DNA from: Methylocapsa sp. D3K7
Lineage (GTDB): Bacteria; Pseudomonadota; Alphaproteobacteria; Rhizobiales; Beijerinckiaceae
Direction of reading: 5' to 3'
Length of the DNA stretch: 64,000 bases
NCBI RefSeq assembly: GCF_029855125.1
Contig: NZ_CP123229.1
Span: 1,488,001 to 1,552,000 of the forward strand
In this document: piece by piece, positions 1 through 64,000 of the stretch
Position numbering within the stretch: the stretch's first letter is position 1
Layout of the letters: each line of letters opens with the position of its first letter
Notes under the pieces: model-generated
Told to the model about the DNA's origin: nothing
The model's database searches: none
Seen by the model: the letters and a program-made list of their open reading frames with translations, nothing else
Translations under genes and position numbers: made by a program

Positions 1-536
1 GGCACATCCACTTCCTGCGTGCCGTCCACGCCTTGCTGCTTGGCGATCGCCATGAGGAAACTTGCGACTTTCTCCATGGCGGTCTTCCGGCCAAGAAGCA
101 GCATCTGCTCTTGAGCCGCACGCAGCTCATGCGATGTCACGGCGAGCAACCGTTTCGCGAAGCCGGGTGCCTCGTCGATCAGGCGTTCGAAGGCCACCCG
201 CCCATAGCGGCAGAGCGTCACCTCTGTCACGGCCTCCGCAGTGTAAACATGGATGCCTTCCGGAGCGAGGCCGACGAGATTGCCGGCGGAGAGGAAGCCA
301 GTGATCTGTCGCCGGCCATCCGGGAGGAGTTTGACAAGCCGGAGCATGCCGCGCACGATCTCATAAACGCTGTTCGTCTCATCCCCTTCCGAGAATAGCG
401 TCTCTCCCGGCGCCTTCCGCTGCAACGAACTGATAGCCGTAAGATGGCTGTTGCCTTGGCGTTCTTGGCTGATGGAGAGGGAAAAGCCCGCGAAGTTGGT
501 CTTGGCAACGGCGCTCGAGACAGCTTGTGCGTACAT
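1..536 (-). CDS. fixK: FixK/FnrN-like Crp-Fnr family transcriptional regulator (partial, C-terminus outside window)
   Basis: From an ATG at 536 the minus strand stays open for 178 codons to the window edge. A GAGG ribosome site lies about 8 bases upstream. The visible part is the cyclic-nucleotide-binding-like beta-roll (GETLFSEGDETNSVYEIVRG, about residues 46-65, then a conserved DGRRQITGF stretch) followed by the long dimerisation helix (LLLGRKTAMEKVASFLM). The helix-turn-helix would lie beyond base 1. Proteins of this family activate microaerobic genes such as high-affinity oxidases. The assignment to FixK, rather than another Crp/Fnr regulator, is inferred from the divergent FxkR-like regulator and the hFixL-like kinase next door. 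No cysteine cluster of the Fnr type is seen in the first 40 residues, which fits FixK better than Fnr. Confidence 0.85.
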   Translation of the reverse strand, partial: MYAQAVSSAVAKTNFAGFSLSISQERQGNSHLTAISSLQRKAPGETLFSEGDETNSVYEIVRGMLRLVKLLPDGRRQITGFLSAGNLVGLAPEGIHVYTAEAVTEVTLCRYGRVAFERLIDEAPGFAKRLLAVTSHELRAAQEQMLLLGRKTAMEKVASFLMAIAKQQGVDGTQEVDV

Positions 537-661
537 GGCTCAACCTCTTCCTCATATGGGACCTGGGCCGCCCCATGTGTCCGGTGAAGGTGAGGTTTAG
601 AGGAGCCATGTCACTGGTTGATGCCGGACGACTTGGCTTTTAATATCCGAAAGAGACGGAA

Positions 662-677
662 TGTAACGCTTTGTGAC
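662..677. promoter_or_regulatory. Candidate K-box (FxkR-type direct repeat) between fixK and fxkR
   Basis: TGTAAC, four bases (GCTT), then TGTGAC; on the minus strand this reads GTCACA-AAGC-GTTACA. It lies about 125 bp upstream of the fixK-like start and 52 bp upstream of the fxkR-like start. From memory, the binding site of FxkR at rhizobial fixK promoters is a GTTACA-N4-GTTACA direct repeat. The copy here has one mismatch in one half-site. Function is inferred from motif and position only. Confidence 0.5.
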
Positions 678-729
678 AGGTTCTCCATGTTCGTTTTTTC
701 CCCCGCGGGACACAAATCCCGGCTTTTAC

Positions 730-1473
730 ATGAGTGACCAATTGCATGTGCTGGTCGTCGATGACGAGCCGCGCATCCGGACGCTGCTATGGCGCTATCT
801 CGCCGATGAGGGTTTCAAGGTAAGCGAGGCTGGAGACGGCGTGACAATGCGCGCCGTACTTGAACGCGAGGTGATAGATCTCGTGTTGCTCGATCTGATG
901 ATGCCGGGTGAGGACGGGCTTTCCCTTGCCCGCTATATCCGGCAGCGGTCGGACATTCCCATTATCATGTTAACCGGGAAGGGCGATTTGATTGACCGCG
1001 TGGCGGGGCTCGAAACAGGGGCGGACGACTACATCACCAAACCCTTCGAACTGCGGGAAGTGCTTGCTCGCATTCGAACTGTCATGCGCAGGGCAGGTCC
1101 GCGCATCAGTGCCGCCGCGGTCCAGTCCGAGCCGGCCACCGGCGAGAATACCAGCGAGGTTCTTGTGTTCGAAGGCTGGCGGTTCGATTTGCTGAGGCGC
1201 GAACTCCGGCGGATGACGGGCGAACTCGTGCCCCTCACTGCCGGAGAGTTCGAACTTCTATGTGTCTTCGCCCGCCGTCCCAATCGCGTGCTGAACCGGG
1301 AACAATTGATCGACCTCGTCAAGGGACGCGAATGGGCCTCCTACGACCGGGGTGTCGATACGCAGGTGATGCGGTTGCGCAAGAAAATCGAGTCTGACCC
1401 AGGCAACCCCTGCCTGATCAAGACGGTTCGCGGCGCCGGCTATGTGTTCGCCGCAGCTGTGACTCTTGGTTGA
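730..1473 (+). CDS. fxkR: OmpR/PhoB-family response regulator, FxkR-like
   Basis: A 247-residue two-domain regulator. The receiver domain (about 5-120) has acidic residues D11/D12, phosphoacceptor D55 (LLDLMMPGEDG), the TG motif and K104 (DDYITKPFE). The C-terminal winged helix (about 150-245) ends with the family signature VRGAGYVF. The ATG at 730 was chosen because the domain starts within five residues of it; an in-frame start at 673 would add 19 residues without family character and would overlap the candidate K-box. It converges on the hybrid kinase gene, whose stop lies 11 bp away, and diverges from the fixK-like gene. In Rhizobium etli an OmpR-type regulator, FxkR, links hybrid FixL to fixK, and this three-gene set matches that arrangement. 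Confidence 0.85.
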   Translation: MSDQLHVLVVDDEPRIRTLLWRYLADEGFKVSEAGDGVTMRAVLEREVIDLVLLDLMMPGEDGLSLARYIRQRSDIPIIMLTGKGDLIDRVAGLETGADDYITKPFELREVLARIRTVMRRAGPRISAAAVQSEPATGENTSEVLVFEGWRFDLLRRELRRMTGELVPLTAGEFELLCVFARRPNRVLNREQLIDLVKGREWASYDRGVDTQVMRLRKKIESDPGNPCLIKTVRGAGYVFAAAVTLG

Positions 1474-1484
1474 ACGGAACGCTG

Positions 1485-3878
1485 TCACCCGCCCAAGAGC
1501 TCGCGCAATTTGGCGTCGAGGTCATTGATGCTGTACGGTTTGCCAAGCCAATCCACATCCGCCGTTAGAGGACTGCCCTTGACGACTGCGGGCTCGGCAT
1601 AGCCAGAGGTGACCAGGACCTTTAGCTCGGGGCGCCGCTTCCGCGCCTCCTGCGCAAGATCGAGCCCCGTCATGCCGCCCGGCATTACAATGTCGGTAAA
1701 GAGCACATCGATTGGCTCTTCGCGGTCGAGAACAAGCAATGCAGCAGGACCGCTATCGGCCTCAATGACAGCATAGCCAAGCTCTTTCAGACGGCGCACG
1801 GAGACCCTGCGCACACGCGGATCATCTTCAACGACGAGGACAGTCTTCCCTAGGGATTCTGGCCCAACGGAAGCGGTGGCTCTCTCTGCCTCTGCTCTCA
1901 CGGCGCCGGCATGCTGCGGCAGGTAGAGTCGCACGGTCGTCCCATGCCCAGGTTCACTGTAGAGCTGCACATGCCCGCCAGATTGTTTCACGAAGCCATA
2001 GACCATACTTAAGCCAAGCCCGCTGCCCAGACCAGGTCCCTTCGTCGTATAGAAGGGTTCGAACGCGCGCTGCCGCACTTCTGGGGTCATGCCAGAACCG
2101 GTATCCGTCACTGCGAGCGTGATATATCTGCCAGGCATGAGATCCGCATAGGCGGCAGCATAGTCTTTATCGACCTCTGCCACGGCTGTCTCAATAATGA
2201 GCTGTCCGCCTTCCGGCATTGCATCGCGCGCGTTGATCGCCAGATTGAGAAGGGCATTTTCGATCTGTCCCGGGTCGGCCATGGTTTGCGGCAGCCCTCC
2301 GGAAAGCCGGGTCTCGATCTCGACCGTCTCGCCGAGTGTTCGCCGCAGCAATTCGACCATGCCACCAGCAAGAGCATTGAGATCGGTCGGCTTTGGGTTG
2401 AGGGGCTGGCGGCGCCCGAAGGCAAGCAGCCGTTTGGTAAGCTCGGCGCCAAGCTTCGATGCCTCCTGCGCCTCATTGAGAATTTCGCGATGTTCGGCAA
2501 TCGTGAGCCGCCGCTCCAGAATCTCGAGATTGCCGGAGATGACCGTCAGAAGATTGTTGAAATCATGGGCGACACCGCCGGTGAGCTGGCCAATGGCTTC
2601 CATCTTCTGAGCTTGGCGGAGGTCCTGCTCCAATTTGATGCGTGCCGTCAGATCCCGGATAAAGCCGGTGAAGATGTGGTTCCCGGCAAGTTTCACCTCG
2701 CCGACCGCGAGTTCCATCGGAAAGATTGTGCCGTCCTTGCGCTGTGCCTCCACTTGACGGCCGATGCCGATGATATGCTTTTCGCCGGTTTGCAGATACC
2801 GGCTCACGTAGCCGTCATGTCTTTCCCGATGCGGCGCTGGCATGAGCATCTTAATATTGCGCCCAATGACCTCGCCGGACGCATAACCAAACAGCTTCTC
2901 GGCGGCGTTGCTGAAGGATTGGATGATCCCCTTCTCGTCGATCGTGACGATTGCGTCGGGGGCGGTCTCGAGAATAGAGCGCAGCCGTGCCTCCCGTTCC
3001 TTGAGCATGGATTGGGCGCGTCTGGTTTCGGTGATGTCCGCATTGAACTCAAGGACCGATATGGGACCGCCATCGTCACGCCGGTACAAGGCCCATCGGC
3101 TTGCGACCGCCACGCGCCCGCCATCGCGCCGCGTGCAAACAAGTTCCCCATGCCATACTCCTGTATCTAGTAGCTCGGCCTGAATTTCTGACAATGGAAC
3201 CGGAAACTCCGTCGCGAGAAGTTCATGGGAGCAGCGCCCCGTGGCCTCGTCCTCCCGCCAGCCATAAAGCGCCTCAAGACCTCGTCCCCAGAGCAGGATC
3301 TCACCATTGAGTTTGCGCACCATCGCTGGCACAAGATCCAAGGCATGCGCGATTTCGTCGCGACGCTCCTGCCTTGCTTGGAATTGCGCTTCCCGCACTT
3401 TGCGTTCAGTGATGTCGTTAGCAATGCCATCGAATCGCACCGGCCGGCCACCCTCGCCATACGCGATCGTTGCTTTGTCTTCCAGCCAGCGCTCCTCGCC
3501 ATCGGGGCGAAGGATGCGGTACTGAAGAGTTATGGTGCCTTGTTCGATCAGTTGGGGAAGCATTTTGGCAACCCGCGGCCGATCTTCCGGGTGAACAATG
3601 CTCATGAAGAGCTTTGGGTCTGCATAAAAGGCGCTGGCCGTTCGGCCATAGATCTTTTCGGCGGCGGGGTTAAGGTAAAGCGTCTCAAACGTATCCGCGG
3701 CGATGGACCATACGGCGGTATCGATGGTCGCAAGGATATTTGCAAGTTTCTCTTCGGTTACCATGCGCGATTTCGGAGTTGTCTGGTTGAGGCGTTCGGT
3801 GGGGCATGACCTTGGCTTGGACTTCACGGTGTTCGGAGCCAATGAGGCGCAGGCTCGTTTTTGACAGCAATCCCGCAC
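1485..3878 (-). CDS. Hybrid sensor histidine kinase with FixL-type haem PAS domain (hFixL-like)
   Basis: 797 codons from a GTG at 3878. An ATG at 3764 (residue 39) is an equally good start, because the first 38 residues look non-conserved and neither start has a clear ribosome site. Domains in order: PAS 1 (~45-150), PAS 2 (~170-290), PAS 3 (~300-410), HisKA with phosphoacceptor H438 (VAHDFNNLL), HATPase (NLAINARDAMPEGG; DTGSGM; GLGSGLGLSMVYGF) and a C-terminal receiver with D729 (VLFTDIVMPGG). PAS 3 contains H354, R360, H368 and R374. Their spacing (+6, +14, +20) equals that of H200, R206, H214 and R220, the haem-ligand and oxygen-sensing residues of Bradyrhizobium FixL. No membrane segments are seen, so a soluble haem-based oxygen sensor is inferred. 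It lies tail to tail with the FxkR-like regulator. Confidence 0.92.
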   Translation of the reverse strand: MRDCCQKRACASLAPNTVKSKPRSCPTERLNQTTPKSRMVTEEKLANILATIDTAVWSIAADTFETLYLNPAAEKIYGRTASAFYADPKLFMSIVHPEDRPRVAKMLPQLIEQGTITLQYRILRPDGEERWLEDKATIAYGEGGRPVRFDGIANDITERKVREAQFQARQERRDEIAHALDLVPAMVRKLNGEILLWGRGLEALYGWREDEATGRCSHELLATEFPVPLSEIQAELLDTGVWHGELVCTRRDGGRVAVASRWALYRRDDGGPISVLEFNADITETRRAQSMLKEREARLRSILETAPDAIVTIDEKGIIQSFSNAAEKLFGYASGEVIGRNIKMLMPAPHRERHDGYVSRYLQTGEKHIIGIGRQVEAQRKDGTIFPMELAVGEVKLAGNHIFTGFIRDLTARIKLEQDLRQAQKMEAIGQLTGGVAHDFNNLLTVISGNLEILERRLTIAEHREILNEAQEASKLGAELTKRLLAFGRRQPLNPKPTDLNALAGGMVELLRRTLGETVEIETRLSGGLPQTMADPGQIENALLNLAINARDAMPEGGQLIIETAVAEVDKDYAAAYADLMPGRYITLAVTDTGSGMTPEVRQRAFEPFYTTKGPGLGSGLGLSMVYGFVKQSGGHVQLYSEPGHGTTVRLYLPQHAGAVRAEAERATASVGPESLGKTVLVVEDDPRVRRVSVRRLKELGYAVIEADSGPAALLVLDREEPIDVLFTDIVMPGGMTGLDLAQEARKRRPELKVLVTSGYAEPAVVKGSPLTADVDWLGKPYSINDLDAKLRELLGG

Positions 3879-4003
3879 CCCGATTTCTTTTAGCCGCTCT
3901 TCATCCAGCCGCCTTCTAGGGTTCCAGCCGGCCGCCAGATAACCCCTTCAGCGACCGCAACCGCCCCGTACCCGGGCTTGCCTATCCTAGAAGATGAGGC
4001 AAG

Positions 4004-4510
4004 TTAGTTGGTTAAGGTTCTGTGGTCCACCTTCTTCCAGAATTGGCCGGTTTCGGACTCTAATCCCAGAGTGCACAACCGCGACGCCAGTTCATCTTGG
4101 CTATTGCAAAGGCGGATTCGAACGGCTGCGCAGTTGAGTTCTTGCGCCCGGGTTTCTGTGGTGCCGAGCAAGGCTCGTATCGTGGACAGTGAATTCGCGA
4201 CATCGACCGCCGTGAAAAAATGGACAGCAAGGACACGGCCGAATATCAATTCCATGTCTAGACGGTAGGCGAAGAGTCCGCAGAAGCATCCCGCCGAGTC
4301 CCGCAGACCAACAATCCCGCTCTCTTGGGAAGCTGCCGGGTTGTTGAAAAACTCCACGTAGTTCCGCCATGAAGTCATCTCCACGACGGGCCAAGTTGCT
4401 TGAACGAGCGGGAGCGTCAGGGGAATCAAATCACCAGACAGGATGACTGCGTCGAAGTTCATAAAACAAAGATGATCATTTGTGACGCCGCCATCATTGA
4501 CTTGCATCAT
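4004..4510 (-). CDS. Hypothetical protein, possibly GNAT-like
   Basis: A 168-residue protein from the ATG at 4510; a TTG three codons earlier is also possible. No confident family. The C-terminal half (helix with ALLGTTETRAQELNCAAVRIRL, then a strand and LGLESETGQFWKKV) has the general shape of the last part of an acetyltransferase fold, where a turn such as LGF precedes the final strand. This is a weak resemblance, not a motif match. It stands alone between the kinase and the broken hsp20, with no clear ribosome site. Confidence 0.45.
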   Translation of the reverse strand: MMQVNDGGVTNDHLCFMNFDAVILSGDLIPLTLPLVQATWPVVEMTSWRNYVEFFNNPAASQESGIVGLRDSAGCFCGLFAYRLDMELIFGRVLAVHFFTAVDVANSLSTIRALLGTTETRAQELNCAAVRIRLCNSQDELASRLCTLGLESETGQFWKKVDHRTLTN

Positions 4511-4710
4511 GAAGGTCAAGAAGAAGTGTCCACGTGTTAGGCCGCTCTGTTCCTTATGAGATTAAGCGGGTGCAATTTATGGTGAGCACCCGCCGCGGCG
4601 CAAAGACGACGCTGGTGAGTGAGAGGGAGGCCTCGCCGGGGCCTCGTTTATGTCACCCGCCGAACCAACAATCGGCTAGCCTGCCTTGACGCTGATCGTT
4701 TTCTCGCTTT

Positions 4711-4930
4711 TTACGCCTCGGCCGGCTTCGGCAGCTTGATATTCAACACGCCCTTGGCAAATGTCGCTTCGATTTTTCCTGTATCGATGCCTTCAGGGAC
4801 TTTGAATGAACGCATATTTGAATGAACGCATAAACGAGCCATAGCGGCGCTCGGAGACATAATAGTCCTTCTCACGTTCAATAACCGTACCCCGCATCTC
4901 GTGCTTTGACTTGAATCAAGACGCCTCGCC
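4711..4930 (-). pseudogene. hsp20 (small heat-shock protein) remnant, truncated and frameshifted
   Basis: Two minus-strand frames join into the end of an alpha-crystallin domain: EREKDYYVSERRYGSFMRSF in one frame, then MRSFKVPEGIDTGKIEATF and the terminal GVLNIKLPKPAEA in another. The break coincides with a perfect 16-bp tandem duplication at 4801-4832; because 16 is not a multiple of three it shifts the frame. The N-terminal two-thirds of a normal Hsp20 (about 140-165 residues) is missing, since the sequence upstream of about 4930 is unrelated. It is therefore a pseudogene, just outside the island boundary. Confidence 0.8.
4801..4832. repeat. Perfect 16-bp tandem duplication inside the hsp20 remnant
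   Basis: Two adjacent identical copies of TTTGAATGAACGCATA (4801-4816 and 4817-4832). Removing one copy restores the alpha-crystallin reading frame, so this is a recent slippage-type mutation. Confidence 0.95.
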
Positions 4931-5022
4931 GGCGAATCCTGGATATTCCGTTCATCATAGGAGGAAGATGAATCATCTCGTTTGCGCGGCTGCGTAAGCA
5001 GCATAGCCGACGCTATAATGTG

Positions 5023-5040
5023 GCCCAATATGCATTGGGC
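5023..5040 (-). terminator. Hairpin downstream of the displaced tRNA-Pro 3' end
   Basis: A perfect 7-bp inverted repeat (GCCCAAT-ATGC-ATTGGGC) 17 bp beyond the tRNA-Pro fragment in the direction of tRNA transcription (leftward). Its position suggests the original terminator of the tRNA gene, cut off from it by the island. No T-run follows, so this is tentative. Confidence 0.4.
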
Positions 5041-5057
5041 GCGTCGCTATGAGGATG

Positions 5058-5108
5058 GAATGGTCGGAGTGGCGGGATTCGAACCCGCGACCCCTAGTCC
5101 CCCAGACT
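5058..5108 (-). repeat. Left attachment site: 3' half of tRNA-Pro (partial tRNA)
   Basis: On the minus strand this holds the anticodon loop with GGG, the 3' anticodon stem, the variable and T arms, the acceptor 3' strand and an encoded CCA. It is identical over 51 bases to 49242-49292. There is no D arm or 5' acceptor strand, so it cannot make a tRNA. It is read as the target 3' end displaced by integration. Confidence 0.93.
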
Positions 5109-5213
5109 GAAGGTGTAGCTATCATCCTGTTTCCCCGTGTCGTTAAGTTGTTAATTTATCGAGAGTATAGTTGTCAGATCATTCCTTCTCATTTCTAATG
5201 TGTCGCATCCGGT

Positions 5214-5233
5214 GGTCACCATGTGGTCACCAA
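5214..5233. repeat. Island-end repeat, left copy (candidate integrase arm site)
   Basis: GGTCACCATGTGGTCACCAA, identical to 49159-49178 at the other island end. It contains two copies of TGGTCACCA (5213-5221 and 5224-5232) spaced 11 bp apart, about one helical turn, and each is almost palindromic. It sits between the attachment site and the integrase start, where arm-type integrase or excisionase sites are expected. Function is inferred. Confidence 0.55.
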
Positions 5234-5260
5234 AGTCTAGATCGGGACCGGGGCAGTAGG

Positions 5261-6580
5261 ATGCCACATTCATCCATTAAACTTACGAAACGAGCGATAG
5301 ACGCAGCACCTGCCGGAACGGTGCGGCGCATCACTTGGGACACGGAGCTGCGAGGGTTCGGGGTCAGAGTCGAAACCAGCGGCACAAAAACGTTCCTCAT
5401 CCGCTACCGGCCGAAAGGCAACGGGCGAAACGGTCCTAAGCGGTTCGTGACTATCGGCCGGTATGGGGCGATGACGCCCGAGCAGGCGCGCAACGAGGCT
5501 CGCAGCAAACTCGGAGCCGTCGCAAGGGGAGACGATCCGGCCGAGGCGCGCGATCAAGCCAAGGGTGCGCCTACCCTATCGCACCTTATTGAACGATTTC
5601 TCGCCGAGCAGGTAAGCGTGAAGAAGAAGGCGAGCACGGCGGCGCTCTACACGCATTATCTTAAAGCGCCGGTCATGCCGACATTAGGGAGCAAGAAAGC
5701 CGGCTCGGTCTCGTACGGGGACATCGCGAAGCTGCATGGTGCGATTGGCAAGACAAGACCGGTGACGGCCAACCGCGTTATTGCGACCCTTTCCGGTTTG
5801 TTTTCTTATGGCGCAAAGATTGGGGAACTCCCCCCTGACTTCAATCCCGCAAAAGGCATCGAGCCTTACAAAGAGCGGCCCCGCCAGCGCTATCTCAGTA
5901 CCGCAGAGTTGGCCCGTCTGGGAGGCGCTCTTCATGAGGCTGAGACCATCGGGCTGGCGTGGCATGCCGACGAAGCCAAGGAAAAGGCCAAACATTCGCC
6001 AAAGCCGGAAAACCGGTATCGGACGCTCGACCCCTATGCCATCGCCGCGATCCGTCTCTTGCTGCTGACCGGCGCCCGTCTTCGAGAAATTCTGCACACG
6101 CGTTGGGACTGGTTCGATACCGAGCGCGGCATGTTGCTCTTGCCCGACTCCAAAACTGACGAAAAATCGATTTATCTCAGTTCTGCCGCCCTCTCGATCC
6201 TGGACGCGCTGCCCCGCATCCATGGGAACCCGCATATATTTCCCGGCGCAGCAAGGAACGAGGATTGCGAGGGCAAACCGCGCGCCGATCTGAAGAAACC
6301 ATGGGCGGCCGTAACAAAAGCCGCGGGGCTGCCAGGTCTGCGAATCCATGATCTCCGGCATACATTCGCGAGCTACGGTGCCGGTGCACATCTGGGCCTC
6401 CACGTGATCGGAACCTTACTCGGGCACGCGCAACCACAGACGACGCAAAGATATGCTCACTTGGATTCCGACCCGATGCATCGCGCCGTCAACACGATAG
6501 GTGCCACCATCTCAGCCGCGATGAAGAGCAATCCGAGCACCGAGGTTTTGCCGCGGAATCGCGCCGATGGCCGAGGGTAG
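5261..6580 (+). CDS. int: Tyrosine integrase, P4-type with N-terminal arm-binding domain
   Basis: 439 residues from the ATG at 5261; an upstream in-frame ATG at 5171 would add 30 unconserved residues across the repeat at 5214-5233. The N-terminus has the DUF4102-type arm-binding domain (TKRAIDAAPAG...GFGVRVETSGTKTFLIRY). The core-binding domain follows, then the catalytic domain with R (LLTGARLREIL), H-x-x-R (IHDLRHTFAS), a GH motif (LLGHAQPQTT) and the nucleophile Y (QRYAHL). All catalytic residues are present, so it is probably active. It lies next to the truncated tRNA copy rather than the intact tRNA. Such enzymes integrate islands and prophages into tRNA genes. Confidence 0.93.
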   Translation: MPHSSIKLTKRAIDAAPAGTVRRITWDTELRGFGVRVETSGTKTFLIRYRPKGNGRNGPKRFVTIGRYGAMTPEQARNEARSKLGAVARGDDPAEARDQAKGAPTLSHLIERFLAEQVSVKKKASTAALYTHYLKAPVMPTLGSKKAGSVSYGDIAKLHGAIGKTRPVTANRVIATLSGLFSYGAKIGELPPDFNPAKGIEPYKERPRQRYLSTAELARLGGALHEAETIGLAWHADEAKEKAKHSPKPENRYRTLDPYAIAAIRLLLLTGARLREILHTRWDWFDTERGMLLLPDSKTDEKSIYLSSAALSILDALPRIHGNPHIFPGAARNEDCEGKPRADLKKPWAAVTKAAGLPGLRIHDLRHTFASYGAGAHLGLHVIGTLLGHAQPQTTQRYAHLDSDPMHRAVNTIGATISAAMKSNPSTEVLPRNRADGRG

Positions 6581-7127
6581 CCGACACCCTATTGGCATCC
6601 GAACTCTGCACGCGAAGTTGGCTTCGGTCGGCGCGCCTGGAACAGGTCCAGAAACTGTGATTCACCTTGCTTCACCTCCGCCGATTGGTCCAGCCGCCCC
6701 AAAAGCCTGAGTGAGACTGCAGCGTGCTCGGCCACTCACAATAGCAATTATTGGGGCGCTTATCGTTACGGAACTTGTTCGGATAATTCTTATTATCAAA
6801 GGACGCTTCGCCAGCTATTCGCATAGTCTTCGTACGAGGTGAACTGGACGGATTATGAACAGTCATTGTACATCGCCATGGCTGGCATCGATACACCTCA
6901 TTGTGAGAATATCTCAGTTCGTGAGTCCTCGGGGCATGATATTTGAGAATTTCGGCGCGCGCTCTCGCTCTTCGACACTTTTATTTGAGAATTGGTACGG
7001 TGCCTTTGCCGTGGCAAGCCTCCAGCTAATCCACACCAGCCGCTCCCGGCGCTGAAGAGTTCTTGTTTATAAGTGCAAGCCTATTAGACCAGTTTTCGGG
7101 CCTCAGTCCCTGACGGACGGAGATTTC
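6581..7127. other. Non-coding stretch, no gene recognised
   Basis: About 550 bp of lower-GC sequence between the integrase and the permease. Short open frames exist on both strands, such as 6672-6896 minus, but none shows family character or a convincing ribosome site. It probably contains the promoter of the permease/ATPase operon; no specific boxes are called. Confidence 0.5.
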
Positions 7128-8207
7128 ATGAGCGTCGAAGTACCGGAGCACGAAACCACATCGACCGCAAACAATTGGGAACCGAGGAATCTGATCCACG
7201 CACTGGTCCTGATGCTGGCAACTTTTGGCGGGGTCTACATTTGCTACCTGCTGGCCATCCCATTTTTGTCTGCTCTCACCTGGGCGCTCGTGCTGGCGAT
7301 TTTGTTTGCTTCCGTTCACCAAGCAATCGAGGCCAGATTGAAGAGGCCCAACCTTTCAGCCACGATCTCGGTCCTGGTGGTGGCGCTGATCATCGTCGTG
7401 CCGGCGACGTTCGTTGCCGAGCGTCTCATCAGTGAAGCAGCAAAGGGTGCAATTGTCATCCAGGCACAGGTCGAGGGAGGCGCTTGGCGGCGTGCAATCG
7501 ATGCCCATCCATGGATTGCACCGATCGACCGATGGATTGAACAGCAAATCAATCTTCCCGCGATTTTCGGGAACGTCGCGTCCTGGCTAACAAACACCGG
7601 CGCATCGTTTGTTCGCGGGTCGGTGGTTCAACTCCTCGGCGTTGTGTTCACCTTCTACCTGCTCTTCTATTTCCTACGGGACCGTCGTATTGCACTCGAG
7701 GCACTGAGAAATCTTTCACCGCTCTCACATGCGGAGATGGACCGACTTTTCCGTCAGATCGTGGATACTGTTCACGCCACGATCTATGGGACCGTGGTTG
7801 TTGCTGGCGTGCAGGGCGCTCTGGGCGGTTTGATGTTTTGGTGGCTCGGTCTCCCCACGCCACTGCTTTGGGGGCTTGTCATGGCCTTATTGGCCGTTGT
7901 GCCTGTCTTGGGTGCGTTCATGGTTTGGATCCCAGCAGCAATCTTTCTGGCGCTCGACGGCAGCTGGGGGAAGGCCATAATCCTCGTCTCGTGGGGTGCG
8001 CTGGTCGTCGGCACTATAGACAACCTCCTGTATCCGATGCTGGTGGGAAACCGCCTGAAGCTGCATACCGTTCCAGCGTTCATTTCTTTGGTCGGCGGTC
8101 TGGCGCTGTTTGGCCCGGCCGGTATTGTCCTTGGGCCGATGGCGATCACGACGACCTTGATGCTTCTTGATGTCTGGCGAACACGGATCGCGGAGCCGAA
8201 AGATTGA
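7128..8207 (+). CDS. AI-2E family (PerM/YdiK-type) transporter
   Basis: A 359-residue integral membrane protein with the family layout: two N-terminal membrane segments (LIHALVLMLATFGGVYICYLLAIP...), another pair near 80-100, an amphipathic stretch, then a hydrophobic C-terminal cluster (LLGVVFTFYLLFYFLRD; GVQGALGGLMFWWLGLPTPL; LLAVVPVLGAF; the terminal FGPAGIVLGPM). The last motif is typical of the AI-2E transporter family. Members include the AI-2 exporter TqsA and several ion antiporters, so the substrate is not predictable. Its stop overlaps the start of the ATPase/adaptor gene by three bases, so the two are translationally coupled. Confidence 0.88.
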   Translation: MSVEVPEHETTSTANNWEPRNLIHALVLMLATFGGVYICYLLAIPFLSALTWALVLAILFASVHQAIEARLKRPNLSATISVLVVALIIVVPATFVAERLISEAAKGAIVIQAQVEGGAWRRAIDAHPWIAPIDRWIEQQINLPAIFGNVASWLTNTGASFVRGSVVQLLGVVFTFYLLFYFLRDRRIALEALRNLSPLSHAEMDRLFRQIVDTVHATIYGTVVVAGVQGALGGLMFWWLGLPTPLLWGLVMALLAVVPVLGAFMVWIPAAIFLALDGSWGKAIILVSWGALVVGTIDNLLYPMLVGNRLKLHTVPAFISLVGGLALFGPAGIVLGPMAITTTLMLLDVWRTRIAEPKD

Positions 8208-11200
8208 CAACGGAACGGCCCGGCCAGCCGGTGAGCAAGCCCTGGCATTGCGAGACAGCTGATGAGGTACTCGAACGCCTAGGCGCTTCGGCGATCGGAT
8301 TGACAAATGCGGATGCGCGGAAATTGCTCGCAGAGCACGGACCGAACGCGCTGAAGGAGGCCAAGCCGATTAGCCCATGGGCGATCTTTTTCGCCCAATT
8401 CAAAAGCGTTGTCATCTGGGTCCTCATCGGCGCGGGTGCACTATCCGGCGTGCTGGGTGAGGCAATCGACGCATTCGCCATTTTTGCCATAGTCATTCTG
8501 AACGCGGTGGTTGGCTTCTATCAGGAATTCAGCGCCGAGAAGTCGATCTCCGCGTTGATGCGGATGACAGCGCCCCAGGCGAAAGTGCGGCGGGACGGCG
8601 CGGTGACGAGTGTTGCCGCCACCGACCTTGTTCCGGGAGACATCCTTGAGCTCGAGCCCGGCGATGTCGTTGCGGCCGATGCGCGGTTGCTGAATGTCTC
8701 GTCACTCACCTGCGTCGAGGCAATGTTGACCGGCGAATCGGAGGCCGTTGTCAAGAGTGCCGAGACGTTGGACCAGCCGGAACTCCCACTCGGTGACCGG
8801 AAGAACATGATCTTTATGGGCACCAGCGTGGCGGCCGGATTGGGGCATGCGGTTGTGGTCGCTACCGGAATGCAGACCGAAATCGGACACGTTGCAACTC
8901 TCATCGGCGACGCAGGCGAGGACAAAGGAGCACCACTCCAGCGGAAGCTCGAAGCGTTCGGCCGCATCCTCCTTTGGGTCACCCTTGCGATCGTCGCGCT
9001 GCTCTTCGGGCTTGGACTGGCCCGCGGGACGGAATTCTTCGAACTCTTTCTGACTTCGGTGAGCCTTGCCGTTGCCGCCCTGCCTGAGAGTTTGCCGGCG
9101 GTCGTCACGGCGGCACTTTCCATTGGAGTACTGCGGATGTCGCGACGTCGCGCCTTGGTGAGGCGACTGGCGTCCGTGGAAACGCTCGGTTCAACGAATG
9201 TTATTTGCACCGATAAGACAGGAACCCTCACTGTCGGCCAAATGACTGTACGAGCGTTATTCGTTGCCGGCCAAACCTATGAAGTCACGGGTGAAGGCTA
9301 TGGACCGGAAGGCGACACCCGCATCGAGGGTAAGGCGACCGATGACAGCCACGCCACGCCGTTGCGACAGATGGCCGAGATCCTCATAGGCTGCAACAAC
9401 GCGCACCTCGAACGAATAAATGGCACCTGGAACGTCATCGGCGATCCGACGGAAGGCGCGCTCCTTGCAGCCGGACACAAGGTCGGAGGCCGCAGGGATG
9501 AACTCGAACGAGACATGCCGAAGCACCACGAGATCCCGTTTGACTCCGACCGCAAGCGCCACTCGGTCGTGCGTTTACTCCCCGACGGGCGGCACCGCGC
9601 ATTCGTGAACGGCGCTCCCGAAATGCTGCTTGCGCGCTGCGCGTACATCTTTGGTGACTCCGGCATACGCCCGATGACCGAAGCGGATCGCGCACAGGTC
9701 ACTGAGCAAAACGCCAAACTTGCAGGGCAGGCATTGCGCGTCCTAGGATCGGCATTTCGCGACTTCGATCCTTTGTCGCCCGACCGGCTCACAGCAGAGA
9801 CAGTCGAGCGTGATCTAGTTTTCGTCGGGCTTACTGGATTATACGACCCGCCGCGGCCAGAGGCGAAAGATGCGGTGGCCAAATGCCATGCCGCAGGCAT
9901 TCGGGTGGTAATGATCACCGGTGACCAGCCCCGCACCGCAATTGCAATCGCTCGCGAGCTCGGCATCGCCGACGATGCGAAGGCGCTGTCGGGCGCCGAA
10001 CTCGATGAGCTTATGGACGACATGCTCCGCGAGCGCGTCCCAAGCATCACTGTCTATGCCCGCGTCAGCGCCGAGCACAAGCTCCGCATCGTTCGAGCCT
10101 GGCAGGCGAACGACGCCATCGTAGCTATGACCGGCGACGGGGTAAATGACGCCCCCGCGATAAAAGGCGCTGATATTGGAATCGCGATGGGCCGAAGCGG
10201 GACCGAGGTAGCAAAGCAGGCATCCGATATGATCATCACGGATGACAATTTTGCGACCATCGTCGCTGCCGTTGGTGAAGGTCGCGGGATCTATGAAAAT
10301 ATTCAAAAGACCGTTCAATACCTGCTTTCTGGCAACAGCGGCGAACTTCTGCTGATGACCGTCTGCGTCGTCATCGGCCTGCCCGCGCCATTGCTCCCTA
10401 TCCACCTGCTGTGGATCAACCTCGTCACGGACGGACTGCCCGCACTATGCCTCGCGACGGACCAAGTTGATCCCGCAGTAATGCAACGGCGCCCACGCCC
10501 CCAGCATGAGCGTATCGCCGACGGCGGCTTTCTCAAGATGATGCTTCTTACCGCCGTTCTGACCGCAGGCGTGTCGTTCGCCGCATATGCATACGGCCTT
10601 AAGTTCACGACACTGGAGCTTGCACGCACCTATGCCTTTACCGCACTCGTCTTTGCCGAGCTCCTCCGTGCATTGGGCGCTCGCAGCGCAACTCGCCCCC
10701 TGTGGCTCACGAATATGCGTTCAAACATCAATTTGCTCGCGGTCATTGGCGCATCAATCTCTGTCCAGGTCTGGAGCCAACATAGTGAACTGTTGGCGCG
10801 ATTCTTCAAAACGGCACGGATGTCCTATCAAGACGGCCTGATCTTACTGGGCGTATCTGCCTTCCCATTGATTGTGCTCGAAATCATCAAATCATTCCAA
10901 CGTTATGCTGTGCCGGACTGGGGCGCCGACGATCGAACGGGTGGAGCCGCAACACCTAGCGCAGTTAGCGGACGAGGCGGTACCTGGCAAGGCGCGGGCA
11001 CGAGGGGCTTAGGTTGGCAAATACCGGCCGCCGCCGGGGTCGTTCTTCTGGCTTTCGGGGGCGGCTGGCTCACCTGGTCCTTGTATCGGGGCACAGCGGC
11101 GCATTACGTCACGCAGAAGATCGAACGCGGATCGGTCGTCCGAATCGTGACCGCTAGTGGCGTCATTGGGCCCATTGCAACCACGCCAGTCGGCGCGCGC

Positions 11201-12220
11201 GTGTCCGGCGTGATCAAGGCGCTCTCCTGCGATGCCAATATGAACGTGAAGGCTGGTCAAGTCTGCGCAAAAATCGATCCGCGTCCCTATCAAATCGTGG
11301 TGGATCAGGCCAAGGCCGATCTGGTGGAAGCCGAAACTCGGCTCGAAAATGACAAGGTCAGTGTCACCCAAGCAAAAGCGGTCTTCGAGCGCGAGCAGAA
11401 CCGGGCGAAGCGTCGGGCCATTGCCCGGAAAGCGCTCGTCAAGTCACGCAAGGCCTATGAGCAGGCGCTAACACGGATGAAGGGCGACGAGAGGACAGTC
11501 GCCCAGCTCCAAGTGGCGCTCCATTCTGCTGAGATCAACCTCGGTCATACCGATATCGCTTCGCCGATTGATGGAAGCGTGATCTCGCGCAACATCGAAA
11601 TCGGCCAGATGGTTTCAGCGGGCTCGGAGACTCCACCGCTCTTCCTCATTGCCGCGGATCTCACCTTCATTCACATCGACACCAATGTCGGCGAGAAGGA
11701 CATCGGCGAGGTCAAGCTCGGCGACAAGGCCACATTCTCGGTCGCGTCTTTCCAAAACTATCTTTTTTCAGGAGAGGTGACGCAAATCCCGCAGTCGACG
11801 CAGACAGATCAGCACGTCGCGGCCTATGATGTCGTCATCCGTGCGGCCAATCCGGATCTGTTGCTCAAACCTGGCATGCAAGCGACCATCCGAATCGTTG
11901 TAGATAGGCGCGACGACGTCCTCCGCGCGCCCAATCAGGCACTGCGCTATTCGCCTAGGGATCTAGTAGTCCCGAACGACGACGGTAGTCCAGGGATGCC
12001 GCCGGATGGCTGGTCGCAGCTCTGGATCCTGCGCGATGGAAAGCCGACAGCGATCACCGTCCGACTCGGTCTCGACGACGGTGCCTACACGGAAATCGTC
12101 GAACGCGAGGTACGGCCCGGCGATGAGCTGATCATCGGCGAAAGTGGCGGCGTCTTGCCTCCGAAGATAAAGGAATGCATCCCGACCGCTTGCCGAGAAA
12201 CGAAAAACGTGCACCCTTAA
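8204..12220 (+). CDS. P-type cation ATPase fused to a MacA/HlyD-like periplasmic adaptor
   Basis: One uninterrupted frame of 1338 residues from a TTG at 8204 (a GTG at 8231 is possible). Residues 1-905 are a complete P2-type (calcium-ATPase-like) pump: N-terminal cation ATPase domain, T176-G-E-S actuator loop, PESLP in membrane segment 4, phosphorylation site D337 (DKTGTLT), hinge T643-G-D-G-V-N-D, and the C-terminal membrane bundle. A Gly-rich linker (~906-939) leads to an extra membrane helix (~940-962) and about 376 residues of adaptor: barrel/lipoyl half (ARVSGVIKAL), long coiled-coil hairpin (~1040-1110), second lipoyl half (TDIASPIDGSVISRN) and a beta-barrel with LKPGMQATIRI. The topology fits: pump C-terminus inside, one more helix, adaptor in the periplasm. 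No stop or shift separates the parts. The cation is unknown; Ca2+ or Mn2+ would be usual for the pump class. Confidence 0.93.
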   Translation: MTTERPGQPVSKPWHCETADEVLERLGASAIGLTNADARKLLAEHGPNALKEAKPISPWAIFFAQFKSVVIWVLIGAGALSGVLGEAIDAFAIFAIVILNAVVGFYQEFSAEKSISALMRMTAPQAKVRRDGAVTSVAATDLVPGDILELEPGDVVAADARLLNVSSLTCVEAMLTGESEAVVKSAETLDQPELPLGDRKNMIFMGTSVAAGLGHAVVVATGMQTEIGHVATLIGDAGEDKGAPLQRKLEAFGRILLWVTLAIVALLFGLGLARGTEFFELFLTSVSLAVAALPESLPAVVTAALSIGVLRMSRRRALVRRLASVETLGSTNVICTDKTGTLTVGQMTVRALFVAGQTYEVTGEGYGPEGDTRIEGKATDDSHATPLRQMAEILIGCNNAHLERINGTWNVIGDPTEGALLAAGHKVGGRRDELERDMPKHHEIPFDSDRKRHSVVRLLPDGRHRAFVNGAPEMLLARCAYIFGDSGIRPMTEADRAQVTEQNAKLAGQALRVLGSAFRDFDPLSPDRLTAETVERDLVFVGLTGLYDPPRPEAKDAVAKCHAAGIRVVMITGDQPRTAIAIARELGIADDAKALSGAELDELMDDMLRERVPSITVYARVSAEHKLRIVRAWQANDAIVAMTGDGVNDAPAIKGADIGIAMGRSGTEVAKQASDMIITDDNFATIVAAVGEGRGIYENIQKTVQYLLSGNSGELLLMTVCVVIGLPAPLLPIHLLWINLVTDGLPALCLATDQVDPAVMQRRPRPQHERIADGGFLKMMLLTAVLTAGVSFAAYAYGLKFTTLELARTYAFTALVFAELLRALGARSATRPLWLTNMRSNINLLAVIGASISVQVWSQHSELLARFFKTARMSYQDGLILLGVSAFPLIVLEIIKSFQRYAVPDWGADDRTGGAATPSAVSGRGGTWQGAGTRGLGWQIPAAAGVVLLAFGGGWLTWSLYRGTAAHYVTQKIERGSVVRIVTASGVIGPIATTPVGARVSGVIKALSCDANMNVKAGQVCAKIDPRPYQIVVDQAKADLVEAETRLENDKVSVTQAKAVFEREQNRAKRRAIARKALVKSRKAYEQALTRMKGDERTVAQLQVALHSAEINLGHTDIASPIDGSVISRNIEIGQMVSAGSETPPLFLIAADLTFIHIDTNVGEKDIGEVKLGDKATFSVASFQNYLFSGEVTQIPQSTQTDQHVAAYDVVIRAANPDLLLKPGMQATIRIVVDRRDDVLRAPNQALRYSPRDLVVPNDDGSPGMPPDGWSQLWILRDGKPTAITVRLGLDDGAYTEIVEREVRPGDELIIGESGGVLPPKIKECIPTACRETKNVHP

Positions 12221-12347
12221 GGTGATGCGGCGCGCCTAAGCCCTTGAGCTATCTCTCCCAATCCTTGTCAATCAGCCGGCGGTTGCGGTTGAGCGTTGCC
12301 GCGGTTGAAATTGTGCGGAGCTGGCGGCGATCCTAACCCCATAGAGA

Positions 12348-12851
12348 TTACAGTTTCTGCCTTAGTTTAGTGTTAGCGGCGAGCCGTTCCATGAACGAGG
12401 AGATTAAACTCCTCAAACTTTTCTCTTTAATTAACGACAATGCGACCGTTGGCTCAAGCCATCGAGCAACTCGCTGCTCCGATTCCGGCCAAGTCTTGCT
12501 CTGCCGCTTAACGAGCAGCGGAAAAAGCCGCACGTCACAGGGGATTGTAATTCCATCGTCAACCGAGCTCTTTTCGTAGGAGAAAATTCCTATCGACTTC
12601 GTCTTGACAGAGCCTCGTACACCAGCTTCCTCATAAGCCTCACGGGCAGCAGACTTCGCCGGCTTCAGGCCTTTAATCGGCCAGCCTTTGGGAATGATCC
12701 ACCGCTTCGTCTGCCGGCTGGTGACGAGGAGAATCTCAGGTGCACCAGATTTCGTGAAGCGATAGGGCAAAGCGCCGTATTGCACCCGAACAGCGTGTTG
12801 CGCTTTAAGTACTTTTTTTCTTGTTGGAATCTGTCTTATCCCCTCAGTCAT
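12348..12851 (-). CDS. Nudix hydrolase
   Basis: A 167-residue protein with a Nudix box near residues 60-83 (PKGWPIKG, then AAREAYEEAGV). The first acidic position of the canonical box is Leu, but the catalytic REAYEEAGV core is intact; this variant is common in the PKGWP subgroup, related to diphosphoinositol-polyphosphate/diadenosine hydrolases. It would hydrolyse nucleoside diphosphates linked to another moiety; the substrate is unknown. It converges with the ATPase/adaptor gene and is the only gene between the two metal-transport blocks. Confidence 0.85.
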   Translation of the reverse strand: MTEGIRQIPTRKKVLKAQHAVRVQYGALPYRFTKSGAPEILLVTSRQTKRWIIPKGWPIKGLKPAKSAAREAYEEAGVRGSVKTKSIGIFSYEKSSVDDGITIPCDVRLFPLLVKRQSKTWPESEQRVARWLEPTVALSLIKEKSLRSLISSFMERLAANTKLRQKL

Positions 12852-13131
12852 CGATCAAAGCCGGACCGACATGCGCGTCCAAGCGCGGGCTTGATCACGA
12901 AAATGCGTGTAAGACCTTACATCTGTGGGTGACCTACGCGTTAAAGAGCCTCTCCGCAAGTCAGATTGAATTCCGGACACTGGAACGCGCGCTTCCCTAG
13001 GGACGAACGCAAACAGACATGATCTGGTTACGACGTCGGTAAATGCAGCGCTCAAAAGCAACCCCCATTGCGGAAGCAGACGGGGCCTTGAACGGCGGTT
13101 GAGATCTGCGTATGTTGCAGGAATGTGGATC
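12852..13131. promoter_or_regulatory. Intergenic region upstream of the metal-efflux block, with a short palindrome
   Basis: No convincing gene. A 6-bp inverted repeat TGTAAG-AC-CTTACA lies at 12908-12921. It could be an operator for a metal-responsive regulator of the following efflux genes or of the Nudix gene, but no regulator is encoded nearby and the motif is not recognised. Confidence 0.3.
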
Positions 13132-13498
13132 ATGGTCCTCCGGCGGTTGCTTTCCTTGTCGGGACCGCAGTTCAGGCGATGCCGTCAGCGCGCTTGATGG
13201 CGTCGGAGTGTGGGCATGCCACGCAAACCATGACCGGCGACTGCTGTACGAAGAGATGGCTATGAAAGACCATGCCATGCCAGCGCCACTGAAACAGACG
13301 CCGTGCAAGGGCATTTCGCTCGATTGTGCCAATCAGGTGGGTTGTATCTCTTCGGCGGCGCTTCCAGCGCCGTCAGCGGCACTTGGGTCTCCAACCGCAA
13401 TCGGACGCGTGACATATTGGCCGCCCCTTATTTCGCGAGCCGGGCTGTCGATCAAACCCGGCCTCTTCCCCCCTATAGCGAACCGCATAGCCGCTTAG
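13132..13498 (+). pseudogene. CopL-like small metal-tolerance protein, broken by two frameshifts
   Basis: Three frames join into one short secreted-type protein. An N-terminal MVLRRLLSLSG switches frame near 13164 to a piece containing MASECGHATQTMTGDCCTK, which switches again near 13251 to MAMKDHAMPAP, KQTPCKGISLDCANQVGC and a Pro-rich end. The Cys/His/Met-rich middle and WPPLISRAGLSIKPGLFPP tail are typical of small proteins that precede copper/silver or cobalt/zinc efflux operons. Two separate one-base shifts argue for decay. It lies 110 bp upstream of the outer-membrane component gene. Confidence 0.6.
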
Positions 13499-13607
13499 TT
13501 AGCCATCGCACCGCGCGGGCGTACGCCTCCGCGTTCCGGCGTATCAAGCGCGCTTCTAAACACGCGGTTTCCTCGGCTAAAGCCCGTACTGGGTTGGAGG
13601 TAATTCC

Positions 13608-14926
13608 ATGTCGTCGCGTTTCTTCGCGGGTGCTGGCGTGCTCGCCATTATTCTAGCGGCCGGCCACGCCTTGGCAGCGGGCGAGGACCAACTCTTCAAG
13701 CCGGTAAGCAAACCGCAAAAGGCCGCTCCTGCTAAATCAGCCTCGGCTGCAAAGTTCGAGTCCTTGGGCGCGACGGTGGAAGGCGTACTCGCCGTGGGTC
13801 GGCGACTCAACCCTTCTCTCCGCGCGGCAGCGCTCGATACATCGGCCGCCGCAGCCAAGGCCGATGGCGCCGATGCGCTCGATGATCCGGTGATCTCGGA
13901 CAGCTATCAATACTACCGTAATCCAGGCGTCTTCAGCGGGCATGCGATCATGGTGACGCAGGCGTTCCCTCTCTGGGGAAAGCGGAGCCTGCGGCGTGAG
14001 GCGGCACTGGCGGAGTTGGATGCCATTCGCGGGCGCGAGAGGGCCGCGCGCGACGCTCTCGATGAACGCATCAAGGTCTCGCCTTCGCGCAATATTATGT
14101 GGCGAGCCGTGCCCTCGCTCTGAACCAAGAGGTCATCGCGCTCGCGCGCGGTCTGCGTGCGGCGGCAGAGGCGCGCTATAGCGCTGGACAAGGCGATCAA
14201 CCGGCGGTCATCAAGGCCCTCGGGGAGGAAACGGCGGCAGAGATCGAAACAGCGAGGCTCAATGGCGAGCGAGCGGCCGCAAGGGAAATGCTCAACGCGC
14301 TGCTCGCGCACCCCGCCGGCGCCCCGTTGGCAGAACCCTTGCGGCTACGGCCAGTGCCTGCCAGGGAGCTTGCTATTGCTTCCCTGGTGGAACGTGCCCG
14401 CGGAAGCAGCCCGGCGCTCGCCGCAAGCAGCGCGGAGGTGAATGCGGCGCAAGCGCGGCGTACCCTGGCGGAGAAAGCCTGGTACCCCGACCTGACCGTC
14501 GGGGCCGGGCCGTTGATCCAGACCAATGACCGCCCGCCCGGCGTCGCGGCGACCATCGGGCTCAACATCCCCTTGCCCTGGGGCAAGGAAGCCTCCGAGG
14601 AACAAGCGGCGACCGCGCAGCTGGGCGCGGCCCAGCTGCGCTACGATGCGGCGCTGCTCGATATCCAGAGTGCCATTGCCGAGGCGCGCGAGCGGCTCAA
14701 GGCGGCGCGGCAAGCCGATGCCTTGGTGGCCCGCAAGGCCCTCCCGGAAGCGCGGGCGGTGCTCAACTCGGTCACCGCAGACTATTCCCAAGGGCGCGGC
14801 GAGCTCGCTATCGCGCTCGAGGCACAGCATCGCGTCCACGCCCTTGAACTCAAACTGTTCCAGCTGCAGATGGACGAGCAGTCGGCGCTTGCCGCGATCG
14901 AACGGTTGATCGGTGGTGAGCTGTGA
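13608..14926 (+). pseudogene. TolC-family outer-membrane factor (CusC/CzcC-like), frameshifted
   Basis: The first frame (ATG 13608, stop 14123) has a signal peptide and the start of an outer-membrane efflux domain (ALDDPVISDSYQYYRNPG...VTQAFPLWGKRSL). The second frame resumes inside it from LAFAQYYVASRALALNQE (about 14076) and runs to the stop at 14926. The single shift is near 14072. Joined length would be about 439 residues, normal for the family, including both coiled-coil halves and the conserved LNIPLPWGKEASEEQA stretch. The stop overlaps the adaptor start. Unless the shift is a sequencing error, the tripartite pump lacks its own outer-membrane channel. Confidence 0.82.
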
Positions 14927-16455
14927 ACCGCTCGCGTGCGTTCCAGGTGGCCGCCATCCTTGCCGCGGTCGCTGCCACGGGCCTTTGGTTGGGCGGGCGG
15001 TCTGGCCAGCATTTCTCTCGCTTGGGCGTAGAAGCGGCGGCACAGAATGAGGCTGCGCCTGCCGGAGGAACACCGGCTGTTGGGCCAGACCGTGTGCCAG
15101 TCACGCTGACTCCGAATCGGATGCAGAGCATTGGCGTTAAGACTGGCGTTGTAGAATACCGGACCATACGTGACGTGATCCGGACCTTTGGAAATGTCGA
15201 GGCGGATGAAACGCGGCTCTCCGACGTGCAAGTTCGTTTTTCGGGATGGGTTCAAAAGGTCTACGCCGACGCAACATACAAAACGGTGCGGCGGGGCCAG
15301 CCGCTTCTTACGATCTACAGCCCGGAGCTTGTGACGGCCGAGCAGGATTATTTGGTGGCCAAGGAGCTCTTGGGGCATGGCATGGGCCACGTGGAACCCG
15401 CCGGATGGCAGTCGCTGTTGAATGCGTCAGCCGAGCGAATGAAGCGGCTGGAAATCCCGGATCGGGAGATCGCCCGCCTGAAAAAGACAGGGAAAATCCG
15501 CCGCGAGCTGGAAATCGACTCGCCCGTGTCCGGCTTCATTGTCGATAAAAAGGCATTCCCGAACATGTATGTGCAACCGGGGATGAAGCTGTACTCGGTC
15601 GCGGATTTGTCGACTGTCTGGGTCTACGCCCAGCTTTTTCAGAGCGACATCGGCCGGGTGAAGGTGGGGGATCTGGCAACGGTCACCGTGGATTCCTATC
15701 CAGGGCAGACCTTCCCCGCGCGCGTGAGCTTCATTTGGCCCGCGGTGGACCAGACAACGCGCACCACCCGCGTGCGCCTGGAGATCCCCAATCCGGAAAT
15801 CAAGCTTTCGCTCGGGATGTTCGTCAATGTCCTCCTCGGCTCGCCGCTGGGACGCCAGCTGGTGATTCCGGCTTCCGGAGTGTTTCAGTCAGGCGCACGT
15901 CAAATTGCGTTCGTTGATCATGGGGAGGGATATTTCGAGCCGCGTGATATCGAAGTGGGAGCCCGGGCCGGTGATGATGTCATCGTGTTGAAGGGGCTCG
16001 AAGCAGGCGAGCGCATTGCTACCTCAGCCAATTTTCTGATCGATTCCGAGAGCCAGGCTCAGGCGGCACTGGGGGCCTTTGTACCTCCGCCTCCCGGTGC
16101 GGGAGCGGCGGCATCCATGAATGCCCCGCAAGACCAGGTGACACTCGAATACTCCTCGAACCCGTCGCCTCTGCGCGCAGGCAGCAATGCCTTTCGCGTC
16201 AAGCTCACCGGCGCCGACGGGGCGGCAATCACAGGCGCCCAAGTAACCGTGACGTTCTTCATGCCCGCCATGCCAGCGATGGGAATGGCAGCCATGCGCA
16301 GTGTCGCCACACTCGGTGACAAGGGCGGCGGACTCTATGAGGGACCGGGAGAGGTGCAGATGGGCGGAACTTGGCAAGTCACCGTTCTCGCTACCAAGAC
16401 GGGCCAGACAATCGCACAGAAACAATTCTCCATGGTTGCGGAAGGAGACAAGTAG
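14923..16455 (+). CDS. cusB: CusB/CzcB-type efflux adaptor (membrane fusion protein)
   Basis: 510 residues from a GTG at 14923 that overlaps the preceding stop. An N-terminal signal/anchor (about 5-25) is followed by the CusB-type beta-barrel and lipoyl halves (FSGWVQKVYADATYKTVRRGQPLLTIYSPEL split around a short helical hairpin; DSPVSGFIVDKKAFPNMYVQPG). The C-terminal extension (about 400-510) is Met-rich (PAMPAMGMAAM) and resembles FixH/YtkA-type domains found at the end of some metal adaptors. It links the inner-membrane CusA-like pump to a channel in the periplasm. The next gene starts at the base after the stop. Confidence 0.9.
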   Translation: MNRSRAFQVAAILAAVAATGLWLGGRSGQHFSRLGVEAAAQNEAAPAGGTPAVGPDRVPVTLTPNRMQSIGVKTGVVEYRTIRDVIRTFGNVEADETRLSDVQVRFSGWVQKVYADATYKTVRRGQPLLTIYSPELVTAEQDYLVAKELLGHGMGHVEPAGWQSLLNASAERMKRLEIPDREIARLKKTGKIRRELEIDSPVSGFIVDKKAFPNMYVQPGMKLYSVADLSTVWVYAQLFQSDIGRVKVGDLATVTVDSYPGQTFPARVSFIWPAVDQTTRTTRVRLEIPNPEIKLSLGMFVNVLLGSPLGRQLVIPASGVFQSGARQIAFVDHGEGYFEPRDIEVGARAGDDVIVLKGLEAGERIATSANFLIDSESQAQAALGAFVPPPPGAGAAASMNAPQDQVTLEYSSNPSPLRAGSNAFRVKLTGADGAAITGAQVTVTFFMPAMPAMGMAAMRSVATLGDKGGGLYEGPGEVQMGGTWQVTVLATKTGQTIAQKQFSMVAEGDK

Positions 16456-19400
16456 GTGATCGCCCGCTGGATTGATTTGTGCGTTCGCAACCGTTTTCTG
16501 GTTTTCACCGGAATAATTCTTCTGGTTCTGGCTGGCCTCTGGGCTATTCGCAGGATTCCGCTGGATGCTGTGCCCGACATTTCTGACGTGCAAGTAATCA
16601 TTCGCACGTCATGGGATGGCCAACCTCCCAACATCATCGAAGATCAGGTGACCTACCCAATCGTGACCGCCCTCCTGTCCGCGCCAAAGGTGAGAACTGT
16701 GCGCGCCCTGACCATGTTTGGCGATTCCTATGTGTTCGTTATTTTCGAGGATTGCACAGACCTCTACTGGGCGCGGTCGCGTGTGCTCGAATATCTCCAG
16801 CAGATCGCGGGGCGTCTTCCCGCCGCGGCCAAACCGGTGATCGGCCCCGACGCCACCGGCGCAGGCTGGGTGTATGAATATCTCATCGTCGATCACAACC
16901 AGCGCTACAGCCTCGCCGATTTGCGCAGCCTTCAGGATTGGTTCCTCCGCTATCAGATAAGGACGGTTCCAGGGGTGGCGGAAGTCGCAAGCATTGGCGG
17001 CTTTGTCCGGCAATACCAGGTCCGGTTAGATCCAGGCAAACTCCGCGCCTACAACATCCCGCTGTCGACGGTGATCGATAAGATCCGCGACAGCACAAAT
17101 GAGGTGGGCGGGAGATTGATCGAGTTCCAAGGTGCCGAATATATGGTTCGGGGCCTGGGCTATCTGCGATCGCTCTCAGATCTGGAGATGGTGCCGGTCG
17201 CCAGTAAGGACGGAACTCCTGTGCTGGTCCGGGACCTCGGTACCGTGGCTTTCGGGCCGGATATAAGGCGTGGCATGGCGGAATGGAACGGCGAGGGCGA
17301 AACCATCGCAGGCATCGTCGTTATGCGTGACGGGATGAACGCGCTGAATGTAATAGCCGGCGTCAAGAAGAAGCTTACGGAAATTTCAGGATCGCTTCCA
17401 CCAGGAGTGGAGATCGTCGCCGGCTACGACCGGTCCGGCCTGATCGAGGCATCGATCGGCACCCTTAGGCACGCCTTGATCGAGGAAGCGATCATTGTCA
17501 GCCTAGTGATCATCATCTTCCTTTTTCACTTCCGCACGGCCCTCATTCCGATCCTGACCTTGCCGATCGCCGTGGTCGCATCATTCATTCCGATGTATTA
17601 CCTGAATGTCAGCTCGAACATTATGTCTCTGGGCGGGTTGGCGCTGGCCATCGGGGTCCTCGTGGACGCGGCGATTGTGATGGTAGAAAACGGCTACCGG
17701 CACCTGTCCGAAGCGCAGAACCGGAGTGCAGACAAAAAATCAGGCACCGGCGGCATTACTAATGACGAGAGACGGCGGATACTTCTGGACTCAGCGAAAC
17801 AGGTCGGTCCGGCGCTCTTCTTCTCGCTATTGATTATTGTCGTCTCGTTCCTTCCGGTCTTCCTGCTCGAAGCGCAGGAAGGACGGATGTTTAGGCCCCT
17901 CGCATGGACCAAGACTCTGGCCGTCGGCTTTTCATCATTGCTTGCGATCACACTGGTGCCATCGCTGATGCTTTTGTTCATTCGCGGCCGCCTTCGGCCG
18001 GAATCGGGCAATCCGGTGTCGAGGATTACGCAAGCGGTCTACCTGCCAGTCTTGAAACTCTGCCTTCGATTTCCAAAAACGACTGTCCTGCTCAATCTCC
18101 TCTTCCTGGCTGTGACGGCTCCTCTTGCCTTAAAGCTTGGGAGTCAGTTCATGCCGCCCCTCTATGAGGGGGCGGCCCTGTACATGCCAACCGCGCTCCC
18201 CGGAATCTCGATTGGCCAGGCGACGCAGCTGCTGCAGCAACAGGACCGCATCCTTCGCTCTTTCCCGGAGGTGGCAAGTGTATTTGGCTCCATCGGCCGG
18301 TCGGACAGTGCGACAGACAACGCTCCCCTCGACATGTACGATACCACGGTGACGCTCAAACCCCGCAGCGAATGGCGCCAGGGGATGACTTATGAGAAGC
18401 TGATCTCGGAAATGGATGCAAAACTCCAGTTTCCCGGCTTGACCAATACATGGACCATGCCGATCGAGAATCGACTTGATATGGAGCTCACCGGAATTAA
18501 AACGCCGGTGGGGATTAAGATTGAAGGCCCGAGCCTTGATGGCATTGAGGCATTGGGCACAAGAGTTCAGCAGATCCTCAGTGCAATGCCAGAAATGAGA
18601 TCTGTCTTTGCCGAGCGCGTGGCACAAGGATTTTACGTCAATGTGGAAGTCAACCGTGCGGAAGCGGCGCGCTATGGATTGACTGTGGGCGATGTGCAGC
18701 GGGCGGTCACCTCTGGCATAGGCGGGGAGAACATCGCCGTGAATATCGAGGGGCGCGAGCGCTATCCCATCTCGGTTCGCTATGCCGCGGACTTCCGGGA
18801 CGATATTCAAAAACTTGAGCGAGTGGTGATTGCGACGCCTTCGAACGCGCAGGTGCCGCTCGGCGCACTCGCCAAGATTTCGTTTTCGAAAGGACCCGCG
18901 ATGATTAGAGACGAAGACGCGGCCCTGACCGGCTATGTGTATCTGGATCTGAAGACAAGGGACTACGGCGGCTTTGTCTCCCGAGCCGACAAACTCTTGC
19001 ATGAGAAGCTCCAACTGCCGGCCGGCTACAGTCTGAAGTGGTCTGGCCAGTATGAATTTGAGCTGCGCGCAAAGGAGCGCCTAAAGATCATTCTGCCGAT
19101 CGTCTTCATTTCGATTTTTCTACTGCTGTATATGGTGTTCCATTCCGTGACGGAGGCCTTGGTTCTGATTTTTCCGACGGTCTACGCGATGACGGGAGGG
19201 CTTCTTCTCCAATGGTACCTTGGCTACAATTTCAGCGTCGCGGTCTGGGTTGGGTACATCGCGTTATTTGGGGTCGCGGTCGAGACTGGAGTTGTGATGG
19301 TCGTCTATTTGCACGAAGCACTTGATCGGAAGCTTGCCTCAGGCGCTGCTCTGCGGCGTGCCGATATCGAAGAAGCGGCCATTGAAGGCGCCGTCCAGCG

Positions 19401-19632
19401 CTTGCGCCCCAAACTGATGACCGTGGCTGCCGTTCTGGCGAGCCTTGTGCCGATCCTGTGGACGACTGGCATAGGGTCGGATGTGATGAAGCCGATCGCG
19501 GCACCGATTGTCGGGGGCATGATCACCTCCACGATTCACGTGCTGATTCTGGTTCCTGTCTTCTTCGTGATGATGAAGGCCCGCGCGCTGCGGCAGGGGA
19601 AGCTCCATAGTCTGGAAGGATTGGATGTGTGA
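16456..19632 (+). CDS. cusA: CusA-type heavy-metal RND efflux pump
   Basis: 1058 residues, full length for the HME-RND family, from a GTG directly after the adaptor stop. It has twelve predicted membrane helices and two large periplasmic loops. The TM4 motif is VLVDAAIVMVEN, as in copper/silver CusA rather than the DGAVIIVEN of CzcA. A periplasmic segment TNTWTMPIENRLDMELTGI, containing the Met region used by CusA for Cu(I)/Ag(I), is also present. Substrate is therefore inferred to be monovalent copper or silver. The proton-relay and pore regions are continuous and undamaged, in contrast to the frameshifted outer-membrane gene of the same operon. Confidence 0.92.
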   Translation: MIARWIDLCVRNRFLVFTGIILLVLAGLWAIRRIPLDAVPDISDVQVIIRTSWDGQPPNIIEDQVTYPIVTALLSAPKVRTVRALTMFGDSYVFVIFEDCTDLYWARSRVLEYLQQIAGRLPAAAKPVIGPDATGAGWVYEYLIVDHNQRYSLADLRSLQDWFLRYQIRTVPGVAEVASIGGFVRQYQVRLDPGKLRAYNIPLSTVIDKIRDSTNEVGGRLIEFQGAEYMVRGLGYLRSLSDLEMVPVASKDGTPVLVRDLGTVAFGPDIRRGMAEWNGEGETIAGIVVMRDGMNALNVIAGVKKKLTEISGSLPPGVEIVAGYDRSGLIEASIGTLRHALIEEAIIVSLVIIIFLFHFRTALIPILTLPIAVVASFIPMYYLNVSSNIMSLGGLALAIGVLVDAAIVMVENGYRHLSEAQNRSADKKSGTGGITNDERRRILLDSAKQVGPALFFSLLIIVVSFLPVFLLEAQEGRMFRPLAWTKTLAVGFSSLLAITLVPSLMLLFIRGRLRPESGNPVSRITQAVYLPVLKLCLRFPKTTVLLNLLFLAVTAPLALKLGSQFMPPLYEGAALYMPTALPGISIGQATQLLQQQDRILRSFPEVASVFGSIGRSDSATDNAPLDMYDTTVTLKPRSEWRQGMTYEKLISEMDAKLQFPGLTNTWTMPIENRLDMELTGIKTPVGIKIEGPSLDGIEALGTRVQQILSAMPEMRSVFAERVAQGFYVNVEVNRAEAARYGLTVGDVQRAVTSGIGGENIAVNIEGRERYPISVRYAADFRDDIQKLERVVIATPSNAQVPLGALAKISFSKGPAMIRDEDAALTGYVYLDLKTRDYGGFVSRADKLLHEKLQLPAGYSLKWSGQYEFELRAKERLKIILPIVFISIFLLLYMVFHSVTEALVLIFPTVYAMTGGLLLQWYLGYNFSVAVWVGYIALFGVAVETGVVMVVYLHEALDRKLASGAALRRADIEEAAIEGAVQRLRPKLMTVAAVLASLVPILWTTGIGSDVMKPIAAPIVGGMITSTIHVLILVPVFFVMMKARALRQGKLHSLEGLDV

Positions 19633-19932
19633 GAGTCCCCCTCTGGTACGGTGGACGTCTCCACCGGCGACCGGACGTGACTGAGTGCACGAACGGTCTC
19701 GACTTGAAGAAATCAGATCAGCCCTCCGGTTTTGGCGCATTGATTTACAGAGATATTTTTTGTGCAAAAGATACGTGCAAAACTTGCTTAGAGCGCCCGC
19801 TTCGGCCTTAAGGACGACTCGAATGACGGGCGCAAGCGAGGGCTTGAAAGCGCAATCTGATACCACCATATATTGCGCCAGCCTACCTATTTAATTCGAT
19901 TAGTAGTGACGGCTCACTTTCAGGTGATCCTT
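19633..19932. other. Intergenic region after the efflux operon
   Basis: About 300 bp with no recognisable gene or clear terminator. Short open frames here lack family character. Confidence 0.4.
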
Positions 19933-20145
19933 ATGGTGGACAAGAACCAGTTGTTTGTTGAACGGCGACCGCAGACGAAGGATTACGCGGTTCGTAAGCC
20001 AGAATCGTAGAGAGCCAGCGCTGTTGCACCGACGCAGGCGGAAGCGATCGCACGAGCCAAGGAGTTAAACCCCAAGGCCACGCCGATGGTCGAACGCGTC
20101 CGCAATACGACGGGGGGAACGCCGGATAAGTGGTGCAGACCATAA
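19933..20145 (+). pseudogene. DUF2188-like small protein with internal amber stop
   Basis: A single frame reads MVDKNQLFVERRPQTKDYAV..., meets a TAG at 20008-20010, and continues in the same frame with VAPTQAEAIARAKELNP and TPMVERVRNTTGGTPDKW to a TAA at 20143. The pattern of an N-terminal strand, AVR, then a TQAEAIxRAKEL helix resembles DUF2188 proteins. The product would be about 70 residues. A single nonsense codon explains the loss. Confidence 0.5.
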
Positions 20146-20211
20146 TTGGCGTGCGGTGAAATCGACAACTCGCTTTCAAAGCGGGTTGTTCTTCTGCTGT
20201 TAGTATATGTT

Positions 20212-20412
20212 TTAGCTTGGAAAATTGCGGCGACGCGCGAGTTCGATGAGTGCTGGAATCGTCTCGGCGGGGCGATTAATCCAAGCTTTGAAAGCTTTCC
20301 AGTCCTTGGCCGGTACGGTGATGCCGGTTCTGTTCAACACGTCGGATTCGATTAAGACCGAGGCGCATGGCGGCATTTCGGGGTGCTCATTTCTTTTCCA
20401 CATCATGCGCAC
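20212..20412 (-). CDS. Small protein downstream of the TacAT pair, unknown
   Basis: 66 residues. Its ATG lies immediately next to the toxin stop codon (20413-20415), so it is probably co-transcribed with the toxin-antitoxin pair. The end (VPAKDWKAFKAWINRPAETI and a basic tail) resembles the C-terminal tails of some antitoxins that wrap a toxin, suggesting a remnant or accessory antitoxin. This is a guess from local pattern; no family is assigned. Confidence 0.4.
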   Translation of the reverse strand: MRMMWKRNEHPEMPPCASVLIESDVLNRTGITVPAKDWKAFKAWINRPAETIPALIELARRRNFPS

Positions 20413-20940
20413 TCACTTCTTTGCCTCGGCGTGTTCGTGCCCAGCCGCTGCTATCTTGCCGGTTTCAATAGGCAGGAACAGCGACAGGGGACGACTGGCG
20501 AACGGATGGAATCCTTGGAGCCGGTAAAAGGTAATGGCGTTCTCGTCCTTCGCTTCGACTATGAGCGCGAACGCCTTCGTATCGCCTTTGAGCACGCGAA
20601 GCGCCGCATCGGCAAGCAGAGCACCACCGAGTCCCTTACGATGAAAGCGTTGATCGACCGCCAGGCGACCGACGAGCGCTGCCGGCAAGAGCGGGTAGCG
20701 GGGGAGGCGTTTCACCACGTCCGGCGGCAGATCAGTTGCCGGAACGCTCGTCGCCGCGAGCGTGTAGTAACCGGCAATCGCGCTCGTCGCCCGTTCCTCT
20801 GCGACGAAGCAACTTGCCATGAGCCTCTTCACATCTTGTGAGGCTTGCTCGCGGAGATATCGGTCAAGCGGTGCCGCGCCGCAGGAGAAGGCCGAGCGAT
20901 CATGCGCGCCGAGCGGCTCAATGACAAAGCCGCCCTTCAC
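20413..20940 (-). CDS. tacT: GNAT-family toxin of TacAT type
   Basis: A 175-residue acetyltransferase with the TacT/AtaT layout: N-terminal IEPLGAHDRSAFSCG and LDRYLREQASQD, the catalytic region LVGRLAVDQRFHRKGLGGAL with the acetyl-CoA loop R-x-x-G-x-G, and a C-terminal YRLQGFHPF strand. Toxins of this class acetylate the aminoacyl group of charged tRNAs and halt translation. Its start overlaps the antitoxin stop by four bases (ATGA), the usual coupling. Confidence 0.9.
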   Translation of the reverse strand: MKGGFVIEPLGAHDRSAFSCGAAPLDRYLREQASQDVKRLMASCFVAEERATSAIAGYYTLAATSVPATDLPPDVVKRLPRYPLLPAALVGRLAVDQRFHRKGLGGALLADAALRVLKGDTKAFALIVEAKDENAITFYRLQGFHPFASRPLSLFLPIETGKIAAAGHEHAEAKK

Positions 20941-21227
20941 CGCGACTCGTGAATCAATTCACGGTGACGGCGAAAGGCGCGGCGGAGGGCCGGTGTCGGA
21001 TTGGGAGGATTAAGGATCGCTTCCGCAAAGGCGCGTTGATCCTCGACCGAGAGGCGGATGATTTGCGTCTCCTCGATCGTACGGTTGGCGGCGTCCTGCG
21101 CGGCGGCGACAACGAAATCGCTGACGCTGCGACCGGTGATTTCGGCGGCGCGTTTGACGACGGCGAGCGCATCGGGCGCTATACGCGCTTCGATGCGGGC
21201 CGTGCGGTTCGATTCCTGGGTCATCAT
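20937..21227 (-). CDS. tacA: DUF1778 (TacA-type) antitoxin
   Basis: 96 residues from the ATG at 21227 with an AGAGGG ribosome site. The N-terminal ribbon-helix-helix (RTARIEARIAPDALAVVKRA, AEITGRSVSDFVVAAAQ) binds DNA. The C-terminal tail (LSVEDQRAFAEAILNPP) is the toxin-neutralising part. It precedes and overlaps the GNAT toxin gene, and should repress its own promoter upstream of 21227. Confidence 0.9.
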   Translation of the reverse strand: MMTQESNRTARIEARIAPDALAVVKRAAEITGRSVSDFVVAAAQDAANRTIEETQIIRLSVEDQRAFAEAILNPPNPTPALRRAFRRHRELIHESR

Positions 21228-21271
21228 GCACCCTCTCTTTCTTGCCACAATGTACGGTAAATTGCCGGACA

Positions 21272-22192
21272 AGTCAAAGCCCACCTGGTGCCGGCCCTGA
21301 TTGCCGGCGCCGGCGAGCCGGCCGCCTGGCGCTACATCGAATTCTTCACCAAACCCGAACACGCGCCGGGCTTACGCGCGGGCCTGTAGTCAATTCTTCG
21401 CCTGGTGCGAAGGCCGCGGGCTGACGCTGACGACGATCCGGCCGTTCGATGTCGCCACCTATATCGAGACGCTTCAGCAGACCCATTCGGCGCCAGGCGT
21501 GAAGCAGCAGCTCGCCGCCGTGCGGATGCTGTTCGATTGGCTCATCACCGGCCAGGTGGTGCCGGCAAACCCGGCTTCGGCCGTGCGCGGCCCGAAGCAC
21601 GTGGTGAAAACCGGCAAGACGCCGGTGCTCGACGGCAAGGAGTGGCGAAAACTGCTCGCCGCGATCCCGACAGACACGGTACGGGATCTGCGGGATAGGG
21701 CGCTGATTGCCACCCTCACTTATTCCTTCGCGCGCATTGGCGCGGCGCTGAAAATGAAGGTCGAAGACCTCCGCCCGAAAGGTGCCGGGTGGGAACTTCG
21801 ATTGCACGAGAAAGGTGGCAAGCATCACGTCATGCCCTGTCATCACTCGCTCGCCGAGGCGCTGCGCGCCTATATCGACGCGGCCGGCATCGCCGAGGAC
21901 CGCAAAGGCTGGTTGTTCCGGACATCGCGCGGCCACGCGGCGACCGCCCTTTCCGATGACCCAATGACGCAGCCGGATGCTTGGCTCATGATGCGCCGCC
22001 GCGGTCGGCATTCACGCGCCGATCGGCAATCACTCGTTTCGGGCGACCGGCATCACGGCGTACCTTGCTAATGGCGGCGCGCTGGAGCACGCCCAGGAAA
22101 TGGTGGCGCATGAAAGCCCGCGCACGACGAAGCTTTACGACCGGACGAAGGGGCGGCTTACGCAGGACGAGGTGGAGAGGATCAGGCTATGA
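21272..22192 (+). pseudogene. XerC/D-like tyrosine recombinase, two frameshifts
   Basis: Frame one carries HLVPALIAGAGEPAAWRYI; it shifts near 21345 to NPNTRRAYARACSQFFAW and runs through the core-binding and first catalytic part (DLRDRALIATLTYSFARIGA). It shifts again near 21995 to the end with NHSFRATGITAYLANGG, HAQEMVAHESPRTTKLYDRT and the stop at 22192. Together about 305 residues, normal for the family, with R, the HxxR-like region (HSFRAT), H and Y all recognisable but spread over three frames. It is dead as it stands, and lies beside the TacAT promoter. Confidence 0.85.
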
Positions 22193-22294
22193 AGCATAGA
22201 CGCGGGGACCTGCCCCCTACACTAAAGCTTCGGTGGACGGGTTCCCCGAAGCCCATCCTGTCCTCCGCAACCATTACAGGAAAGGAACAATCCC

Positions 22295-22867
22295 ATGTCA
22301 GACAGGTCGAAGCAGGAAGACTGGACGAAGCCCGCCGCCATGGCGATCCCCAAAGGGGGCTTCTTCGAGGGTGAAGTTAAGCAAGGCAGATACGTCCCGA
22401 TCTTTCCCCAGACTCCGGCGTGCTACGGCTTCAGCGTCATCGCGAAGGTCATCCCCGGAATGGAAGAGCACATATACAACCATGCCAAGGTCATAGAGAA
22501 AGCAATCGCAGACGATCCCACCACCCTCGCCATACTCAAAGCGCATTACCTGAGATGGGTGATCTTCACCATCAAGGGTGAGAGCTACATGATGTATCAG
22601 GGCATCTTCGACACCGACTTCGACAAATACTGCGAAGACGCCTCTGTCCTGTTCGGGAAGACGGGCATCAAGTCGGCCTTTGAGGCCCTCGAGGGCTGGC
22701 CGGCTGACTACGCGACAAATCCTGCGTCCATCGTCAAGTTTTTCCGCGACCACCAATGGCCGAGCTTTCTCGAATACAGCGAGCATCCCTACGTGAGTTG
22801 CGATGAAATCAAGAAGGCCCTCAAGCTGAAAGCGGCATTCTCGGACATGCTCGACCAGATGCAGTGA
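22295..22867 (+). CDS. Conserved-looking hypothetical protein
   Basis: 190 residues with a good ribosome site (AAGGAAC before the ATG). It reads as a compact alpha/beta protein: strands GFSVIAKVIPGMEEHIYN and LRWVIFTIKGESYMMYQGIF alternate with helices, which recalls ferredoxin-like dimeric alpha-beta barrels. That is a shape-based guess; there is no signal peptide or membrane segment and no family is assigned. It sits between the end of the decayed recombinase (22192) and a second copy of that recombinase's 3' tail (23012-23042), so it looks like cargo. Confidence 0.6.
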   Translation: MSDRSKQEDWTKPAAMAIPKGGFFEGEVKQGRYVPIFPQTPACYGFSVIAKVIPGMEEHIYNHAKVIEKAIADDPTTLAILKAHYLRWVIFTIKGESYMMYQGIFDTDFDKYCEDASVLFGKTGIKSAFEALEGWPADYATNPASIVKFFRDHQWPSFLEYSEHPYVSCDEIKKALKLKAAFSDMLDQMQ

Positions 22868-23011
22868 ACCGGCCGCGGGCGCTGTCATCAACGTATGGCG
22901 TCAGCAGCTCGGCCATGATTGAGGACGACGATACCGAAACGTAACGTCCCTTATGTTACACTAAAATTCTAACTCAAGTCACGCCATTGAGCGTCACCAC
23001 TGACCTGCCAA

Positions 23012-23042
23012 TGGTGGACGAGGTGGAGCGGATTAGATTGTG
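23012..23042 (+). pseudogene. Second recombinase 3'-end fragment
   Basis: The last about 30 bases encode DEVERIRL and a TGA, matching the end of the recombinase pseudogene at 22162-22192 with a few substitutions. Only the tail remains. It suggests that a recombinase gene was duplicated or split around the 190-residue gene. Confidence 0.55.
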
Positions 23043-23053
23043 ACGGGCAACCT

Positions 23054-24463
23054 TCAAATCTCAGGTGCCTCAGCATCCCCGTCGAACCGAGGTCTGAAAA
23101 TCATAGAGTAGGAGGTCAGGATCGATCCCATGGGTCCCCACGATCTCAGCCGACCTTCTTTGATGAAGTGGTGTGTGGCGCCAAGCAAGACCTCAAATGG
23201 CAGTGGATACTTGGCATTAGGATTATGGAATACCTGAATTTCTTCGGTCCAGAACTCTTCATTATTTGGGGCGGTGACATCTGCGCTAAACGGAATGCCA
23301 ATTGCCGCATTAGGGTCGGGATCCACCTTCATGCCGATCCGGTAGTAACTATCTCCCGGTACGGCAAAGCCTGCTACGATCCCCATGCGATCGAACTTTG
23401 ATAACGTGCCAGCATTGGAAAACAGAACAGCAGAGATATTCGCCGCAAGCGGATCATCAAAAAAGCCCGATGGGACGACCTTCTCGCCGTATCGATGATC
23501 CTCGATTTTCCGTGCATTGACGACAAGCTTACCGTCCTCAAACGTCCAGTGGACCCGTTGACCATAGAGATACTGCCATAGGGCCGATTGTGTGTAGGTC
23601 ATCGAGCCCAACTTGTCGCTGTCTGCTGGTTTGTGGAAGTCGGCGATTGCAAGGAGAAATGGCTTGTTCTTGCTTTCTTCCCGCTCCCAATAATGCAGGC
23701 CATCCTTATTCGTCCTGCGCAATTTGGAAGAGAGCGCAGAGCCATATTTCATTGGCATGTAATCGTAGAGGAAGGCTCTAATTTCCTCCTGCGTTTTGGG
23801 ATCAGGATGTTCAGCCAAGGGGCCCATTGTTGAAGGAGCAGCTGTGGTAGCTTCCACCGTAAAATCGACTCCTGGCCCCCTGCATCTGAAATCAGGTGCC
23901 TCTAGTTGCTCGACGTCGAGGCCGAATTCGCGCAAAGCGGCCCATAGGTAGATTTCCCACAGCCGTTGATCGAAAGCCTTGCGCTGAAACTCTTCGACCA
24001 TGTGGGGATCGTTAGGTGTCAGCCATGGCCCGATCTCTTTAATCACAGCGCGCGCTGGCGCGCGTGAGCGATCCTCGAGAAGGACGCGAAAGTACGGATG
24101 TAGTTGTGCGGGATCAAAGTCAGTTGGAAGCCGCAGCAAATCAGTCGGCGCATTCGTCTCATCACCCTGCTTGCCAAGTTCGACCAAATCTTCCGTCTGC
24201 TGCGTGTCGTTCATCACTTTCCACAAAGCTTTCTCGGCAGCAGATAAAGAGGGATAACTACAATCGACCTTCGCAGCGCGAAATCGTCCAATAGCGTCCC
24301 GAACCAGCATAGCCCAGCTATAATCGCTATCGATCAGATCACGTCCTGCGGATGCTATGATCCGTTCGTCTGGGGAAGACCACCACGACACCTCATCGAA
24401 TATTCTGTAAAGTTTGGAACGTCGTGTTCCGATAGCATAAAGATTGAAGCGGTGTCGGCTCAT
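23054..24463 (-). CDS. PD-(D/E)xK nuclease-like protein downstream of the ubiquitin-like operon
   Basis: 469 residues from the ATG at 24463; an upstream in-frame start at 24628 would overlap the preceding gene and adds unconserved sequence. A helix with E170 (DQRLWEIYLWAAL), then P190-D191-F and V203-E204-A-T after a strand, has the spacing and context of a PD-(D/E)xK core in which the usual Lys is Thr. The family is not otherwise recognised. It follows the DUF6527 gene on the same strand after 151 bp and could be an effector of that system, or an independent defence gene. No signal peptide or membrane segment is seen. Confidence 0.7.
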   Translation of the reverse strand: MSRHRFNLYAIGTRRSKLYRIFDEVSWWSSPDERIIASAGRDLIDSDYSWAMLVRDAIGRFRAAKVDCSYPSLSAAEKALWKVMNDTQQTEDLVELGKQGDETNAPTDLLRLPTDFDPAQLHPYFRVLLEDRSRAPARAVIKEIGPWLTPNDPHMVEEFQRKAFDQRLWEIYLWAALREFGLDVEQLEAPDFRCRGPGVDFTVEATTAAPSTMGPLAEHPDPKTQEEIRAFLYDYMPMKYGSALSSKLRRTNKDGLHYWEREESKNKPFLLAIADFHKPADSDKLGSMTYTQSALWQYLYGQRVHWTFEDGKLVVNARKIEDHRYGEKVVPSGFFDDPLAANISAVLFSNAGTLSKFDRMGIVAGFAVPGDSYYRIGMKVDPDPNAAIGIPFSADVTAPNNEEFWTEEIQVFHNPNAKYPLPFEVLLGATHHFIKEGRLRSWGPMGSILTSYSMIFRPRFDGDAEAPEI

Positions 24464-24614
24464 TGGCCGGCAAAATGATGCCGCCGCCGTGCGCATTCTT
24501 GCGTGTCGCTTTGCCTCCCCCAATCCCAGCCCCCTATTCGTTTGTACCGCCCAACACCGAGACATTCGTGAGAGGTCGCCGTTAGGCCTACGAGATTCGA
24601 ATACCCACTCGCAG

Positions 24615-25045
24615 CTAGCCCCGCCCAAGCAGCCAGTCTATCAATCTTCGCTTCTTCCCAGGCGTGCCGCCCGGGAACGCGACCGGAGCAGTCGGTGCCG
24701 CGCGGCCCAGGTAGGCGTCTTTTGTCGTGCGATCACGCTGCCGTCCGGCTTCAATCTCGGTCTGCGACATCGAGCCGGCCGGGATCGCTCGACTGTTCTC
24801 GATCCAATAGTGCGAGCGGCACTTGAAGCTCCAATTGCCGATTGACGGGCAGAGCAACACCGTTTCGCCGTCATAGGTTAGCCGCCAGCCGGTCGGCCGG
24901 AGGGTGTCACCCCCTTCATTCCACAACCGCAGAAACAGCTGTGAATGGCTGTCCGGTATTTGATCGAGATGTAAAGCTTCCCATCCTCGCGCGTCGCAGG
25001 GACAACGTTGACAAACTCGAAGGCGATCTGGCGCGGATGCTTCAT
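24615..25045 (-). pseudogene. DUF6527-type protein of the ubiquitin-like operon, frameshifted
   Basis: From the ATG at 25045 (overlapping the E1 stop as ATGA) the frame gives MKHPRQIAFEFVNVVPATRE, strands and a Cys cluster HSCFCGCGMK. It then shifts by one base near 24902 into a frame reading LRPTGWRLTYDGETVLLCPS, NWSFKCRSHYWIE and a basic tail to the stop at 24615. Joined length is about 143 residues. The Cys-x-Cys-x-Cys and later Cys/His residues suggest a bound metal. Proteins of this family are found beside ThiF-type E1 genes. The shift lies in a short C run, so a sequencing error is possible and the gene may be intact in the living cell. Confidence 0.75.
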
Positions 25046-26223
25046 GCAGCGTCCTCATTGTTTGTGTCATTTCGACCGATGGCGTAGGTGCTGTAATGTT
25101 CGCCGCGCCGATCATCGTAGAAGCCGAAAATCTTCTTCCATTTAATCACGGCAAATGCGGCGTGCAGCGCGTTCAGTTCAGCGATCTGGATATTTTTATC
25201 GTATTCGTTTTTCACGCCTCCATCCGACAACGATATCCGTCCCCAAAGATGATCACTATTCTTGGCGGTGGCGGCCGTTGTCCGGAGGAGGCCACCCAGC
25301 ACGTTGTTGCGCAGATAGACCCCCATGCCGACCTCGACAAACGGAATGTTCAGTTGAAGAAGCTTCTCGATCACTGCCTTCTTCACGGTACCGGCTTCCA
25401 TGCTGATGAAGACGAAGTTCATCCCCTCTAGCAGGTGCAGGTTTTCCGCGGACATGAACTCGCGATGCGGCACGATCCCCTTGCGCATCTTTGAATAGAT
25501 GTCGTAAAAATGGTCGACCTTATAGGGTTGCTTCTCTAGTTCATCACCCGATGGCGCACCGGGTGCCCGGAAGGCGTTGTGTTGCAGGAATAGATCGCCG
25601 TCGAAGAGGTGGATTTCCCGAACCGGCACCTTCGCCACATAGTCAAGAATATATCCACCGGTTCCTCCGTGGCCGAGAATCGCTACGCGCCCGAGGCACA
25701 TCTTCCGATTGACCTCGACGATGTCGGCGCGGCTTGAAGCCGTGTCGAAGTAGTTGAAAATCTCGTCGTGCTCATCATCCCTCACCAGGGTAAACGTATT
25801 GGCCGTGACATCCTGGTCGACTTCCTGCGCTGGCCCGCTGATTAGGCGGACGTAGGTCGTGACCTTGTCGTAGAAATTCTCGTACCGGCCGCTCGGTTGT
25901 GGCTTGGCCGATAGGTAGAAGTTTGTTGTCAACTCGTCGCTGACCTTGAGGTTGTTCTCCGAGTTGACGATCTGGGTTATCTGCGAGCCGTCGGCGTGGC
26001 ACGGATATGCGCCGATGAAGTTAGCAGTGTGATCACCAGGCGGGGTCGCGATGTCGTTTGCCAAGGACAATACGCAAACCAAGATGCCACGTTTGATCTC
26101 GTCCTTCGCGGCGAGATAGGGGATGTCCCACACGACCAAATAGGCCTCCACGACTTGAAGGTTGTAACCCTCGTCGCGGAGACGCTTAAGATCGGGGCTA
26201 CGATCGATCGGTCGCTGAGACAT
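25042..26223 (-). CDS. ThiF/E1-like ubiquitin-activating enzyme with N-terminal DUF6791-type domain
   Basis: 393 residues from the ATG at 26223 (ORF open to 26277). Residues ~1-155 match the DUF6791-like N-terminal domain (NLQVVEAYLVVWDIPYL; a PPGDHTANFIGAYPCHADG stretch with His and Cys that may be E2-like). Residues ~165-390 are the adenylating Rossmann fold: nucleotide loop GHGGTGGYILD, then HLFDGDLFLQHN with the Asp and Asn/Arg of E1 enzymes, and IPFVEVGMG. There is no CxxC zinc pair and no obvious catalytic Cys in the usual crossover loop. It would adenylate the C-terminus of the multiubiquitin protein encoded just upstream, whose gene it overlaps by 26 bp. Confidence 0.88.
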   Translation of the reverse strand: MSQRPIDRSPDLKRLRDEGYNLQVVEAYLVVWDIPYLAAKDEIKRGILVCVLSLANDIATPPGDHTANFIGAYPCHADGSQITQIVNSENNLKVSDELTTNFYLSAKPQPSGRYENFYDKVTTYVRLISGPAQEVDQDVTANTFTLVRDDEHDEIFNYFDTASSRADIVEVNRKMCLGRVAILGHGGTGGYILDYVAKVPVREIHLFDGDLFLQHNAFRAPGAPSGDELEKQPYKVDHFYDIYSKMRKGIVPHREFMSAENLHLLEGMNFVFISMEAGTVKKAVIEKLLQLNIPFVEVGMGVYLRNNVLGGLLRTTAATAKNSDHLWGRISLSDGGVKNEYDKNIQIAELNALHAAFAVIKWKKIFGFYDDRRGEHYSTYAIGRNDTNNEDAA

Positions 26224-26653
26224 CGAATACCATGCCATTCTTGATGCGCACCGACTGACCCTTACGGAGCGATCCATGCGGGTTCTCCGGTGGGCCCATG
26301 CCGTAATCGACCGTGATTAGGATATCGGGGCCAGATGGCGGCGTCTCGAACGCCAGCTTGACCACGTCGTCGAAAGTCAGGCGATTCTTAGCGACCTCCT
26401 TGGCCTCCGTATCCACGATAATGGTGAAGACCTTTTGACTGTAGAAATGTTCGTCCAGCTTCAACCGCACATCGCGCGCATGCCGCTCGATCAGCTCGTC
26501 CTCCCCGTCGCCGCTCACCTCGCGGAAGAGATCGTGGTGCTCGGGGACGCCACCCAGCGCGTAGAGTGCCGCGCCTGTCGTCGGGTCGGGCGAGTAATAA
26601 GGCTCACGGTCGACGTGGATGCGGATGTGATCTGTGTGTTCGGTCTCGTTCAT
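26198..26653 (-). CDS. Multiubiquitin-domain protein (two ubiquitin-like repeats)
   Basis: 151 residues. Two beta-grasp repeats: about 9-72 (IRIHVDREPYYSPDPTTG...LFREVSGDGEDELI) and about 73-148 (KVFTIIVDTEAKEVAKNRLT...ILITVDYGMGPPENPHGSL, RIKNGMVFDVS). The ending VFDVSATDRS is typical of multiubiquitin family proteins and lacks a Gly-Gly. This is the presumed protein modifier or tag, first gene of an operon with the E1 and DUF6527 genes. Ubiquitin-like/E1 operons of this kind were recognised by comparative genomics and some bacterial ubiquitin-like systems act in antiviral defence. No defence role is shown for this one. Confidence 0.88.
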   Translation of the reverse strand: MNETEHTDHIRIHVDREPYYSPDPTTGAALYALGGVPEHHDLFREVSGDGEDELIERHARDVRLKLDEHFYSQKVFTIIVDTEAKEVAKNRLTFDDVVKLAFETPPSGPDILITVDYGMGPPENPHGSLRKGQSVRIKNGMVFDVSATDRS

Positions 26654-26742
26654 AATTCTACCTTTCGTCGGTTGACACCTTATTCCTGGTGGATTTGGCC
26701 TATGCGACCTTCGCCAGGGACAACCTAGACGATTTCGTATAG

Positions 26743-26772
26743 ATTAAACCATACAATTTGCCATTGAGTCAA
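26743..26772 (-). promoter_or_regulatory. Promoter of the ubiquitin-like operon (minus strand)
   Basis: On the minus strand TTGACT (26772-26767), an 18-bp gap, then TTTAAT (26748-26743), each one base from the sigma-70 consensus. It reads leftward into the multiubiquitin gene, about 90 bp upstream of its ATG. It overlaps the opposite promoter and the left operator arm. Confidence 0.55.
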
Positions 26773-26796
26773 CTATTCTGGTATGATTTTGTATGG
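26749..26796. promoter_or_regulatory. Shared XRE operator between divergent operons
   Basis: Perfect inverted repeat CCATACAA (26749-26756) and TTGTATGG (26789-26796), 32 bp apart, flanking both divergent promoters. A regulator bound here would control the ubiquitin-like operon and the XRE-ImmA pair together. The likely ligand is the XRE protein encoded alongside. Inferred from symmetry and position. Confidence 0.55.
26758..26787 (+). promoter_or_regulatory. Promoter of the XRE-ImmA operon
   Basis: TTGCCA (26758-26763), an 18-bp gap, TATGAT (26782-26787): a good sigma-70 match about 65 bp upstream of the XRE start at 26851. The two operator arms lie just outside the -35 and just after the -10. 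Confidence 0.6.
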
Positions 26797-26850
26797 ATGG
26801 TGGGTTGGCGACTTTGCCCACCCAATGGAGGAGCGGCGGGAGGTGTGTGC

Positions 26851-27171
26851 ATGGCGCTGGCGGCGAGGCTGAAAGAATTGAGGATAAAAACGCGGAAGTC
26901 CCTGCAGGATGTCGCCGATGAAATCGGAGCCTCGAAGGCTCATGTCTGGGATCTGGAGTCGGCGCGGGCGAAGAATCCGTCCATAGAACTGCTGACCAAG
27001 CTGGCGAAATGCTTCAACGTCAGCGTCGCTGATCTCATCGGCGAAAACCCCAATGGCGTCGACGAGGAGCCGCAACTGGTCGCCATGTACCGCGAGCTCA
27101 AGGAACTTTCGGAAGACGACAGAAAAGCGATCCAGTCGATGATGGACCATTTTAGGAAGCGGGAGAGCTAA
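26851..27171 (+). CDS. XRE-family transcriptional regulator
   Basis: 106 residues from the ATG at 26851, which has a GGGAGG ribosome site; the longer frame from 26758 lies over the promoter and is rejected. The helix-turn-helix spans about residues 5-58 (TRKSLQDVADEIGASKAHVWDLES) and a short helical C-terminus follows (ELSEDDRKAIQSMMDHF). Its stop is followed three bases later by the ImmA/IrrE peptidase start. XRE-ImmA pairs usually work as a repressor and the protease that removes it after a signal. Divergent from the ubiquitin-like operon over a shared operator. Confidence 0.92.
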   Translation: MALAARLKELRIKTRKSLQDVADEIGASKAHVWDLESARAKNPSIELLTKLAKCFNVSVADLIGENPNGVDEEPQLVAMYRELKELSEDDRKAIQSMMDHFRKRES

Positions 27172-27174
27172 GTC

Positions 27175-28068
27175 ATGCAGGTGACCCGGATGGATCTCGA
27201 TGGGACCGGGTCACCGATGGGCCTGGTTGGAAAAATACTCAAGGCAGAACCCGCGCTCACTCTTCCGGTGCCGATAGAGCAACTCGCGCATCAGCTCGAC
27301 ATTGCCGAAATCCGCGACCTATTCGCCGACGGATTTGAGGGCGGATTGATAACGGACGACGCACGCAGTAGCGGGTTCATTTTGGTCAACCACGCCGCGC
27401 GGCGCGGCCGCCGGCGCTTCACTATCGGACACGAATTGGGGCACTTTCTCATGACTACACACAAGCCGCCGGCGGGAGGATTTCAATGTTCCCGCACCGA
27501 CATGCGGCGCTGGACCGACAAGGAAAAAGGCGGTGCCATCCGAATGGAGGTCGAGGCCAACGAATTTGCGGCCTTAATTCTGATGCCGCCCCCGCTCTGG
27601 CGGGCGGAATTGGCAAAGTTCCGCGAACCCGATCTCGCCCAGATCGTTACGCTGGCGGGGCTCTTTGATGTTAGCAAGGAAGCTGCCGCCCGCGCCTACG
27701 CTCAATACAGTGAAGAACCTGTGGCCGTCGTGGTGGCGAAGGATGGCAAGATTGACAAGGTCTACCGGGACATCGCTCGCTTTCCGCGGCTGGGTGTGAC
27801 CACCGGCGCTCCAATGCCAGCGAATTCCCTGTTGTTTCGCGCAGGGCGAGAGCTGAACTATCCGTCATCCATTGCGGAGGCTCGCGCAGAAGCTTGGCTC
27901 GAATCCGATTGGGGCAAGCCTCCGCCGGGGCTCTATGAGCAGGTGTTTTTCCAACAGAACGGCTTCGCCCTGATCATGCTATGGGCGAAACTTGCTGACG
28001 AGGAAGAGGACGATGGCTGGGGCGAGAAAACCGCCAAGCAGCGCCTTCAGGACCGCCTGGCGAGGTGA
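27175..28068 (+). CDS. ImmA/IrrE-family metallopeptidase
   Basis: 297 residues. The zinc motif H86-E-L-G-H90 sits in FTIGHELGHFL, and the third ligand glutamate in VEANEFAALILMP (around residue 127-130). The C-terminal half (about 180-297) is an extension without a recognised domain. ImmA-type proteases cleave or inactivate their partner XRE repressor, as in ICEBs1 and in the Deinococcus IrrE/DdrO pair. It is coupled to the XRE gene, so its likely role is to release the divergent ubiquitin-like operon from repression when a signal arrives. Confidence 0.92.
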   Translation: MQVTRMDLDGTGSPMGLVGKILKAEPALTLPVPIEQLAHQLDIAEIRDLFADGFEGGLITDDARSSGFILVNHAARRGRRRFTIGHELGHFLMTTHKPPAGGFQCSRTDMRRWTDKEKGGAIRMEVEANEFAALILMPPPLWRAELAKFREPDLAQIVTLAGLFDVSKEAAARAYAQYSEEPVAVVVAKDGKIDKVYRDIARFPRLGVTTGAPMPANSLLFRAGRELNYPSSIAEARAEAWLESDWGKPPPGLYEQVFFQQNGFALIMLWAKLADEEEDDGWGEKTAKQRLQDRLAR

Positions 28069-28146
28069 GTATCATCCCCGCCCCCGCACTCCATACTTGT
28101 GTAGGGGAAAACGCGGTGCTGGATTAAGCACGGGTTTGTTGTTACC

Positions 28147-28455
28147 CTACTTCACGTGGAGCTCGACGCCCGCCTGTTTCTGCAGGTAGCCAATGATGCC
28201 GAAAAGATTGCGGGCCTGCGGATTGCCCCGCGGGCCGAACATGCGGATAAGGCTTTTCGGCTGCGTGCCGGTTACCTCGCCGAGCTTCTCGAAGCCGACG
28301 GTCGCCTTGATATAGTCGCGGAGGATTGACTTGCCGGTGTCAATATCGCCGGCGAGCATGGTGTCGATGCCTTCGCGCAGCAACGCGTCACCGAAGGCGG
28401 GATCGCTTGCAATCCGCTTCTGCACCAGCTCTTTGAAACTTCGTGTCAGTGCCAT
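28147..28455 (-). CDS. higA: HigA-like antitoxin (helix-turn-helix addiction-module antidote)
   Basis: 102 residues: SFKELVQKRIASDPAFGDALL, then a compact DNA-binding helix pair (KATVGFEKLGEVTGTQPKSL, RMFGPRGNPQARNLFGII). This arrangement is typical of antidotes paired with RelE/ParE-like (Gp49-type) toxins. It follows the toxin gene by 19 bp on the same strand, the usual HigBA order. It should repress its own operon. Confidence 0.85.
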   Translation of the reverse strand: MALTRSFKELVQKRIASDPAFGDALLREGIDTMLAGDIDTGKSILRDYIKATVGFEKLGEVTGTQPKSLIRMFGPRGNPQARNLFGIIGYLQKQAGVELHVK

Positions 28456-28474
28456 CTTTTGCCTCCGTTGATCG

Positions 28475-28834
28475 TCATCGCGCCGGCGGTTTTCGCCGAC
28501 GCTTGTAATCCGCCCACAAGGCCTTCGCCTGTTCGATGTCGCGTTGCTGGCGCTTCTTGGTGCCGCCGGTCAGCAGGATTACCAGCACCTCGCCGTCGCG
28601 CCCGAAATATACCCTATATCCCGGCCCCCAATTGATCCGGTACTCGAGCAGCCCCTCGCCCACGCCTTTGGCGTTCGAGAGATTGCCTTGCTCCACCCGC
28701 GCGAGGGCCACGGACACTTTCGCCCCCGCTGCGGCATCCAGGCCGGAGAACCATTCTTCGAACGGGCTTTTCCCATCGACGGCCAGGTAGTAGCGCAGTT
28801 CAAGCACACCATAAGGTAACATAAAGGTTACCAT
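28475..28834 (-). CDS. higB: RelE/ParE-superfamily (HigB/Gp49-type) toxin
   Basis: 119 residues (ATG at 28834, or at 28822). It has the RelE-fold toxin pattern: FEEWFSGLDAAAGAKVSVAL helix, VGEGLLEYRINWGPGYRVYFG strands and ILLTGGTKKRQQRDIEQAK. Toxins of this family are ribosome-dependent mRNA interferases. It is the first gene of the pair, upstream of its antitoxin. Confidence 0.88.
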   Translation of the reverse strand: MVTFMLPYGVLELRYYLAVDGKSPFEEWFSGLDAAAGAKVSVALARVEQGNLSNAKGVGEGLLEYRINWGPGYRVYFGRDGEVLVILLTGGTKKRQQRDIEQAKALWADYKRRRKPPAR

Positions 28835-29183
28835 TATTCAAGCCTTGAATCGGGTGGTCTACCTCTGCCCGCTGCCCATCCGGCGCTACGCCCATGAGCT
28901 TCGATGCCGGTCGAACAGAGCGCCCTTGGCATGACGCTTCCCGCCACCAAGGCGGTCCGCAGGCGGCCTCTCATGTGGGCCAAGATGACCGGTCCCGCCT
29001 CCGGATCAACGCGGCTCGCTTCCGCCCCGGATCAAGTCCGAGGTTGTGCAGCTCCGCCCGCTTCGCGGCGCGCCCCCTGCCTTCGACCGGCGGCGCGGCG
29101 TTTGATCCCTCTTCTCAATGGTCCCGGTCCCTTTTGCCCCACGAGGCCGCAATCGTGCGGCCCGCAAACAAAGGGGAACCGCC

Positions 29184-29882
29184 ATGACCAAAGAACGCTT
29201 CGATATTCACCAGCACATCACCGACAAGATCGTCGCCGCGATCGAGCGCGGCGCGGGAGACTTCCGCCTGCCCTGGCATCGCTCCGCCAGCAGCATTATG
29301 CGCCCTGTCAACATTGCGTCGAAGAAAGCCTATCGCGGCGTCAATGTCGTGGCGCTCTGGGCCTATGCCGAGGAATTCGGTTACAGCTCCGGCACCTTGG
29401 GCACATACAAGCAATGGACAGAGGCCGGCGCTCAAGTACGAAAGGGCGAGAAAGCCGCCTTCGTCGTCTTCTACAAGGAGCTTGAATTCGCCGCGGATCC
29501 TGAGAGCGGTGACGCCGAGACGGCCACCCGCCTCTTCGCCCGCGCAACGCCGGTCTTCGCCGCCGAACAGGTGGATGGCTATCAGGTTCCGGTCATCGAC
29601 CCCCTGCCCGCGACGGACATCACGCCGATCGAGCAGGCCGAGGCTTTCGTCGCCGCGACCGGCGTAACTATCCATCATGGCGGCAGCCGGGCGTTCTCTC
29701 GTCCCTCGACGGACAGCATTCAGCTTCCCCCACGCGAAGCCTTCATCAGCACCCGGAAGAGCACGCCGGCGGAAACGCCGATCTTCGCATCACCGACGAG
29801 CGTCGCGCTGAAGGAGATCTTCACCGCCGCTTCGAAGGCATCCGAGGCCGCCGCGTTCTTCGCGGCTCTTCCGAGCACGTGA
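29184..29882 (+). pseudogene. ArdC-like antirestriction protein, C-terminally truncated
   Basis: 232 residues from the ATG at 29184 with an AAGGGGA ribosome site. The N-terminal ssDNA-binding part is intact (ITDKIVAAIERGAGDFRLPW, NIASKKAYRGVNVVALW, KGEKAAFVVFYK). After LPPREAFIS (about residue 190) the match to ArdC ends; the zinc-peptidase segment with HExxH that should follow is replaced by an unrelated stretch. The N-terminal half could still bind DNA, but the metallopeptidase is lost. ArdC homologues are common cargo of conjugative elements and islands. Confidence 0.75.
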
Positions 29883-30205
29883 GGCCCCGACTTTTCCATG
29901 ATAGCATATAGTCAAGCAACTCCGCGGCTAGCGCTCGTGAATTAAGGCGTGCACCCATAAATCCGGATGACCCACCAAAGTCGATGTCCGATTGGCTCCC
30001 AAACCGACGTAATTACTGCCCAGCAACGGAATGACGCGATGCGCCAGAAGCCGACATCAGGAATGGTCCAAAGGCTGATCATGCATACAGCCGACGGTTG
30101 AGGCGACAGTTCGCCGGCTCAGTGAGTCGGCAGGCCCGCGCGCGACCGAAGCGCGGCGGTGCTTTGGAAATAGACCGGGAGATCCGCCGAAAGACCGCGA
30201 TGCAC
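29883..30205. other. Non-coding stretch
   Basis: About 320 bp between the ArdC remnant and the SDR fragment. No gene, repeat or clear regulatory site is recognised. Confidence 0.4.
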
Positions 30206-30607
30206 CTAGCTTGCTACGGAAAGTACGTTGATGATCGCGCCGCCGCCGTTCTTCGCCAGGACGGGCGCGAAGGCACGCGCCATGCGCAGCGGCCCGACGA
30301 AGTTCACCTCAAACTGCTCTCGCGCGGCCTCGACCGCCCCATCGGCGAGAAAGCCGCCGGGCCTAGCGATGCCGGCATTGTTGATGAGCAGGTTGATGTT
30401 CCCAGCTACACGCGCCGCAGCGACGGCGTCTTCGTCACTAGTGACGTCCAGTTTCAGCGGCACGACGCCCAATAGGGTAACCGCCTCCGGATTGCGCGCC
30501 GCAGCATAGACCTTCGTCGCCTCCATTTCCACAAGCACTTTGGCAAAGGCGAGGCCGAGGCCTCGGTTGGCACCCGTCACCAAGGCGGTTGATCCTGCAA
30601 CCTTCAT
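30206..30607 (-). pseudogene. Short-chain dehydrogenase, 5' fragment
   Basis: 133 residues with the SDR nucleotide-binding motif (TALVTGANRGLG), the Asp after strand 3 (KLDVTSDED) and the NNAG motif (LLINNAGIA). The frame ends at NVLSVAS, just before the catalytic Tyr-x-x-x-Lys; a full SDR is about 235-250 residues. The sequence downstream is unrelated, so this is a truncated gene. Confidence 0.85.
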
Positions 30608-30805
30608 GGTAGACTCCTGTGTTGAGCATCATGGTGAGAAGAACTCGCGGCGAGCATATCTCGTCAGGATCGCCCCGATGACCGGAAATCCGGTGGTCCT
30701 TCGGCAGGTCTGCACGCCCGAAAAAAATGATCCAGGGTCAATTTTAGTCCGAGGCCCGGTTTGATAATGGGAGATCTGGGAAGATGCCTCGGGCGCGGCG
30801 TCCGT

Positions 30806-30958
30806 TTATCGTTCGTTTGCGCCCTGAGTCGTCGTAGGCCGGCACGACGCAAACGGACGTGAGGGATCGTGCTCCTGACCAGAAGGACAGAAGTGATAAT
30901 TCAGACCACATCCCGATAGATGAAGGGCGACGACCAAGAGACAAATTAGTTTTCTCAT
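30806..30958 (-). CDS. Small lipoprotein
   Basis: 50 residues from the ATG at 30958: basic start, hydrophobic LICLLVVALHL, then lipobox L-S-G-C with the lipidated Cys at about residue 17, followed by a short Cys-containing periplasmic tail. No family is recognised. Longer in-frame extension to 31045 is possible but would bury the signal peptide. Confidence 0.5.
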   Translation of the reverse strand: MRKLICLLVVALHLSGCGLNYHFCPSGQEHDPSRPFASCRPTTTQGANER

Positions 30959-31045
30959 GCCTCGGACTTTATCAGCGGAAAACAAAAGACAAAAGATCGC
31001 CCGATCGGCCCCTAGTGATGATCCTCCCCCATTGAACAGGTCCAA

Positions 31046-31681
31046 CTTGAGCTATGTCATTTGACGCACAAGAGGAAGACCGAGACGCTGAAGAAGCGCC
31101 GCAAGCCCGGGGATATCTCCTCACGCTTCGACAGACGGATGCTCTATCCGCGTGACCAATCGTTCGCGGTTACACGCCGGTTACAGCTTCGTCGCTACAC
31201 GTTCGTCCACGCGCGTTCACGCCGGTGCACGGCCGTTCAAGAACGAAGGGATGGGTGTATCCTTGTCATTGCCACGAATCCTCCCGAGCGACAGTGAGGG
31301 ACTTCTATCGCTGCTTGCACGAGGCACGGGTAGGGGACCGCATAACAGAGCGCAACCTGGATCATCACTCGGGGCCGGAGTTCAGAACACAACCGTTTAA
31401 GTCCCGGGACACGCCTCCCAAGAATGACTTTGACAGCCGTAAAGCGGCTTCTTACACGCTTCTTTCAGCGCCTGAGGCGTGAACCTCCCGCACTCGAAAG
31501 GGGGTGGTAGCTGGCGATTTTATGCTCGGCTGATGGAAAAGATAGAAATCGTCGCAGCTGTTAGGGCTGAGAACGAGCCAGCCCTTCCGATGTTGGAGGC
31601 TTGAGACCAGGTCACAGAGCTATACGCTCTTGGGCTTGTCGCCTCCGGCCGAATCGATTTCGCCCAGGTGCCTTACGCCTA
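31046..31681. other. Non-coding or decayed stretch
   Basis: About 640 bp without a recognisable gene. Several short open frames overlap on the plus strand (for example 31061-31297) but their composition is not protein-like. Likely decayed sequence. Confidence 0.4.
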
Positions 31682-31891
31682 TCAGTGGCTCACTTTCTTA
31701 AGCTGCATTGCGCGCTCGGCATATTCTTCCAAAGCCGCGCAAAATTCGGCAGCGGTTTCGAACAACCGTTCATCCTGCTCGAGGACGTGACGTGGCCGAT
31801 ACGGGGCTAGCGGCGAGTGTGCATTAGCGATCATTCCCAGCACTTCTGCCATCGCCTTAGCCTTGCGATCCCGGCGCGATGAATGGATCAT
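31682..31891 (-). CDS. Small hypothetical protein
   Basis: 69 residues from the ATG at 31891, with a GAGAGG ribosome site that favours it over the ATG at 31909. Mostly helical and charged, no membrane segment, no family recognised. It is one of a series of short minus-strand genes between 31.7 and 32.9 kb. Confidence 0.5.
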   Translation of the reverse strand: MIHSSRRDRKAKAMAEVLGMIANAHSPLAPYRPRHVLEQDERLFETAAEFCAALEEYAERAMQLKKVSH

Positions 31892-32015
31892 TGCTTTGCC
31901 CTCTCTCATAATCCTTCGCGAAGCTGGTGCGGCAAAAGGGCCTCATCGATGCTCGGGCGCCGATGCGACGCCTACCTTAACCGTACCTACTAGGTTAGAT
32001 TGTCACAAAACCGCT

Positions 32016-32261
32016 TCATCCGCGCCCCCTGTTAAGGGGGCGCCGCTTCATGCGCATTAGGTTACTGATGATTCGTGATTTTGCGGGCGACAGTTCCCCC
32101 TTCGAATGTCTCCTCGCTTGTTTCTGCTGCACATCCGCCCTGGTTCGGGGCTGAATCATCGAGGGCGGGTCGCTAGCCGGAAAGGTTTCAGCAAGGGCCT
32201 CGTCGAGGTTTGCATCCTCTTCGGCCTTCTTCTGCTCCTTAATCTTGGTTTCCTTGGTCAT
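32016..32261 (-). CDS. Small protein with ETFPASDPPS motif
   Basis: 81 residues from the ATG at 32261, preceded by a strong AAGGAG ribosome site. The middle contains LDEALAETFPASDPPS, a motif seen in many small alphaproteobacterial proteins of unknown function. The rest is highly charged and probably disordered. It may belong to a stress-related set with its neighbours; this is inference. Confidence 0.7.
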   Translation of the reverse strand: MTKETKIKEQKKAEEDANLDEALAETFPASDPPSMIQPRTRADVQQKQARRHSKGELSPAKSRIISNLMRMKRRPLNRGRG

Positions 32262-32426
32262 GGGAACTCCTTCGGTTCGCCATTCCACAATCAACAGTAA
32301 ATCGAAGGCAACGGGTAGGATTATCCCACGGTTCATTGAGTGGGAGAACTCGACGAGGGTGCGCTGGACAGGATGCCCTCTCTAACTGCCAGCATAAGCG
32401 ACGGACGCATCCCGGCTCGGATGAAT

Positions 32427-32666
32427 TCAATCAATTGCGTGAGCCCGATGGGCCACCGTGATGGCGAAAGCGCGAGCACTGCCGGAAAAAAACTCTGGCG
32501 TATGGGCAGCGCCTTCTTTAGCAACAACTTCGACCGAGTCAGATAAGACTTTCTTGCCATGAGCATTCGTGATGACAAAAAACTTGAAGCGGTGACCCTC
32601 TGCCGCGTGGCACACCACAATTTCATTGTGGGCTCGTGAGAGCACCTCGAACGTGTGAGCTGACAT
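32427..32666 (-). CDS. Small hypothetical protein
   Basis: 79 residues from the ATG at 32666 (GAGG ribosome site 6 bases upstream). Predicted strands FEVLSRAHNEIVVCHA and HRFKFFVITNAHGKKVL suggest a small beta-rich domain. No family is recognised. Confidence 0.5.
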   Translation of the reverse strand: MSAHTFEVLSRAHNEIVVCHAAEGHRFKFFVITNAHGKKVLSDSVEVVAKEGAAHTPEFFSGSARAFAITVAHRAHAID

Positions 32667-32707
32667 GGTCGCCTCAAAAAACAAGAGAAGCCGTCTTTAG
32701 GGCTCCC

Positions 32708-32926
32708 TCAACTCCGGCCGGAGAGCATGATGTCTAGTTTAGTCAACACCCTGAGAATGTAATTGCCATAGGGGGTCTCCGTGGACTTGGGTTGCAGGCC
32801 CCACGCTATCAAGAATGCCGCTAGCACCCACATCAGTATCGCAATCCAAGCGGCACTCACGAATGCGGTAAGTACCGCAACCGCCCCGGCAATTCCCAGC
32901 GTGATTGTTTTTCTTCTATCAGCCAT
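32708..32926 (-). CDS. Small membrane protein, two transmembrane helices
   Basis: 72 residues: basic start MADRRKTI, then two hydrophobic helices (about 8-24 and 25-44) and a soluble tail with LTKLDIMLSGR. No family recognised. Lies at the head of the run of small minus-strand genes. Confidence 0.55.
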   Translation of the reverse strand: MADRRKTITLGIAGAVAVLTAFVSAAWIAILMWVLAAFLIAWGLQPKSTETPYGNYILRVLTKLDIMLSGRS

Positions 32927-33108
32927 CTTGAAAGTCTAGCACTGGCGCCGATTTCGTCCAGTACCTTCGGTTTAGTAACCGCCGGTTCAGCATCATCTCG
33001 CCGCCTGAGATCGAATGGGCCAGTTTCGCCGCGTGGACCCCGCATTACGTGCTATCGAGCACCCTGACTTCGGCTCTCTGGCCGAGGACGAGTTTCGTCC
33101 CATGACTC

Positions 33109-33310
33109 GAAGAAATCGCTGCCCTCAAGTAGCAGCTGGCAAAGACATATTCTCATTGGGGGTGCTCGAACTACGGCGTGTTTAATCGATGCCGGGCTTG
33201 AGGATGAACTCCGGCCTATAGTTTATCCGCTGATCGCCGGTGAAGGGAAGGCACTCTTTGCGACGACGGAACGTCGTCGTGGACTCGAACTTCGCAGTTT
33301 TAGTTCAATC
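33109..33310 (+). pseudogene. RibD C-terminal/dihydrofolate-reductase-like fragment
   Basis: A frame with EEIAALK, an in-frame TAG, then QLAK shifts by one base into LIGGARTTACLIDAGLEDEL, RPIVYPLIAGEGKALF and LELRSFSS. The GGARTTACLIDAGLEDEL block is the characteristic end of the RibD C-terminal domain family. Only the last third is present, with a stop codon and a frameshift. Confidence 0.7.
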
Positions 33311-33338
33311 ATAACGACAACAGAGTGGATCGAACGAC

Positions 33339-34307
33339 ATGCAGAAAGCTCGATGGATCAGCGCGCTACTCGCGATAGCCGTCACCTTCACCGTATGCGC
33401 CCCCCATCTGGACGCCGAAGAGCTTAAGGCCATTGCAGTTCCTGGCGATCGCGCGTTCACGGAAAGCATCACGGCTGGCCCAGACGGTACTTTGTATATG
33501 AGCAGCCTTGCCTCGGGCGGCATCGCCCGGGTCAAGCCCGGCGCATCTAAAGCCGAGGCGTGGATCGCGCCAGGAGCCTTCGAAAGCCGCTCGACATTTG
33601 GAGTCTTTGCCGATGCCAAATCAAACACCCTATGGGTCTGTTCGAATGATGTGTCGAGTCTGGGCGTCGCTGGCCCAGGTGCTGCGACGGACAGTCACCT
33701 TATGGGCTTCGATCTGGCGACGGGCGAAGGCAAGATCAGCGCACAATTCCCTGGCAAAAATAACCTCTGCAACGACATGACCGTTGCCAGCAACGGAACG
33801 GTATACGTCACGAATTCCCTCACTCCCCAAATCCTGCAACTGAAACCAGGTAGAAAAGCTCTCGAAGTTTGGGTCGAAGATCAACAGTTTCAACCTCCGA
33901 GCGGTGCCGGCTTAGATGGGATTGCCTTTGGCGGCGATGGCAATATCTACGTCAATACTTTCAACGGCGGTGAATTCTTCCGTGTCGAGGTCAAGGGCGG
34001 TATGCCAGGCGCCGTCACAAAGATTGCAACGTCACGTCCACTGAAACTGCCGGATGGCCTACGGCAGGTCAACGGCGATAGCTTCCTGATGGCAGAGGGC
34101 AGCGGCTCGCTCGATCGCGTCACCGTGCTTGGCGATAAGGCTACCATCGAGACGCTCGAGGATGGGCTCAAAGAGCCGACCGCCGTTGCGAAGGTGGGTG
34201 GCACGGCGTGGGTCGCCGAAGGACAACTGTCACATCTCTTCGGTGAGAAAGACAATGGTCCGCCGCATCTTCCGTTCGAAATCCTGCCGGTGGCTATCGG
34301 GAACTAA
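33339..34307 (+). CDS. SMP-30/gluconolactonase-like beta-propeller protein, exported
   Basis: 322 residues with a signal peptide (hydrophobic 6-22, cleavage near LDAEE). The body shows repeated propeller blades (ITAGPDGTLYMSSLASGGIA; GKNNLCNDMTVASNGTVYVT; GLDGIAFGGDGNIYVNTF; PDGLRQVNGDSFLMAE), and the N-D and D residues that could bind Ca2+ in SMP-30 lactonases are present. A periplasmic lactonase is likely; the substrate is unknown. It is intact amid gene fragments, and the next sequence is a broken sugar dehydrogenase. Confidence 0.8.
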   Translation: MQKARWISALLAIAVTFTVCAPHLDAEELKAIAVPGDRAFTESITAGPDGTLYMSSLASGGIARVKPGASKAEAWIAPGAFESRSTFGVFADAKSNTLWVCSNDVSSLGVAGPGAATDSHLMGFDLATGEGKISAQFPGKNNLCNDMTVASNGTVYVTNSLTPQILQLKPGRKALEVWVEDQQFQPPSGAGLDGIAFGGDGNIYVNTFNGGEFFRVEVKGGMPGAVTKIATSRPLKLPDGLRQVNGDSFLMAEGSGSLDRVTVLGDKATIETLEDGLKEPTAVAKVGGTAWVAEGQLSHLFGEKDNGPPHLPFEILPVAIGN

Positions 34308-34525
34308 TGGCCCAGGCTTCCTGTCGTTGGCTATAGCGTCAGCTGATGGCACTCATGTTCCGGAATTTCGAGAGAAAAGTGATGCGGGTTGTCGGTTAAA
34401 AAAATGGTGGCACTGTTTCGGCCCTCGTCGCGGGTGCTATCGCGGCTTAACTGGGCGCAACTTGGGGCTTTGCTGAGACCCGGGCACACAAGGCAACGAC
34501 GTCGTGCCCCGGCGGGTCAACCAGC

Positions 34526-35064
34526 ATCACGCTCCCAAATGGCTTCTGCGACACAATATTTGCCCGACAACATCGGACTCGCCCCTCGGCTTGCCGGTCT
34601 TCGCGAACACGTGGAGTGGAGTAGCGTATTACTACGGCAACGATGCGTCCCATGAGGGTGGAATTCTCGTCGCGGGTTTTGGCATTGCCCCTGCGAACGT
34701 ATAGGCGACAATCCAATGCATCCTTTTGTGCCGGGATTTGGAAATGCGACGCGAACAAAGCCGGTCAGGTCTTCTCGGCCAAGGAGCGTTTTGTCGGCGG
34801 CATCAGAAACCCCGAGGGATTAGACTTCGACACTTCAGGCCGTTTTGTTGGGCTTCCGTCCGAGGAAGTGCTGATCGTCAAAAACGGCGCTTGGTACGGC
34901 TGGCCGCAATGCTTTTTCGATCCGGATCGAATGAAGTTGGAGCTTGCTCCGGAATATGGTGGCGACGGTGGCAAGAAGACCGGCGATTGCGATATGGCCG
35001 AACCGCCGGTGGCCGTGTTTCCGGCACACTGGGCTCAGAACGATCTCAAATTTTACAAGGCTGA
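34526..35064 (+). pseudogene. PQQ-dependent sorbosone/sugar dehydrogenase, degenerate
   Basis: Pieces in several frames: LPNGFCDTIFA near 34535, NTWSG and HEGGILVA near 34610-34670, then GGIRNPEGLDFDTSGR, KNGAWYGWPQCFFDPDR, GDCDMAEPPVAVFPAHWAQN and LKFYKA up to about 35064. These are blocks of L-sorbosone dehydrogenase-type propellers. At least two frameshifts and a large internal deletion are needed to join them. Confidence 0.7.
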
Positions 35065-35211
35065 GTCTAAAGGTCAGAGACTTGACAGATTGCACGGGTG
35101 CTCTAACTGGCATTGGCCGGTCGATACGGAGGAGTTCCATAGGTTTTTCGCCTGGCTGCAGGAACACCATTTCAGTGAAGCTGGCGGCCCAGAACAGGAA
35201 GAAAACGCCAT

Positions 35212-35325
35212 GTTAAGGCTGGCGACCGCATCCTCTTCCGAAAATGGTCCGGCACCGAGGTCAAGATCGATCGCGATGACCTGCTCATCATGAAGGAAAG
35301 CGACTTCCTGGGCGTCGTCGACTGA
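35212..35325 (+). pseudogene. groES: groES 3' fragment
   Basis: The last 37 residues of GroES ([20 protein letters not shown], then [16 protein letters not shown] and TGA). No start codon or N-terminal mobile-loop half is present upstream; the sequence to the left belongs to the sugar dehydrogenase remnant. It lies 41 bp before groEL, the normal groES-groEL order. Confidence 0.9.
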
Positions 35326-35366
35326 CCCGACGGCGAGTTCGCACCGGTTTCCCTCTTAGAAGGTGA

Positions 35367-37012
<1,646 letters not shown>

Positions 37013-37243
37013 AGAACGCGGGGGTTCGCTCGAAGAAGCTACGTGTGAGGCCTTGGGTTATAGCACAGCGCGGTGGAGTTGTTCCAGCCACGCAGTTGAA
37101 ATAAGAAATACTCTTAATCCATGCGTTCAAGTCCGCTTCGGATCAATTTCAACCGGGTTAGCTGGCTTTTGCCACGCGTTGAAGTTAGCCAGAGCTCTGT
37201 GATTCAAACTCCCAAACTGGGCAGCTTCGAATCATGCACTTGA

Positions 37244-37420
37244 ACCCGCCGACCACGAATGGGCTGCCATCAAGCCGATGTTGCCCAACATGCCGCTCGT
37301 CGGGTGATCGACTGGCGTGTTCTCAACGGCATTTTCTGGGTCCTATGATCTGGAGCACCACGGCGCGATCTGCCGGGTGCGTTCGGCCCTTACAGCACTT
37401 GCTACAACCGCTTCGTTCTC
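37244..37420 (+). pseudogene. IS5-family transposase relic
   Basis: The region 37013-37477 holds no intact gene. Within it, pieces of an IS427-group transposase can be read in several frames (HEWAAIKPMLPN, RVLNGIFWVL, DLPGAFGPYSTCYNRFV). It resembles the element at 42212-42969 but is shorter and more decayed. No inverted ends are recognised. Confidence 0.6.
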
Positions 37421-37477
37421 TGGCCATCCGGATTTGGCTCTGCGCTTATAAGTCCAGGCCCTTGTTTCTGGCCGCGA

Positions 37478-38677
37478 TCACGCGCGAGTGTTCTTCACAA
37501 TCTCGGCATATTGTCGAGCAGCGGAGATGCTAGTTGCACGGTTATAATGCTCTTCGGTGACCCTGCGATCGATATGCTGCAAGACGCCGCTGGCCAGATT
37601 CAGATTGTCGCCGGCGTGGGTGTAGATCGCCGTGGCAGCGCAAGTCCGGAAGAGATGGGGGCTGACCGCAACACCGAGCGTCAGGCAGGTGGTCTCGGTT
37701 AAAGAGCGCTCGACGGCGGAATAAGTCATGCGCCGGCCGCCATTGGACGTCAGCCAGAGCGGCCCCGCGATATTGGCCAGCGGATCGACGCCTGACCCCG
37801 GAGTGTTCGCTTGTCTCACAAGGCAAGCCTGCGAGCCGAAGGTCTCGACGCCGCCTTTAGTTTTGGTAGCGGCTAGAACCGCACGATACAGCAAAAGATA
37901 CGTTTCGATGGCAGCGTCCAGGTCACGTGGCACGCGCCGTTCATCAGGGCGGCCGCTCTTCGTAACCTTGCGATCGAGGACGACCCACCATCTTGTTCCC
38001 ACTCTTCGAAAGCTCGCTTGCAGTTCGAGTGCAGCAAAGTTCTTAAGGCGGATCGGGCAGAGCACCATGAGGGCGACCATAAGTCCATTGCGGACCTGCC
38101 TTGCGCGGCGCAGCGGCGTTAAACCGGGATTTTCCGTCGCCTCCTCGATGAAAGTAAGCCCAGCTTCGAAAAGACGATCAGGATCTACAATACGATGGTC
38201 CTTGGATTGCGGCCGCATCATCAAGGCAAAATCCTTTTCGATCTCGGCAAGCCATGTGAAGTTGCGGTTTGGATCGAGCAATTGAGCCGCTCGACGCAGC
38301 TTGTGGATGGTGGCGGCCGTCGTGACCGAGCTGATCCGGATGCGTAATTCATCCACGAATCGTTCGACGTGGTCTGGGGTTACCTGTCCAGCCGCGTGTG
38401 ACTCACGCTCGAAGCGATCGTTGCGGATGAGATGATCGATAAAATAGCCGTAGCGACGAGCTAGATCGTCCTGCGTGACAGGGGCAAGGTGAGCACCGAC
38501 CCCGCCTTTACGCAGACGGACGCCAGGCGCGATCGCGCGCTCCCACGCAGCCCGGTCGGCGATCGTCCAACTTGCGATCGGCACGGAGCGTACGGGCGTC
38601 GTCGGGAGATCTCGGCGCGGATCGCCGCGCGTGGATCTCTCGGGATTTGCGCCATGTTGTGTCCTTTCAGTCGTCAT
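37478..38677 (-). CDS. Tyrosine recombinase (second of a tandem pair)
   Basis: 399 residues from the ATG at 38677 (frame open to 38758); overlaps the upstream recombinase stop by 11 bp. The C-terminal catalytic domain has R (VLCPIRLKNFAALEL), H-x-x-R (VSPHLFRTCAATAIY), a QH motif (ASGVLQHIDRRV) and Tyr (EEHYNRATS). The N-terminus is a core-binding domain with helix MTTAATIHKLRRAAQLL-like composition. It is unlike the island integrase at 5261. Two overlapping tyrosine recombinases preceded by a small helix-turn-helix gene recall the Tn554-type transposon arrangement. Confidence 0.85.
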   Translation of the reverse strand: MTTERTQHGANPERSTRGDPRRDLPTTPVRSVPIASWTIADRAAWERAIAPGVRLRKGGVGAHLAPVTQDDLARRYGYFIDHLIRNDRFERESHAAGQVTPDHVERFVDELRIRISSVTTAATIHKLRRAAQLLDPNRNFTWLAEIEKDFALMMRPQSKDHRIVDPDRLFEAGLTFIEEATENPGLTPLRRARQVRNGLMVALMVLCPIRLKNFAALELQASFRRVGTRWWVVLDRKVTKSGRPDERRVPRDLDAAIETYLLLYRAVLAATKTKGGVETFGSQACLVRQANTPGSGVDPLANIAGPLWLTSNGGRRMTYSAVERSLTETTCLTLGVAVSPHLFRTCAATAIYTHAGDNLNLASGVLQHIDRRVTEEHYNRATSISAARQYAEIVKNTRA

Positions 38678-40490
38678 CGCCCTGCCCCGCCCGCTGCTGA
38701 CGCAAGGTCTGGACGAGATCACCATAGACCTCACTGGCATGAGTGGATTCGAGACCAATGTAATTGCGGATCGTGACCTGCACCGTGCGATGGCCGAGCA
38801 AGAGGCGGACGAGTTCGTAATTGCCTGGCTGGTGCTTAAGGATGATCGCTGCCGAGACGTGCCGGAACTGATGCACGGTTAGACGCAGACCGATCCTTTT
38901 TTCGATGAAGGGCGTAATCTGGTCGCTCAGCGTCGTGAGAAGCTTGTGACTCTTCCCCGCCCCCGGGAACAGCCATAAATCTTCCGCGCAATCGATGAGC
39001 GCAGGACGATAATTGGAAAGATGATCGTCTATGAGCGCGGTCAGCTCGGCATCGAGCGGAAAGTCGAGCTTGACCCGGTTCTTCACATCGTAGTTCGGAA
39101 ACACAAGCCGGTAGGGCGTTTGCGGTCCGCCAGTTCGAATAAGATTGTGCTTGAGGCGAATCGTCCCGAGATTTCTGCGGCGGATCGGAGCCACATTGAG
39201 GATAGCGATTGCAACGGCCATTTGCGCCCGCACCGCCGCCTTGATTGGAGAGGAATAAGAGGCCTCTACTGCCTCTTCCATCAGAACCTCCGGTAAATGA
39301 TGCAGTTCCCTCCAGGCGTCGCTTTGCATGAAGGTGCGGATGGCGGCAAGGTTCTTGTCGGTCATGCCTTCAGGACGATAATGTTCGAGATCGGCCCGAA
39401 TGTCGTCGAGCTCTTCTAGCTTGTCTGCCGGCAAGCATTTGCTGCTCCGTGCGAGGTTGACGAAGAGATTGACGAGGTCGATCGTAAAGATGGAGGGCTC
39501 TTCGCCGCTCTTGGCCCAATAGGCGTCAAGGACCTGCCGGCTGACGGCGGGATTGAGAAAGGCGGAGAGAGAGCCCAATTCCTCCATGCCGATGCCGATC
39601 CGGGTTGCCATCCTGAGCGCCGCTTCGAGCATAGCACGGCGGCCCCGGATCGTGGTTGCCCTGGCCGGTGGCACTCGCTTGCCCTTGGCTGTCCTGCGGA
39701 CCCGCGTGAGACTTTCGAGATAGGCCTCGATCTCGTAGCGCAAGCCAATCGGATAGGCTTCCCAGGGCGGAAACGCTTCCGCCTTGCGCGACGGTGGTTC
39801 GAATAGAAGCTTACTCGGCCAGCCGGGAACCGTCCGCGCCAGATCATTCCAATGGCGCGCCAATGAACGCCGTGCCGCAGCGTCCGCCGCAAGCGAGGTC
39901 GTACACCGGCGATAATCCAAAAAAGAGTCGATGACCGCCTCGTCGACGGCACTCACCGCGATATTGCGTGCGGAGCAAAATCGCATGAGAGGCAATAGAC
40001 GCGTCCTGTGGGGCAATTTTGGGCACACGTCCCGCAAAGCCTCCCAGTCACGCGAGAGGCGCATGCCGCGGGCCGGCACACTCTTTTCCTGGCGCATCCA
40101 AGCAAGTGCGGCCCGGACATTCGACAGATGATTGGCAAGCGTCTTTTGGGTGACCCCAAGCCGGGTGGGTTTTAGCCGACTCGCCGGAATATGGACCGCT
40201 GTCCAGCGCGCGGGCACCAAGGCTATCGGCCGATCGAGAAACGTCGCCAGCCGGCGCAGCGAACACGGCCAATGGTTTTTCACGTCGGCCGGCAGATCTG
40301 GGTCGGCCACGATCGCGGCGATGGCCTCCTCGAAGGAAGGCTCGTGCAGCGCGATTTCGCGGCCGGCCGGAACGGCACCAGGAAGGGTCATGCCGCTGAG
40401 ATCGCTCATTGGGCGCGCATCTTGAAGCAGGGGGGTTAATTTAGGTAGATCGAGTTTCATATTGGAGTAAATTAGGATTACGTCAAGCAT
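38667..40490 (-). CDS. Large tyrosine recombinase (first of a tandem pair)
   Basis: 607 residues from the ATG at 40490; ATGs at 40460 and 40409 are alternatives and none has a strong ribosome site. Catalytic domain near the C-terminus: R (NVAPIRRRNLGTIRL), H-x-x-R (TVHQFRHVSAAIIL), GH (LLLGHRTVQVT) and Tyr (IRNYIGLES). The long N-terminal half (about 1-390) is larger than in XerC/D and is typical of TnpB-like or RIT-type recombinases. It overlaps the next recombinase gene, so the two are translated together. Confidence 0.87.
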   Translation of the reverse strand: MLDVILIYSNMKLDLPKLTPLLQDARPMSDLSGMTLPGAVPAGREIALHEPSFEEAIAAIVADPDLPADVKNHWPCSLRRLATFLDRPIALVPARWTAVHIPASRLKPTRLGVTQKTLANHLSNVRAALAWMRQEKSVPARGMRLSRDWEALRDVCPKLPHRTRLLPLMRFCSARNIAVSAVDEAVIDSFLDYRRCTTSLAADAAARRSLARHWNDLARTVPGWPSKLLFEPPSRKAEAFPPWEAYPIGLRYEIEAYLESLTRVRRTAKGKRVPPARATTIRGRRAMLEAALRMATRIGIGMEELGSLSAFLNPAVSRQVLDAYWAKSGEEPSIFTIDLVNLFVNLARSSKCLPADKLEELDDIRADLEHYRPEGMTDKNLAAIRTFMQSDAWRELHHLPEVLMEEAVEASYSSPIKAAVRAQMAVAIAILNVAPIRRRNLGTIRLKHNLIRTGGPQTPYRLVFPNYDVKNRVKLDFPLDAELTALIDDHLSNYRPALIDCAEDLWLFPGAGKSHKLLTTLSDQITPFIEKRIGLRLTVHQFRHVSAAIILKHQPGNYELVRLLLGHRTVQVTIRNYIGLESTHASEVYGDLVQTLRQQRAGQGDDD

Positions 40491-40838
40491 TTATTGGCTA
40501 TATGTATAGTTACGTACGTTCATAATCTTAGTTGCGTAAGTAGTTAGTCGATTTATATACTTTCGTCGACATTCCCGATGATGCCCCTTGTTTCACGTGA
40601 GCCGGCCACCTCGACCTGTGGCCGGCCTTTGCGCGTCGAAGCGTCATCCGTCCGAGCGTTTCCCCTGACCGGACGGCCAGGGCCCGGACGGCACTCGTAC
40701 TCCGCCGTCGACCCGCGTGCGTTCGCACGCTTGAATTCCTCGAGCGCCTGTAAGCTGTAACGGACGGAGCGACCCATTTTGATGAATCGCGGGCCATCGC
40801 CGGAGATGCGCGCTTTGTTCAGCCAGGATTCGCTAATA

Positions 40839-41999
40839 CTAATGGCCCCGCGGGATGACTCATTGAGTGGATTCCCTTGGCGGCGGTTTTCTGATTCCCT
40901 TGGCGCGGAGGATTCGCGCCATGCCATCAGCGGTGAAATTGCGAGAGGACTATTTGGCCAAGGAGCTTCGGGTGTTGGCCCGGCGCTCAAAGAACGTCAA
41001 CCAGAGTCGCCGGCTGTTATCGCTGGCGGCAGTGCGGGACGGGATGGATCGGAGGGCGGCGGCCAAGATCGGCGGGATGGATCGGCAGACGCTGCGCGAC
41101 TGGGTCCATCGCTTCAACGCCACCGGGCCAGAGGGCCTCATCGACAACTGGACAGAGGGCCCCGCGCCGCGCCTGTCAGCCGCGCAGTTGGCCGAGTTCG
41201 CGACAATCGTCGAGGCCGGGCCGGATCGTGAGAAGGATGGCGTCGTGCGTTGGCGCCGGGTGGACCTCAGGCGCATCATCGCCGAGAGGTTCGGCGTCGA
41301 CTTCCACGAGCGCTACGTTGGAAAGCTTTTGAAGAAGCTCGGCTTCTCGCACATCAGCGCAAGGCCGCGCCATCCAGCCCAGGACGAACAGATCGTCGAG
41401 GCGTTCAAAAAAACTTCCCGCGCGCGCTGAAGGCTCATCTCGACAAACTGCCAGAGACGACGCCGGTCGAAGTCTGGTTCCAGGACGAAGCCCGGATCGG
41501 CCAGAAGAATGGCCTCGTCCGCCAGTGGGCCAGGCGTGGAACGAGGCCAAGGCAGCCCGCCGACCAGCGCTACGACAACGCCTATCTGTTTGGCGCGATC
41601 TGCCCCGCCCGCGGCGTTGGGGCGGCCCTCGCGTTGCCTTATGCGGACACCGGCATGATGCAGCTCCATCTCGACGAAATCTCGCACAACGTCGCCAAGG
41701 GTGCGCATGCCGTCCTGCTGCTCGACAGGGCCGGATGGCACACCACCAGCCAGCTCAACGTGCCCGAAAACATCACGCCGATCTTCCTGCCTTCGCGCGC
41801 GCCGGAACTGAACCCGGTCGAGAACATCTGGCAGTATCTGCGTCAGAACTGGCTCTCAAACACCGTCTTCGAAAATTACGATGCCATCATCGACGCAGCC
41901 TGCGCCGCCTGGCGAAAGCTCATAGCCCAGCCTGAAACAATCACATCCATCGGGATGCGAGAATGGGCTCACGTCGGTCAGTCGCTATGACCTTTGGTA
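40839..41999 (+). mobile_element. IS630-family insertion sequence
   Basis: 1161 bp bounded by TA dinucleotides (40837-40838 and 42000-42001), as expected for IS630-type TA duplication, and located exactly where the interrupted helix-turn-helix gene is split. It contains one transposase coding region read by -1 frameshifting. The terminal inverted repeats are poor by eye, so the limits rest on the reconstructed host gene. Confidence 0.8.
40921..41990 (+). CDS. IS630-family transposase (two frames joined by -1 frameshift)
   Basis: The first frame (40921-41430) has the helix-turn-helix domains (RRAAAKIGGMDRQTLRDWVH; RRIIAERFGVDFHERYVGKL). The second frame runs to 41990 with the catalytic DDE: D (VEVWFQDEARIG), D (AVLLLDRAGWH) and E (APELNPVENIWQYL). 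The frames overlap at an A7 run (41407-41413). A -1 slip there gives EAFKKNFPRAL and a continuous protein of about 356 residues. Programmed frameshifting at such runs is known in this family, so the gene is treated as functional. Confidence 0.85.
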
Positions 42000-42211
42000 T
42001 AAGTTGTAGGAACTCGGCCGCGCCGCTGACCGTAAGCAGGCTATCAAAATCTGACTTCGCCATTTTTGTCTCTCCTTGCCCTGCAGCTGAACAGTTCGCC
42101 CGGGCTTTTCGAGAGCTTGACCGCCGTCCTTCCGATCAAAAAGATCAGGAATCCGAAAAACCAAAAAAGTTCCGAAAAGATCGACTCCCGTGGGTTCGGA
42201 CCAACTAGGAA

Positions 42212-42969
42212 TTAGGGCGCGGACTCATTAGCACGCAGCCAAATGCGGATTGATGCGAGTTTGATAAAGGCCAGATGGTTGGTGGCGAGTTTGTCATATC
42301 GGGTCGCTACGCGCCGACATTGTTTGATCTTGTTGAAGAACTGTTCGATCAAGTTACGAGCGCGGTACAGATACGGACTAAAGCAGAGGGTCTTTGCGAT
42401 TTCGCTTCGGCGGAATTTTTGCCCAGGCTCCTGCCTGGGAGGCAAGCTCCCTTATCCAGTCAGCGTGTATCCACGATCCGCGAGTAACATCGTTTGTGGG
42501 AGCAATGTGCTGAGGAGAGCCGAACACAGCCGATTGTCGTGCGCCTCACGTGGCGTGAGGCCGAGATGGATCGGAAAGCCATTGGTGTCCACGACCGCGA
42601 GAATCTTGCTTGTCAGCGCCCTCGCGAGGAGCCCATATCTTGATGTGCATTGTCCGCGATACAGGCCCATGCTGGTCTACGCGCACAATGGAGGTATCGA
42701 TCACTTGTACCGCCGCATCGGGACCAGCAGAAAGCGCATCCATGATCCTGTCCCATACACCTGCTCGACGCCAACGAACGAAGCGATTGTAGCAGGTCGT
42801 GCGGGGACCGTAGATCTCCGACAGATCGCGCCACGGCGCACCCGAACGCAGGACCCAAAAGATGCCGTGGAGCGTGCGACGGGTCATTTACGCGTGGCAC
42901 GCCGCGTGGCTTGTTCGGCAGGAACGGCTTGATGTCCGCCCATTCATACTCGGTGAGTTCGTAGCGCAT
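42212..42969 (-). pseudogene. IS5-family (IS427 group) transposase, degenerate
   Basis: Minus-strand pieces in three frames: MRYELTEYEWADIKPFLPN (start at 42969), then RTLHGIFWVLRSGAPWRDLS, YGPRTTCYNRFVRWRRAG and QVIDTSIVRVDQHG, then VVDTNGFPIHLGLTPREAHD, and finally RNLIEQFFNKIKQCRRVATRY with the ending IRIWLRANES at 42212. The two catalytic Asp regions and the final E are recognisable, but several frameshifts separate them, more than programmed frameshifting could explain. Confidence 0.8.
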
Positions 42970-43250
42970 GATTCGAGGCTCCGGTTTGAGAGCTTGAATC
43001 ACGCGCTGGGCGACACCATCAACCCACCACGGCCCGTCGAAGTAGATGCCAATACCCTGAATTTACTTCTGCTTTTGACCGCACAGGCGATATGGAGGCA
43101 CCTGCTGCTGGGCTTGTCTCGGTCGAAAATGACCTGAAGTCTTAGCTCGCTGCTCTCGGAAAAAGCAATCGACCCATGGGGCCGCCCGAAATTGGCATAG
43201 CCTCGCGCCGCGGGATGGCCGACGGATCGGGCGCGTTCGCTGGGCCCACT

Positions 43251-43934
43251 TCAGAAAGTCTGCACCGGACCCTTTGCTGCCGGGACAGGCCTTCCAAGCG
43301 GGCGAGGCGCTCCCGGGGCGTCGGGATTCTGGGACGGATCGAAGGCGTCGCCGCGCGGGGCTTTCGTAGGGGTGGCGCGCGGGACCGCGCTCCGGTGGTT
43401 CGGGCGGTTGGTGAGTTTCGTCGTGATTTCGCGTTGTAGGCGATCGACCCTGCTAGCAAGTGTGCCGGTTTCGGTCTTTTCCGCATCGAGACGCGCCTTG
43501 AGGCCTTCGAGGGCCGCGGCCTCCTTTGCGCTCGTGCTTTGGGTGTGCGCCGCCTCGACCCTGGCTTTGAGGTCGCGGATTTCGTCGGCCATTTGGTGCA
43601 CCATGCGAAGGACCTCGGCGCGCTCGCCGACCGGTTGCTGCCCGTCGAGTGAGACGTGCCGCGGCGTCCTCGCGAAAAACGGCAACTGACCTCCGGAAAA
43701 ATAGGCGCCCGCCACCCCCGCAAAACCAACGAGGCTGGCCACCAAGACCGCGCGCGGACCAAATCGGAGAAGGCGTGCAACGAGGAAAGGCCATCGTCGG
43801 CCCGAGTCTTGGCCGACGGTCTCGAAAGAGGCAGAGCCGAGGATCGAATCCGCCGCGTGCGCTCTGATCTTGAGGATAGGCGCGTCCGGCGGGGAGACCT
43901 CGTTGGCCTTTGCAACAGCTGCGTCCGAGCACAT
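43251..43934 (-). CDS. Membrane-anchored coiled-coil protein, unknown
   Basis: 227 residues. A cytoplasmic N-terminus, one membrane helix at about 62-80 (RAVLVASLVGFAGVAGAYF), then a coiled coil at about 105-165 (VLRMVHQMADEIRDLKARVE; LEGLKARLDAEKTETGTLA) and a Pro-rich disordered tail. No family is assigned. Similar architectures are found in alphaproteobacterial accessory regions. Function unknown. Confidence 0.65.
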   Translation of the reverse strand: MCSDAAVAKANEVSPPDAPILKIRAHAADSILGSASFETVGQDSGRRWPFLVARLLRFGPRAVLVASLVGFAGVAGAYFSGGQLPFFARTPRHVSLDGQQPVGERAEVLRMVHQMADEIRDLKARVEAAHTQSTSAKEAAALEGLKARLDAEKTETGTLASRVDRLQREITTKLTNRPNHRSAVPRATPTKAPRGDAFDPSQNPDAPGAPRPLGRPVPAAKGPVQTF

Positions 43935-44229
43935 AGGCGGCCTCCAGGAGTGGCTTCCTCACAAGCCTTGCGCGCATTCCCTTAACAGCCCGTTGACGAA
44001 GGCAGGACTAAAACTGCGAGGCTCGACTCCAGCCAGCCATATGACGGGGTTAGCAATCTCTCCTATGCGCGCCAAGTGGGGCTGGATCGTCGCTCCCGAA
44101 GTACACGTGCCACACGCGGTTATCGCTGCGGCAATTTGACAACCTTATCGGCCCACTGCTATCCGGCTTCAACCAGCCGGTCAGAAAAAAGCAAAAGGTT
44201 GGTTTCCGAGGTAGGGGGAGGAATTGACA

Positions 44230-44880
44230 ATGGAGATTTTTGATAGGGTCAAAGCCATAATTAACAAGCTTCTCGCCGGCGAATCGCCGCCGGGCGGAGA
44301 ACCACCGCCCGTCAAGGATAGCGAACCCACCGAAGCTAATAAACCTGCCGAGGTTATTAGCGAAACCGCTCACTACAAAATCAACAAAATGCTTGTCGGT
44401 GAATCGCTCGTCGGCGACGGGAACGAAGTCGCGCACATCGACCTCATCATCGGACCAGCCGGAAGCCCGGCGGAAACAGCCTTCTCAAACGCTCTGACAA
44501 ATAACAAGAATGGTTTTACCACACTGCTTGCGGTGGTAGCGCCAAATCTGCTCGTGAAACCTGCAACCATCCTTTTCAACAAGGTGACGATCAAGAATGC
44601 GACGCAGGCTGTTCAGATGTTCGGTCCTGCTCAGCATGGCGTTGCCAAGGCTGTCGCCGACAGCGTCGCAGAAGGGGTCATTCCTGTCGAGGAAGCGGGC
44701 AATCTGTTCATCTGTGTCGGCGTGTTCATCCATTGGGACGCCAGCGACGACAAGAAGATTCAGGATTTCAACTATCAGGCCACGAAGGAAGCAATCGCGC
44801 GTGCCGTGAACGGTGAGCCGACACCCGAGTATGTCGTGGCACAGCGCAATGTCGCAAAACATCCCTTCGCGCCAAACTAA
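44230..44880 (+). CDS. fae: Formaldehyde-activating enzyme (Fae) homologue with N-terminal extension
   Basis: 216 residues from the ATG at 44230 with a GGAGG ribosome site. From about residue 55 it matches Fae throughout: [20 protein letters not shown] with the catalytic His (H69, equivalent to H17 of methylotroph Fae), [66 protein letters not shown] and the HPFAPN end. Fae joins formaldehyde to tetrahydromethanopterin in the cytoplasm. The first about 54 residues are an unusual extension ([20 protein letters not shown]) whose INKLLAGES partly repeats the INKMLVGES at the Fae start, followed by a Pro/Glu-rich linker. No other C1 gene is nearby, so this is a stray or additional copy. Confidence 0.93.
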
Positions 44881-45675
44881 GCAACTGTAGCAACTGCAAT
44901 CTCGGCCTCAGTCAATATTGACGTTCGTCAGCCGATTGATCTGTCAACCGGTGTAAAAGCTGCCCTCCGGCAAGGCACGAATGCACACTTGCCTTGATCA
45001 ATATCACGCGAACAAGACCAGCAACGGCAATGGTGGCCTCAAGTGGATAGAGAAGGGTGGCGGATACTACAGTGAATGCAATAAGCGGCTGAAAGGCTAA
45101 GAGTAGGCGTTCATGGCGCAAACCTTGAAATCGTCTTACGTTAAAGCGCCGCGCCAAGTCTGCCTGGGACGCCGTGCCGTCGGTCAGGACTTCAGCGCGT
45201 CGCGCCTCCGATGCGTGGTGGGCTTCGACGGTCCCCATAGGCCGCCACACTCCTTCGCGCCCTTACGGCTCTCGCCGGTCGTGCGCGGATCAATTCGCTC
45301 TCGAACTCGGCAAGCCCGTCCGTCACGGTTAACATCAGGCGGCCGCAGGATCCTATTTAATTAAGCCGCCCAGCAAATGGCTGCACAAACCTTCGTGTGG
45401 TCACTCTCTTTATAACCTCTGAAGCAATTGGATCATGACAAGGGGGACGATCCTGAAAAGCCCGAGGAGCTTTTCAGCCGTCAAAATCGATTCCGGCAGC
45501 TACCAGAAGCGATGCGGAAAACTTATGGTCAGCGCGAGTTCTTCTCGCCGTGCCCCGAACCATACATCGGCGTCGGCCTCCATGGGGTGCATAGGCTAAA
45601 GCCGCCCCGATGGGTGAGTCTAGAACGTTTGCTTCGGTGGTTCATAGTCTAAGGTAACGTGATAGAGCATCATGA
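44881..45675. other. Gene-poor region with a serine-recombinase C-terminal fragment
   Basis: About 800 bp without an intact gene. On the minus strand near 45130-45240, EARRAEVLTDGTASQADLAR and RFNV resemble the C-terminal helix-turn-helix of resolvase/invertase-type serine recombinases, without the catalytic domain. The rest is unassigned. The right end reaches the IS5-type element. Confidence 0.4.
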
Positions 45676-46619
45676 CTAAGTGTCCGTCCGGGAAGTAGTT
45701 GAATCGGATGAATCATTTGTGATTCATTGGCGGCTGCCTGATTCGATGAGAGGCCGCCAATGTGGACGTCCGAAAACCGCCCGAAATACAATCGTGACAA
45801 ACTGCGCTATCCGAGCGATCTGACGGACGATGAGTGGTCGCACATCGAGCCGATTATTCCACCGGCCAAACGTGGCGGACGCAAGCGCTCTGTTGAGCCG
45901 CGGGAAATCGTGAACGGTCTCATGTATGTGCTGAGCACGGGATGCCAGTGGCGTTACGTTCCCAAAGATCTGCCGCCCAAGAGCACGCTGTTTGGTTATT
46001 TCGACCTTTGGAACTGGGACGGCACGCTGGATCGCATTCATCACGCGCTCTACGTGAAGTGTCGCGAAGCCATGGATCGTGAAGCGAGCCCGACGGCCTG
46101 CGTCATCGACAGCCAGAGCGTAAAGAGCGCGGAAAAAGGGGGCGCCGCATCGATCCGAGCGGCTATGATGCTGGCAAGAAGATCAAAGGCAAGAAGCGCC
46201 ATATCCTCGTCGATACGCTAGGCCTGCTGCTGCATGCAGTGGTGCATCCCGCCGACATTCAAGATCGGGATGGTGGCGTGCTTGTTCTGTCGACCTTGTT
46301 CGGCTTGTATCCGTTTTTACAAAAGCTCTTTGCTGATGGCGGATATCAGGGCCCGGTCTTTCAAAAGGCGTCGGCCAAAATCCTGCCGCATATACAAATC
46401 GAAATCGTCAAACGCTCCGATCAGGCCAAAGGGTTTGAGCTTCTGCCGCGACGTTGGGTTGTCGAACGCACCTTCGCTTGGCTTAATCGTTGCCGCCGCT
46501 TGGCCAAAGACTTCGAAAATCTCACCCGAAACGCACTCGCTTTTCTCCGTCTCGCCTCAATTCGTCTCACGCTCAGAAAGCTTTGTCTGAATTGATGAAC
46601 TTTCCGGACCGACTCTAAG
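45676..46619 (+). mobile_element. IS5-family (IS427-like) insertion sequence
   Basis: 944 bp with imperfect 21-bp inverted ends: CTAAGTGTCCGTCCGGGAAGT at 45676-45696 (21 bases shown as 5'-CTAAGTGTCC and GTCCGGGAAGT combined) and its near complement at 46599-46619, with about 17 of 21 positions matching. It contains one two-frame transposase. The right end is 12 bp upstream of the amino-acid permease start. Confidence 0.75.
45760..46595 (+). CDS. IS5-family transposase (two frames, probable -1 frameshift)
   Basis: The first frame (45760-46221) has YPSDLTDDEWSHIEPIIPPA, CQWRYVPKDLPP and the first catalytic Asp (ACVIDSQSVKSAEKGG). A -1 slip at the G5 run (46138-46142) leads into GRRIDPSGYDAGKKIKGKKR, the second Asp (KLFADGGYQGPVF) and the E of WVVERTFAWLNRC, ending at 46595. 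DDE is complete once joined, about 278 residues. Programmed frameshifting is usual in the IS427 group, but a one-base deletion cannot be excluded. Confidence 0.82.
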
Positions 46620-46631
46620 ATCCGTGTGGGA

Positions 46632-48017
46632 ATGACGCAGGACGAAATGCAACCGCGCGCGCAAGAAGACCTCCACCGCGGGCTCAAGAACCGGCATGTT
46701 CAAATGATCGCCATCGGCGGAACGATCGGTGTTGGTTTGTTTCTCGGTTCGGTCACGGCGATTCAGAAGGCTGGTCCGGGATTGGTGGCGTCTTATGCCA
46801 TTGGCGGATTGGTCATGTTCTTTATCATGCGCGCCCTTGGCGAGCTGCTGCTTTACCGGCCGGTGTCTGGGTCCTTCGCTACCTATGCGGCAGAGTTCGT
46901 CGGGCCTTGGGCGGGGTTCATGACTGGCTGGTCCTATTGGTTCATGTGGGTGACTATCGGCATGGCAGAGATCACCGCCGTCGGTGTTTATGTTCATTAC
47001 TGGTTTTCGGGAATTCCCCAGTGGATTCCCGCCCTGATAACTCTGGGTCTCCTCTACTCCGCAAACCTGATCGCGGTGAAACTTTTCGGAGAAATCGAAT
47101 TTTGGTTTGCGTTGATCAAGGTCGTCACGATCGTGGCCATGATCGTTATTGGCTTGACGATTATCCTGTTCAATTTCGGGAATCTTGGAAAAACAGCAAG
47201 CTTTTCCAACCTTTGGACCAACGGCGGTTTTTTCCCCTTCGGGGGCCTCGGCGTGCTTTTATCGCTGCAAATGGTTATGTTCGCCTACCAAGGTTTGGAA
47301 TTGATCGGCGTGACCGCGGGCGAAACAGAAAATCCCGAAAAGGTTCTTCCCCACGCGATCAACAGTGTTGTTTCCTGGATGCTGGTTCTTTACATCGGCG
47401 CTCTCCTGATCATCATGTCGCTCGTCCCCTGGAACCAATTGAGTGCCAATACAAGCCCATTCGTCATGGTCTTCGAAAAGATCGGCATTCCAGCTGGGGC
47501 CGGGCTCATCAACTTCGTCGTCATCACGGCCGCCGCATCGTCATGCAACAGCGGGATCTTCAGCACCGGGCGCATGCTCTACAGCTTGGCAAAGGTTGGG
47601 CATGCTCCACGGGCTTTCGGTAAAGTTAGCAGCAGGAACGTCCCTGCGGCGGGCATTACCGCGTCGGCGGCGATTATGCTGATCGGTGTGGCGCTCAACT
47701 ATATCGTTCCGGAGCGGGTTTTCGTGTATGTGACGAGCATATCGTTGGTGGGAGCGCTGTGGACCTGGGCACTGATCGTTATTGCCCACATCGGATACCG
47801 CAAGGCGGTCGCGCTCGGCAAAACACGGCCGGTCGGCTATCGCATGCCCGGTTCGCCGTACACGAATTGGTTCGTGGTGGCGTTTATTGTCCTCGTCGCG
47901 ATGCTCCTTAGCCTGGATGAAGGTACTCGGGTGGCTCTTTATGTCGCTCCCGTTTGGTTCACCATTCTCGGCGTTGGCTATCAGATTGCGAAGCGAGTTG
48001 CGGCAAAGGCGATCTAA
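46632..48017 (+). CDS. APC-family amino-acid permease (GABA/D-serine/D-alanine/glycine type)
   Basis: 461 residues from the ATG at 46632 and twelve membrane helices. It starts with the amino-acid transporter signature (LKNRHVQMIAIGGTIGVGLFLGS, with the GTIG substrate-binding loop), then RALGELLLYRPVSGSFATYA, LELIGVTAGETENPEKVLP and the characteristic SCNSGIFSTGRMLYSLA. It imports amino acids by proton symport; the exact substrate is not predictable. The upstream region is the end of an IS element, so its native promoter is probably gone. Confidence 0.92.
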   Translation: MTQDEMQPRAQEDLHRGLKNRHVQMIAIGGTIGVGLFLGSVTAIQKAGPGLVASYAIGGLVMFFIMRALGELLLYRPVSGSFATYAAEFVGPWAGFMTGWSYWFMWVTIGMAEITAVGVYVHYWFSGIPQWIPALITLGLLYSANLIAVKLFGEIEFWFALIKVVTIVAMIVIGLTIILFNFGNLGKTASFSNLWTNGGFFPFGGLGVLLSLQMVMFAYQGLELIGVTAGETENPEKVLPHAINSVVSWMLVLYIGALLIIMSLVPWNQLSANTSPFVMVFEKIGIPAGAGLINFVVITAAASSCNSGIFSTGRMLYSLAKVGHAPRAFGKVSSRNVPAAGITASAAIMLIGVALNYIVPERVFVYVTSISLVGALWTWALIVIAHIGYRKAVALGKTRPVGYRMPGSPYTNWFVVAFIVLVAMLLSLDEGTRVALYVAPVWFTILGVGYQIAKRVAAKAI

Positions 48018-48238
48018 GGCGTTGCCCATTCTCCGCAAGCATGGCCCCACTGCGGCGCACTGCTGAACTCGCGAACACCCACTCCTGCCGTCGGCGTGGA
48101 TTAATCGCGCGCATTCTGGTCTTAAGTGAGCGCGTCGAGAGTCTGGTTGTGGCACTTCGCGTCATATCGCGGTGACGCAGCAGTTCGGTCGCCTTTGGGG
48201 CGGAGCGGAACATGAGCGAGCCGTTTGCAGAACCGGAT

Positions 48239-48946
48239 TTATGAGTTCACTTTTTTGTTCCTCTTGCGCCGGCGATCGTATCGGCCGTCCTTGGTCTCGC
48301 TGTAGAGATCGTCAATGGCTTTTGCCCCCGTATCCGCTGAAATGCGATCGGTAGTCAGCCGCTTGTTAAGAAGGTCCACCATATGCCTCAACGGCTTGGA
48401 CCGATCCCAGCCGCCTCTCTCGACGAGTTCTACAATCATCGGTTCGATGTTTTTAATCTTTGAGGGCCGCCCAAGGGCGACCGGTCGAGCAAGATTTCCA
48501 TCCGCCGATAGCCGCAGCCGCCGCTCCCTTTGGTCGAGCCAAATGCGAAATGCACGCTCCTCGAAGAAACATCGCGAAGCCGAAAAGCTCCTGGCAAACT
48601 TGCCCAATACGCCAGCATCAGCGAGGTCTGCCGTTCGAACGTGCCCGGTCCGGAGAAAGAACGAGCGAGGATCCAACATGCGCAGCCGCGCCAGAGCCGT
48701 GTCGGATATTTTCACGGTCGCGGACATACCAGAGTGCCAGACAAAGACCTCAAGGCTTCCACGAAGGATCGCTCGTCTGAGGGCCTCAATCGCATCGCTA
48801 TGGCGTTCCGCGCTGCCGATCGACAAGCCACTATCACGTAACTCCTGCACGAGATCGGGCTCGGGATCATTCCGATACATACGCTCACAAAATGCGGCGA
48901 TCGCATCATCAATCCCTAAATAGCCGGACGGCGTCAGATCGGCCAT
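48239..48946 (-). CDS. Hypothetical protein
   Basis: 235 residues, soluble, alpha-rich. Features: an N-terminal LGIDDAIAAFCERMYRND, a central Arg-rich region, and a C-terminal half rich in charged residues (ALGRPSKIKNIEPMIVELVE, then RSKPLRHMVDLLNKRLTTDR) with a basic end. No family is recognised. Proteins of this general kind are frequent beside integration sites in alphaproteobacteria. Last gene before the island's right end. Confidence 0.6.
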   Translation of the reverse strand: MADLTPSGYLGIDDAIAAFCERMYRNDPEPDLVQELRDSGLSIGSAERHSDAIEALRRAILRGSLEVFVWHSGMSATVKISDTALARLRMLDPRSFFLRTGHVRTADLADAGVLGKFARSFSASRCFFEERAFRIWLDQRERRLRLSADGNLARPVALGRPSKIKNIEPMIVELVERGGWDRSKPLRHMVDLLNKRLTTDRISADTGAKAIDDLYSETKDGRYDRRRKRNKKVNS

Positions 48947-49158
48947 GGCAGCCTAGCGAATTAGAATCCTCACTCGCGTATCGCATGTCATGTCGGTCCA
49001 TTGCTTGTCAAAATCTGAGTTTATCCGTGCACAAAGCGACGGTAAGTGGATGCGTTCGAGAATCGCCAAAACTCGACTTCAATCGACCGGATTGGGTACG
49101 TCAGGGACACTCGGTAGATGATGGGGCGCGGTGCCAGCCAAATGATTCTGCCCCGCGC

Positions 49159-49178
49159 GGTCACCATGTGGTCACCAA
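49159..49178. repeat. Island-end repeat, right copy (candidate integrase arm site)
   Basis: Identical 20 bases to 5214-5233. It lies 63 bp inside the right attachment site, while the left copy lies 105 bp inside the left one, in the same orientation. See the left copy for internal structure. Confidence 0.55.
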
Positions 49179-49241
49179 CATGCCATTTGATTTGGCTGGC
49201 GGAAAGAGGCGCTCTAAATGTATTTGTTATATCAATGACTT

Positions 49242-49292
49242 GAATGGTCGGAGTGGCGGGATTCGAACCCGCGACCCCTAGTCCCCCAGACT
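49242..49292 (-). repeat. Right attachment site (within tRNA-Pro)
   Basis: The 51-bp copy of the direct repeat that bounds the island, overlapping the 3' half of the intact tRNA-Pro. Identity with the left copy stops abruptly at 49292/5108, in the anticodon stem. Confidence 0.93.
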
Positions 49293-49322
49293 AGTGCGCT
49301 AACCGGGCTGCGCTACACTCCG
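49245..49322 (-). tRNA. tRNA-Pro (anticodon GGG)
   Basis: On the minus strand a full cloverleaf: acceptor CGGAGTG paired with CACTCCG, D arm GCGCAGCCCGGTTAGCGC, anticodon stem CTAGT/ACTAG with loop CTGGGGG (anticodon GGG), T arm with GGTTCGAATCC, and an encoded CCA. It reads Pro codons CCC/CCU. It is the integration target of the island and remains functional, since the island end replaced its 3' half. Confidence 0.97.
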
Positions 49323-49398
49323 ATGCTGGCCCTTATAGAGAAAGCCCTCTTCCGGCGCAACGCCGTCTGGAAGATAGCATACGGGGGTTCGCGCAGAA

Positions 49399-49950
49399 CT
49401 ATTGGCGCTGCGCCGCGTCCAAAATGCTTGCGCATTCAGCAAGTTCCGCCAGGGCTGCGCGCAACCGTTCAATGTTTTCGCCGGACAAGACGAACGCCCC
49501 GCCCATAACTTTCCGCCCCGCGTCTGCCGCCTCGCCTAGATCAGCGAGGGCTCCTGGTGGATCCGCGAATGCCCCTGAACCTGAGCGCCCCATCCCACCA
49601 TCTTCGGGAGACGGCGCCTCATGATGTGCCGTCAAGTCGTACTCCATCCCCTCGGACATATCGAGGCAAGCGATGTTCCCCGCGTCCTCCATGGCAGCAA
49701 GCGCACCGGAGCCTTGCTCTTTCAGGACGCGCTGCACGCCCCTGATCGTGTACCCTTCCTTGTAAAGGAGATGTTTGATCGCGCGCAAAACCTCGATATC
49801 CTTGGGCCTGTAGTAGCGTCGGCCCCCAGCTCGCTTTAAAGGCTTGATTTGCGGAAAACGGGTCTCCCAAAAGCGCAAAACATGCTGTGGCAGATCAAGT
49901 TCCCCTGCGACTTCGCTGATCGTTCGAAATGCATCGGCATTTTTGTTCAT
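49399..49950 (-). CDS. MerR-family transcriptional regulator beside ihfA
   Basis: 183 residues. N-terminal MerR winged helix ([40 protein letters not shown], then [18 protein letters not shown]) and a variable C-terminus without the metal-binding cysteines of MerR/CueR. This regulator is conserved next to ihfA in alphaproteobacteria, with an unknown effector. It lies between the tRNA-Pro gene and ihfA in the chromosomal order expected before island insertion. Confidence 0.92.
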
Positions 49951-50063
49951 CGGCGTAAGCTCCTTTCGTCTAAAGACTCAAGGCACAGGCATATTTTCGT
50001 GGCGCCATGACCTGCCAATGTCAAGCGGTCCAAACCGTCCAATTCGCAACCTGGGAAGCGAAC

Positions 50064-50450
50064 TTAGTCCTCTTCATCTGGGGCGGCGATGCCATTGATC
50101 CGCGCCTTAAGCACGCTCGATGGCTTAAACGACAGGACGCGCCGCTGCGTTATCGGCACCGCGATCCCTGTCTTTGGGTTACGGCCCACTCGTTCCGGTT
50201 TCTCCCGGACGACGAACCGGCCGAATGAAGACAATTTGACGGCTTCTCCTGCGATCAAGGCCTCGCCCAACTCATCTAGTACGGTCTGAACCAGGATCGC
50301 CGACTCCTTGCGCGAAAGGCCTACACTCCGGTAAACAGCTTCGGCAAGGTCGACGCGGGTAATGGTTTGCGACGATGTTCGCGGAACCGCATCCGCCTCA
50401 TGTCGCGCGGAAAGCAATCCAGCCTCAGGCAAGTTTTCGTATTTTGTCAT
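50064..50450 (-). CDS. ihfA: Integration host factor alpha subunit
   Basis: 128 residues, with a roughly 30-residue extension before the HU/IHF fold ([50 protein letters not shown] with the intercalating Pro loop). It bends DNA as a heterodimer with IhfB and helps recombination and transcription. The start is the only ATG giving the full domain; a shorter start near TITRVD would need a non-standard codon. Confidence 0.95.
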
Positions 50451-50898
50451 CCCTCAATCCCGGTAACAGATTATCGTCCGTTCGCGAACCAAACGAATGA
50501 AATGACCGTTCTTCGAATTTCGATCAATTCGCAGCGACTTGGTGCCCATCCCTTCCTTCAAATTGAAGGAAAACAGTTCATCGGCGAGACACCCCGCGCT
50601 TTGGTGAGAAGCGGCATCTCCCATAAGTCGCCGGCCAACCTTTTTTAAGTAGATGCGGGCGCGATAAGTATTTTTGTCATAGCTAACTGACTAAAGATCT
50701 TCGGATCCTGAGGCCCATCTTTTGCTTTATCTATATAAGCTGTCAGGCCCCGATCATCATTCCGGGTCGTGCGTGAGCCACCGTTCCCTGCCCGGGCGCC
50801 CCGTCTGGACACCGTTGTCCGGGCCATGCAGCTTTGAAACTGTGGTACAAAATCCGCGCTAAATCAAGATACTTCAAATGGTTCCCTTGATTGCCCGG
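50451..50898. other. Intergenic region between fabH and ihfA
   Basis: About 450 bp. One short open frame on the minus strand (50645-50827) has no family character. It most likely holds the ihfA promoter; no box is assigned with confidence. Confidence 0.4.
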
Positions 50899-51903
50899 TC
50901 ACCAGCGGATGAGCGCCGATGCCCAAGTGAAGCCGCCGCCCATGGCTTCGATCATCACAAGATCACCTTGCTTAATTCTGCCGTCGTCGCGCGCCACTGC
51001 CAGGGCAAGCGGAATTGAGGCGGCCGATGTATTGCCGTGCAAATCAACAGTCACGACGACCTTACTGGAAGCTATCCCGAGTTTTTCGGCCGAAGCATCA
51101 ATGATGCGACGGTTGGCTTGGTGCGGAACGAACCAATCAAGATCAGCAGCGCTCGTTCCGGTCGCCTCGAAAGCCGCCGTCACAACATCCGTCACCATCC
51201 CAACCGCGTGCCGGAAAACCTCCTTGCCGGCCATACGAAGGTGTCCGGTTGTTCGGGTGGTCGATGGCCCTCCGTCAACATAAAGTTTTTCGCGATGACG
51301 GCCATCCGAGCGAAGATGAGAGGTGAGAACGCCACGATCCCGCGAGGTCCCATCCGCGGGCCGCGCCTCGAGGATCATGGCTGCGGCGCCATCGCCAAAA
51401 AGCACACAGGTCGTCCGGTCGGTCCAATCAAGAAGGCGCGAAAATGTTTCCGCCCCAATGACGAGGGCGCGCCGGTGCGATCCGGACGTCAAGAACTTGT
51501 CGGCGGTGGCAAGTGCGAAGACAAAGCCAGAACATACCGCTTGCAGGTCGAAGGCGGCGCCGTGTGTCATGCCAAGACCGGCCTGAATTTGGGTCGCGAC
51601 CGCAGGGAAAGTGTAGTCCGGCGTCGATGTCGCGACAATGACGAGATCGAGGTCGGACGCCTCAAGCTCCGCATCCTTGAGCGCCGCTTGTGCCGCATAA
51701 AGGCCGAGCCGCGAGGTCGGCTCGTCCTCGGCGGCGACATGGCGCTGTTTTATCCCCGTGCGCTGAACGATCCAAGCGTCGGACGTATCCAGCGATTTTT
51801 CGAGGTCGGCATTGCTGACGATACGCTTGGGAAGATAAGAGCCAAGCCCCACGACAACCGAGCGGAGCTTGCCTGCGTCTGAATGATTCACGGAATTATC
51901 CAT
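50899..51903 (-). CDS. fabH: 3-oxoacyl-ACP synthase III
   Basis: 334 residues, full length. Catalytic Cys in [14 protein letters not shown], His in [12 protein letters not shown] and Asn in [14 protein letters not shown] form the KAS III triad. It condenses acetyl-CoA with malonyl-ACP to start fatty-acid synthesis. It follows plsX by 17 bp on the same strand, the standard plsX-fabH pair. Confidence 0.97.
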
Positions 51904-51919
51904 TTCGTAACAACGGCGC

Positions 51920-52999
51920 TCATGAGCCTGATGGCGATGGCGCGGCCGCCGCCTCGAGCTTTGGCATCAAGGGGCTTTGACCCCGGGAGAGCGGCAGGGA
52001 GTCACGAATTTTGCTCAAAAGCTGATACCGCGCCATGGCATAGCCGATCTCCACGGCATGCGCGATGCCGACCGCATCGGCCCCCCCATGGCTTTTGATG
52101 ACAACGCCGTTAAGGCCAAGGAATACGCCACCATTGACGTTGCGCGGATCCATCCTCGTCTTCAGCGCCGCAAAAGCATGGCGCGCCAGGAAATAGCCAA
52201 TCTTCGACATCAGATCACGGCCTAATGCTTCGTGAAGATATTGCGCGATCTGCTTGGCCGTTCCTTCGGCGGTCTTCAAAGCGATGTTTCCTGTGAAGCC
52301 TTCGGTGACCACGACATCGGCCGTACCCTTGCCAATATCGTCGCCTTCCACAAAACCGATGTAGTCGAGGTTCGGAAAGCCGGTCTCTCGCAACACCCGT
52401 GACGCCTCCTTGACCTCATCGATGCCCTTCATTTCCTCAACACCAATATTCAGCAATCCCACTGTCGGCCGTTCGATGGCAAGGACAATCCGGGCCATCG
52501 CGGAGCCCATGACCGCAAAATCGACCAGTTGCCGGGCATCCGCGCCGATTGACGCTCCAAGATCGAGAACGATGGATTTGCCGCGCACCGTCGGCCAGAG
52601 TGCCGCAATCGCCGGCCGCTCAATTCCCGGCATCGTTTGCAGGCAGACCTTGGCCATCGCCATCAAGGCACCGGTGTTGCCGGCCGAGACCGCGACATCG
52701 GCCTCGTTCTTTTTAACGGCCTCGATTGCAAGCCACATCGACGATGTCCGGCGGCCGGAGCGTAAGGCCTGACTGGGCTTGGCATCCATCCGCACCGATA
52801 CGTCCGTGTGACGGAGAGCCGAAACTGCAGACAGCGCTGGATCAACATCGAGAAGCGGCCGGATGCGGGCGGCATCACCGAAAAACACAAATTCCATGTC
52901 AGGCCGCTGTTGCAGCGCGCGGGAGGCTCCAGGAACGATCACTTCGGGTCCATGGTCGCCGCCCATTGCGTCAAGAGCAATCCGTACTCGTTTGGTCAT
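51920..52999 (-). CDS. plsX: Phosphate acyltransferase
   Basis: 359 residues. N-terminal [20 protein letters not shown] and [16 protein letters not shown] are the PlsX signatures. It makes acyl-phosphate from acyl-ACP for phospholipid synthesis. It is the first gene of the plsX-fabH unit. The DUF177/YceD gene often seen upstream in alphaproteobacteria is absent here. Confidence 0.97.
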
Positions 53000-53322
53000 G
53001 AACTCCGCAACTCCGGACCGGCGCGATAAGAGAGATTTTCTGCGCCGCAGAAAACCGGCATAAACGATTGGCTTTCAAAAATCATCTCAACTCGGTGGCA
53101 ATTGAGTGAGGCAGCAGGCCGCTAGCGGCTTTCCCTCCTTCCGGCTAAGACTGAGCAAAATACACCGAATGACCCTGAAGGCGGAAAGTTTTATAAAGAT
53201 CGAGGCGTAAGCCAAGCAGGTGGCGGCGGCCACGCTCGGCGCAGCTTCTCCGAAACACGTTTGCGTCCATCCGTAAAATGCTTTAGCGCCTTGGGCCAGA
53301 ACCGGAAACTGGAAATACTCTC
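53000..53322. other. Intergenic region between divergent plsX and TAXI gene
   Basis: About 320 bp. A minus-strand open frame (53087-53371) overlaps the next gene and has no family character. It presumably carries the promoters of both divergent genes. Confidence 0.4.
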
Positions 53323-54642
53323 TTGCGCCCTGCGCTGCTTCTGACCGCGGGCCTTTTGATCCTCGCGACATCCCTCATCGCGGCGGTCTATCTCTGGTCA
53401 CCACACGCCAATCTCCGTGTGACGATTGGGCCGCCCGGCAGCCCCGCCTACCGCTTTGTCACCGCCTTCGCGGCCGTCACTGAGGCGAACCATCCGCGCG
53501 TCCGCATCAAGCTCGTCCCCGTCGCTGATTTGGCGGCGAGCGCCGAGACGATCGAGGATCACACCGCCGACCTTGCCATTGTGCGCAGCGACGCTGTCGT
53601 GCCGTCCAACGGCACAACCATCGCCATTCTGCGCCGGGATGTCATCGCTTTCGTCGTGCCTGCCAAATCCGCGATTGACAAGATCTCGGGCCTTGCCGGG
53701 AAGACCATCGGGATTCCGCAAGGGCCATTGCAAACTTACAATGAACAGACCCTCGATTCGATCTTGAGTTATTACGATATTCCGCCGAAATCGGTGAAAC
53801 GGGTTTTCCTGTCCCTTGCCGAAATCGGGGTGGCGGTCGCGGAAAAGCGCGTGGCCGCCGTTTTTACCGTGGGACCGATGGCACCGGGGGAGGCCGTCGA
53901 CGTTGTCAATGCCATCAAGGTGGCAACAAGGGGCCCTCCAAGCATTCTCGCCATTGACGAAGCGGAAGCGATCAACAAGAGGTTTCCGGGCCTCGAATCC
54001 ATCGATGTGCCAGCCGGAGCTTTCCGGGGCCGTCCGCCCGTCCCCAGCGATTCGGTAACAACCCTTGCCATCACCTATCGATTCGCAGCTCCAAACTCGA
54101 TGCTTGATGCCGTCGCTGGAGCGATCGCGCGATCCATTTTCAAGACCAAAACCCAAATGATGGCCAAGACGCCGCTCGCCAATCAAATCGAAGCGCCTGA
54201 CCCTGATGACAAGAACCCGGTTTTGCCTGTGCATACGGGAGTCGCCAACTATCTCAACAGCGGCGAGCAGAGCTTTTTCGATGAATTCCAGCAGTATATC
54301 TACTTGGGCGGCATGGCGCTGAGTTTGGGCGGCTCCGCGATCGCCCTCCTCATTGGGCGCCTGCGAAGTAAAAAATCCGAAGCCGACCTGCGGCAAATTG
54401 ATCGCCTAATCGAACTCGCCGACAAGGCGCTTATGGCCCAAAACGCCTCCGAACTCAAAGTTTTGGAGGAGGAGCTCAACGGCATTATTTCCTGGTTCGT
54501 CAAGGGACAAGCCAGCGGAACCACCGACTCGGCCGCGTTTACCATCGCCATTTCTCACGCCCAGCACGCCATTGAGAAGCAACGCGCAGTGCTTCACCAA
54601 GAGAAGGCAGCCCCCACAAGGACCGCTTCGTCAGAAGAGTGA
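53323..54642 (+). CDS. TAXI-family (TRAP-type) solute-binding protein with C-terminal membrane helix
   Basis: 439 residues from a TTG at 53323. An N-terminal signal/anchor (LLLTAGLLILATSLIAAVYL) is followed by the TAXI fold (VTIGPPGSPAYRFVTAFAAV; ADLAIVRSDAVV; GLAGKTIGIPQGP; PNSMLDAVAGAIARSIF). After about residue 320 a second membrane helix (YLGGMALSLGGSAIALLIG) and a cytoplasmic helical tail appear, so the binding domain is held in the periplasm between two helices. No TRAP membrane genes adjoin it. Membrane-anchored TAXI proteins of this kind are common in alphaproteobacteria, with unknown ligand. Confidence 0.85.
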   Translation: MRPALLLTAGLLILATSLIAAVYLWSPHANLRVTIGPPGSPAYRFVTAFAAVTEANHPRVRIKLVPVADLAASAETIEDHTADLAIVRSDAVVPSNGTTIAILRRDVIAFVVPAKSAIDKISGLAGKTIGIPQGPLQTYNEQTLDSILSYYDIPPKSVKRVFLSLAEIGVAVAEKRVAAVFTVGPMAPGEAVDVVNAIKVATRGPPSILAIDEAEAINKRFPGLESIDVPAGAFRGRPPVPSDSVTTLAITYRFAAPNSMLDAVAGAIARSIFKTKTQMMAKTPLANQIEAPDPDDKNPVLPVHTGVANYLNSGEQSFFDEFQQYIYLGGMALSLGGSAIALLIGRLRSKKSEADLRQIDRLIELADKALMAQNASELKVLEEELNGIISWFVKGQASGTTDSAAFTIAISHAQHAIEKQRAVLHQEKAAPTRTASSEE

Positions 54643-56208
54643 TCCCTGCTCGCGTTTACGCCTCCCGCCTCCTGTTGTCCGCTTTGCTGGCACCGGCTCT
54701 TTCCGGCTCTGAGCGATCGCCGATGTATGGCCGTCGGCAAATTCTATATCAAGACGCTTGCCCTCGACGACTTCGGCGGCCTTGCGCACCGGCTTGCCCG
54801 ATTCGTCCCGCACCAAAGCGAACCCGCGCGCCAGAACCCCTTCGTAGCCGAGACTCAGACGCAATTTTTCCACCCCCTCGAGCCGCGCCCGGGAAGCCGT
54901 CATACGCAGCGCAAAACCGTGCTGCAAACGCCCGGCCAAAGCTTCGAGCCGATGGCGCGCTGCAGCCATTCTCTCCCTCTCAAGTTTCGCCCTGGCCGTC
55001 CGGGCAACCGCCAGTCTCGCTGCGATATGGGCGAGGTTTTGCCTGCACTCCCCATAGCCTACCACTCCCCAGCGGCTCAGCCGTTGGTGCGCCGCGTTGA
55101 AACGCTGCTTTTTGCCGGCGATTTGTGCATGCGGCGATTGTTGCGCCAGGCGATGTGACAAGCGCACCAAATCAAGGTGTTTGCGGTCATGGGCTTTCCC
55201 GCGCGCGCTCTCGAGGCGGCTCGCCAGACTGTCAAATTGCTGGCGCCGGAAGGAAAATATTGCGTCGCTTTGCGGCAGCGCACGGAGCAGAGCGCGGAGA
55301 TCCCCACGACGGCGATCGAGCAACCGCATGGCCGCGCCCACCTGCCGGCGTGCCAGATCCGCCAGCGCGGCGGCAAGTTCGCCCCGCACTGGCACCGCTT
55401 TTTCCGCCGCCGCTGTCGGGGTTGGCGCGCGCAGATCGGCGGCATGATCGATCAAGGTCCAATCGGTCTCGTGCCCAACAGCGGCGATAAGTGGCACAAC
55501 GCTGCGAGCCGCCGCGCGTACAACGATTTCCTCGTTGAAGCTCCAGAGGTCTTCGAGCGAACCCCCTCCCCGTGCGACGATGATCACATCCGGCCGCCGC
55601 ATGGGGCCGTGTTCAGGCAAGGCATTGAAGCCATCGATGGCGGCGGCTATCTCGGCGGCCGCTGTTTCGCCTTGCACACGCACGGGCCAAACGATGACAT
55701 GGCGCGGAAATCGTTCCGCAATGCGGTGCAATATGTCGCGGATGACGGCTCCCGCCGGGGAAGTTACGACGCCGATTTGAGACGGAAGAAACGGCAAGGA
55801 CCGTTTGCGGGCTTCATCAAAGAGCCCCTCCGCCGCAAGTTTCCGGCGGCGCTCCTCGAGGAGCGCCATCAGCGCGCCAATCCCCGCGGGTTCCAGGGCC
55901 TCGACAATGATTTGATAGGTCGATTTGCCCGGAAAGGTCGTGACTTTCCCTGTCGCGATGACTTCCAAGCCCTCCTGCGGCTTGGTCTTCAGCCGCCCGA
56001 AGACCCCCTTCCAGACCACGGCATCGATACGGGCGGATTGGTCCTTTAAGCAGAAATAGGCGTGCCCGGAGGGCTGCGGCCCGCGATAATTGGAAATTTC
56101 GCCCCGCACCCGCACAAAGCCGAAACGATCTTCGACGGTCCTCTTCAAAGCGGCGGAGAGTTCGCTAACGCTGAGTTCGAGAGCATTCGTCGCTGGGGAA
56201 TCGGACAT
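54631..56208 (-). CDS. xseA: Exodeoxyribonuclease VII large subunit
   Basis: 525 residues. The N-terminal OB-fold (FGFVRVRGEISNYRGPQPSG; HAYFCLKDQSARIDAVVWKG), the catalytic domain (LPFLPSQIGVVTSPAGAVIR, DVIIVARGGGSLEDLWSFNE, GHETDWTLIDHAADLRAPTP) and a long helical C-terminal part are all present. With XseB it degrades single-stranded DNA to oligonucleotides. Its stop overlaps the convergent TAXI gene end by 12 bp. Confidence 0.96.
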   Translation of the reverse strand: MSDSPATNALELSVSELSAALKRTVEDRFGFVRVRGEISNYRGPQPSGHAYFCLKDQSARIDAVVWKGVFGRLKTKPQEGLEVIATGKVTTFPGKSTYQIIVEALEPAGIGALMALLEERRRKLAAEGLFDEARKRSLPFLPSQIGVVTSPAGAVIRDILHRIAERFPRHVIVWPVRVQGETAAAEIAAAIDGFNALPEHGPMRRPDVIIVARGGGSLEDLWSFNEEIVVRAAARSVVPLIAAVGHETDWTLIDHAADLRAPTPTAAAEKAVPVRGELAAALADLARRQVGAAMRLLDRRRGDLRALLRALPQSDAIFSFRRQQFDSLASRLESARGKAHDRKHLDLVRLSHRLAQQSPHAQIAGKKQRFNAAHQRLSRWGVVGYGECRQNLAHIAARLAVARTARAKLERERMAAARHRLEALAGRLQHGFALRMTASRARLEGVEKLRLSLGYEGVLARGFALVRDESGKPVRKAAEVVEGKRLDIEFADGHTSAIAQSRKEPVPAKRTTGGGRRKREQGSLF

Positions 56209-56374
56209 GGCACGAACATGCCGGATTCTGGCCCCCGATGAAAGAGGCCCTTCGGGTATGCGTAGAGTACCGCCAGGACGCAGCGGAGTTTGGATGGCAG
56301 GTGGGCGGCCACTTTACCGCACCCTGACCGCGCAAAGTTTGTTCCCACCCGCGAATTTTCAGATAAGCAAAGCC

Positions 56375-58186
56375 ATGACCACTTTCGCGCCAGAACAATA
56401 CAAGGAAACGTTGATATTTCTCACGACGGCGGGCGTCGTCGTGCCGCTGTTCCGGCGCCTTAAGGTCAGTCCTATCCTCGGTTTCCTGGGCGCCGGGGTT
56501 TTGCTTGGGCCTTATGGTATTGGGGCACTCGGGGAAAAAATAAGCTGGCTCGCCCCTTTCGCCTTCGGCAATGTCGAACAAATCGCGCCTGTCGCGGAGT
56601 TTGGCGTCGTTTTTCTTCTGTTCATGATCGGCCTAGAGCTGTCCTGGGCGCGTCTTGCGCTCATCGGCAAGCTTGTCTTCGGGCTTGGCGCCCTGCAGGT
56701 GTTCGGTTCGGCGGCGGTTCTCGGCGGTGTCGCCTTGCTTCTGCACGAGACGCCGGTTTCGGCTGCCGTCATTGGACTGGCCCTTGCCCTGTCTTCCACG
56801 GCGATCGTGATCCCCGTGCTTGCCGAATCCAAACGGCTTGGCACGACGGCGGGCCGCACAATTTTCGCCGTCCTGCTTTTCCAAGATCTCATGGTGGCGC
56901 CGCTCCTGTTCATGGTGACGATGCTCGGAGCGCAAGCCGGCGGTCTTGGCATGGCCGTCGTCTCAACTCTTATCCCGGCCATTACCGGCCTCAGCGTCAT
57001 CGTGATTGGCGGCCGGATCGTCATGCGGCCGCTTTTTCGTCACGTCGCGGCGGCAGGGTCGACCGAGTTTTTCATGGCCGCCTGCCTCCTCGTGGTTATT
57101 GGAACCGGCGTCGTCACCGCGATCAGCGGCTTGTCGATGGGGCTTGGCGCCTTCATCGCTGGCATCCTCCTCGCCGAAACCGAATACAATCGCGAGATCG
57201 AAGTGACAATCGAGCCCTTCAAAGGGTTGCTACTCGGACTCTTCTTCGTGTCCATCGGCGCCAGCCTCGATTTTTCGCAAGTGTTTTCCGCTCCGGTTCT
57301 GACATTCGATATTACGGTTGGCGTCATCTTGATAAAATTTTGTGTCAACTGGGTCGCGGGCTGGATTTTGCGCTTGCCTGGCCGCATCTCAACCGAGGCC
57401 GCGCTCATGCTCGCACCGGGGGGAGAATTTGCTTTCGTCATTATCACGGCCGCCGTCGCCGCCAAGGCGTTGCCTGCCGCCAGCGGGGCGGAGGTGATGG
57501 TGGCGGTGACGCTTTCGATGTTTGCCGTGCCGCCCCTCGGGATCCTCGCTCAACGTTTCGCAGGCCGCCGGTCCATCCCGGACGTGACCTCGATTCCCGA
57601 GGCTGATCATCCGGCTCCGGACGCGATTATTATCGGCTTTGGACGGGTCGGCCAGCTTGTCGGCGACATGCTTCACACGCATGCCATCCGTTATGTGGCC
57701 GTTGATACCCACCCCGGCGTCGTGAAGCGGCTTCGCTCGGAAGGACGCGACATTTACTGGGGGAATGCGTCGCGGCCTGAATTTCTCGAGCGGTGCGGAT
57801 TGGGGAAGGCCAAAGCGCTCATCATCACAATGGATAAGCCTTCGGACACGGAAGACATCGTCCGCGATGCCCGCACGGCGCATCCCGGACTGACCATTGT
57901 TGCACGCGCCCGCGACGCGCAACACGCAACGGCACTTTACGCGCTCGGGGTGAGCGACGCGGTCCCCGAGACGATCGAGGCAAGCCTGCAGTTGTCGGAA
58001 GCGGTGCTTGTGGACATGGGGGTGCCCATGGGCAAGGTCATCGCATCGATTCATGAGAAACGCGATGAGTTTCGCAAACTCCTTCAGCCTGGCGAAGACC
58101 ATGCGAAAGCAAGGCGCGCAATCAAAATGTCGCTTCGCATGAAGGAAATGAAGAAACGGCAAGAAAAATTAAATAGGGATGAGTAA
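56375..58186 (+). CDS. CPA2-family monovalent cation:proton antiporter (KefB/YbaL-like)
   Basis: 603 residues from the ATG at 56375; earlier in-frame starts back to 56090 run over the xseA start and are rejected. About twelve or thirteen membrane helices (LTTAGVVVPLFRRL; EFGVVFLLFMIGLELSW; LLFQDLMVAPLLFMV) form the exchanger. A C-terminal RCK/TrkA-N domain follows (IIIGFGRVGQLVGDML, the GxGxxG of NAD binding). KefB-type proteins export K+ in exchange for H+ and are gated by the RCK domain. Confidence 0.93.
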   Translation: MTTFAPEQYKETLIFLTTAGVVVPLFRRLKVSPILGFLGAGVLLGPYGIGALGEKISWLAPFAFGNVEQIAPVAEFGVVFLLFMIGLELSWARLALIGKLVFGLGALQVFGSAAVLGGVALLLHETPVSAAVIGLALALSSTAIVIPVLAESKRLGTTAGRTIFAVLLFQDLMVAPLLFMVTMLGAQAGGLGMAVVSTLIPAITGLSVIVIGGRIVMRPLFRHVAAAGSTEFFMAACLLVVIGTGVVTAISGLSMGLGAFIAGILLAETEYNREIEVTIEPFKGLLLGLFFVSIGASLDFSQVFSAPVLTFDITVGVILIKFCVNWVAGWILRLPGRISTEAALMLAPGGEFAFVIITAAVAAKALPAASGAEVMVAVTLSMFAVPPLGILAQRFAGRRSIPDVTSIPEADHPAPDAIIIGFGRVGQLVGDMLHTHAIRYVAVDTHPGVVKRLRSEGRDIYWGNASRPEFLERCGLGKAKALIITMDKPSDTEDIVRDARTAHPGLTIVARARDAQHATALYALGVSDAVPETIEASLQLSEAVLVDMGVPMGKVIASIHEKRDEFRKLLQPGEDHAKARRAIKMSLRMKEMKKRQEKLNRDE

Positions 58187-58189
58187 GTT

Positions 58190-58235
58190 ACTTCATCATT
58201 TATAAGGTATAAACAGCTTCCTCATTTATAAAGTA
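58190..58235. repeat. Two imperfect direct repeats after the antiporter gene
   Basis: ACTTCATCATTTATAAGGTA at 58190-58209 and GCTTCCTCATTTATAAAGTA at 58216-58235, period 26 bp, sharing 17 of 20 bases. AT-rich; meaning unknown. Confidence 0.6.
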
Positions 58236-58307
58236 GATGTCTTGTACCTGATGCATTTAGGATGTATTGGTCGGTTTGTACTTTCTAACTTAGTATCGGA
58301 GACTTAA

Positions 58308-58694
58308 ATGAAGGCAGCTTCCTTGAGCTTCCTGTCCGCCGTTCTTCTGGCGGTGGCGGGTATGGTTTGGGGTCTCGTGATGGCCATTACCGGCGATCAT
58401 TCGACGATGCCGGCCCATGCTCATCTTATTCTACTCGGCTGGGTATCCTTGTTTCTATTTGGTATTTTCTATCCCCTTCATCCGTCAATCGATCGGAGCA
58501 AAACCGCGTTGATTCAGGTTTGGATCTGGATTGCCGGCACACTTTGCGTGACTTTGGGTGTGGCGCTGATTCACAGCGGCCACGCAATTGGCGATCCCTT
58601 CGCAGCGGCAGGGTCGATGACAGTGCTGGCCGACATGCTGCTGTTTGGCTGGCTGGTCATCCGGCGCGAGCAGCGGACCGCGACAGCACTTTAG
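58308..58694 (+). CDS. Small four-helix membrane protein
   Basis: 128 residues with four membrane helices (LSAVLLAVAGMVWGLVMAI; HLILLGWVSLFLFGIFY; VWIWIAGTLCVTLGVALI; MTVLADMLLFGWLVI). The motif MPAHAHLILLGW places two His at the start of helix 2, as in small proteins related to the haem-copper oxidase fold. Function unknown. Confidence 0.75.
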   Translation: MKAASLSFLSAVLLAVAGMVWGLVMAITGDHSTMPAHAHLILLGWVSLFLFGIFYPLHPSIDRSKTALIQVWIWIAGTLCVTLGVALIHSGHAIGDPFAAAGSMTVLADMLLFGWLVIRREQRTATAL

Positions 58695-58756
58695 TCAGAC
58701 AAGGACATAAAGAGATGGAGGGAATGGGGGAGGGATGTGCTTTACATCCGTCCCCG

Positions 58757-58774
58757 CCCGGCTCAATTGCCGGG
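58757..58774. terminator. Hairpin between convergent genes
   Basis: CCCGGC-TCAATT-GCCGGG, a 6-bp GC stem with a 6-base loop, followed on the plus strand by CCGTTT. It lies between two convergent genes and overlaps the stop codon of the Sel1 gene, so it could terminate transcription of the membrane protein gene. Confidence 0.5.
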
Positions 58775-59599
58775 CCGTTTCAGATGATCTTCGAGGTAGG
58801 AGAGCGCCTCGCGCCGATCGTCGTCCGTAGCCGAACCCACAGCTTGGTCATAGAGATCGATGATCCATTTGTCCTTTTTGGAATCGATGGCCGCTTCGCG
58901 CGCCAGCGTCAACCACATGAGGCCCCGCGCCCGTTGCGCCGGCACCCCTTCGCGGCCCAGAAAAAGCGTCTGCCCGAGCAAAGCCTCCGCCTGAAGATGC
59001 CCCTTCGCCGCCGCAAGATTTAACCAGCGCACGGCTTCGCGTCCGTCTTTCTCGACCCCGGCGCCTTCGAGATGCATCCGCGCCAGATTATATTGGGCGT
59101 TCGCGTCACCGAAAGCCGTCGCCGCATATTGGAACATCCGAAGTGCCCGTTGCGGGTCAGGCCGGACCTTGTTGTTGATCCCGTTCAGATTGTAGACCCC
59201 AAGCGCCACGATCGCGCTCGAAACAATCCCCCGGTCGCGACGGCGGTCGGGATTGTCATCGTCATAACTGGCGACGATTTGGGAAAAATAATCGTAGGAT
59301 TTCAGATCATCTTGCGGGACACCGTCGCCGTTCGCATAGATCCGGGCGAGCTCCCATTGGGCCAGAGGCTCGCCGCCGCTTGCGGCATAGGTCAACGCCT
59401 CGATGGCGGAAGATGCATCGCCCGCACGAAACCCTTCTATCCCGGCCTGCAACGCGGCCTTGGGAGTTGGAAATGCCGGACGCGGCGCCTTTTCAACACG
59501 TGCGCTCTCGGTTCCCTCGAAGGCACCGATGCGGGAGCCTGGCAGACAAGCGGCCAAACTCAGCAACAGAACTCCTGCAGCACGGCTAGACATCCGCAT
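58763..59599 (-). CDS. Sel1-like repeat (ExoR-like) exported protein
   Basis: 278 residues. A signal sequence with a lipobox-like L-A-A-C (Cys at about 18) suggests a lipoprotein. At least four Sel1/TPR repeats follow ([60 protein letters not shown]). The layout resembles the rhizobial periplasmic regulator ExoR, which inhibits the ExoS kinase, but similarity by eye cannot separate ExoR from other Sel1 proteins. The start overlaps the ilvD stop by 14 bp. Confidence 0.8.
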
Positions 59600-61316
59600 A
59601 GATCCTTACCTCATTCGATGCCCCAGGATGCGTCACGGCTCCGGTAACGGCCGGACCAACCACTTGGGCATATTTCCATAACGCACCGGAACCGAAATTA
59701 GTTTTACGGGGTTTCCAATCTTTTTTCCTTTGGGCGAATTCCGCATCCCCTATTTGGAGGTCGATGGTTCCATTAATGGCATCTATCGCGATGATATCTC
59801 CGTCGCGCACCAGCGCGATGGGGCCGCCGACCGCCGCCTCCGGCCCAACATGACCAACACAGAAACCGCGCGTCGCGCCCGAAAAGCGCCCATCGGTGAC
59901 CAGCGCGACCTTGGAACCCATGCCCTGGCCGTATAAAGCCGCGGTGGTCGAAAGCATTTCGCGCATGCCAGGACCGCCGCGTGGCCCCTCATAGCGGATG
60001 ACGAACACACAACCTTCCGTGTAGCGGCGGTTCGTCACGGCCTCAAAACATGCTTCTTCGCTGTCAAAGCAAAGCGCTGGTCCCTTAAAGGTCAGTTCCG
60101 CTTGCGGCATACCAGCGACCTTTACAATTGCCCCTTCGGGGGCGAGGCTTCCCCGAAGACCGACGACACCCCCCGTGGCGGTGATCGGTTTGTCGGCGGG
60201 CCAGATAACGTCCTGATCCTCGTTCCACACGACTTTACTTAAGTTTTCGTTAACCGTACGGCCAGTCACGGTCATACAATCACCGTGCAAGAAACCGTGA
60301 TCGAGCAAAGTCTTCATCAATAAGGGAACCCCGCCCGCCTCGAACATATCCTTGGCGACGTATTTGCCGCCTGGCTTCAGATCAGCGATGTAGGGTGTCC
60401 GCTTAAAAATTTCGGCGACATCAAAAAGATCGAAGGCAATTCCGCATTCATTGGCGATCGCCGGGAGGTGCAAGGCGGCGTTGGTCGAGCCGCCCGAAGC
60501 GGCGACAACCGTCGCGGCGTTTTCGAGCGCCTTCCTCGTCACGATATCGCGCGGGCGGAGATTGCTGGCGATCAATTCCATCACCATTTCGCCCGCCGTC
60601 GTGCAGAACCGGTCGCGAATTTCATAGGGCGCCGGCGCCCCGGCCGAATAAGGCAGAGCCAAGCCGATCGCCTCCGAAACGGTGGCCATGGTATTGGCGG
60701 TGAATTGGGCGCCGCAAGCACCCGCCGAGGGACAGGCGACGGTCTCGAGCGTGTCCAGATCCTCGGCCGACATGTCGCCGACCGAATATTTGCCGACCGC
60801 TTCGAAAAGATCTTGGACCGTGACCGGCCGTCCTTTGAAGGTTCCAGGAAGGATCGAACCTCCATAAATGAAAATCGAAGGCACGTTGAGACGCAGCATC
60901 GCCATCATCATGCCGGGCAGAGATTTGTCGCAACCGGCAAGACCAACGAGCGCATCGTAGCAATGGCCACGCATGGTCAGTTCGACCGAATCGGCGATGA
61001 CATCCCGCGAGACGAGCGAGGATTTCATCCCTTCATGGCCCATGGCGATGCCATCGGTGACCGTGATGGTGCAGAATTCGCGGGGCGTCCCGCCTGCCGC
61101 CGCCACACCCCGCTTGACCGCCTGGGCCTGCCGCATCAGGGAAATATTGCAAGGAGCCGCCTCATTCCAGCAGGAGGCCACACCTACAAGAGGCTGATGA
61201 ATTTGTTCGCGCGTTAGTCCCATGGCGTACAGATACGAACGGTGCGGGGCGCGCGATGTGCCTTCCGTCACATGCCGGCTGGGAAGCTTTGATTTATCGA
61301 AAACGTGATTGTCCAT
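59586..61316 (-). CDS. ilvD: Dihydroxy-acid dehydratase
   Basis: 576 residues from the ATG at 61316 ([20 protein letters not shown]). An upstream in-frame start at 61349 is less likely. The iron-sulfur Cys ligands are in [16 protein letters not shown] and [19 protein letters not shown] and the C-terminal [16 protein letters not shown] are conserved. It catalyses the third common step of valine/isoleucine synthesis. Confidence 0.97.
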
Positions 61317-61769
61317 AGAACAGGGTTCCGAACTTACCGGCCTAAACATGGGTTTGTCAGATTGCAGGCGTCGTCAAAAAAATCGTATGCCCCGCGTGTC
61401 AGCGGGCGGAAATTCCTATCGTGCAATGCGCCGCAAGCCACAGGCTGCGCCTTTGAAATTGGACTTCAATACCTACACTAGCAAGTTGTTAAAGACTAAA
61501 AAAGCGCGTTCTTCTTGCAATGCCAAGTCAAAGTTAACTCGTCTGCCTATGTGACATCAAAGTCACAAATTCCGCCATGGCTAGCGAATTTTGGTGTCGC
61601 TGCACACTGACGCCGAATTTTCAACCATTCATAGAACGCCCCGAGTCAACGCCCGGAGCCTAAGCCCGGCCACCGAAATGGATTGAGCGGAGCCAAACAA
61701 GACCCAAATGGGTTTTCACAATGAACCGGCAACTGTTGCGAGGGTTTACCTGGACGGGTTTCCGCGAGG
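61317..61769. other. Intergenic region upstream of ilvD
   Basis: About 450 bp between the ilvD start and the mntR stop. No gene is recognised and no riboswitch or attenuator is called; short open frames lack family character. It should hold the ilvD promoter. Confidence 0.4.
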
Positions 61770-62225
61770 CTAAGGACTATGCCGTTTCAAAAAACGTGCG
61801 AATGCCGCCAGCGCGATGTCGGACACATGATGCTCGATGCCCTCTGCGTCGAGTTCCGCGCAATCCTCGGGAACCCCGACGGCGCGCAAAAGATCGACGA
61901 CGAGCCGGTGGCGGGAGCGAACCCGATCGGCAAGACCATGACCCTCGGGCGTGAGAAACACGCCACGGTAAAGCTTCGAGGTGGCCAGTCCCTCACGCTT
62001 GAGGCGGGTGATCGTCTTGATCGCGGTTGCATGGGTGACGCCAAGCCGGCGGGCTATATCCGTTGGCCGCGCCTCGCCATCGCTCGCCAGGAGATCGTCA
62101 ATAAGTTCGACATAGTCCTCGAGAACCGCAGTGGCCTGGGCCGAGCGGGCTTTTTCAAAGCGCTCGGCCTGAACCGCTTCGCCGGGGAGTTCGGCGGGCG
62201 TCGCCAAAACCGCTTTCTTCACCAT
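61770..62225 (-). CDS. mntR: Manganese-responsive regulator MntR (DtxR family)
   Basis: 151 residues. N-terminal helix-turn-helix (RPTDIARRLGVTHATAIKTI), winged part GVFLTPEGHGLADRVRSRHR, and the metal-site region with His, Cys and Glu (VGVPEDCAELDAEGIEHHVS). It represses mntH when manganese is sufficient. Divergent from mntH, with a matching operator between them. Confidence 0.95.
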   Translation of the reverse strand: MVKKAVLATPAELPGEAVQAERFEKARSAQATAVLEDYVELIDDLLASDGEARPTDIARRLGVTHATAIKTITRLKREGLATSKLYRGVFLTPEGHGLADRVRSRHRLVVDLLRAVGVPEDCAELDAEGIEHHVSDIALAAFARFLKRHSP

Positions 62226-62315
62226 CTCTCATGTTTCCTTGGCCGCACCGCGCGCCCACGCAGCTCAAATTCGAACAAATGAGACTCAAGTCAACTTTTT
62301 TTGACTTCAACAATG

Positions 62316-62333
62316 ATGTAGCCAAAGCTACAT
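62316..62333. promoter_or_regulatory. MntR operator upstream of mntH
   Basis: Perfect inverted repeat ATGTAGC-CAAA-GCTACAT, centred about 87 bp before the mntH start. It has the same layout as the enterobacterial MntR box, which also has GC-core half-sites around a short A-rich centre. A second inverted repeat, AAGTCAA/TTGACTT, lies at 62288-62307. Confidence 0.75.
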
Positions 62334-62411
62334 GTTATGGTATAGGGAGCGCAAGCTGCCGATCAGGAGAGCCCGACTTGTGATTTTTATGAATGGCTTG
62401 AAAGGACATTG

Positions 62412-63740
62412 ATGCCGCTCTCCGCCGCCCAGACGATCCCGCGGAAAATCTCGCCTTCCCTTGGGGCCGCGCATGGCAGCGTGCACGTCCCAAAAACCGG
62501 TCCGCTTTTTCGCCGGTTCCTGAGTTTTGCGGGGCCAGGCTATCTCGTCGCCACCGGCTATATGGATCCCGGCAATTGGGCGACGGCGCTCGCCGGCGGC
62601 TCGAAATTCGGCATGGCGCTGCTGTTCGTCGCGGTTCTGTCGAGCCTGATGGCCATCGTCCTGCAGGCGTTGTCGGCGCGGCTCGCTTTCGCGACCGGGC
62701 ACGATCTCGCCCAGAATTGCGGCCAAGCCTTCCCCCGCCCCGTGCGACTGGTGTTTTGGCTGATCATGGAGCTGGCGATCGTCGCGACCGACCTTGCCGA
62801 AGTCATTGGCACCGCGATCGGGCTTGAGCTGCTGACCGGCTTGCCACTTGGCGCCGGTGTCATTTTGACCTCGCTCGACGCTTTGCTCATCCTTGCCTTT
62901 ACACGTTTTGGGTTCCGCAAGCTCGAAGCCTTTGTTGTCACGCTCCTCATCTTGATCGCATCCTGTTTCGCGATCGAGCTTGTCCTCGCCCGGCCAGATA
63001 TGGCGGATGTCGCCAAGGCCCTTTTGCCCACCCGCGACCTCATCACCAATCCGGCGATGCTTTATATCGCGCTGGGGATTTTGGGCGCGACGGTGATGCC
63101 GCATAATCTCTATCTGCATTCGGGCATTGTACTCACACGCGCGGTCGGCCCGAGCCATGCCGAAAAATCGTCCGCGATCCGCTTCGCAATTCTCGATTCG
63201 ACGATCGCGCTGCTTTTCGCACTGTTGATCAACGGCTCCATTTTAATCCTCGCCGCCGCCGCGTTCCACGCGCATGGCCATCCCGAGGTCGCCGAATTGC
63301 CGGATGCCTACCGGCTGATCGCGCCACTGCTCGGCAGTGCGCTCGCCGCCAAACTGTTCGCCATTGCGCTCATTGCCTGCGGTTTGAACTCGACCCTGAC
63401 CGCTACCCTCGCCGGTCAGATCGTCATGGAAGGTTTCATCAATATAAAGCTCAATCCCGTGGCCCGGCGGCTGCTGACGCGGCTCGTCGCCATCGTGCCC
63501 GCCGTTGGCGTCATCCTCATCGGTGGCGCCAGTGCGACCAACGGCTTGCTTGTCCTGAGCCAAGTCGTGTTGAGCCTCACCCTCCCCTTCGCGGTCGTTC
63601 CGCTGGTGTGGTTTACCGCCTCCCGCAAACGGATGGGCAGGTTGAAAGCACCCCTCGCAACCACAGGTATCGCCGCCGTCATCGGTGTCGCGATCATCGC
63701 CTTGAACACAAAGCTCGTGTTAGACGCCATCGCCGGGTGA
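62412..63740 (+). CDS. mntH: Nramp-family manganese transporter MntH
   Basis: 442 residues from the ATG at 62412 with AAAGGA upstream (a TTG one codon earlier is an alternative). Eleven membrane helices. The metal-binding motifs DPGN ([11 protein letters not shown]) and MPH ([11 protein letters not shown]) are intact. It imports Mn2+ with protons. Divergent from mntR and regulated by the operator between them. Confidence 0.96.
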
Positions 63741-63743
63741 GCG

Positions 63744-64000
63744 CTAGAGATCGCCAAGCCGGGTGCGCGCGGCTTCGAGCTTTTCGACGCGCGACAGAGC
63801 CTCGCTGAGTCTTTCGCGGTTTTCCTCAATCACCTCTTCCGGCGCGCGGGCAACGAAGTCGGCATTGTTGAGCTTTGCTTCGATTTTTCCGGCCTCGCCC
63901 GTCAGTTTGGTGATTTCCTTGGCAAGCCTTGCCTTCTCCGCCGCAACGTCCACGATGCCTTGCAGCGGCAAGGCCGCGAGCGTTTTCCGCACGACCATCT
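63744..64000 (-). CDS. valS: Valyl-tRNA synthetase, C-terminal end (partial)
   Basis: The last 85 codons of ValS run off the window edge. They are the C-terminal coiled-coil arm (VDVAAEKARLAKEITKLTGE; FVARAPEEVIEENRERLSEA), which contacts tRNA-Val. The stop is three bases after the convergent mntH stop. Confidence 0.92.
   Translation of the reverse strand, partial: MVVRKTLAALPLQGIVDVAAEKARLAKEITKLTGEAGKIEAKLNNADFVARAPEEVIEENRERLSEALSRVEKLEAARTRLGDL

Follow-up and report, generated by a model that had tools for sequence, protein, structure and literature searches.

Genes and predicted sites at the locus

The window is the whole stretch of DNA analysed here, 64,000 nucleotides from Methylocapsa sp. 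D3K7. Its genes and predicted sites that concern this study are as follows.

20413-21362: GNAT/TacA pair, neighbour of the operon region
23054..24496, minus strand: PD-T7-1 homologue, probably starting at about 24463-24496 rather than at the ORF end 24628; judged to lie outside the system
24615..25115, minus strand: ORF of 166 aa, in which the C-terminal DUF6527 segment (PSIGNW..CxSHYW) is read in a frame different from that of the N-terminal part
24878..25045, minus strand: N-terminal part of DUF6527 in its own frame, with an HxCxCGC motif; its ATG overlaps the E1 stop
25042..26223, minus strand: E1, 393 aa, with DUF6791 (residues about 10-161) fused to a ThiF/E1 domain
26198..26653, minus strand: multiubiquitin protein (Ubl), 151 aa, with two Multi_ubiq stretches (PF14452, E 1e-21)
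26730..26742, minus strand: predicted second operator O2, CTATACGAAATCG, directly after the -10 element
26743..26772, minus strand: predicted ubl promoter, with -35 TTGACT (26767-26772) and -10 TTTAAT (26743-26748), from direct reading and alignment
26780..26796, minus strand: predicted CapH operator O1, CCATACAAAATCATACC on the minus strand, 7 bases ahead of the ubl -35 element
about 26851..27171, plus strand: CapH-like XRE repressor, 106 aa (PADLOC capH, 1.2e-26)
27175..28068, plus strand: CapP-like ImmA/IrrE (M78) protease with an HELGH motif (PF06114, 8.2e-15; PADLOC capP, 1e-57)
28147-28455: putative antitoxin of the following toxin, inferred from its position
28475-28834: HI1419-type RelE/ParE toxin, neighbour of the operon region

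The core is an overlapping operon of the multiubiquitin Ubl, the DUF6791-ThiF protein (E1) and DUF6527. The first-pass annotation had proposed this operon, and its genes and overlaps were confirmed, except that DUF6527 is split over two frames in the window. The ubl and E1 genes overlap by 26 bases. The E1 matches PF20590 (DUF6791) with an E-value of 3.5e-51, and its ThiF match (1.2e-5) falls below the cut-off of Pfam. The adenylation residues D208, D210, N216, R219 and K235 are present in 71 of 71 E1s, the window E1 included. The Ubl of the window ends in FDVSATDRS, and Ser is the last residue in all 65 aligned Ubls; the length of the relatives (n = 64) ranges from 81 to 273 aa. A profile made from nine Ubls matched the PDB entry 9cd2, a 'multi-ubiquitin domain protein', with an E-value of 1.9e-24.

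The ORF 24615-25115 had been taken as the DUF6527 gene. It matches PF20137 with an E-value of 3.2e-11, covering only positions 20-59 of the 63 in the profile, and the natural start is located at 25045, on the E1 stop. In the relatives (P0241 onward, about 143 aa), both parts are intact and in one frame. A DUF6527 search of the genome itself detected the two adjoining pieces and one weak match elsewhere (E 0.41). As the gene is frame-split, the copy in the window may not work fully; it may be impaired, unless the split reflects a sequencing error or a programmed shift. The Cys/His signature of DUF6527 is C37-x3-C41-x34-C76-x2-H79. Comparison of DUF6527 with solved folds gave no convincing match.

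Relation to operons already described

Ubiquitin-like/E1 operons had been noted as known, and this operon type has indeed been in print since 2006 (Iyer, Burroughs and Aravind; PMC1779556). Row 6e (polyUbl) of that work includes a subset of E1s in which a "distinct domain" ('X') replaces JAB. The window operon resembles type 6e in several respects. Type 6e has one to three Ub-like domains, and the window Ubl has two stretches of PF14452; an uncharacterised N-terminal E1 domain stands in the place of JAB, as DUF6791 precedes ThiF in the window E1, which has no JAB match; a small protein of the Cys/His metal-binding type is present; and the spread is patchy and partly on mobile DNA. The metal-binding signature given for type 6e is C-x3-C-x(35-38)-H-x2-C, whereas that of DUF6527 is C-x3-C-x34-C-x2-H, so that the order of the last Cys and His differs. 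We infer that domain X corresponds to DUF6791. The sections consulted on type 6e describe no regulator pair, whereas the window operon faces an XRE-ImmA pair.

The best structural match of the window E1 is BubCD, with mainly the ThiF half aligned. In the Citrobacter BubA/BubB/BubCD system (PDB 9ea4, 9ea5, 9eav), BubCD appears to be a JAB-E1 fusion, whereas the window E1 has no JAB match in Pfam. In the window, DUF6791 precedes the E1 domain and shows no sequence alignment to the N-terminal part of BubCD, and the third gene is DUF6527. The Pfam families of E2 type gave no match to the window core genes, BubB being compared at the level of Pfam families. CapW or CapH+CapP accompanies 219 of 544 Bub operons, and phage protection by Bub is described as not yet demonstrated (PMC13373217). 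Both the operon type and the control of Bub operons by CapW or CapH-CapP are thus already in print. In the case of Bil (BilABCD; PMC11354881), the operon encodes a Ubl, an E2, a JAB and an E1. The window operon has three genes with no match to JAB or a separate E2, so it is not assigned to Bil. As a point of likeness, multi-Ubl relatives on two plasmids match the Methylobacterium Ubl-BilA structure 8u38.

The CapH-CapP pair and the shared promoter region

In the window, an XRE repressor gene is followed by an M78 protease gene with HExxH, the gene order of CapH-CapP. CapH and CapP are reportedly regulators of CBASS (Lau, 2022). In the window too, the XRE and M78 genes form a tandem that diverges from an operon with a putative role in defence, which is a Ubl/E1 operon here and CBASS in the case of the CBASS regulators. 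On five plasmids, XRE genes with 63-71% identity to the window CapH lie opposite an operon of the nucleotidyltransferase or TIR type. In L166-L169, the operons opposite related CapH-ImmA cassettes encode a nucleotidyltransferase and were taken to be CBASS (SAVED is annotated in L166); in L165, the CapH closest to that of the window (71%) is opposite a TIR operon. The first-pass annotation had suggested that the protease removes the repressor. This is the published mechanism of CapH-CapP, a switch triggered by single-stranded DNA (PMC13373217, PMC10904395), and by analogy cleavage would occur in the same way in the window.

Among 70 non-redundant E1 loci spread over many phyla, 69 contain the Ubl and 69 contain DUF6527; 68 contain both. 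A CapP-type gene is located less than 3 kb upstream of the operon in 36 of 59 loci (31 divergent) and downstream in 2 of 58 (Fisher p 4e-12); it is missing upstream in 23 of 59. This bias bears out the expected co-occurrence of XRE-ImmA with the ubiquitin/E1 family. HExxH is present in 58 of 61 M78 matches, counting all fetched loci. Some CapP-less loci have other regulators, namely WYL (L021, L055) or LexA/S24 (L028, L035, L036), and in L071 and L079 a single protein encoded directly upstream of ubl combines M78 with a UvrD helicase and PD-(D/E)xK. No recognised stress regulator was detected among the genes scanned in several of the 23. The regulators of the WYL, LexA/S24 and M78-UvrD types are linked to DNA damage elsewhere.

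The ubl promoter was read directly and by alignment; a simple promoter scan did not report it. The predicted O1 occupies the same position in L123 and L067. In the stretch of 24 bases that precedes the ubl -35 element, L123 and L067 share 19 and 18 bases with the window, respectively, and none of 20000 shuffles reached either value. A sequence like O2, TACGAA, is found by eye at about the same place in L067, L123 and L166, and TACAGA in L165. The operator-promoter layout between capH and ubl is common to the window, L067 and L123 (CapH 66 and 52% identical, respectively). A distant CapH clade (26-30% identical where measured) has a different promoter layout, which is conserved within the clade. 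As similar layouts are present in two other genomes, the switch and the Ubl operon are probably wired together. Thus, the CapH-CapP match, the upstream recurrence and the conserved sites favour the earlier proposal of a link between XRE-ImmA and the ubiquitin/E1 operon. L165, with a CapH of 71% identity, shares 13 of the 24 bases (reached by a fraction of 0.002 of shuffles), whereas L123, with 52%, shares 19. Therefore, the site similarity tracks both CapH and the ubl promoter, and it may partly reflect shared ancestry.

Proposed mechanism and alternative readings

We consider it likely that the Ubl conjugation operon (Ubl, DUF6791-E1, DUF6527) is silenced by CapH and released by CapP, and that PD-T7-1 is independent of it. 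The operon, the association, the promoter sites and the adenylation residues are read from sequence, and the single-stranded DNA trigger and the cleavage are taken from what has been published on CapH-CapP. The CapH-type repressor would keep the Ubl operon silent. The signal that activates the CapP-type protease would most likely be single-stranded DNA arising from damage or from phage replication; the protease would then cut CapH, and the operon would be released. The expressed E1 would adenylate the C-terminus of the Ubl and pass the Ubl on, with the conserved Cys75 in DUF6791 probably serving as an integral site of E2 type. Selection or processing of the targets would fall to DUF6527, and the PD-T7-1 homologue next door would work on its own. 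Conjugation, the Cys75 chemistry, the DUF6527 role and phage defence are presumed steps.

The only near-invariant Cys of the E1 is C75 (69 of 71 E1s), located in DUF6791 with the near-invariant H65 (70 of 71). A second Cys column (274) has Cys in 60 of 71 E1s and Ser in the window. With its predicted order of helix, strands, H/C loop and helix, DUF6791 looks by eye like a UBC domain in layout. In the PDB, the DUF6791 profile found only unrelated matches, and against five Cap2-type N-termini hhalign gave a probability of 0.1, no better than the controls; the E2-like reading of DUF6791 is therefore without sequence support. An alternative is a Cys-His hydrolase in place of JAB, which would trim the Ubl or remove it from targets and would not be an E2. 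The uncharacterised domain of Iyer et al. takes the place of JAB at the E1 N-terminus, and such a role is in the spirit of their guess for the E1-fused domain (PMC1779556); the near-invariance of H65 and C75 and the lack of a sequence link to E2s are in line with it. However, the predicted helix/strand order is UBC-like by eye, and there is no other candidate for the E2 step or the E1 catalytic Cys, as column 274 is Ser in the window. We regard the hydrolase as somewhat unlikely. Sulfur-carrier or small-molecule chemistry of the ThiF/MccB type, in which the E1 would adenylate the C-terminus of the Ubl or another peptide for biosynthesis with no protein conjugation, agrees with the closeness of the ThiF half to MccB and ThiF structures and with a Ubl that ends in Ser and lacks a C-terminal GG. 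It is improbable, because the best structural match is BubCD, of a pathway named ubiquitination-like, and because the upstream partners that recur are regulators; no recurring metabolic gene was seen among the clusters listed, most neighbour clusters being unannotated.

As to the conjugation reading, we tentatively suggest a chemically distinct, JAB-less system of DUF6791-E1, Ser-ended Ubl and DUF6527. In this system the E2 site would be fused to the E1, and DUF6527, a metal-binding protein with a fold that has no solved relative, would select or release targets. The trio would be placed repeatedly under DNA-damage sensors (CapH-CapP, WYL-type, LexA-type and the M78-UvrD-PD-(D/E)xK fusion). 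As read here, the locus links a widespread, little-studied ubiquitin-like operon with a DNA-damage switch of a defined type, for which operator sites are predicted, so that induction of the operon is directly testable. The two isolated unknowns, the chemistry of DUF6791 and the fold of DUF6527, bear on the number of ways in which bacteria evolved protein conjugation.

The gene at 23054-24628 had been described as PD-(D/E)xK-like and as the released effector. It matches the PADLOC PD-T7-1 profile over its full length (positions 2-448 of 452; E 3.4e-143, 475.6 bits) and carries a conserved PDF...VEATT stretch. PD-T7-1 came out of a functional selection carried out in E. coli (PMC9519451); the main text of that paper does not contain the word 'ubiquitin', whereas the full-length homologue adjoins the operon in the window. 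A single system of XRE-ImmA, ubiquitin/E1 operon and nuclease-like effector, as first proposed, could account for the gene lying on the same strand behind DUF6527, and for the link of a nuclease domain with the operon in a different branch (the M78-UvrD fusion directly upstream of ubl). PD-T7-1 and DUF6791 also share a contig in two genomes, at a distance of about 32 kb in G004 and, on opposite strands, of about 10 kb in G266. However, the probable start at 24463-24496 leaves about 120-150 bases after DUF6527, so the gene need not be in the operon. Besides the window, PD-T7-1 is near the operon in only one of 80 fetched loci (L080, 1.4 kb away), and no E1 match was found in the 1.5-kb flanks of other PD-T7-1 loci. 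Beyond the core trio and the regulators, each neighbour family is limited to at most 6 of 70 loci. PD-T7-1 is present in 4 of 72 E1-positive genomes versus 15 of 780 (p 0.07). Leaving out the genome itself, PD-T7-1 and E1 occur together in 1 of 396 genomes at the order level, on different contigs (p 0.38), and in 2 of 384 at the class level (p 0.002). The co-occurrence expected by the first-pass annotation is thus weak or inconsistent. With isolation by functional selection also against it, the single system is very unlikely. As PD-T7-1 is near the operon so rarely, the homologue looks like a separate phage-defence gene, an island neighbour and not an effector.

Two toxin-antitoxin pairs had been placed in this island. 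Searches of Pfam, NCBIfam and PADLOC gave no match for the putative antitoxin at 28147-28455, which is assigned by position; the other neighbours were identified as a GNAT/TacA pair and a RelE/ParE toxin.

Composition and distribution of the operon

The minus strand of the window carries the multiubiquitin (ubl), E1 (DUF6791-ThiF) and DUF6527 genes with overlapping ends and a PD-T7-1 homologue behind them, and the plus strand carries the XRE gene (capH) and the ImmA gene (capP). The E1 gene starts at 26223, and its database copy, P0001, is 393 aa long. The XRE start is most likely the ATG at 26851. The PADLOC alignment of the PD-T7-1 homologue begins at residue 54 of the listed ORF, and thus its true start probably lies near 24463–24496; from this start, the gap to DUF6527 is about 120–150 bases.

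The part of PMC1779556 dealing with polyUbl operons (row 6e) describes an E1 with a distinct domain replacing JAB and a Zn-finger-like protein. Thus, the window operon is of a kind already known. In the same part, a role in addiction or in protection against invasive replicons was speculated. According to a profile match, PDB entry 9cd2 is a solved structure of a related Ubl.

An E1 profile was built from 35 relatives, and the search of GTDB genomes gave at least 544 related stretches. The best 80 were kept as loci (L-numbers), and 70 non-redundant loci remained after those at least 85% identical were dropped. By a proximity rule, Ubl was found in 69/70, DUF6527 in 69/70 and both in 68/70; L002 begins inside the operon, and the DUF6527 match of L075 is located about 2 kb further on. 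According to the record titles, the bacterial loci belong to proteobacteria, Acidobacteria, Bacteroidetes, cyanobacteria, Chloroflexi, Planctomycetes, Actinobacteria, Halanaerobium and Patescibacteria, and two loci are archaeal. The E1 is uncommon in the window's own class and order, where it was found in 7/385 and 19/397 randomly sampled genomes, respectively. Among plasmids, 115 of 72,556 records have an E1 match (45 Acinetobacter). A gene annotated as a TnsD-family Tn7-like transposition protein (L172, 6765–8195) adjoins the operon copy of a Klebsiella plasmid.

The DUF6527 domain assigned to the third gene by the first-pass annotation is present, but the 166-aa ORF carries its C-terminal part only. 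The N-terminal part is in another frame (24878–25045), and its ATG overlaps the E1 stop. In P0241 and similar relatives, both parts are in one 143-aa protein. A DUF6527 search of the own genome detected the two adjoining pieces and one weak match elsewhere (E = 0.41). The split may reflect gene decay, a programmed frameshift or an error in the sequence. In L121 (1468–2660), the E1 match is divided between two ORFs in different frames; therefore, this is a second genome with a frame-split member of this operon.

Regulatory genes and predicted operators

CapP-type genes were sought with an iterated M78 profile within 3 kb on either side of the operon. Of the 59 loci whose upstream flank reaches 2.5 kb or more, 36 have such a gene upstream of ubl, divergently oriented in 31; downstream of DUF6527 it is present in 2 of 58 (Fisher p = 4e-12). 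The proposed association of the XRE-ImmA side with the ubiquitin/E1 operon is thus recurrent across genomes. HExxH is present in 58 of the 61 M78 matches in all fetched loci.

For 22 of the 23 CapP-less loci (all but L029), the scan covered one or more upstream genes. The CapH-CapP position is occupied by WYL regulators in L021 and L055 and by LexA/S24 regulators in L035 and L036, and also in L028, which has a shorter flank. The M78-UvrD-PD-(D/E)xK fusion is upstream in L071 and L079. The other loci scanned have TrmB, a MarR-like match, a RES-Xre pair or defence-type genes (BrxL, DndB), and in some nothing recognisable was detected in the upstream genes scanned. The absence of CapP is sometimes, not always, replacement by another regulator.

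A small gene was also observed upstream of ubl: DUF2188-type in L049 (6798–7172, Pfam match) and a DUF2188 look-alike in L011, L050, L095 and L133, located between CapH and ubl in the first three of these four. In L004 and L034, an AAA ATPase (scanned in L034) and a subtilase (scanned in L004) are encoded directly upstream of ubl, and the pair genes of the two loci cluster together.

The predicted sites of the window are as follows.

26780–26796: predicted CapH operator O1, upstream of the ubl -35
26730–26742: predicted second site O2
ubl promoter, minus strand: CCATACAAAATCATACC, 7 bases, TTGACT, 18 bases, TTTAAT, then CTATACGAAATCG

A sigma-70-like capH promoter on the plus strand overlaps predicted O1; the ubl promoter is absent from the promoter-scan output. 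A similar promoter layout is present in L067 (CapH 66% identical to that of the window) and L123 (52%). The 24 bases upstream of the -35 are identical to the window at 18/24 and 19/24 positions, respectively, and 0 of 20000 shuffles each reached these values. Four loci with another CapH clade (26–30% identity where measured, the CapH comparison of L050 being unusable) have a different motif, TGTTCG. The 24-base sites of L050 and L095 are identical to each other at 19/24 positions and to that of the window at 3/24.

The CapH of plasmid locus L165 is the closest seen (71%), yet it faces a TIR operon, and its site matches at 13/24 positions (shuffle fraction 0.002). The sites of plasmid loci L165–L169 match the consensus at 13–14 of 17 positions. 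Because of these values, the similarity of the predicted sites tracks not only CapH but also the ubl promoter, and it may in part reflect shared ancestry. The conserved predicted promoter sites are the best direct evidence for a probable wiring of the capH-capP side to the ubl side.

Six of the 51 plasmid records matching CapH were examined, and an ImmA gene follows the CapH homologue in 6/6. They face nucleotidyltransferase-headed operons (4), a TIR operon (1) and IS elements (1). The nucleotidyltransferase-headed operons, with SAVED in L166 and an HNH endonuclease in L167–L169, appear CBASS-like. The regulator cassette appears modular, exchanged between different defence systems. In L165–L169, each CapH followed by ImmA is 63–71% identical to that of the window. 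The portions of PMC13373217 and PMC10904395 concerning CapP report that it cleaves CapH and is activated by ssDNA.

The PD-T7-1 homologue and the sister-branch fusion

The fourth gene matches PADLOC PD-T7-1 with 475.6 bits; PD-T7-1 was discovered through functional selection in E. coli, according to the relevant part of PMC9519451. The first-pass annotation took this gene as a PD-(D/E)xK-like effector of the set, and its co-occurrence with the operon is weak or uneven. Among the best 80 of at least 544 E1 loci, PD-T7-1 is near the operon in L080 only, 1.4 kb away. With E < 1e-50 as the limit for full-length PD-T7-1, this gene was found in 6 of the 385 class genomes, DUF6791 in 7 and both in 3 including the window; without the window, both are in 2/384 (p = 0.002). 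In the 397 order genomes, the numbers are 11, 19 and 2, and 1/396 without the window (p = 0.38). PD-T7-1 is present in 4/72 genomes with E1 loci (72 of the 80 entered this count) versus 15/780 sampled genomes (p = 0.07). The association is at most a loose one of defence islands.

In a sister branch, an M78 + UvrD + PD-(D/E)xK fusion is encoded directly upstream of ubl.

L071, 3743–7198: fusion (domains scanned)
L079, 3795–7208: fusion (domains scanned)
L172, 1–3205: fusion (annotation and tblastn)
L173, 821–4222: fusion (annotation and tblastn)

The protein has about 1,140 aa in L071 and L079, and the tblastn matches on plasmids are also directly upstream of ubl. The fusion matches 92 plasmid records (45 Acinetobacter). 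Among the 40 fusion matches listed of these 92, 17 are non-Acinetobacter; 16 of them are also among the 40 E1 matches listed of 115 plasmid records, and the remaining one is Robbsia. According to a comparison of the two tables by reading, the E1 match in those 16 records is located 764–793 bases downstream of the fusion on the same strand. Since the fusion adjoins ubl, the earlier protease-nuclease-ubiquitin idea has a counterpart in the sister branch as one fused polypeptide.

Other ORFs of the window

Three tyrosine-recombinase-like ORFs (5171–6580, 21301–22071 and 38667–40490, the last below the Pfam cut-off) around the region suggest mobile-element insertions. Between an integrase-like ORF and PD-T7-1, a 190-aa ORF (22295–22867, plus strand) has no credible match in Pfam, NCBIfam or PADLOC. 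An ORF at 29118–29882 (plus strand) has an ArdC-type antirestriction N-terminal domain; the metallopeptidase profile matched over its first third only, and the ORF is apparently truncated. A single 1338-aa ORF at 8204–12220 (plus strand) is an unusual fusion of a calcium-type P-type ATPase (residues 20–900) and an RND membrane-fusion adaptor (970–1253).
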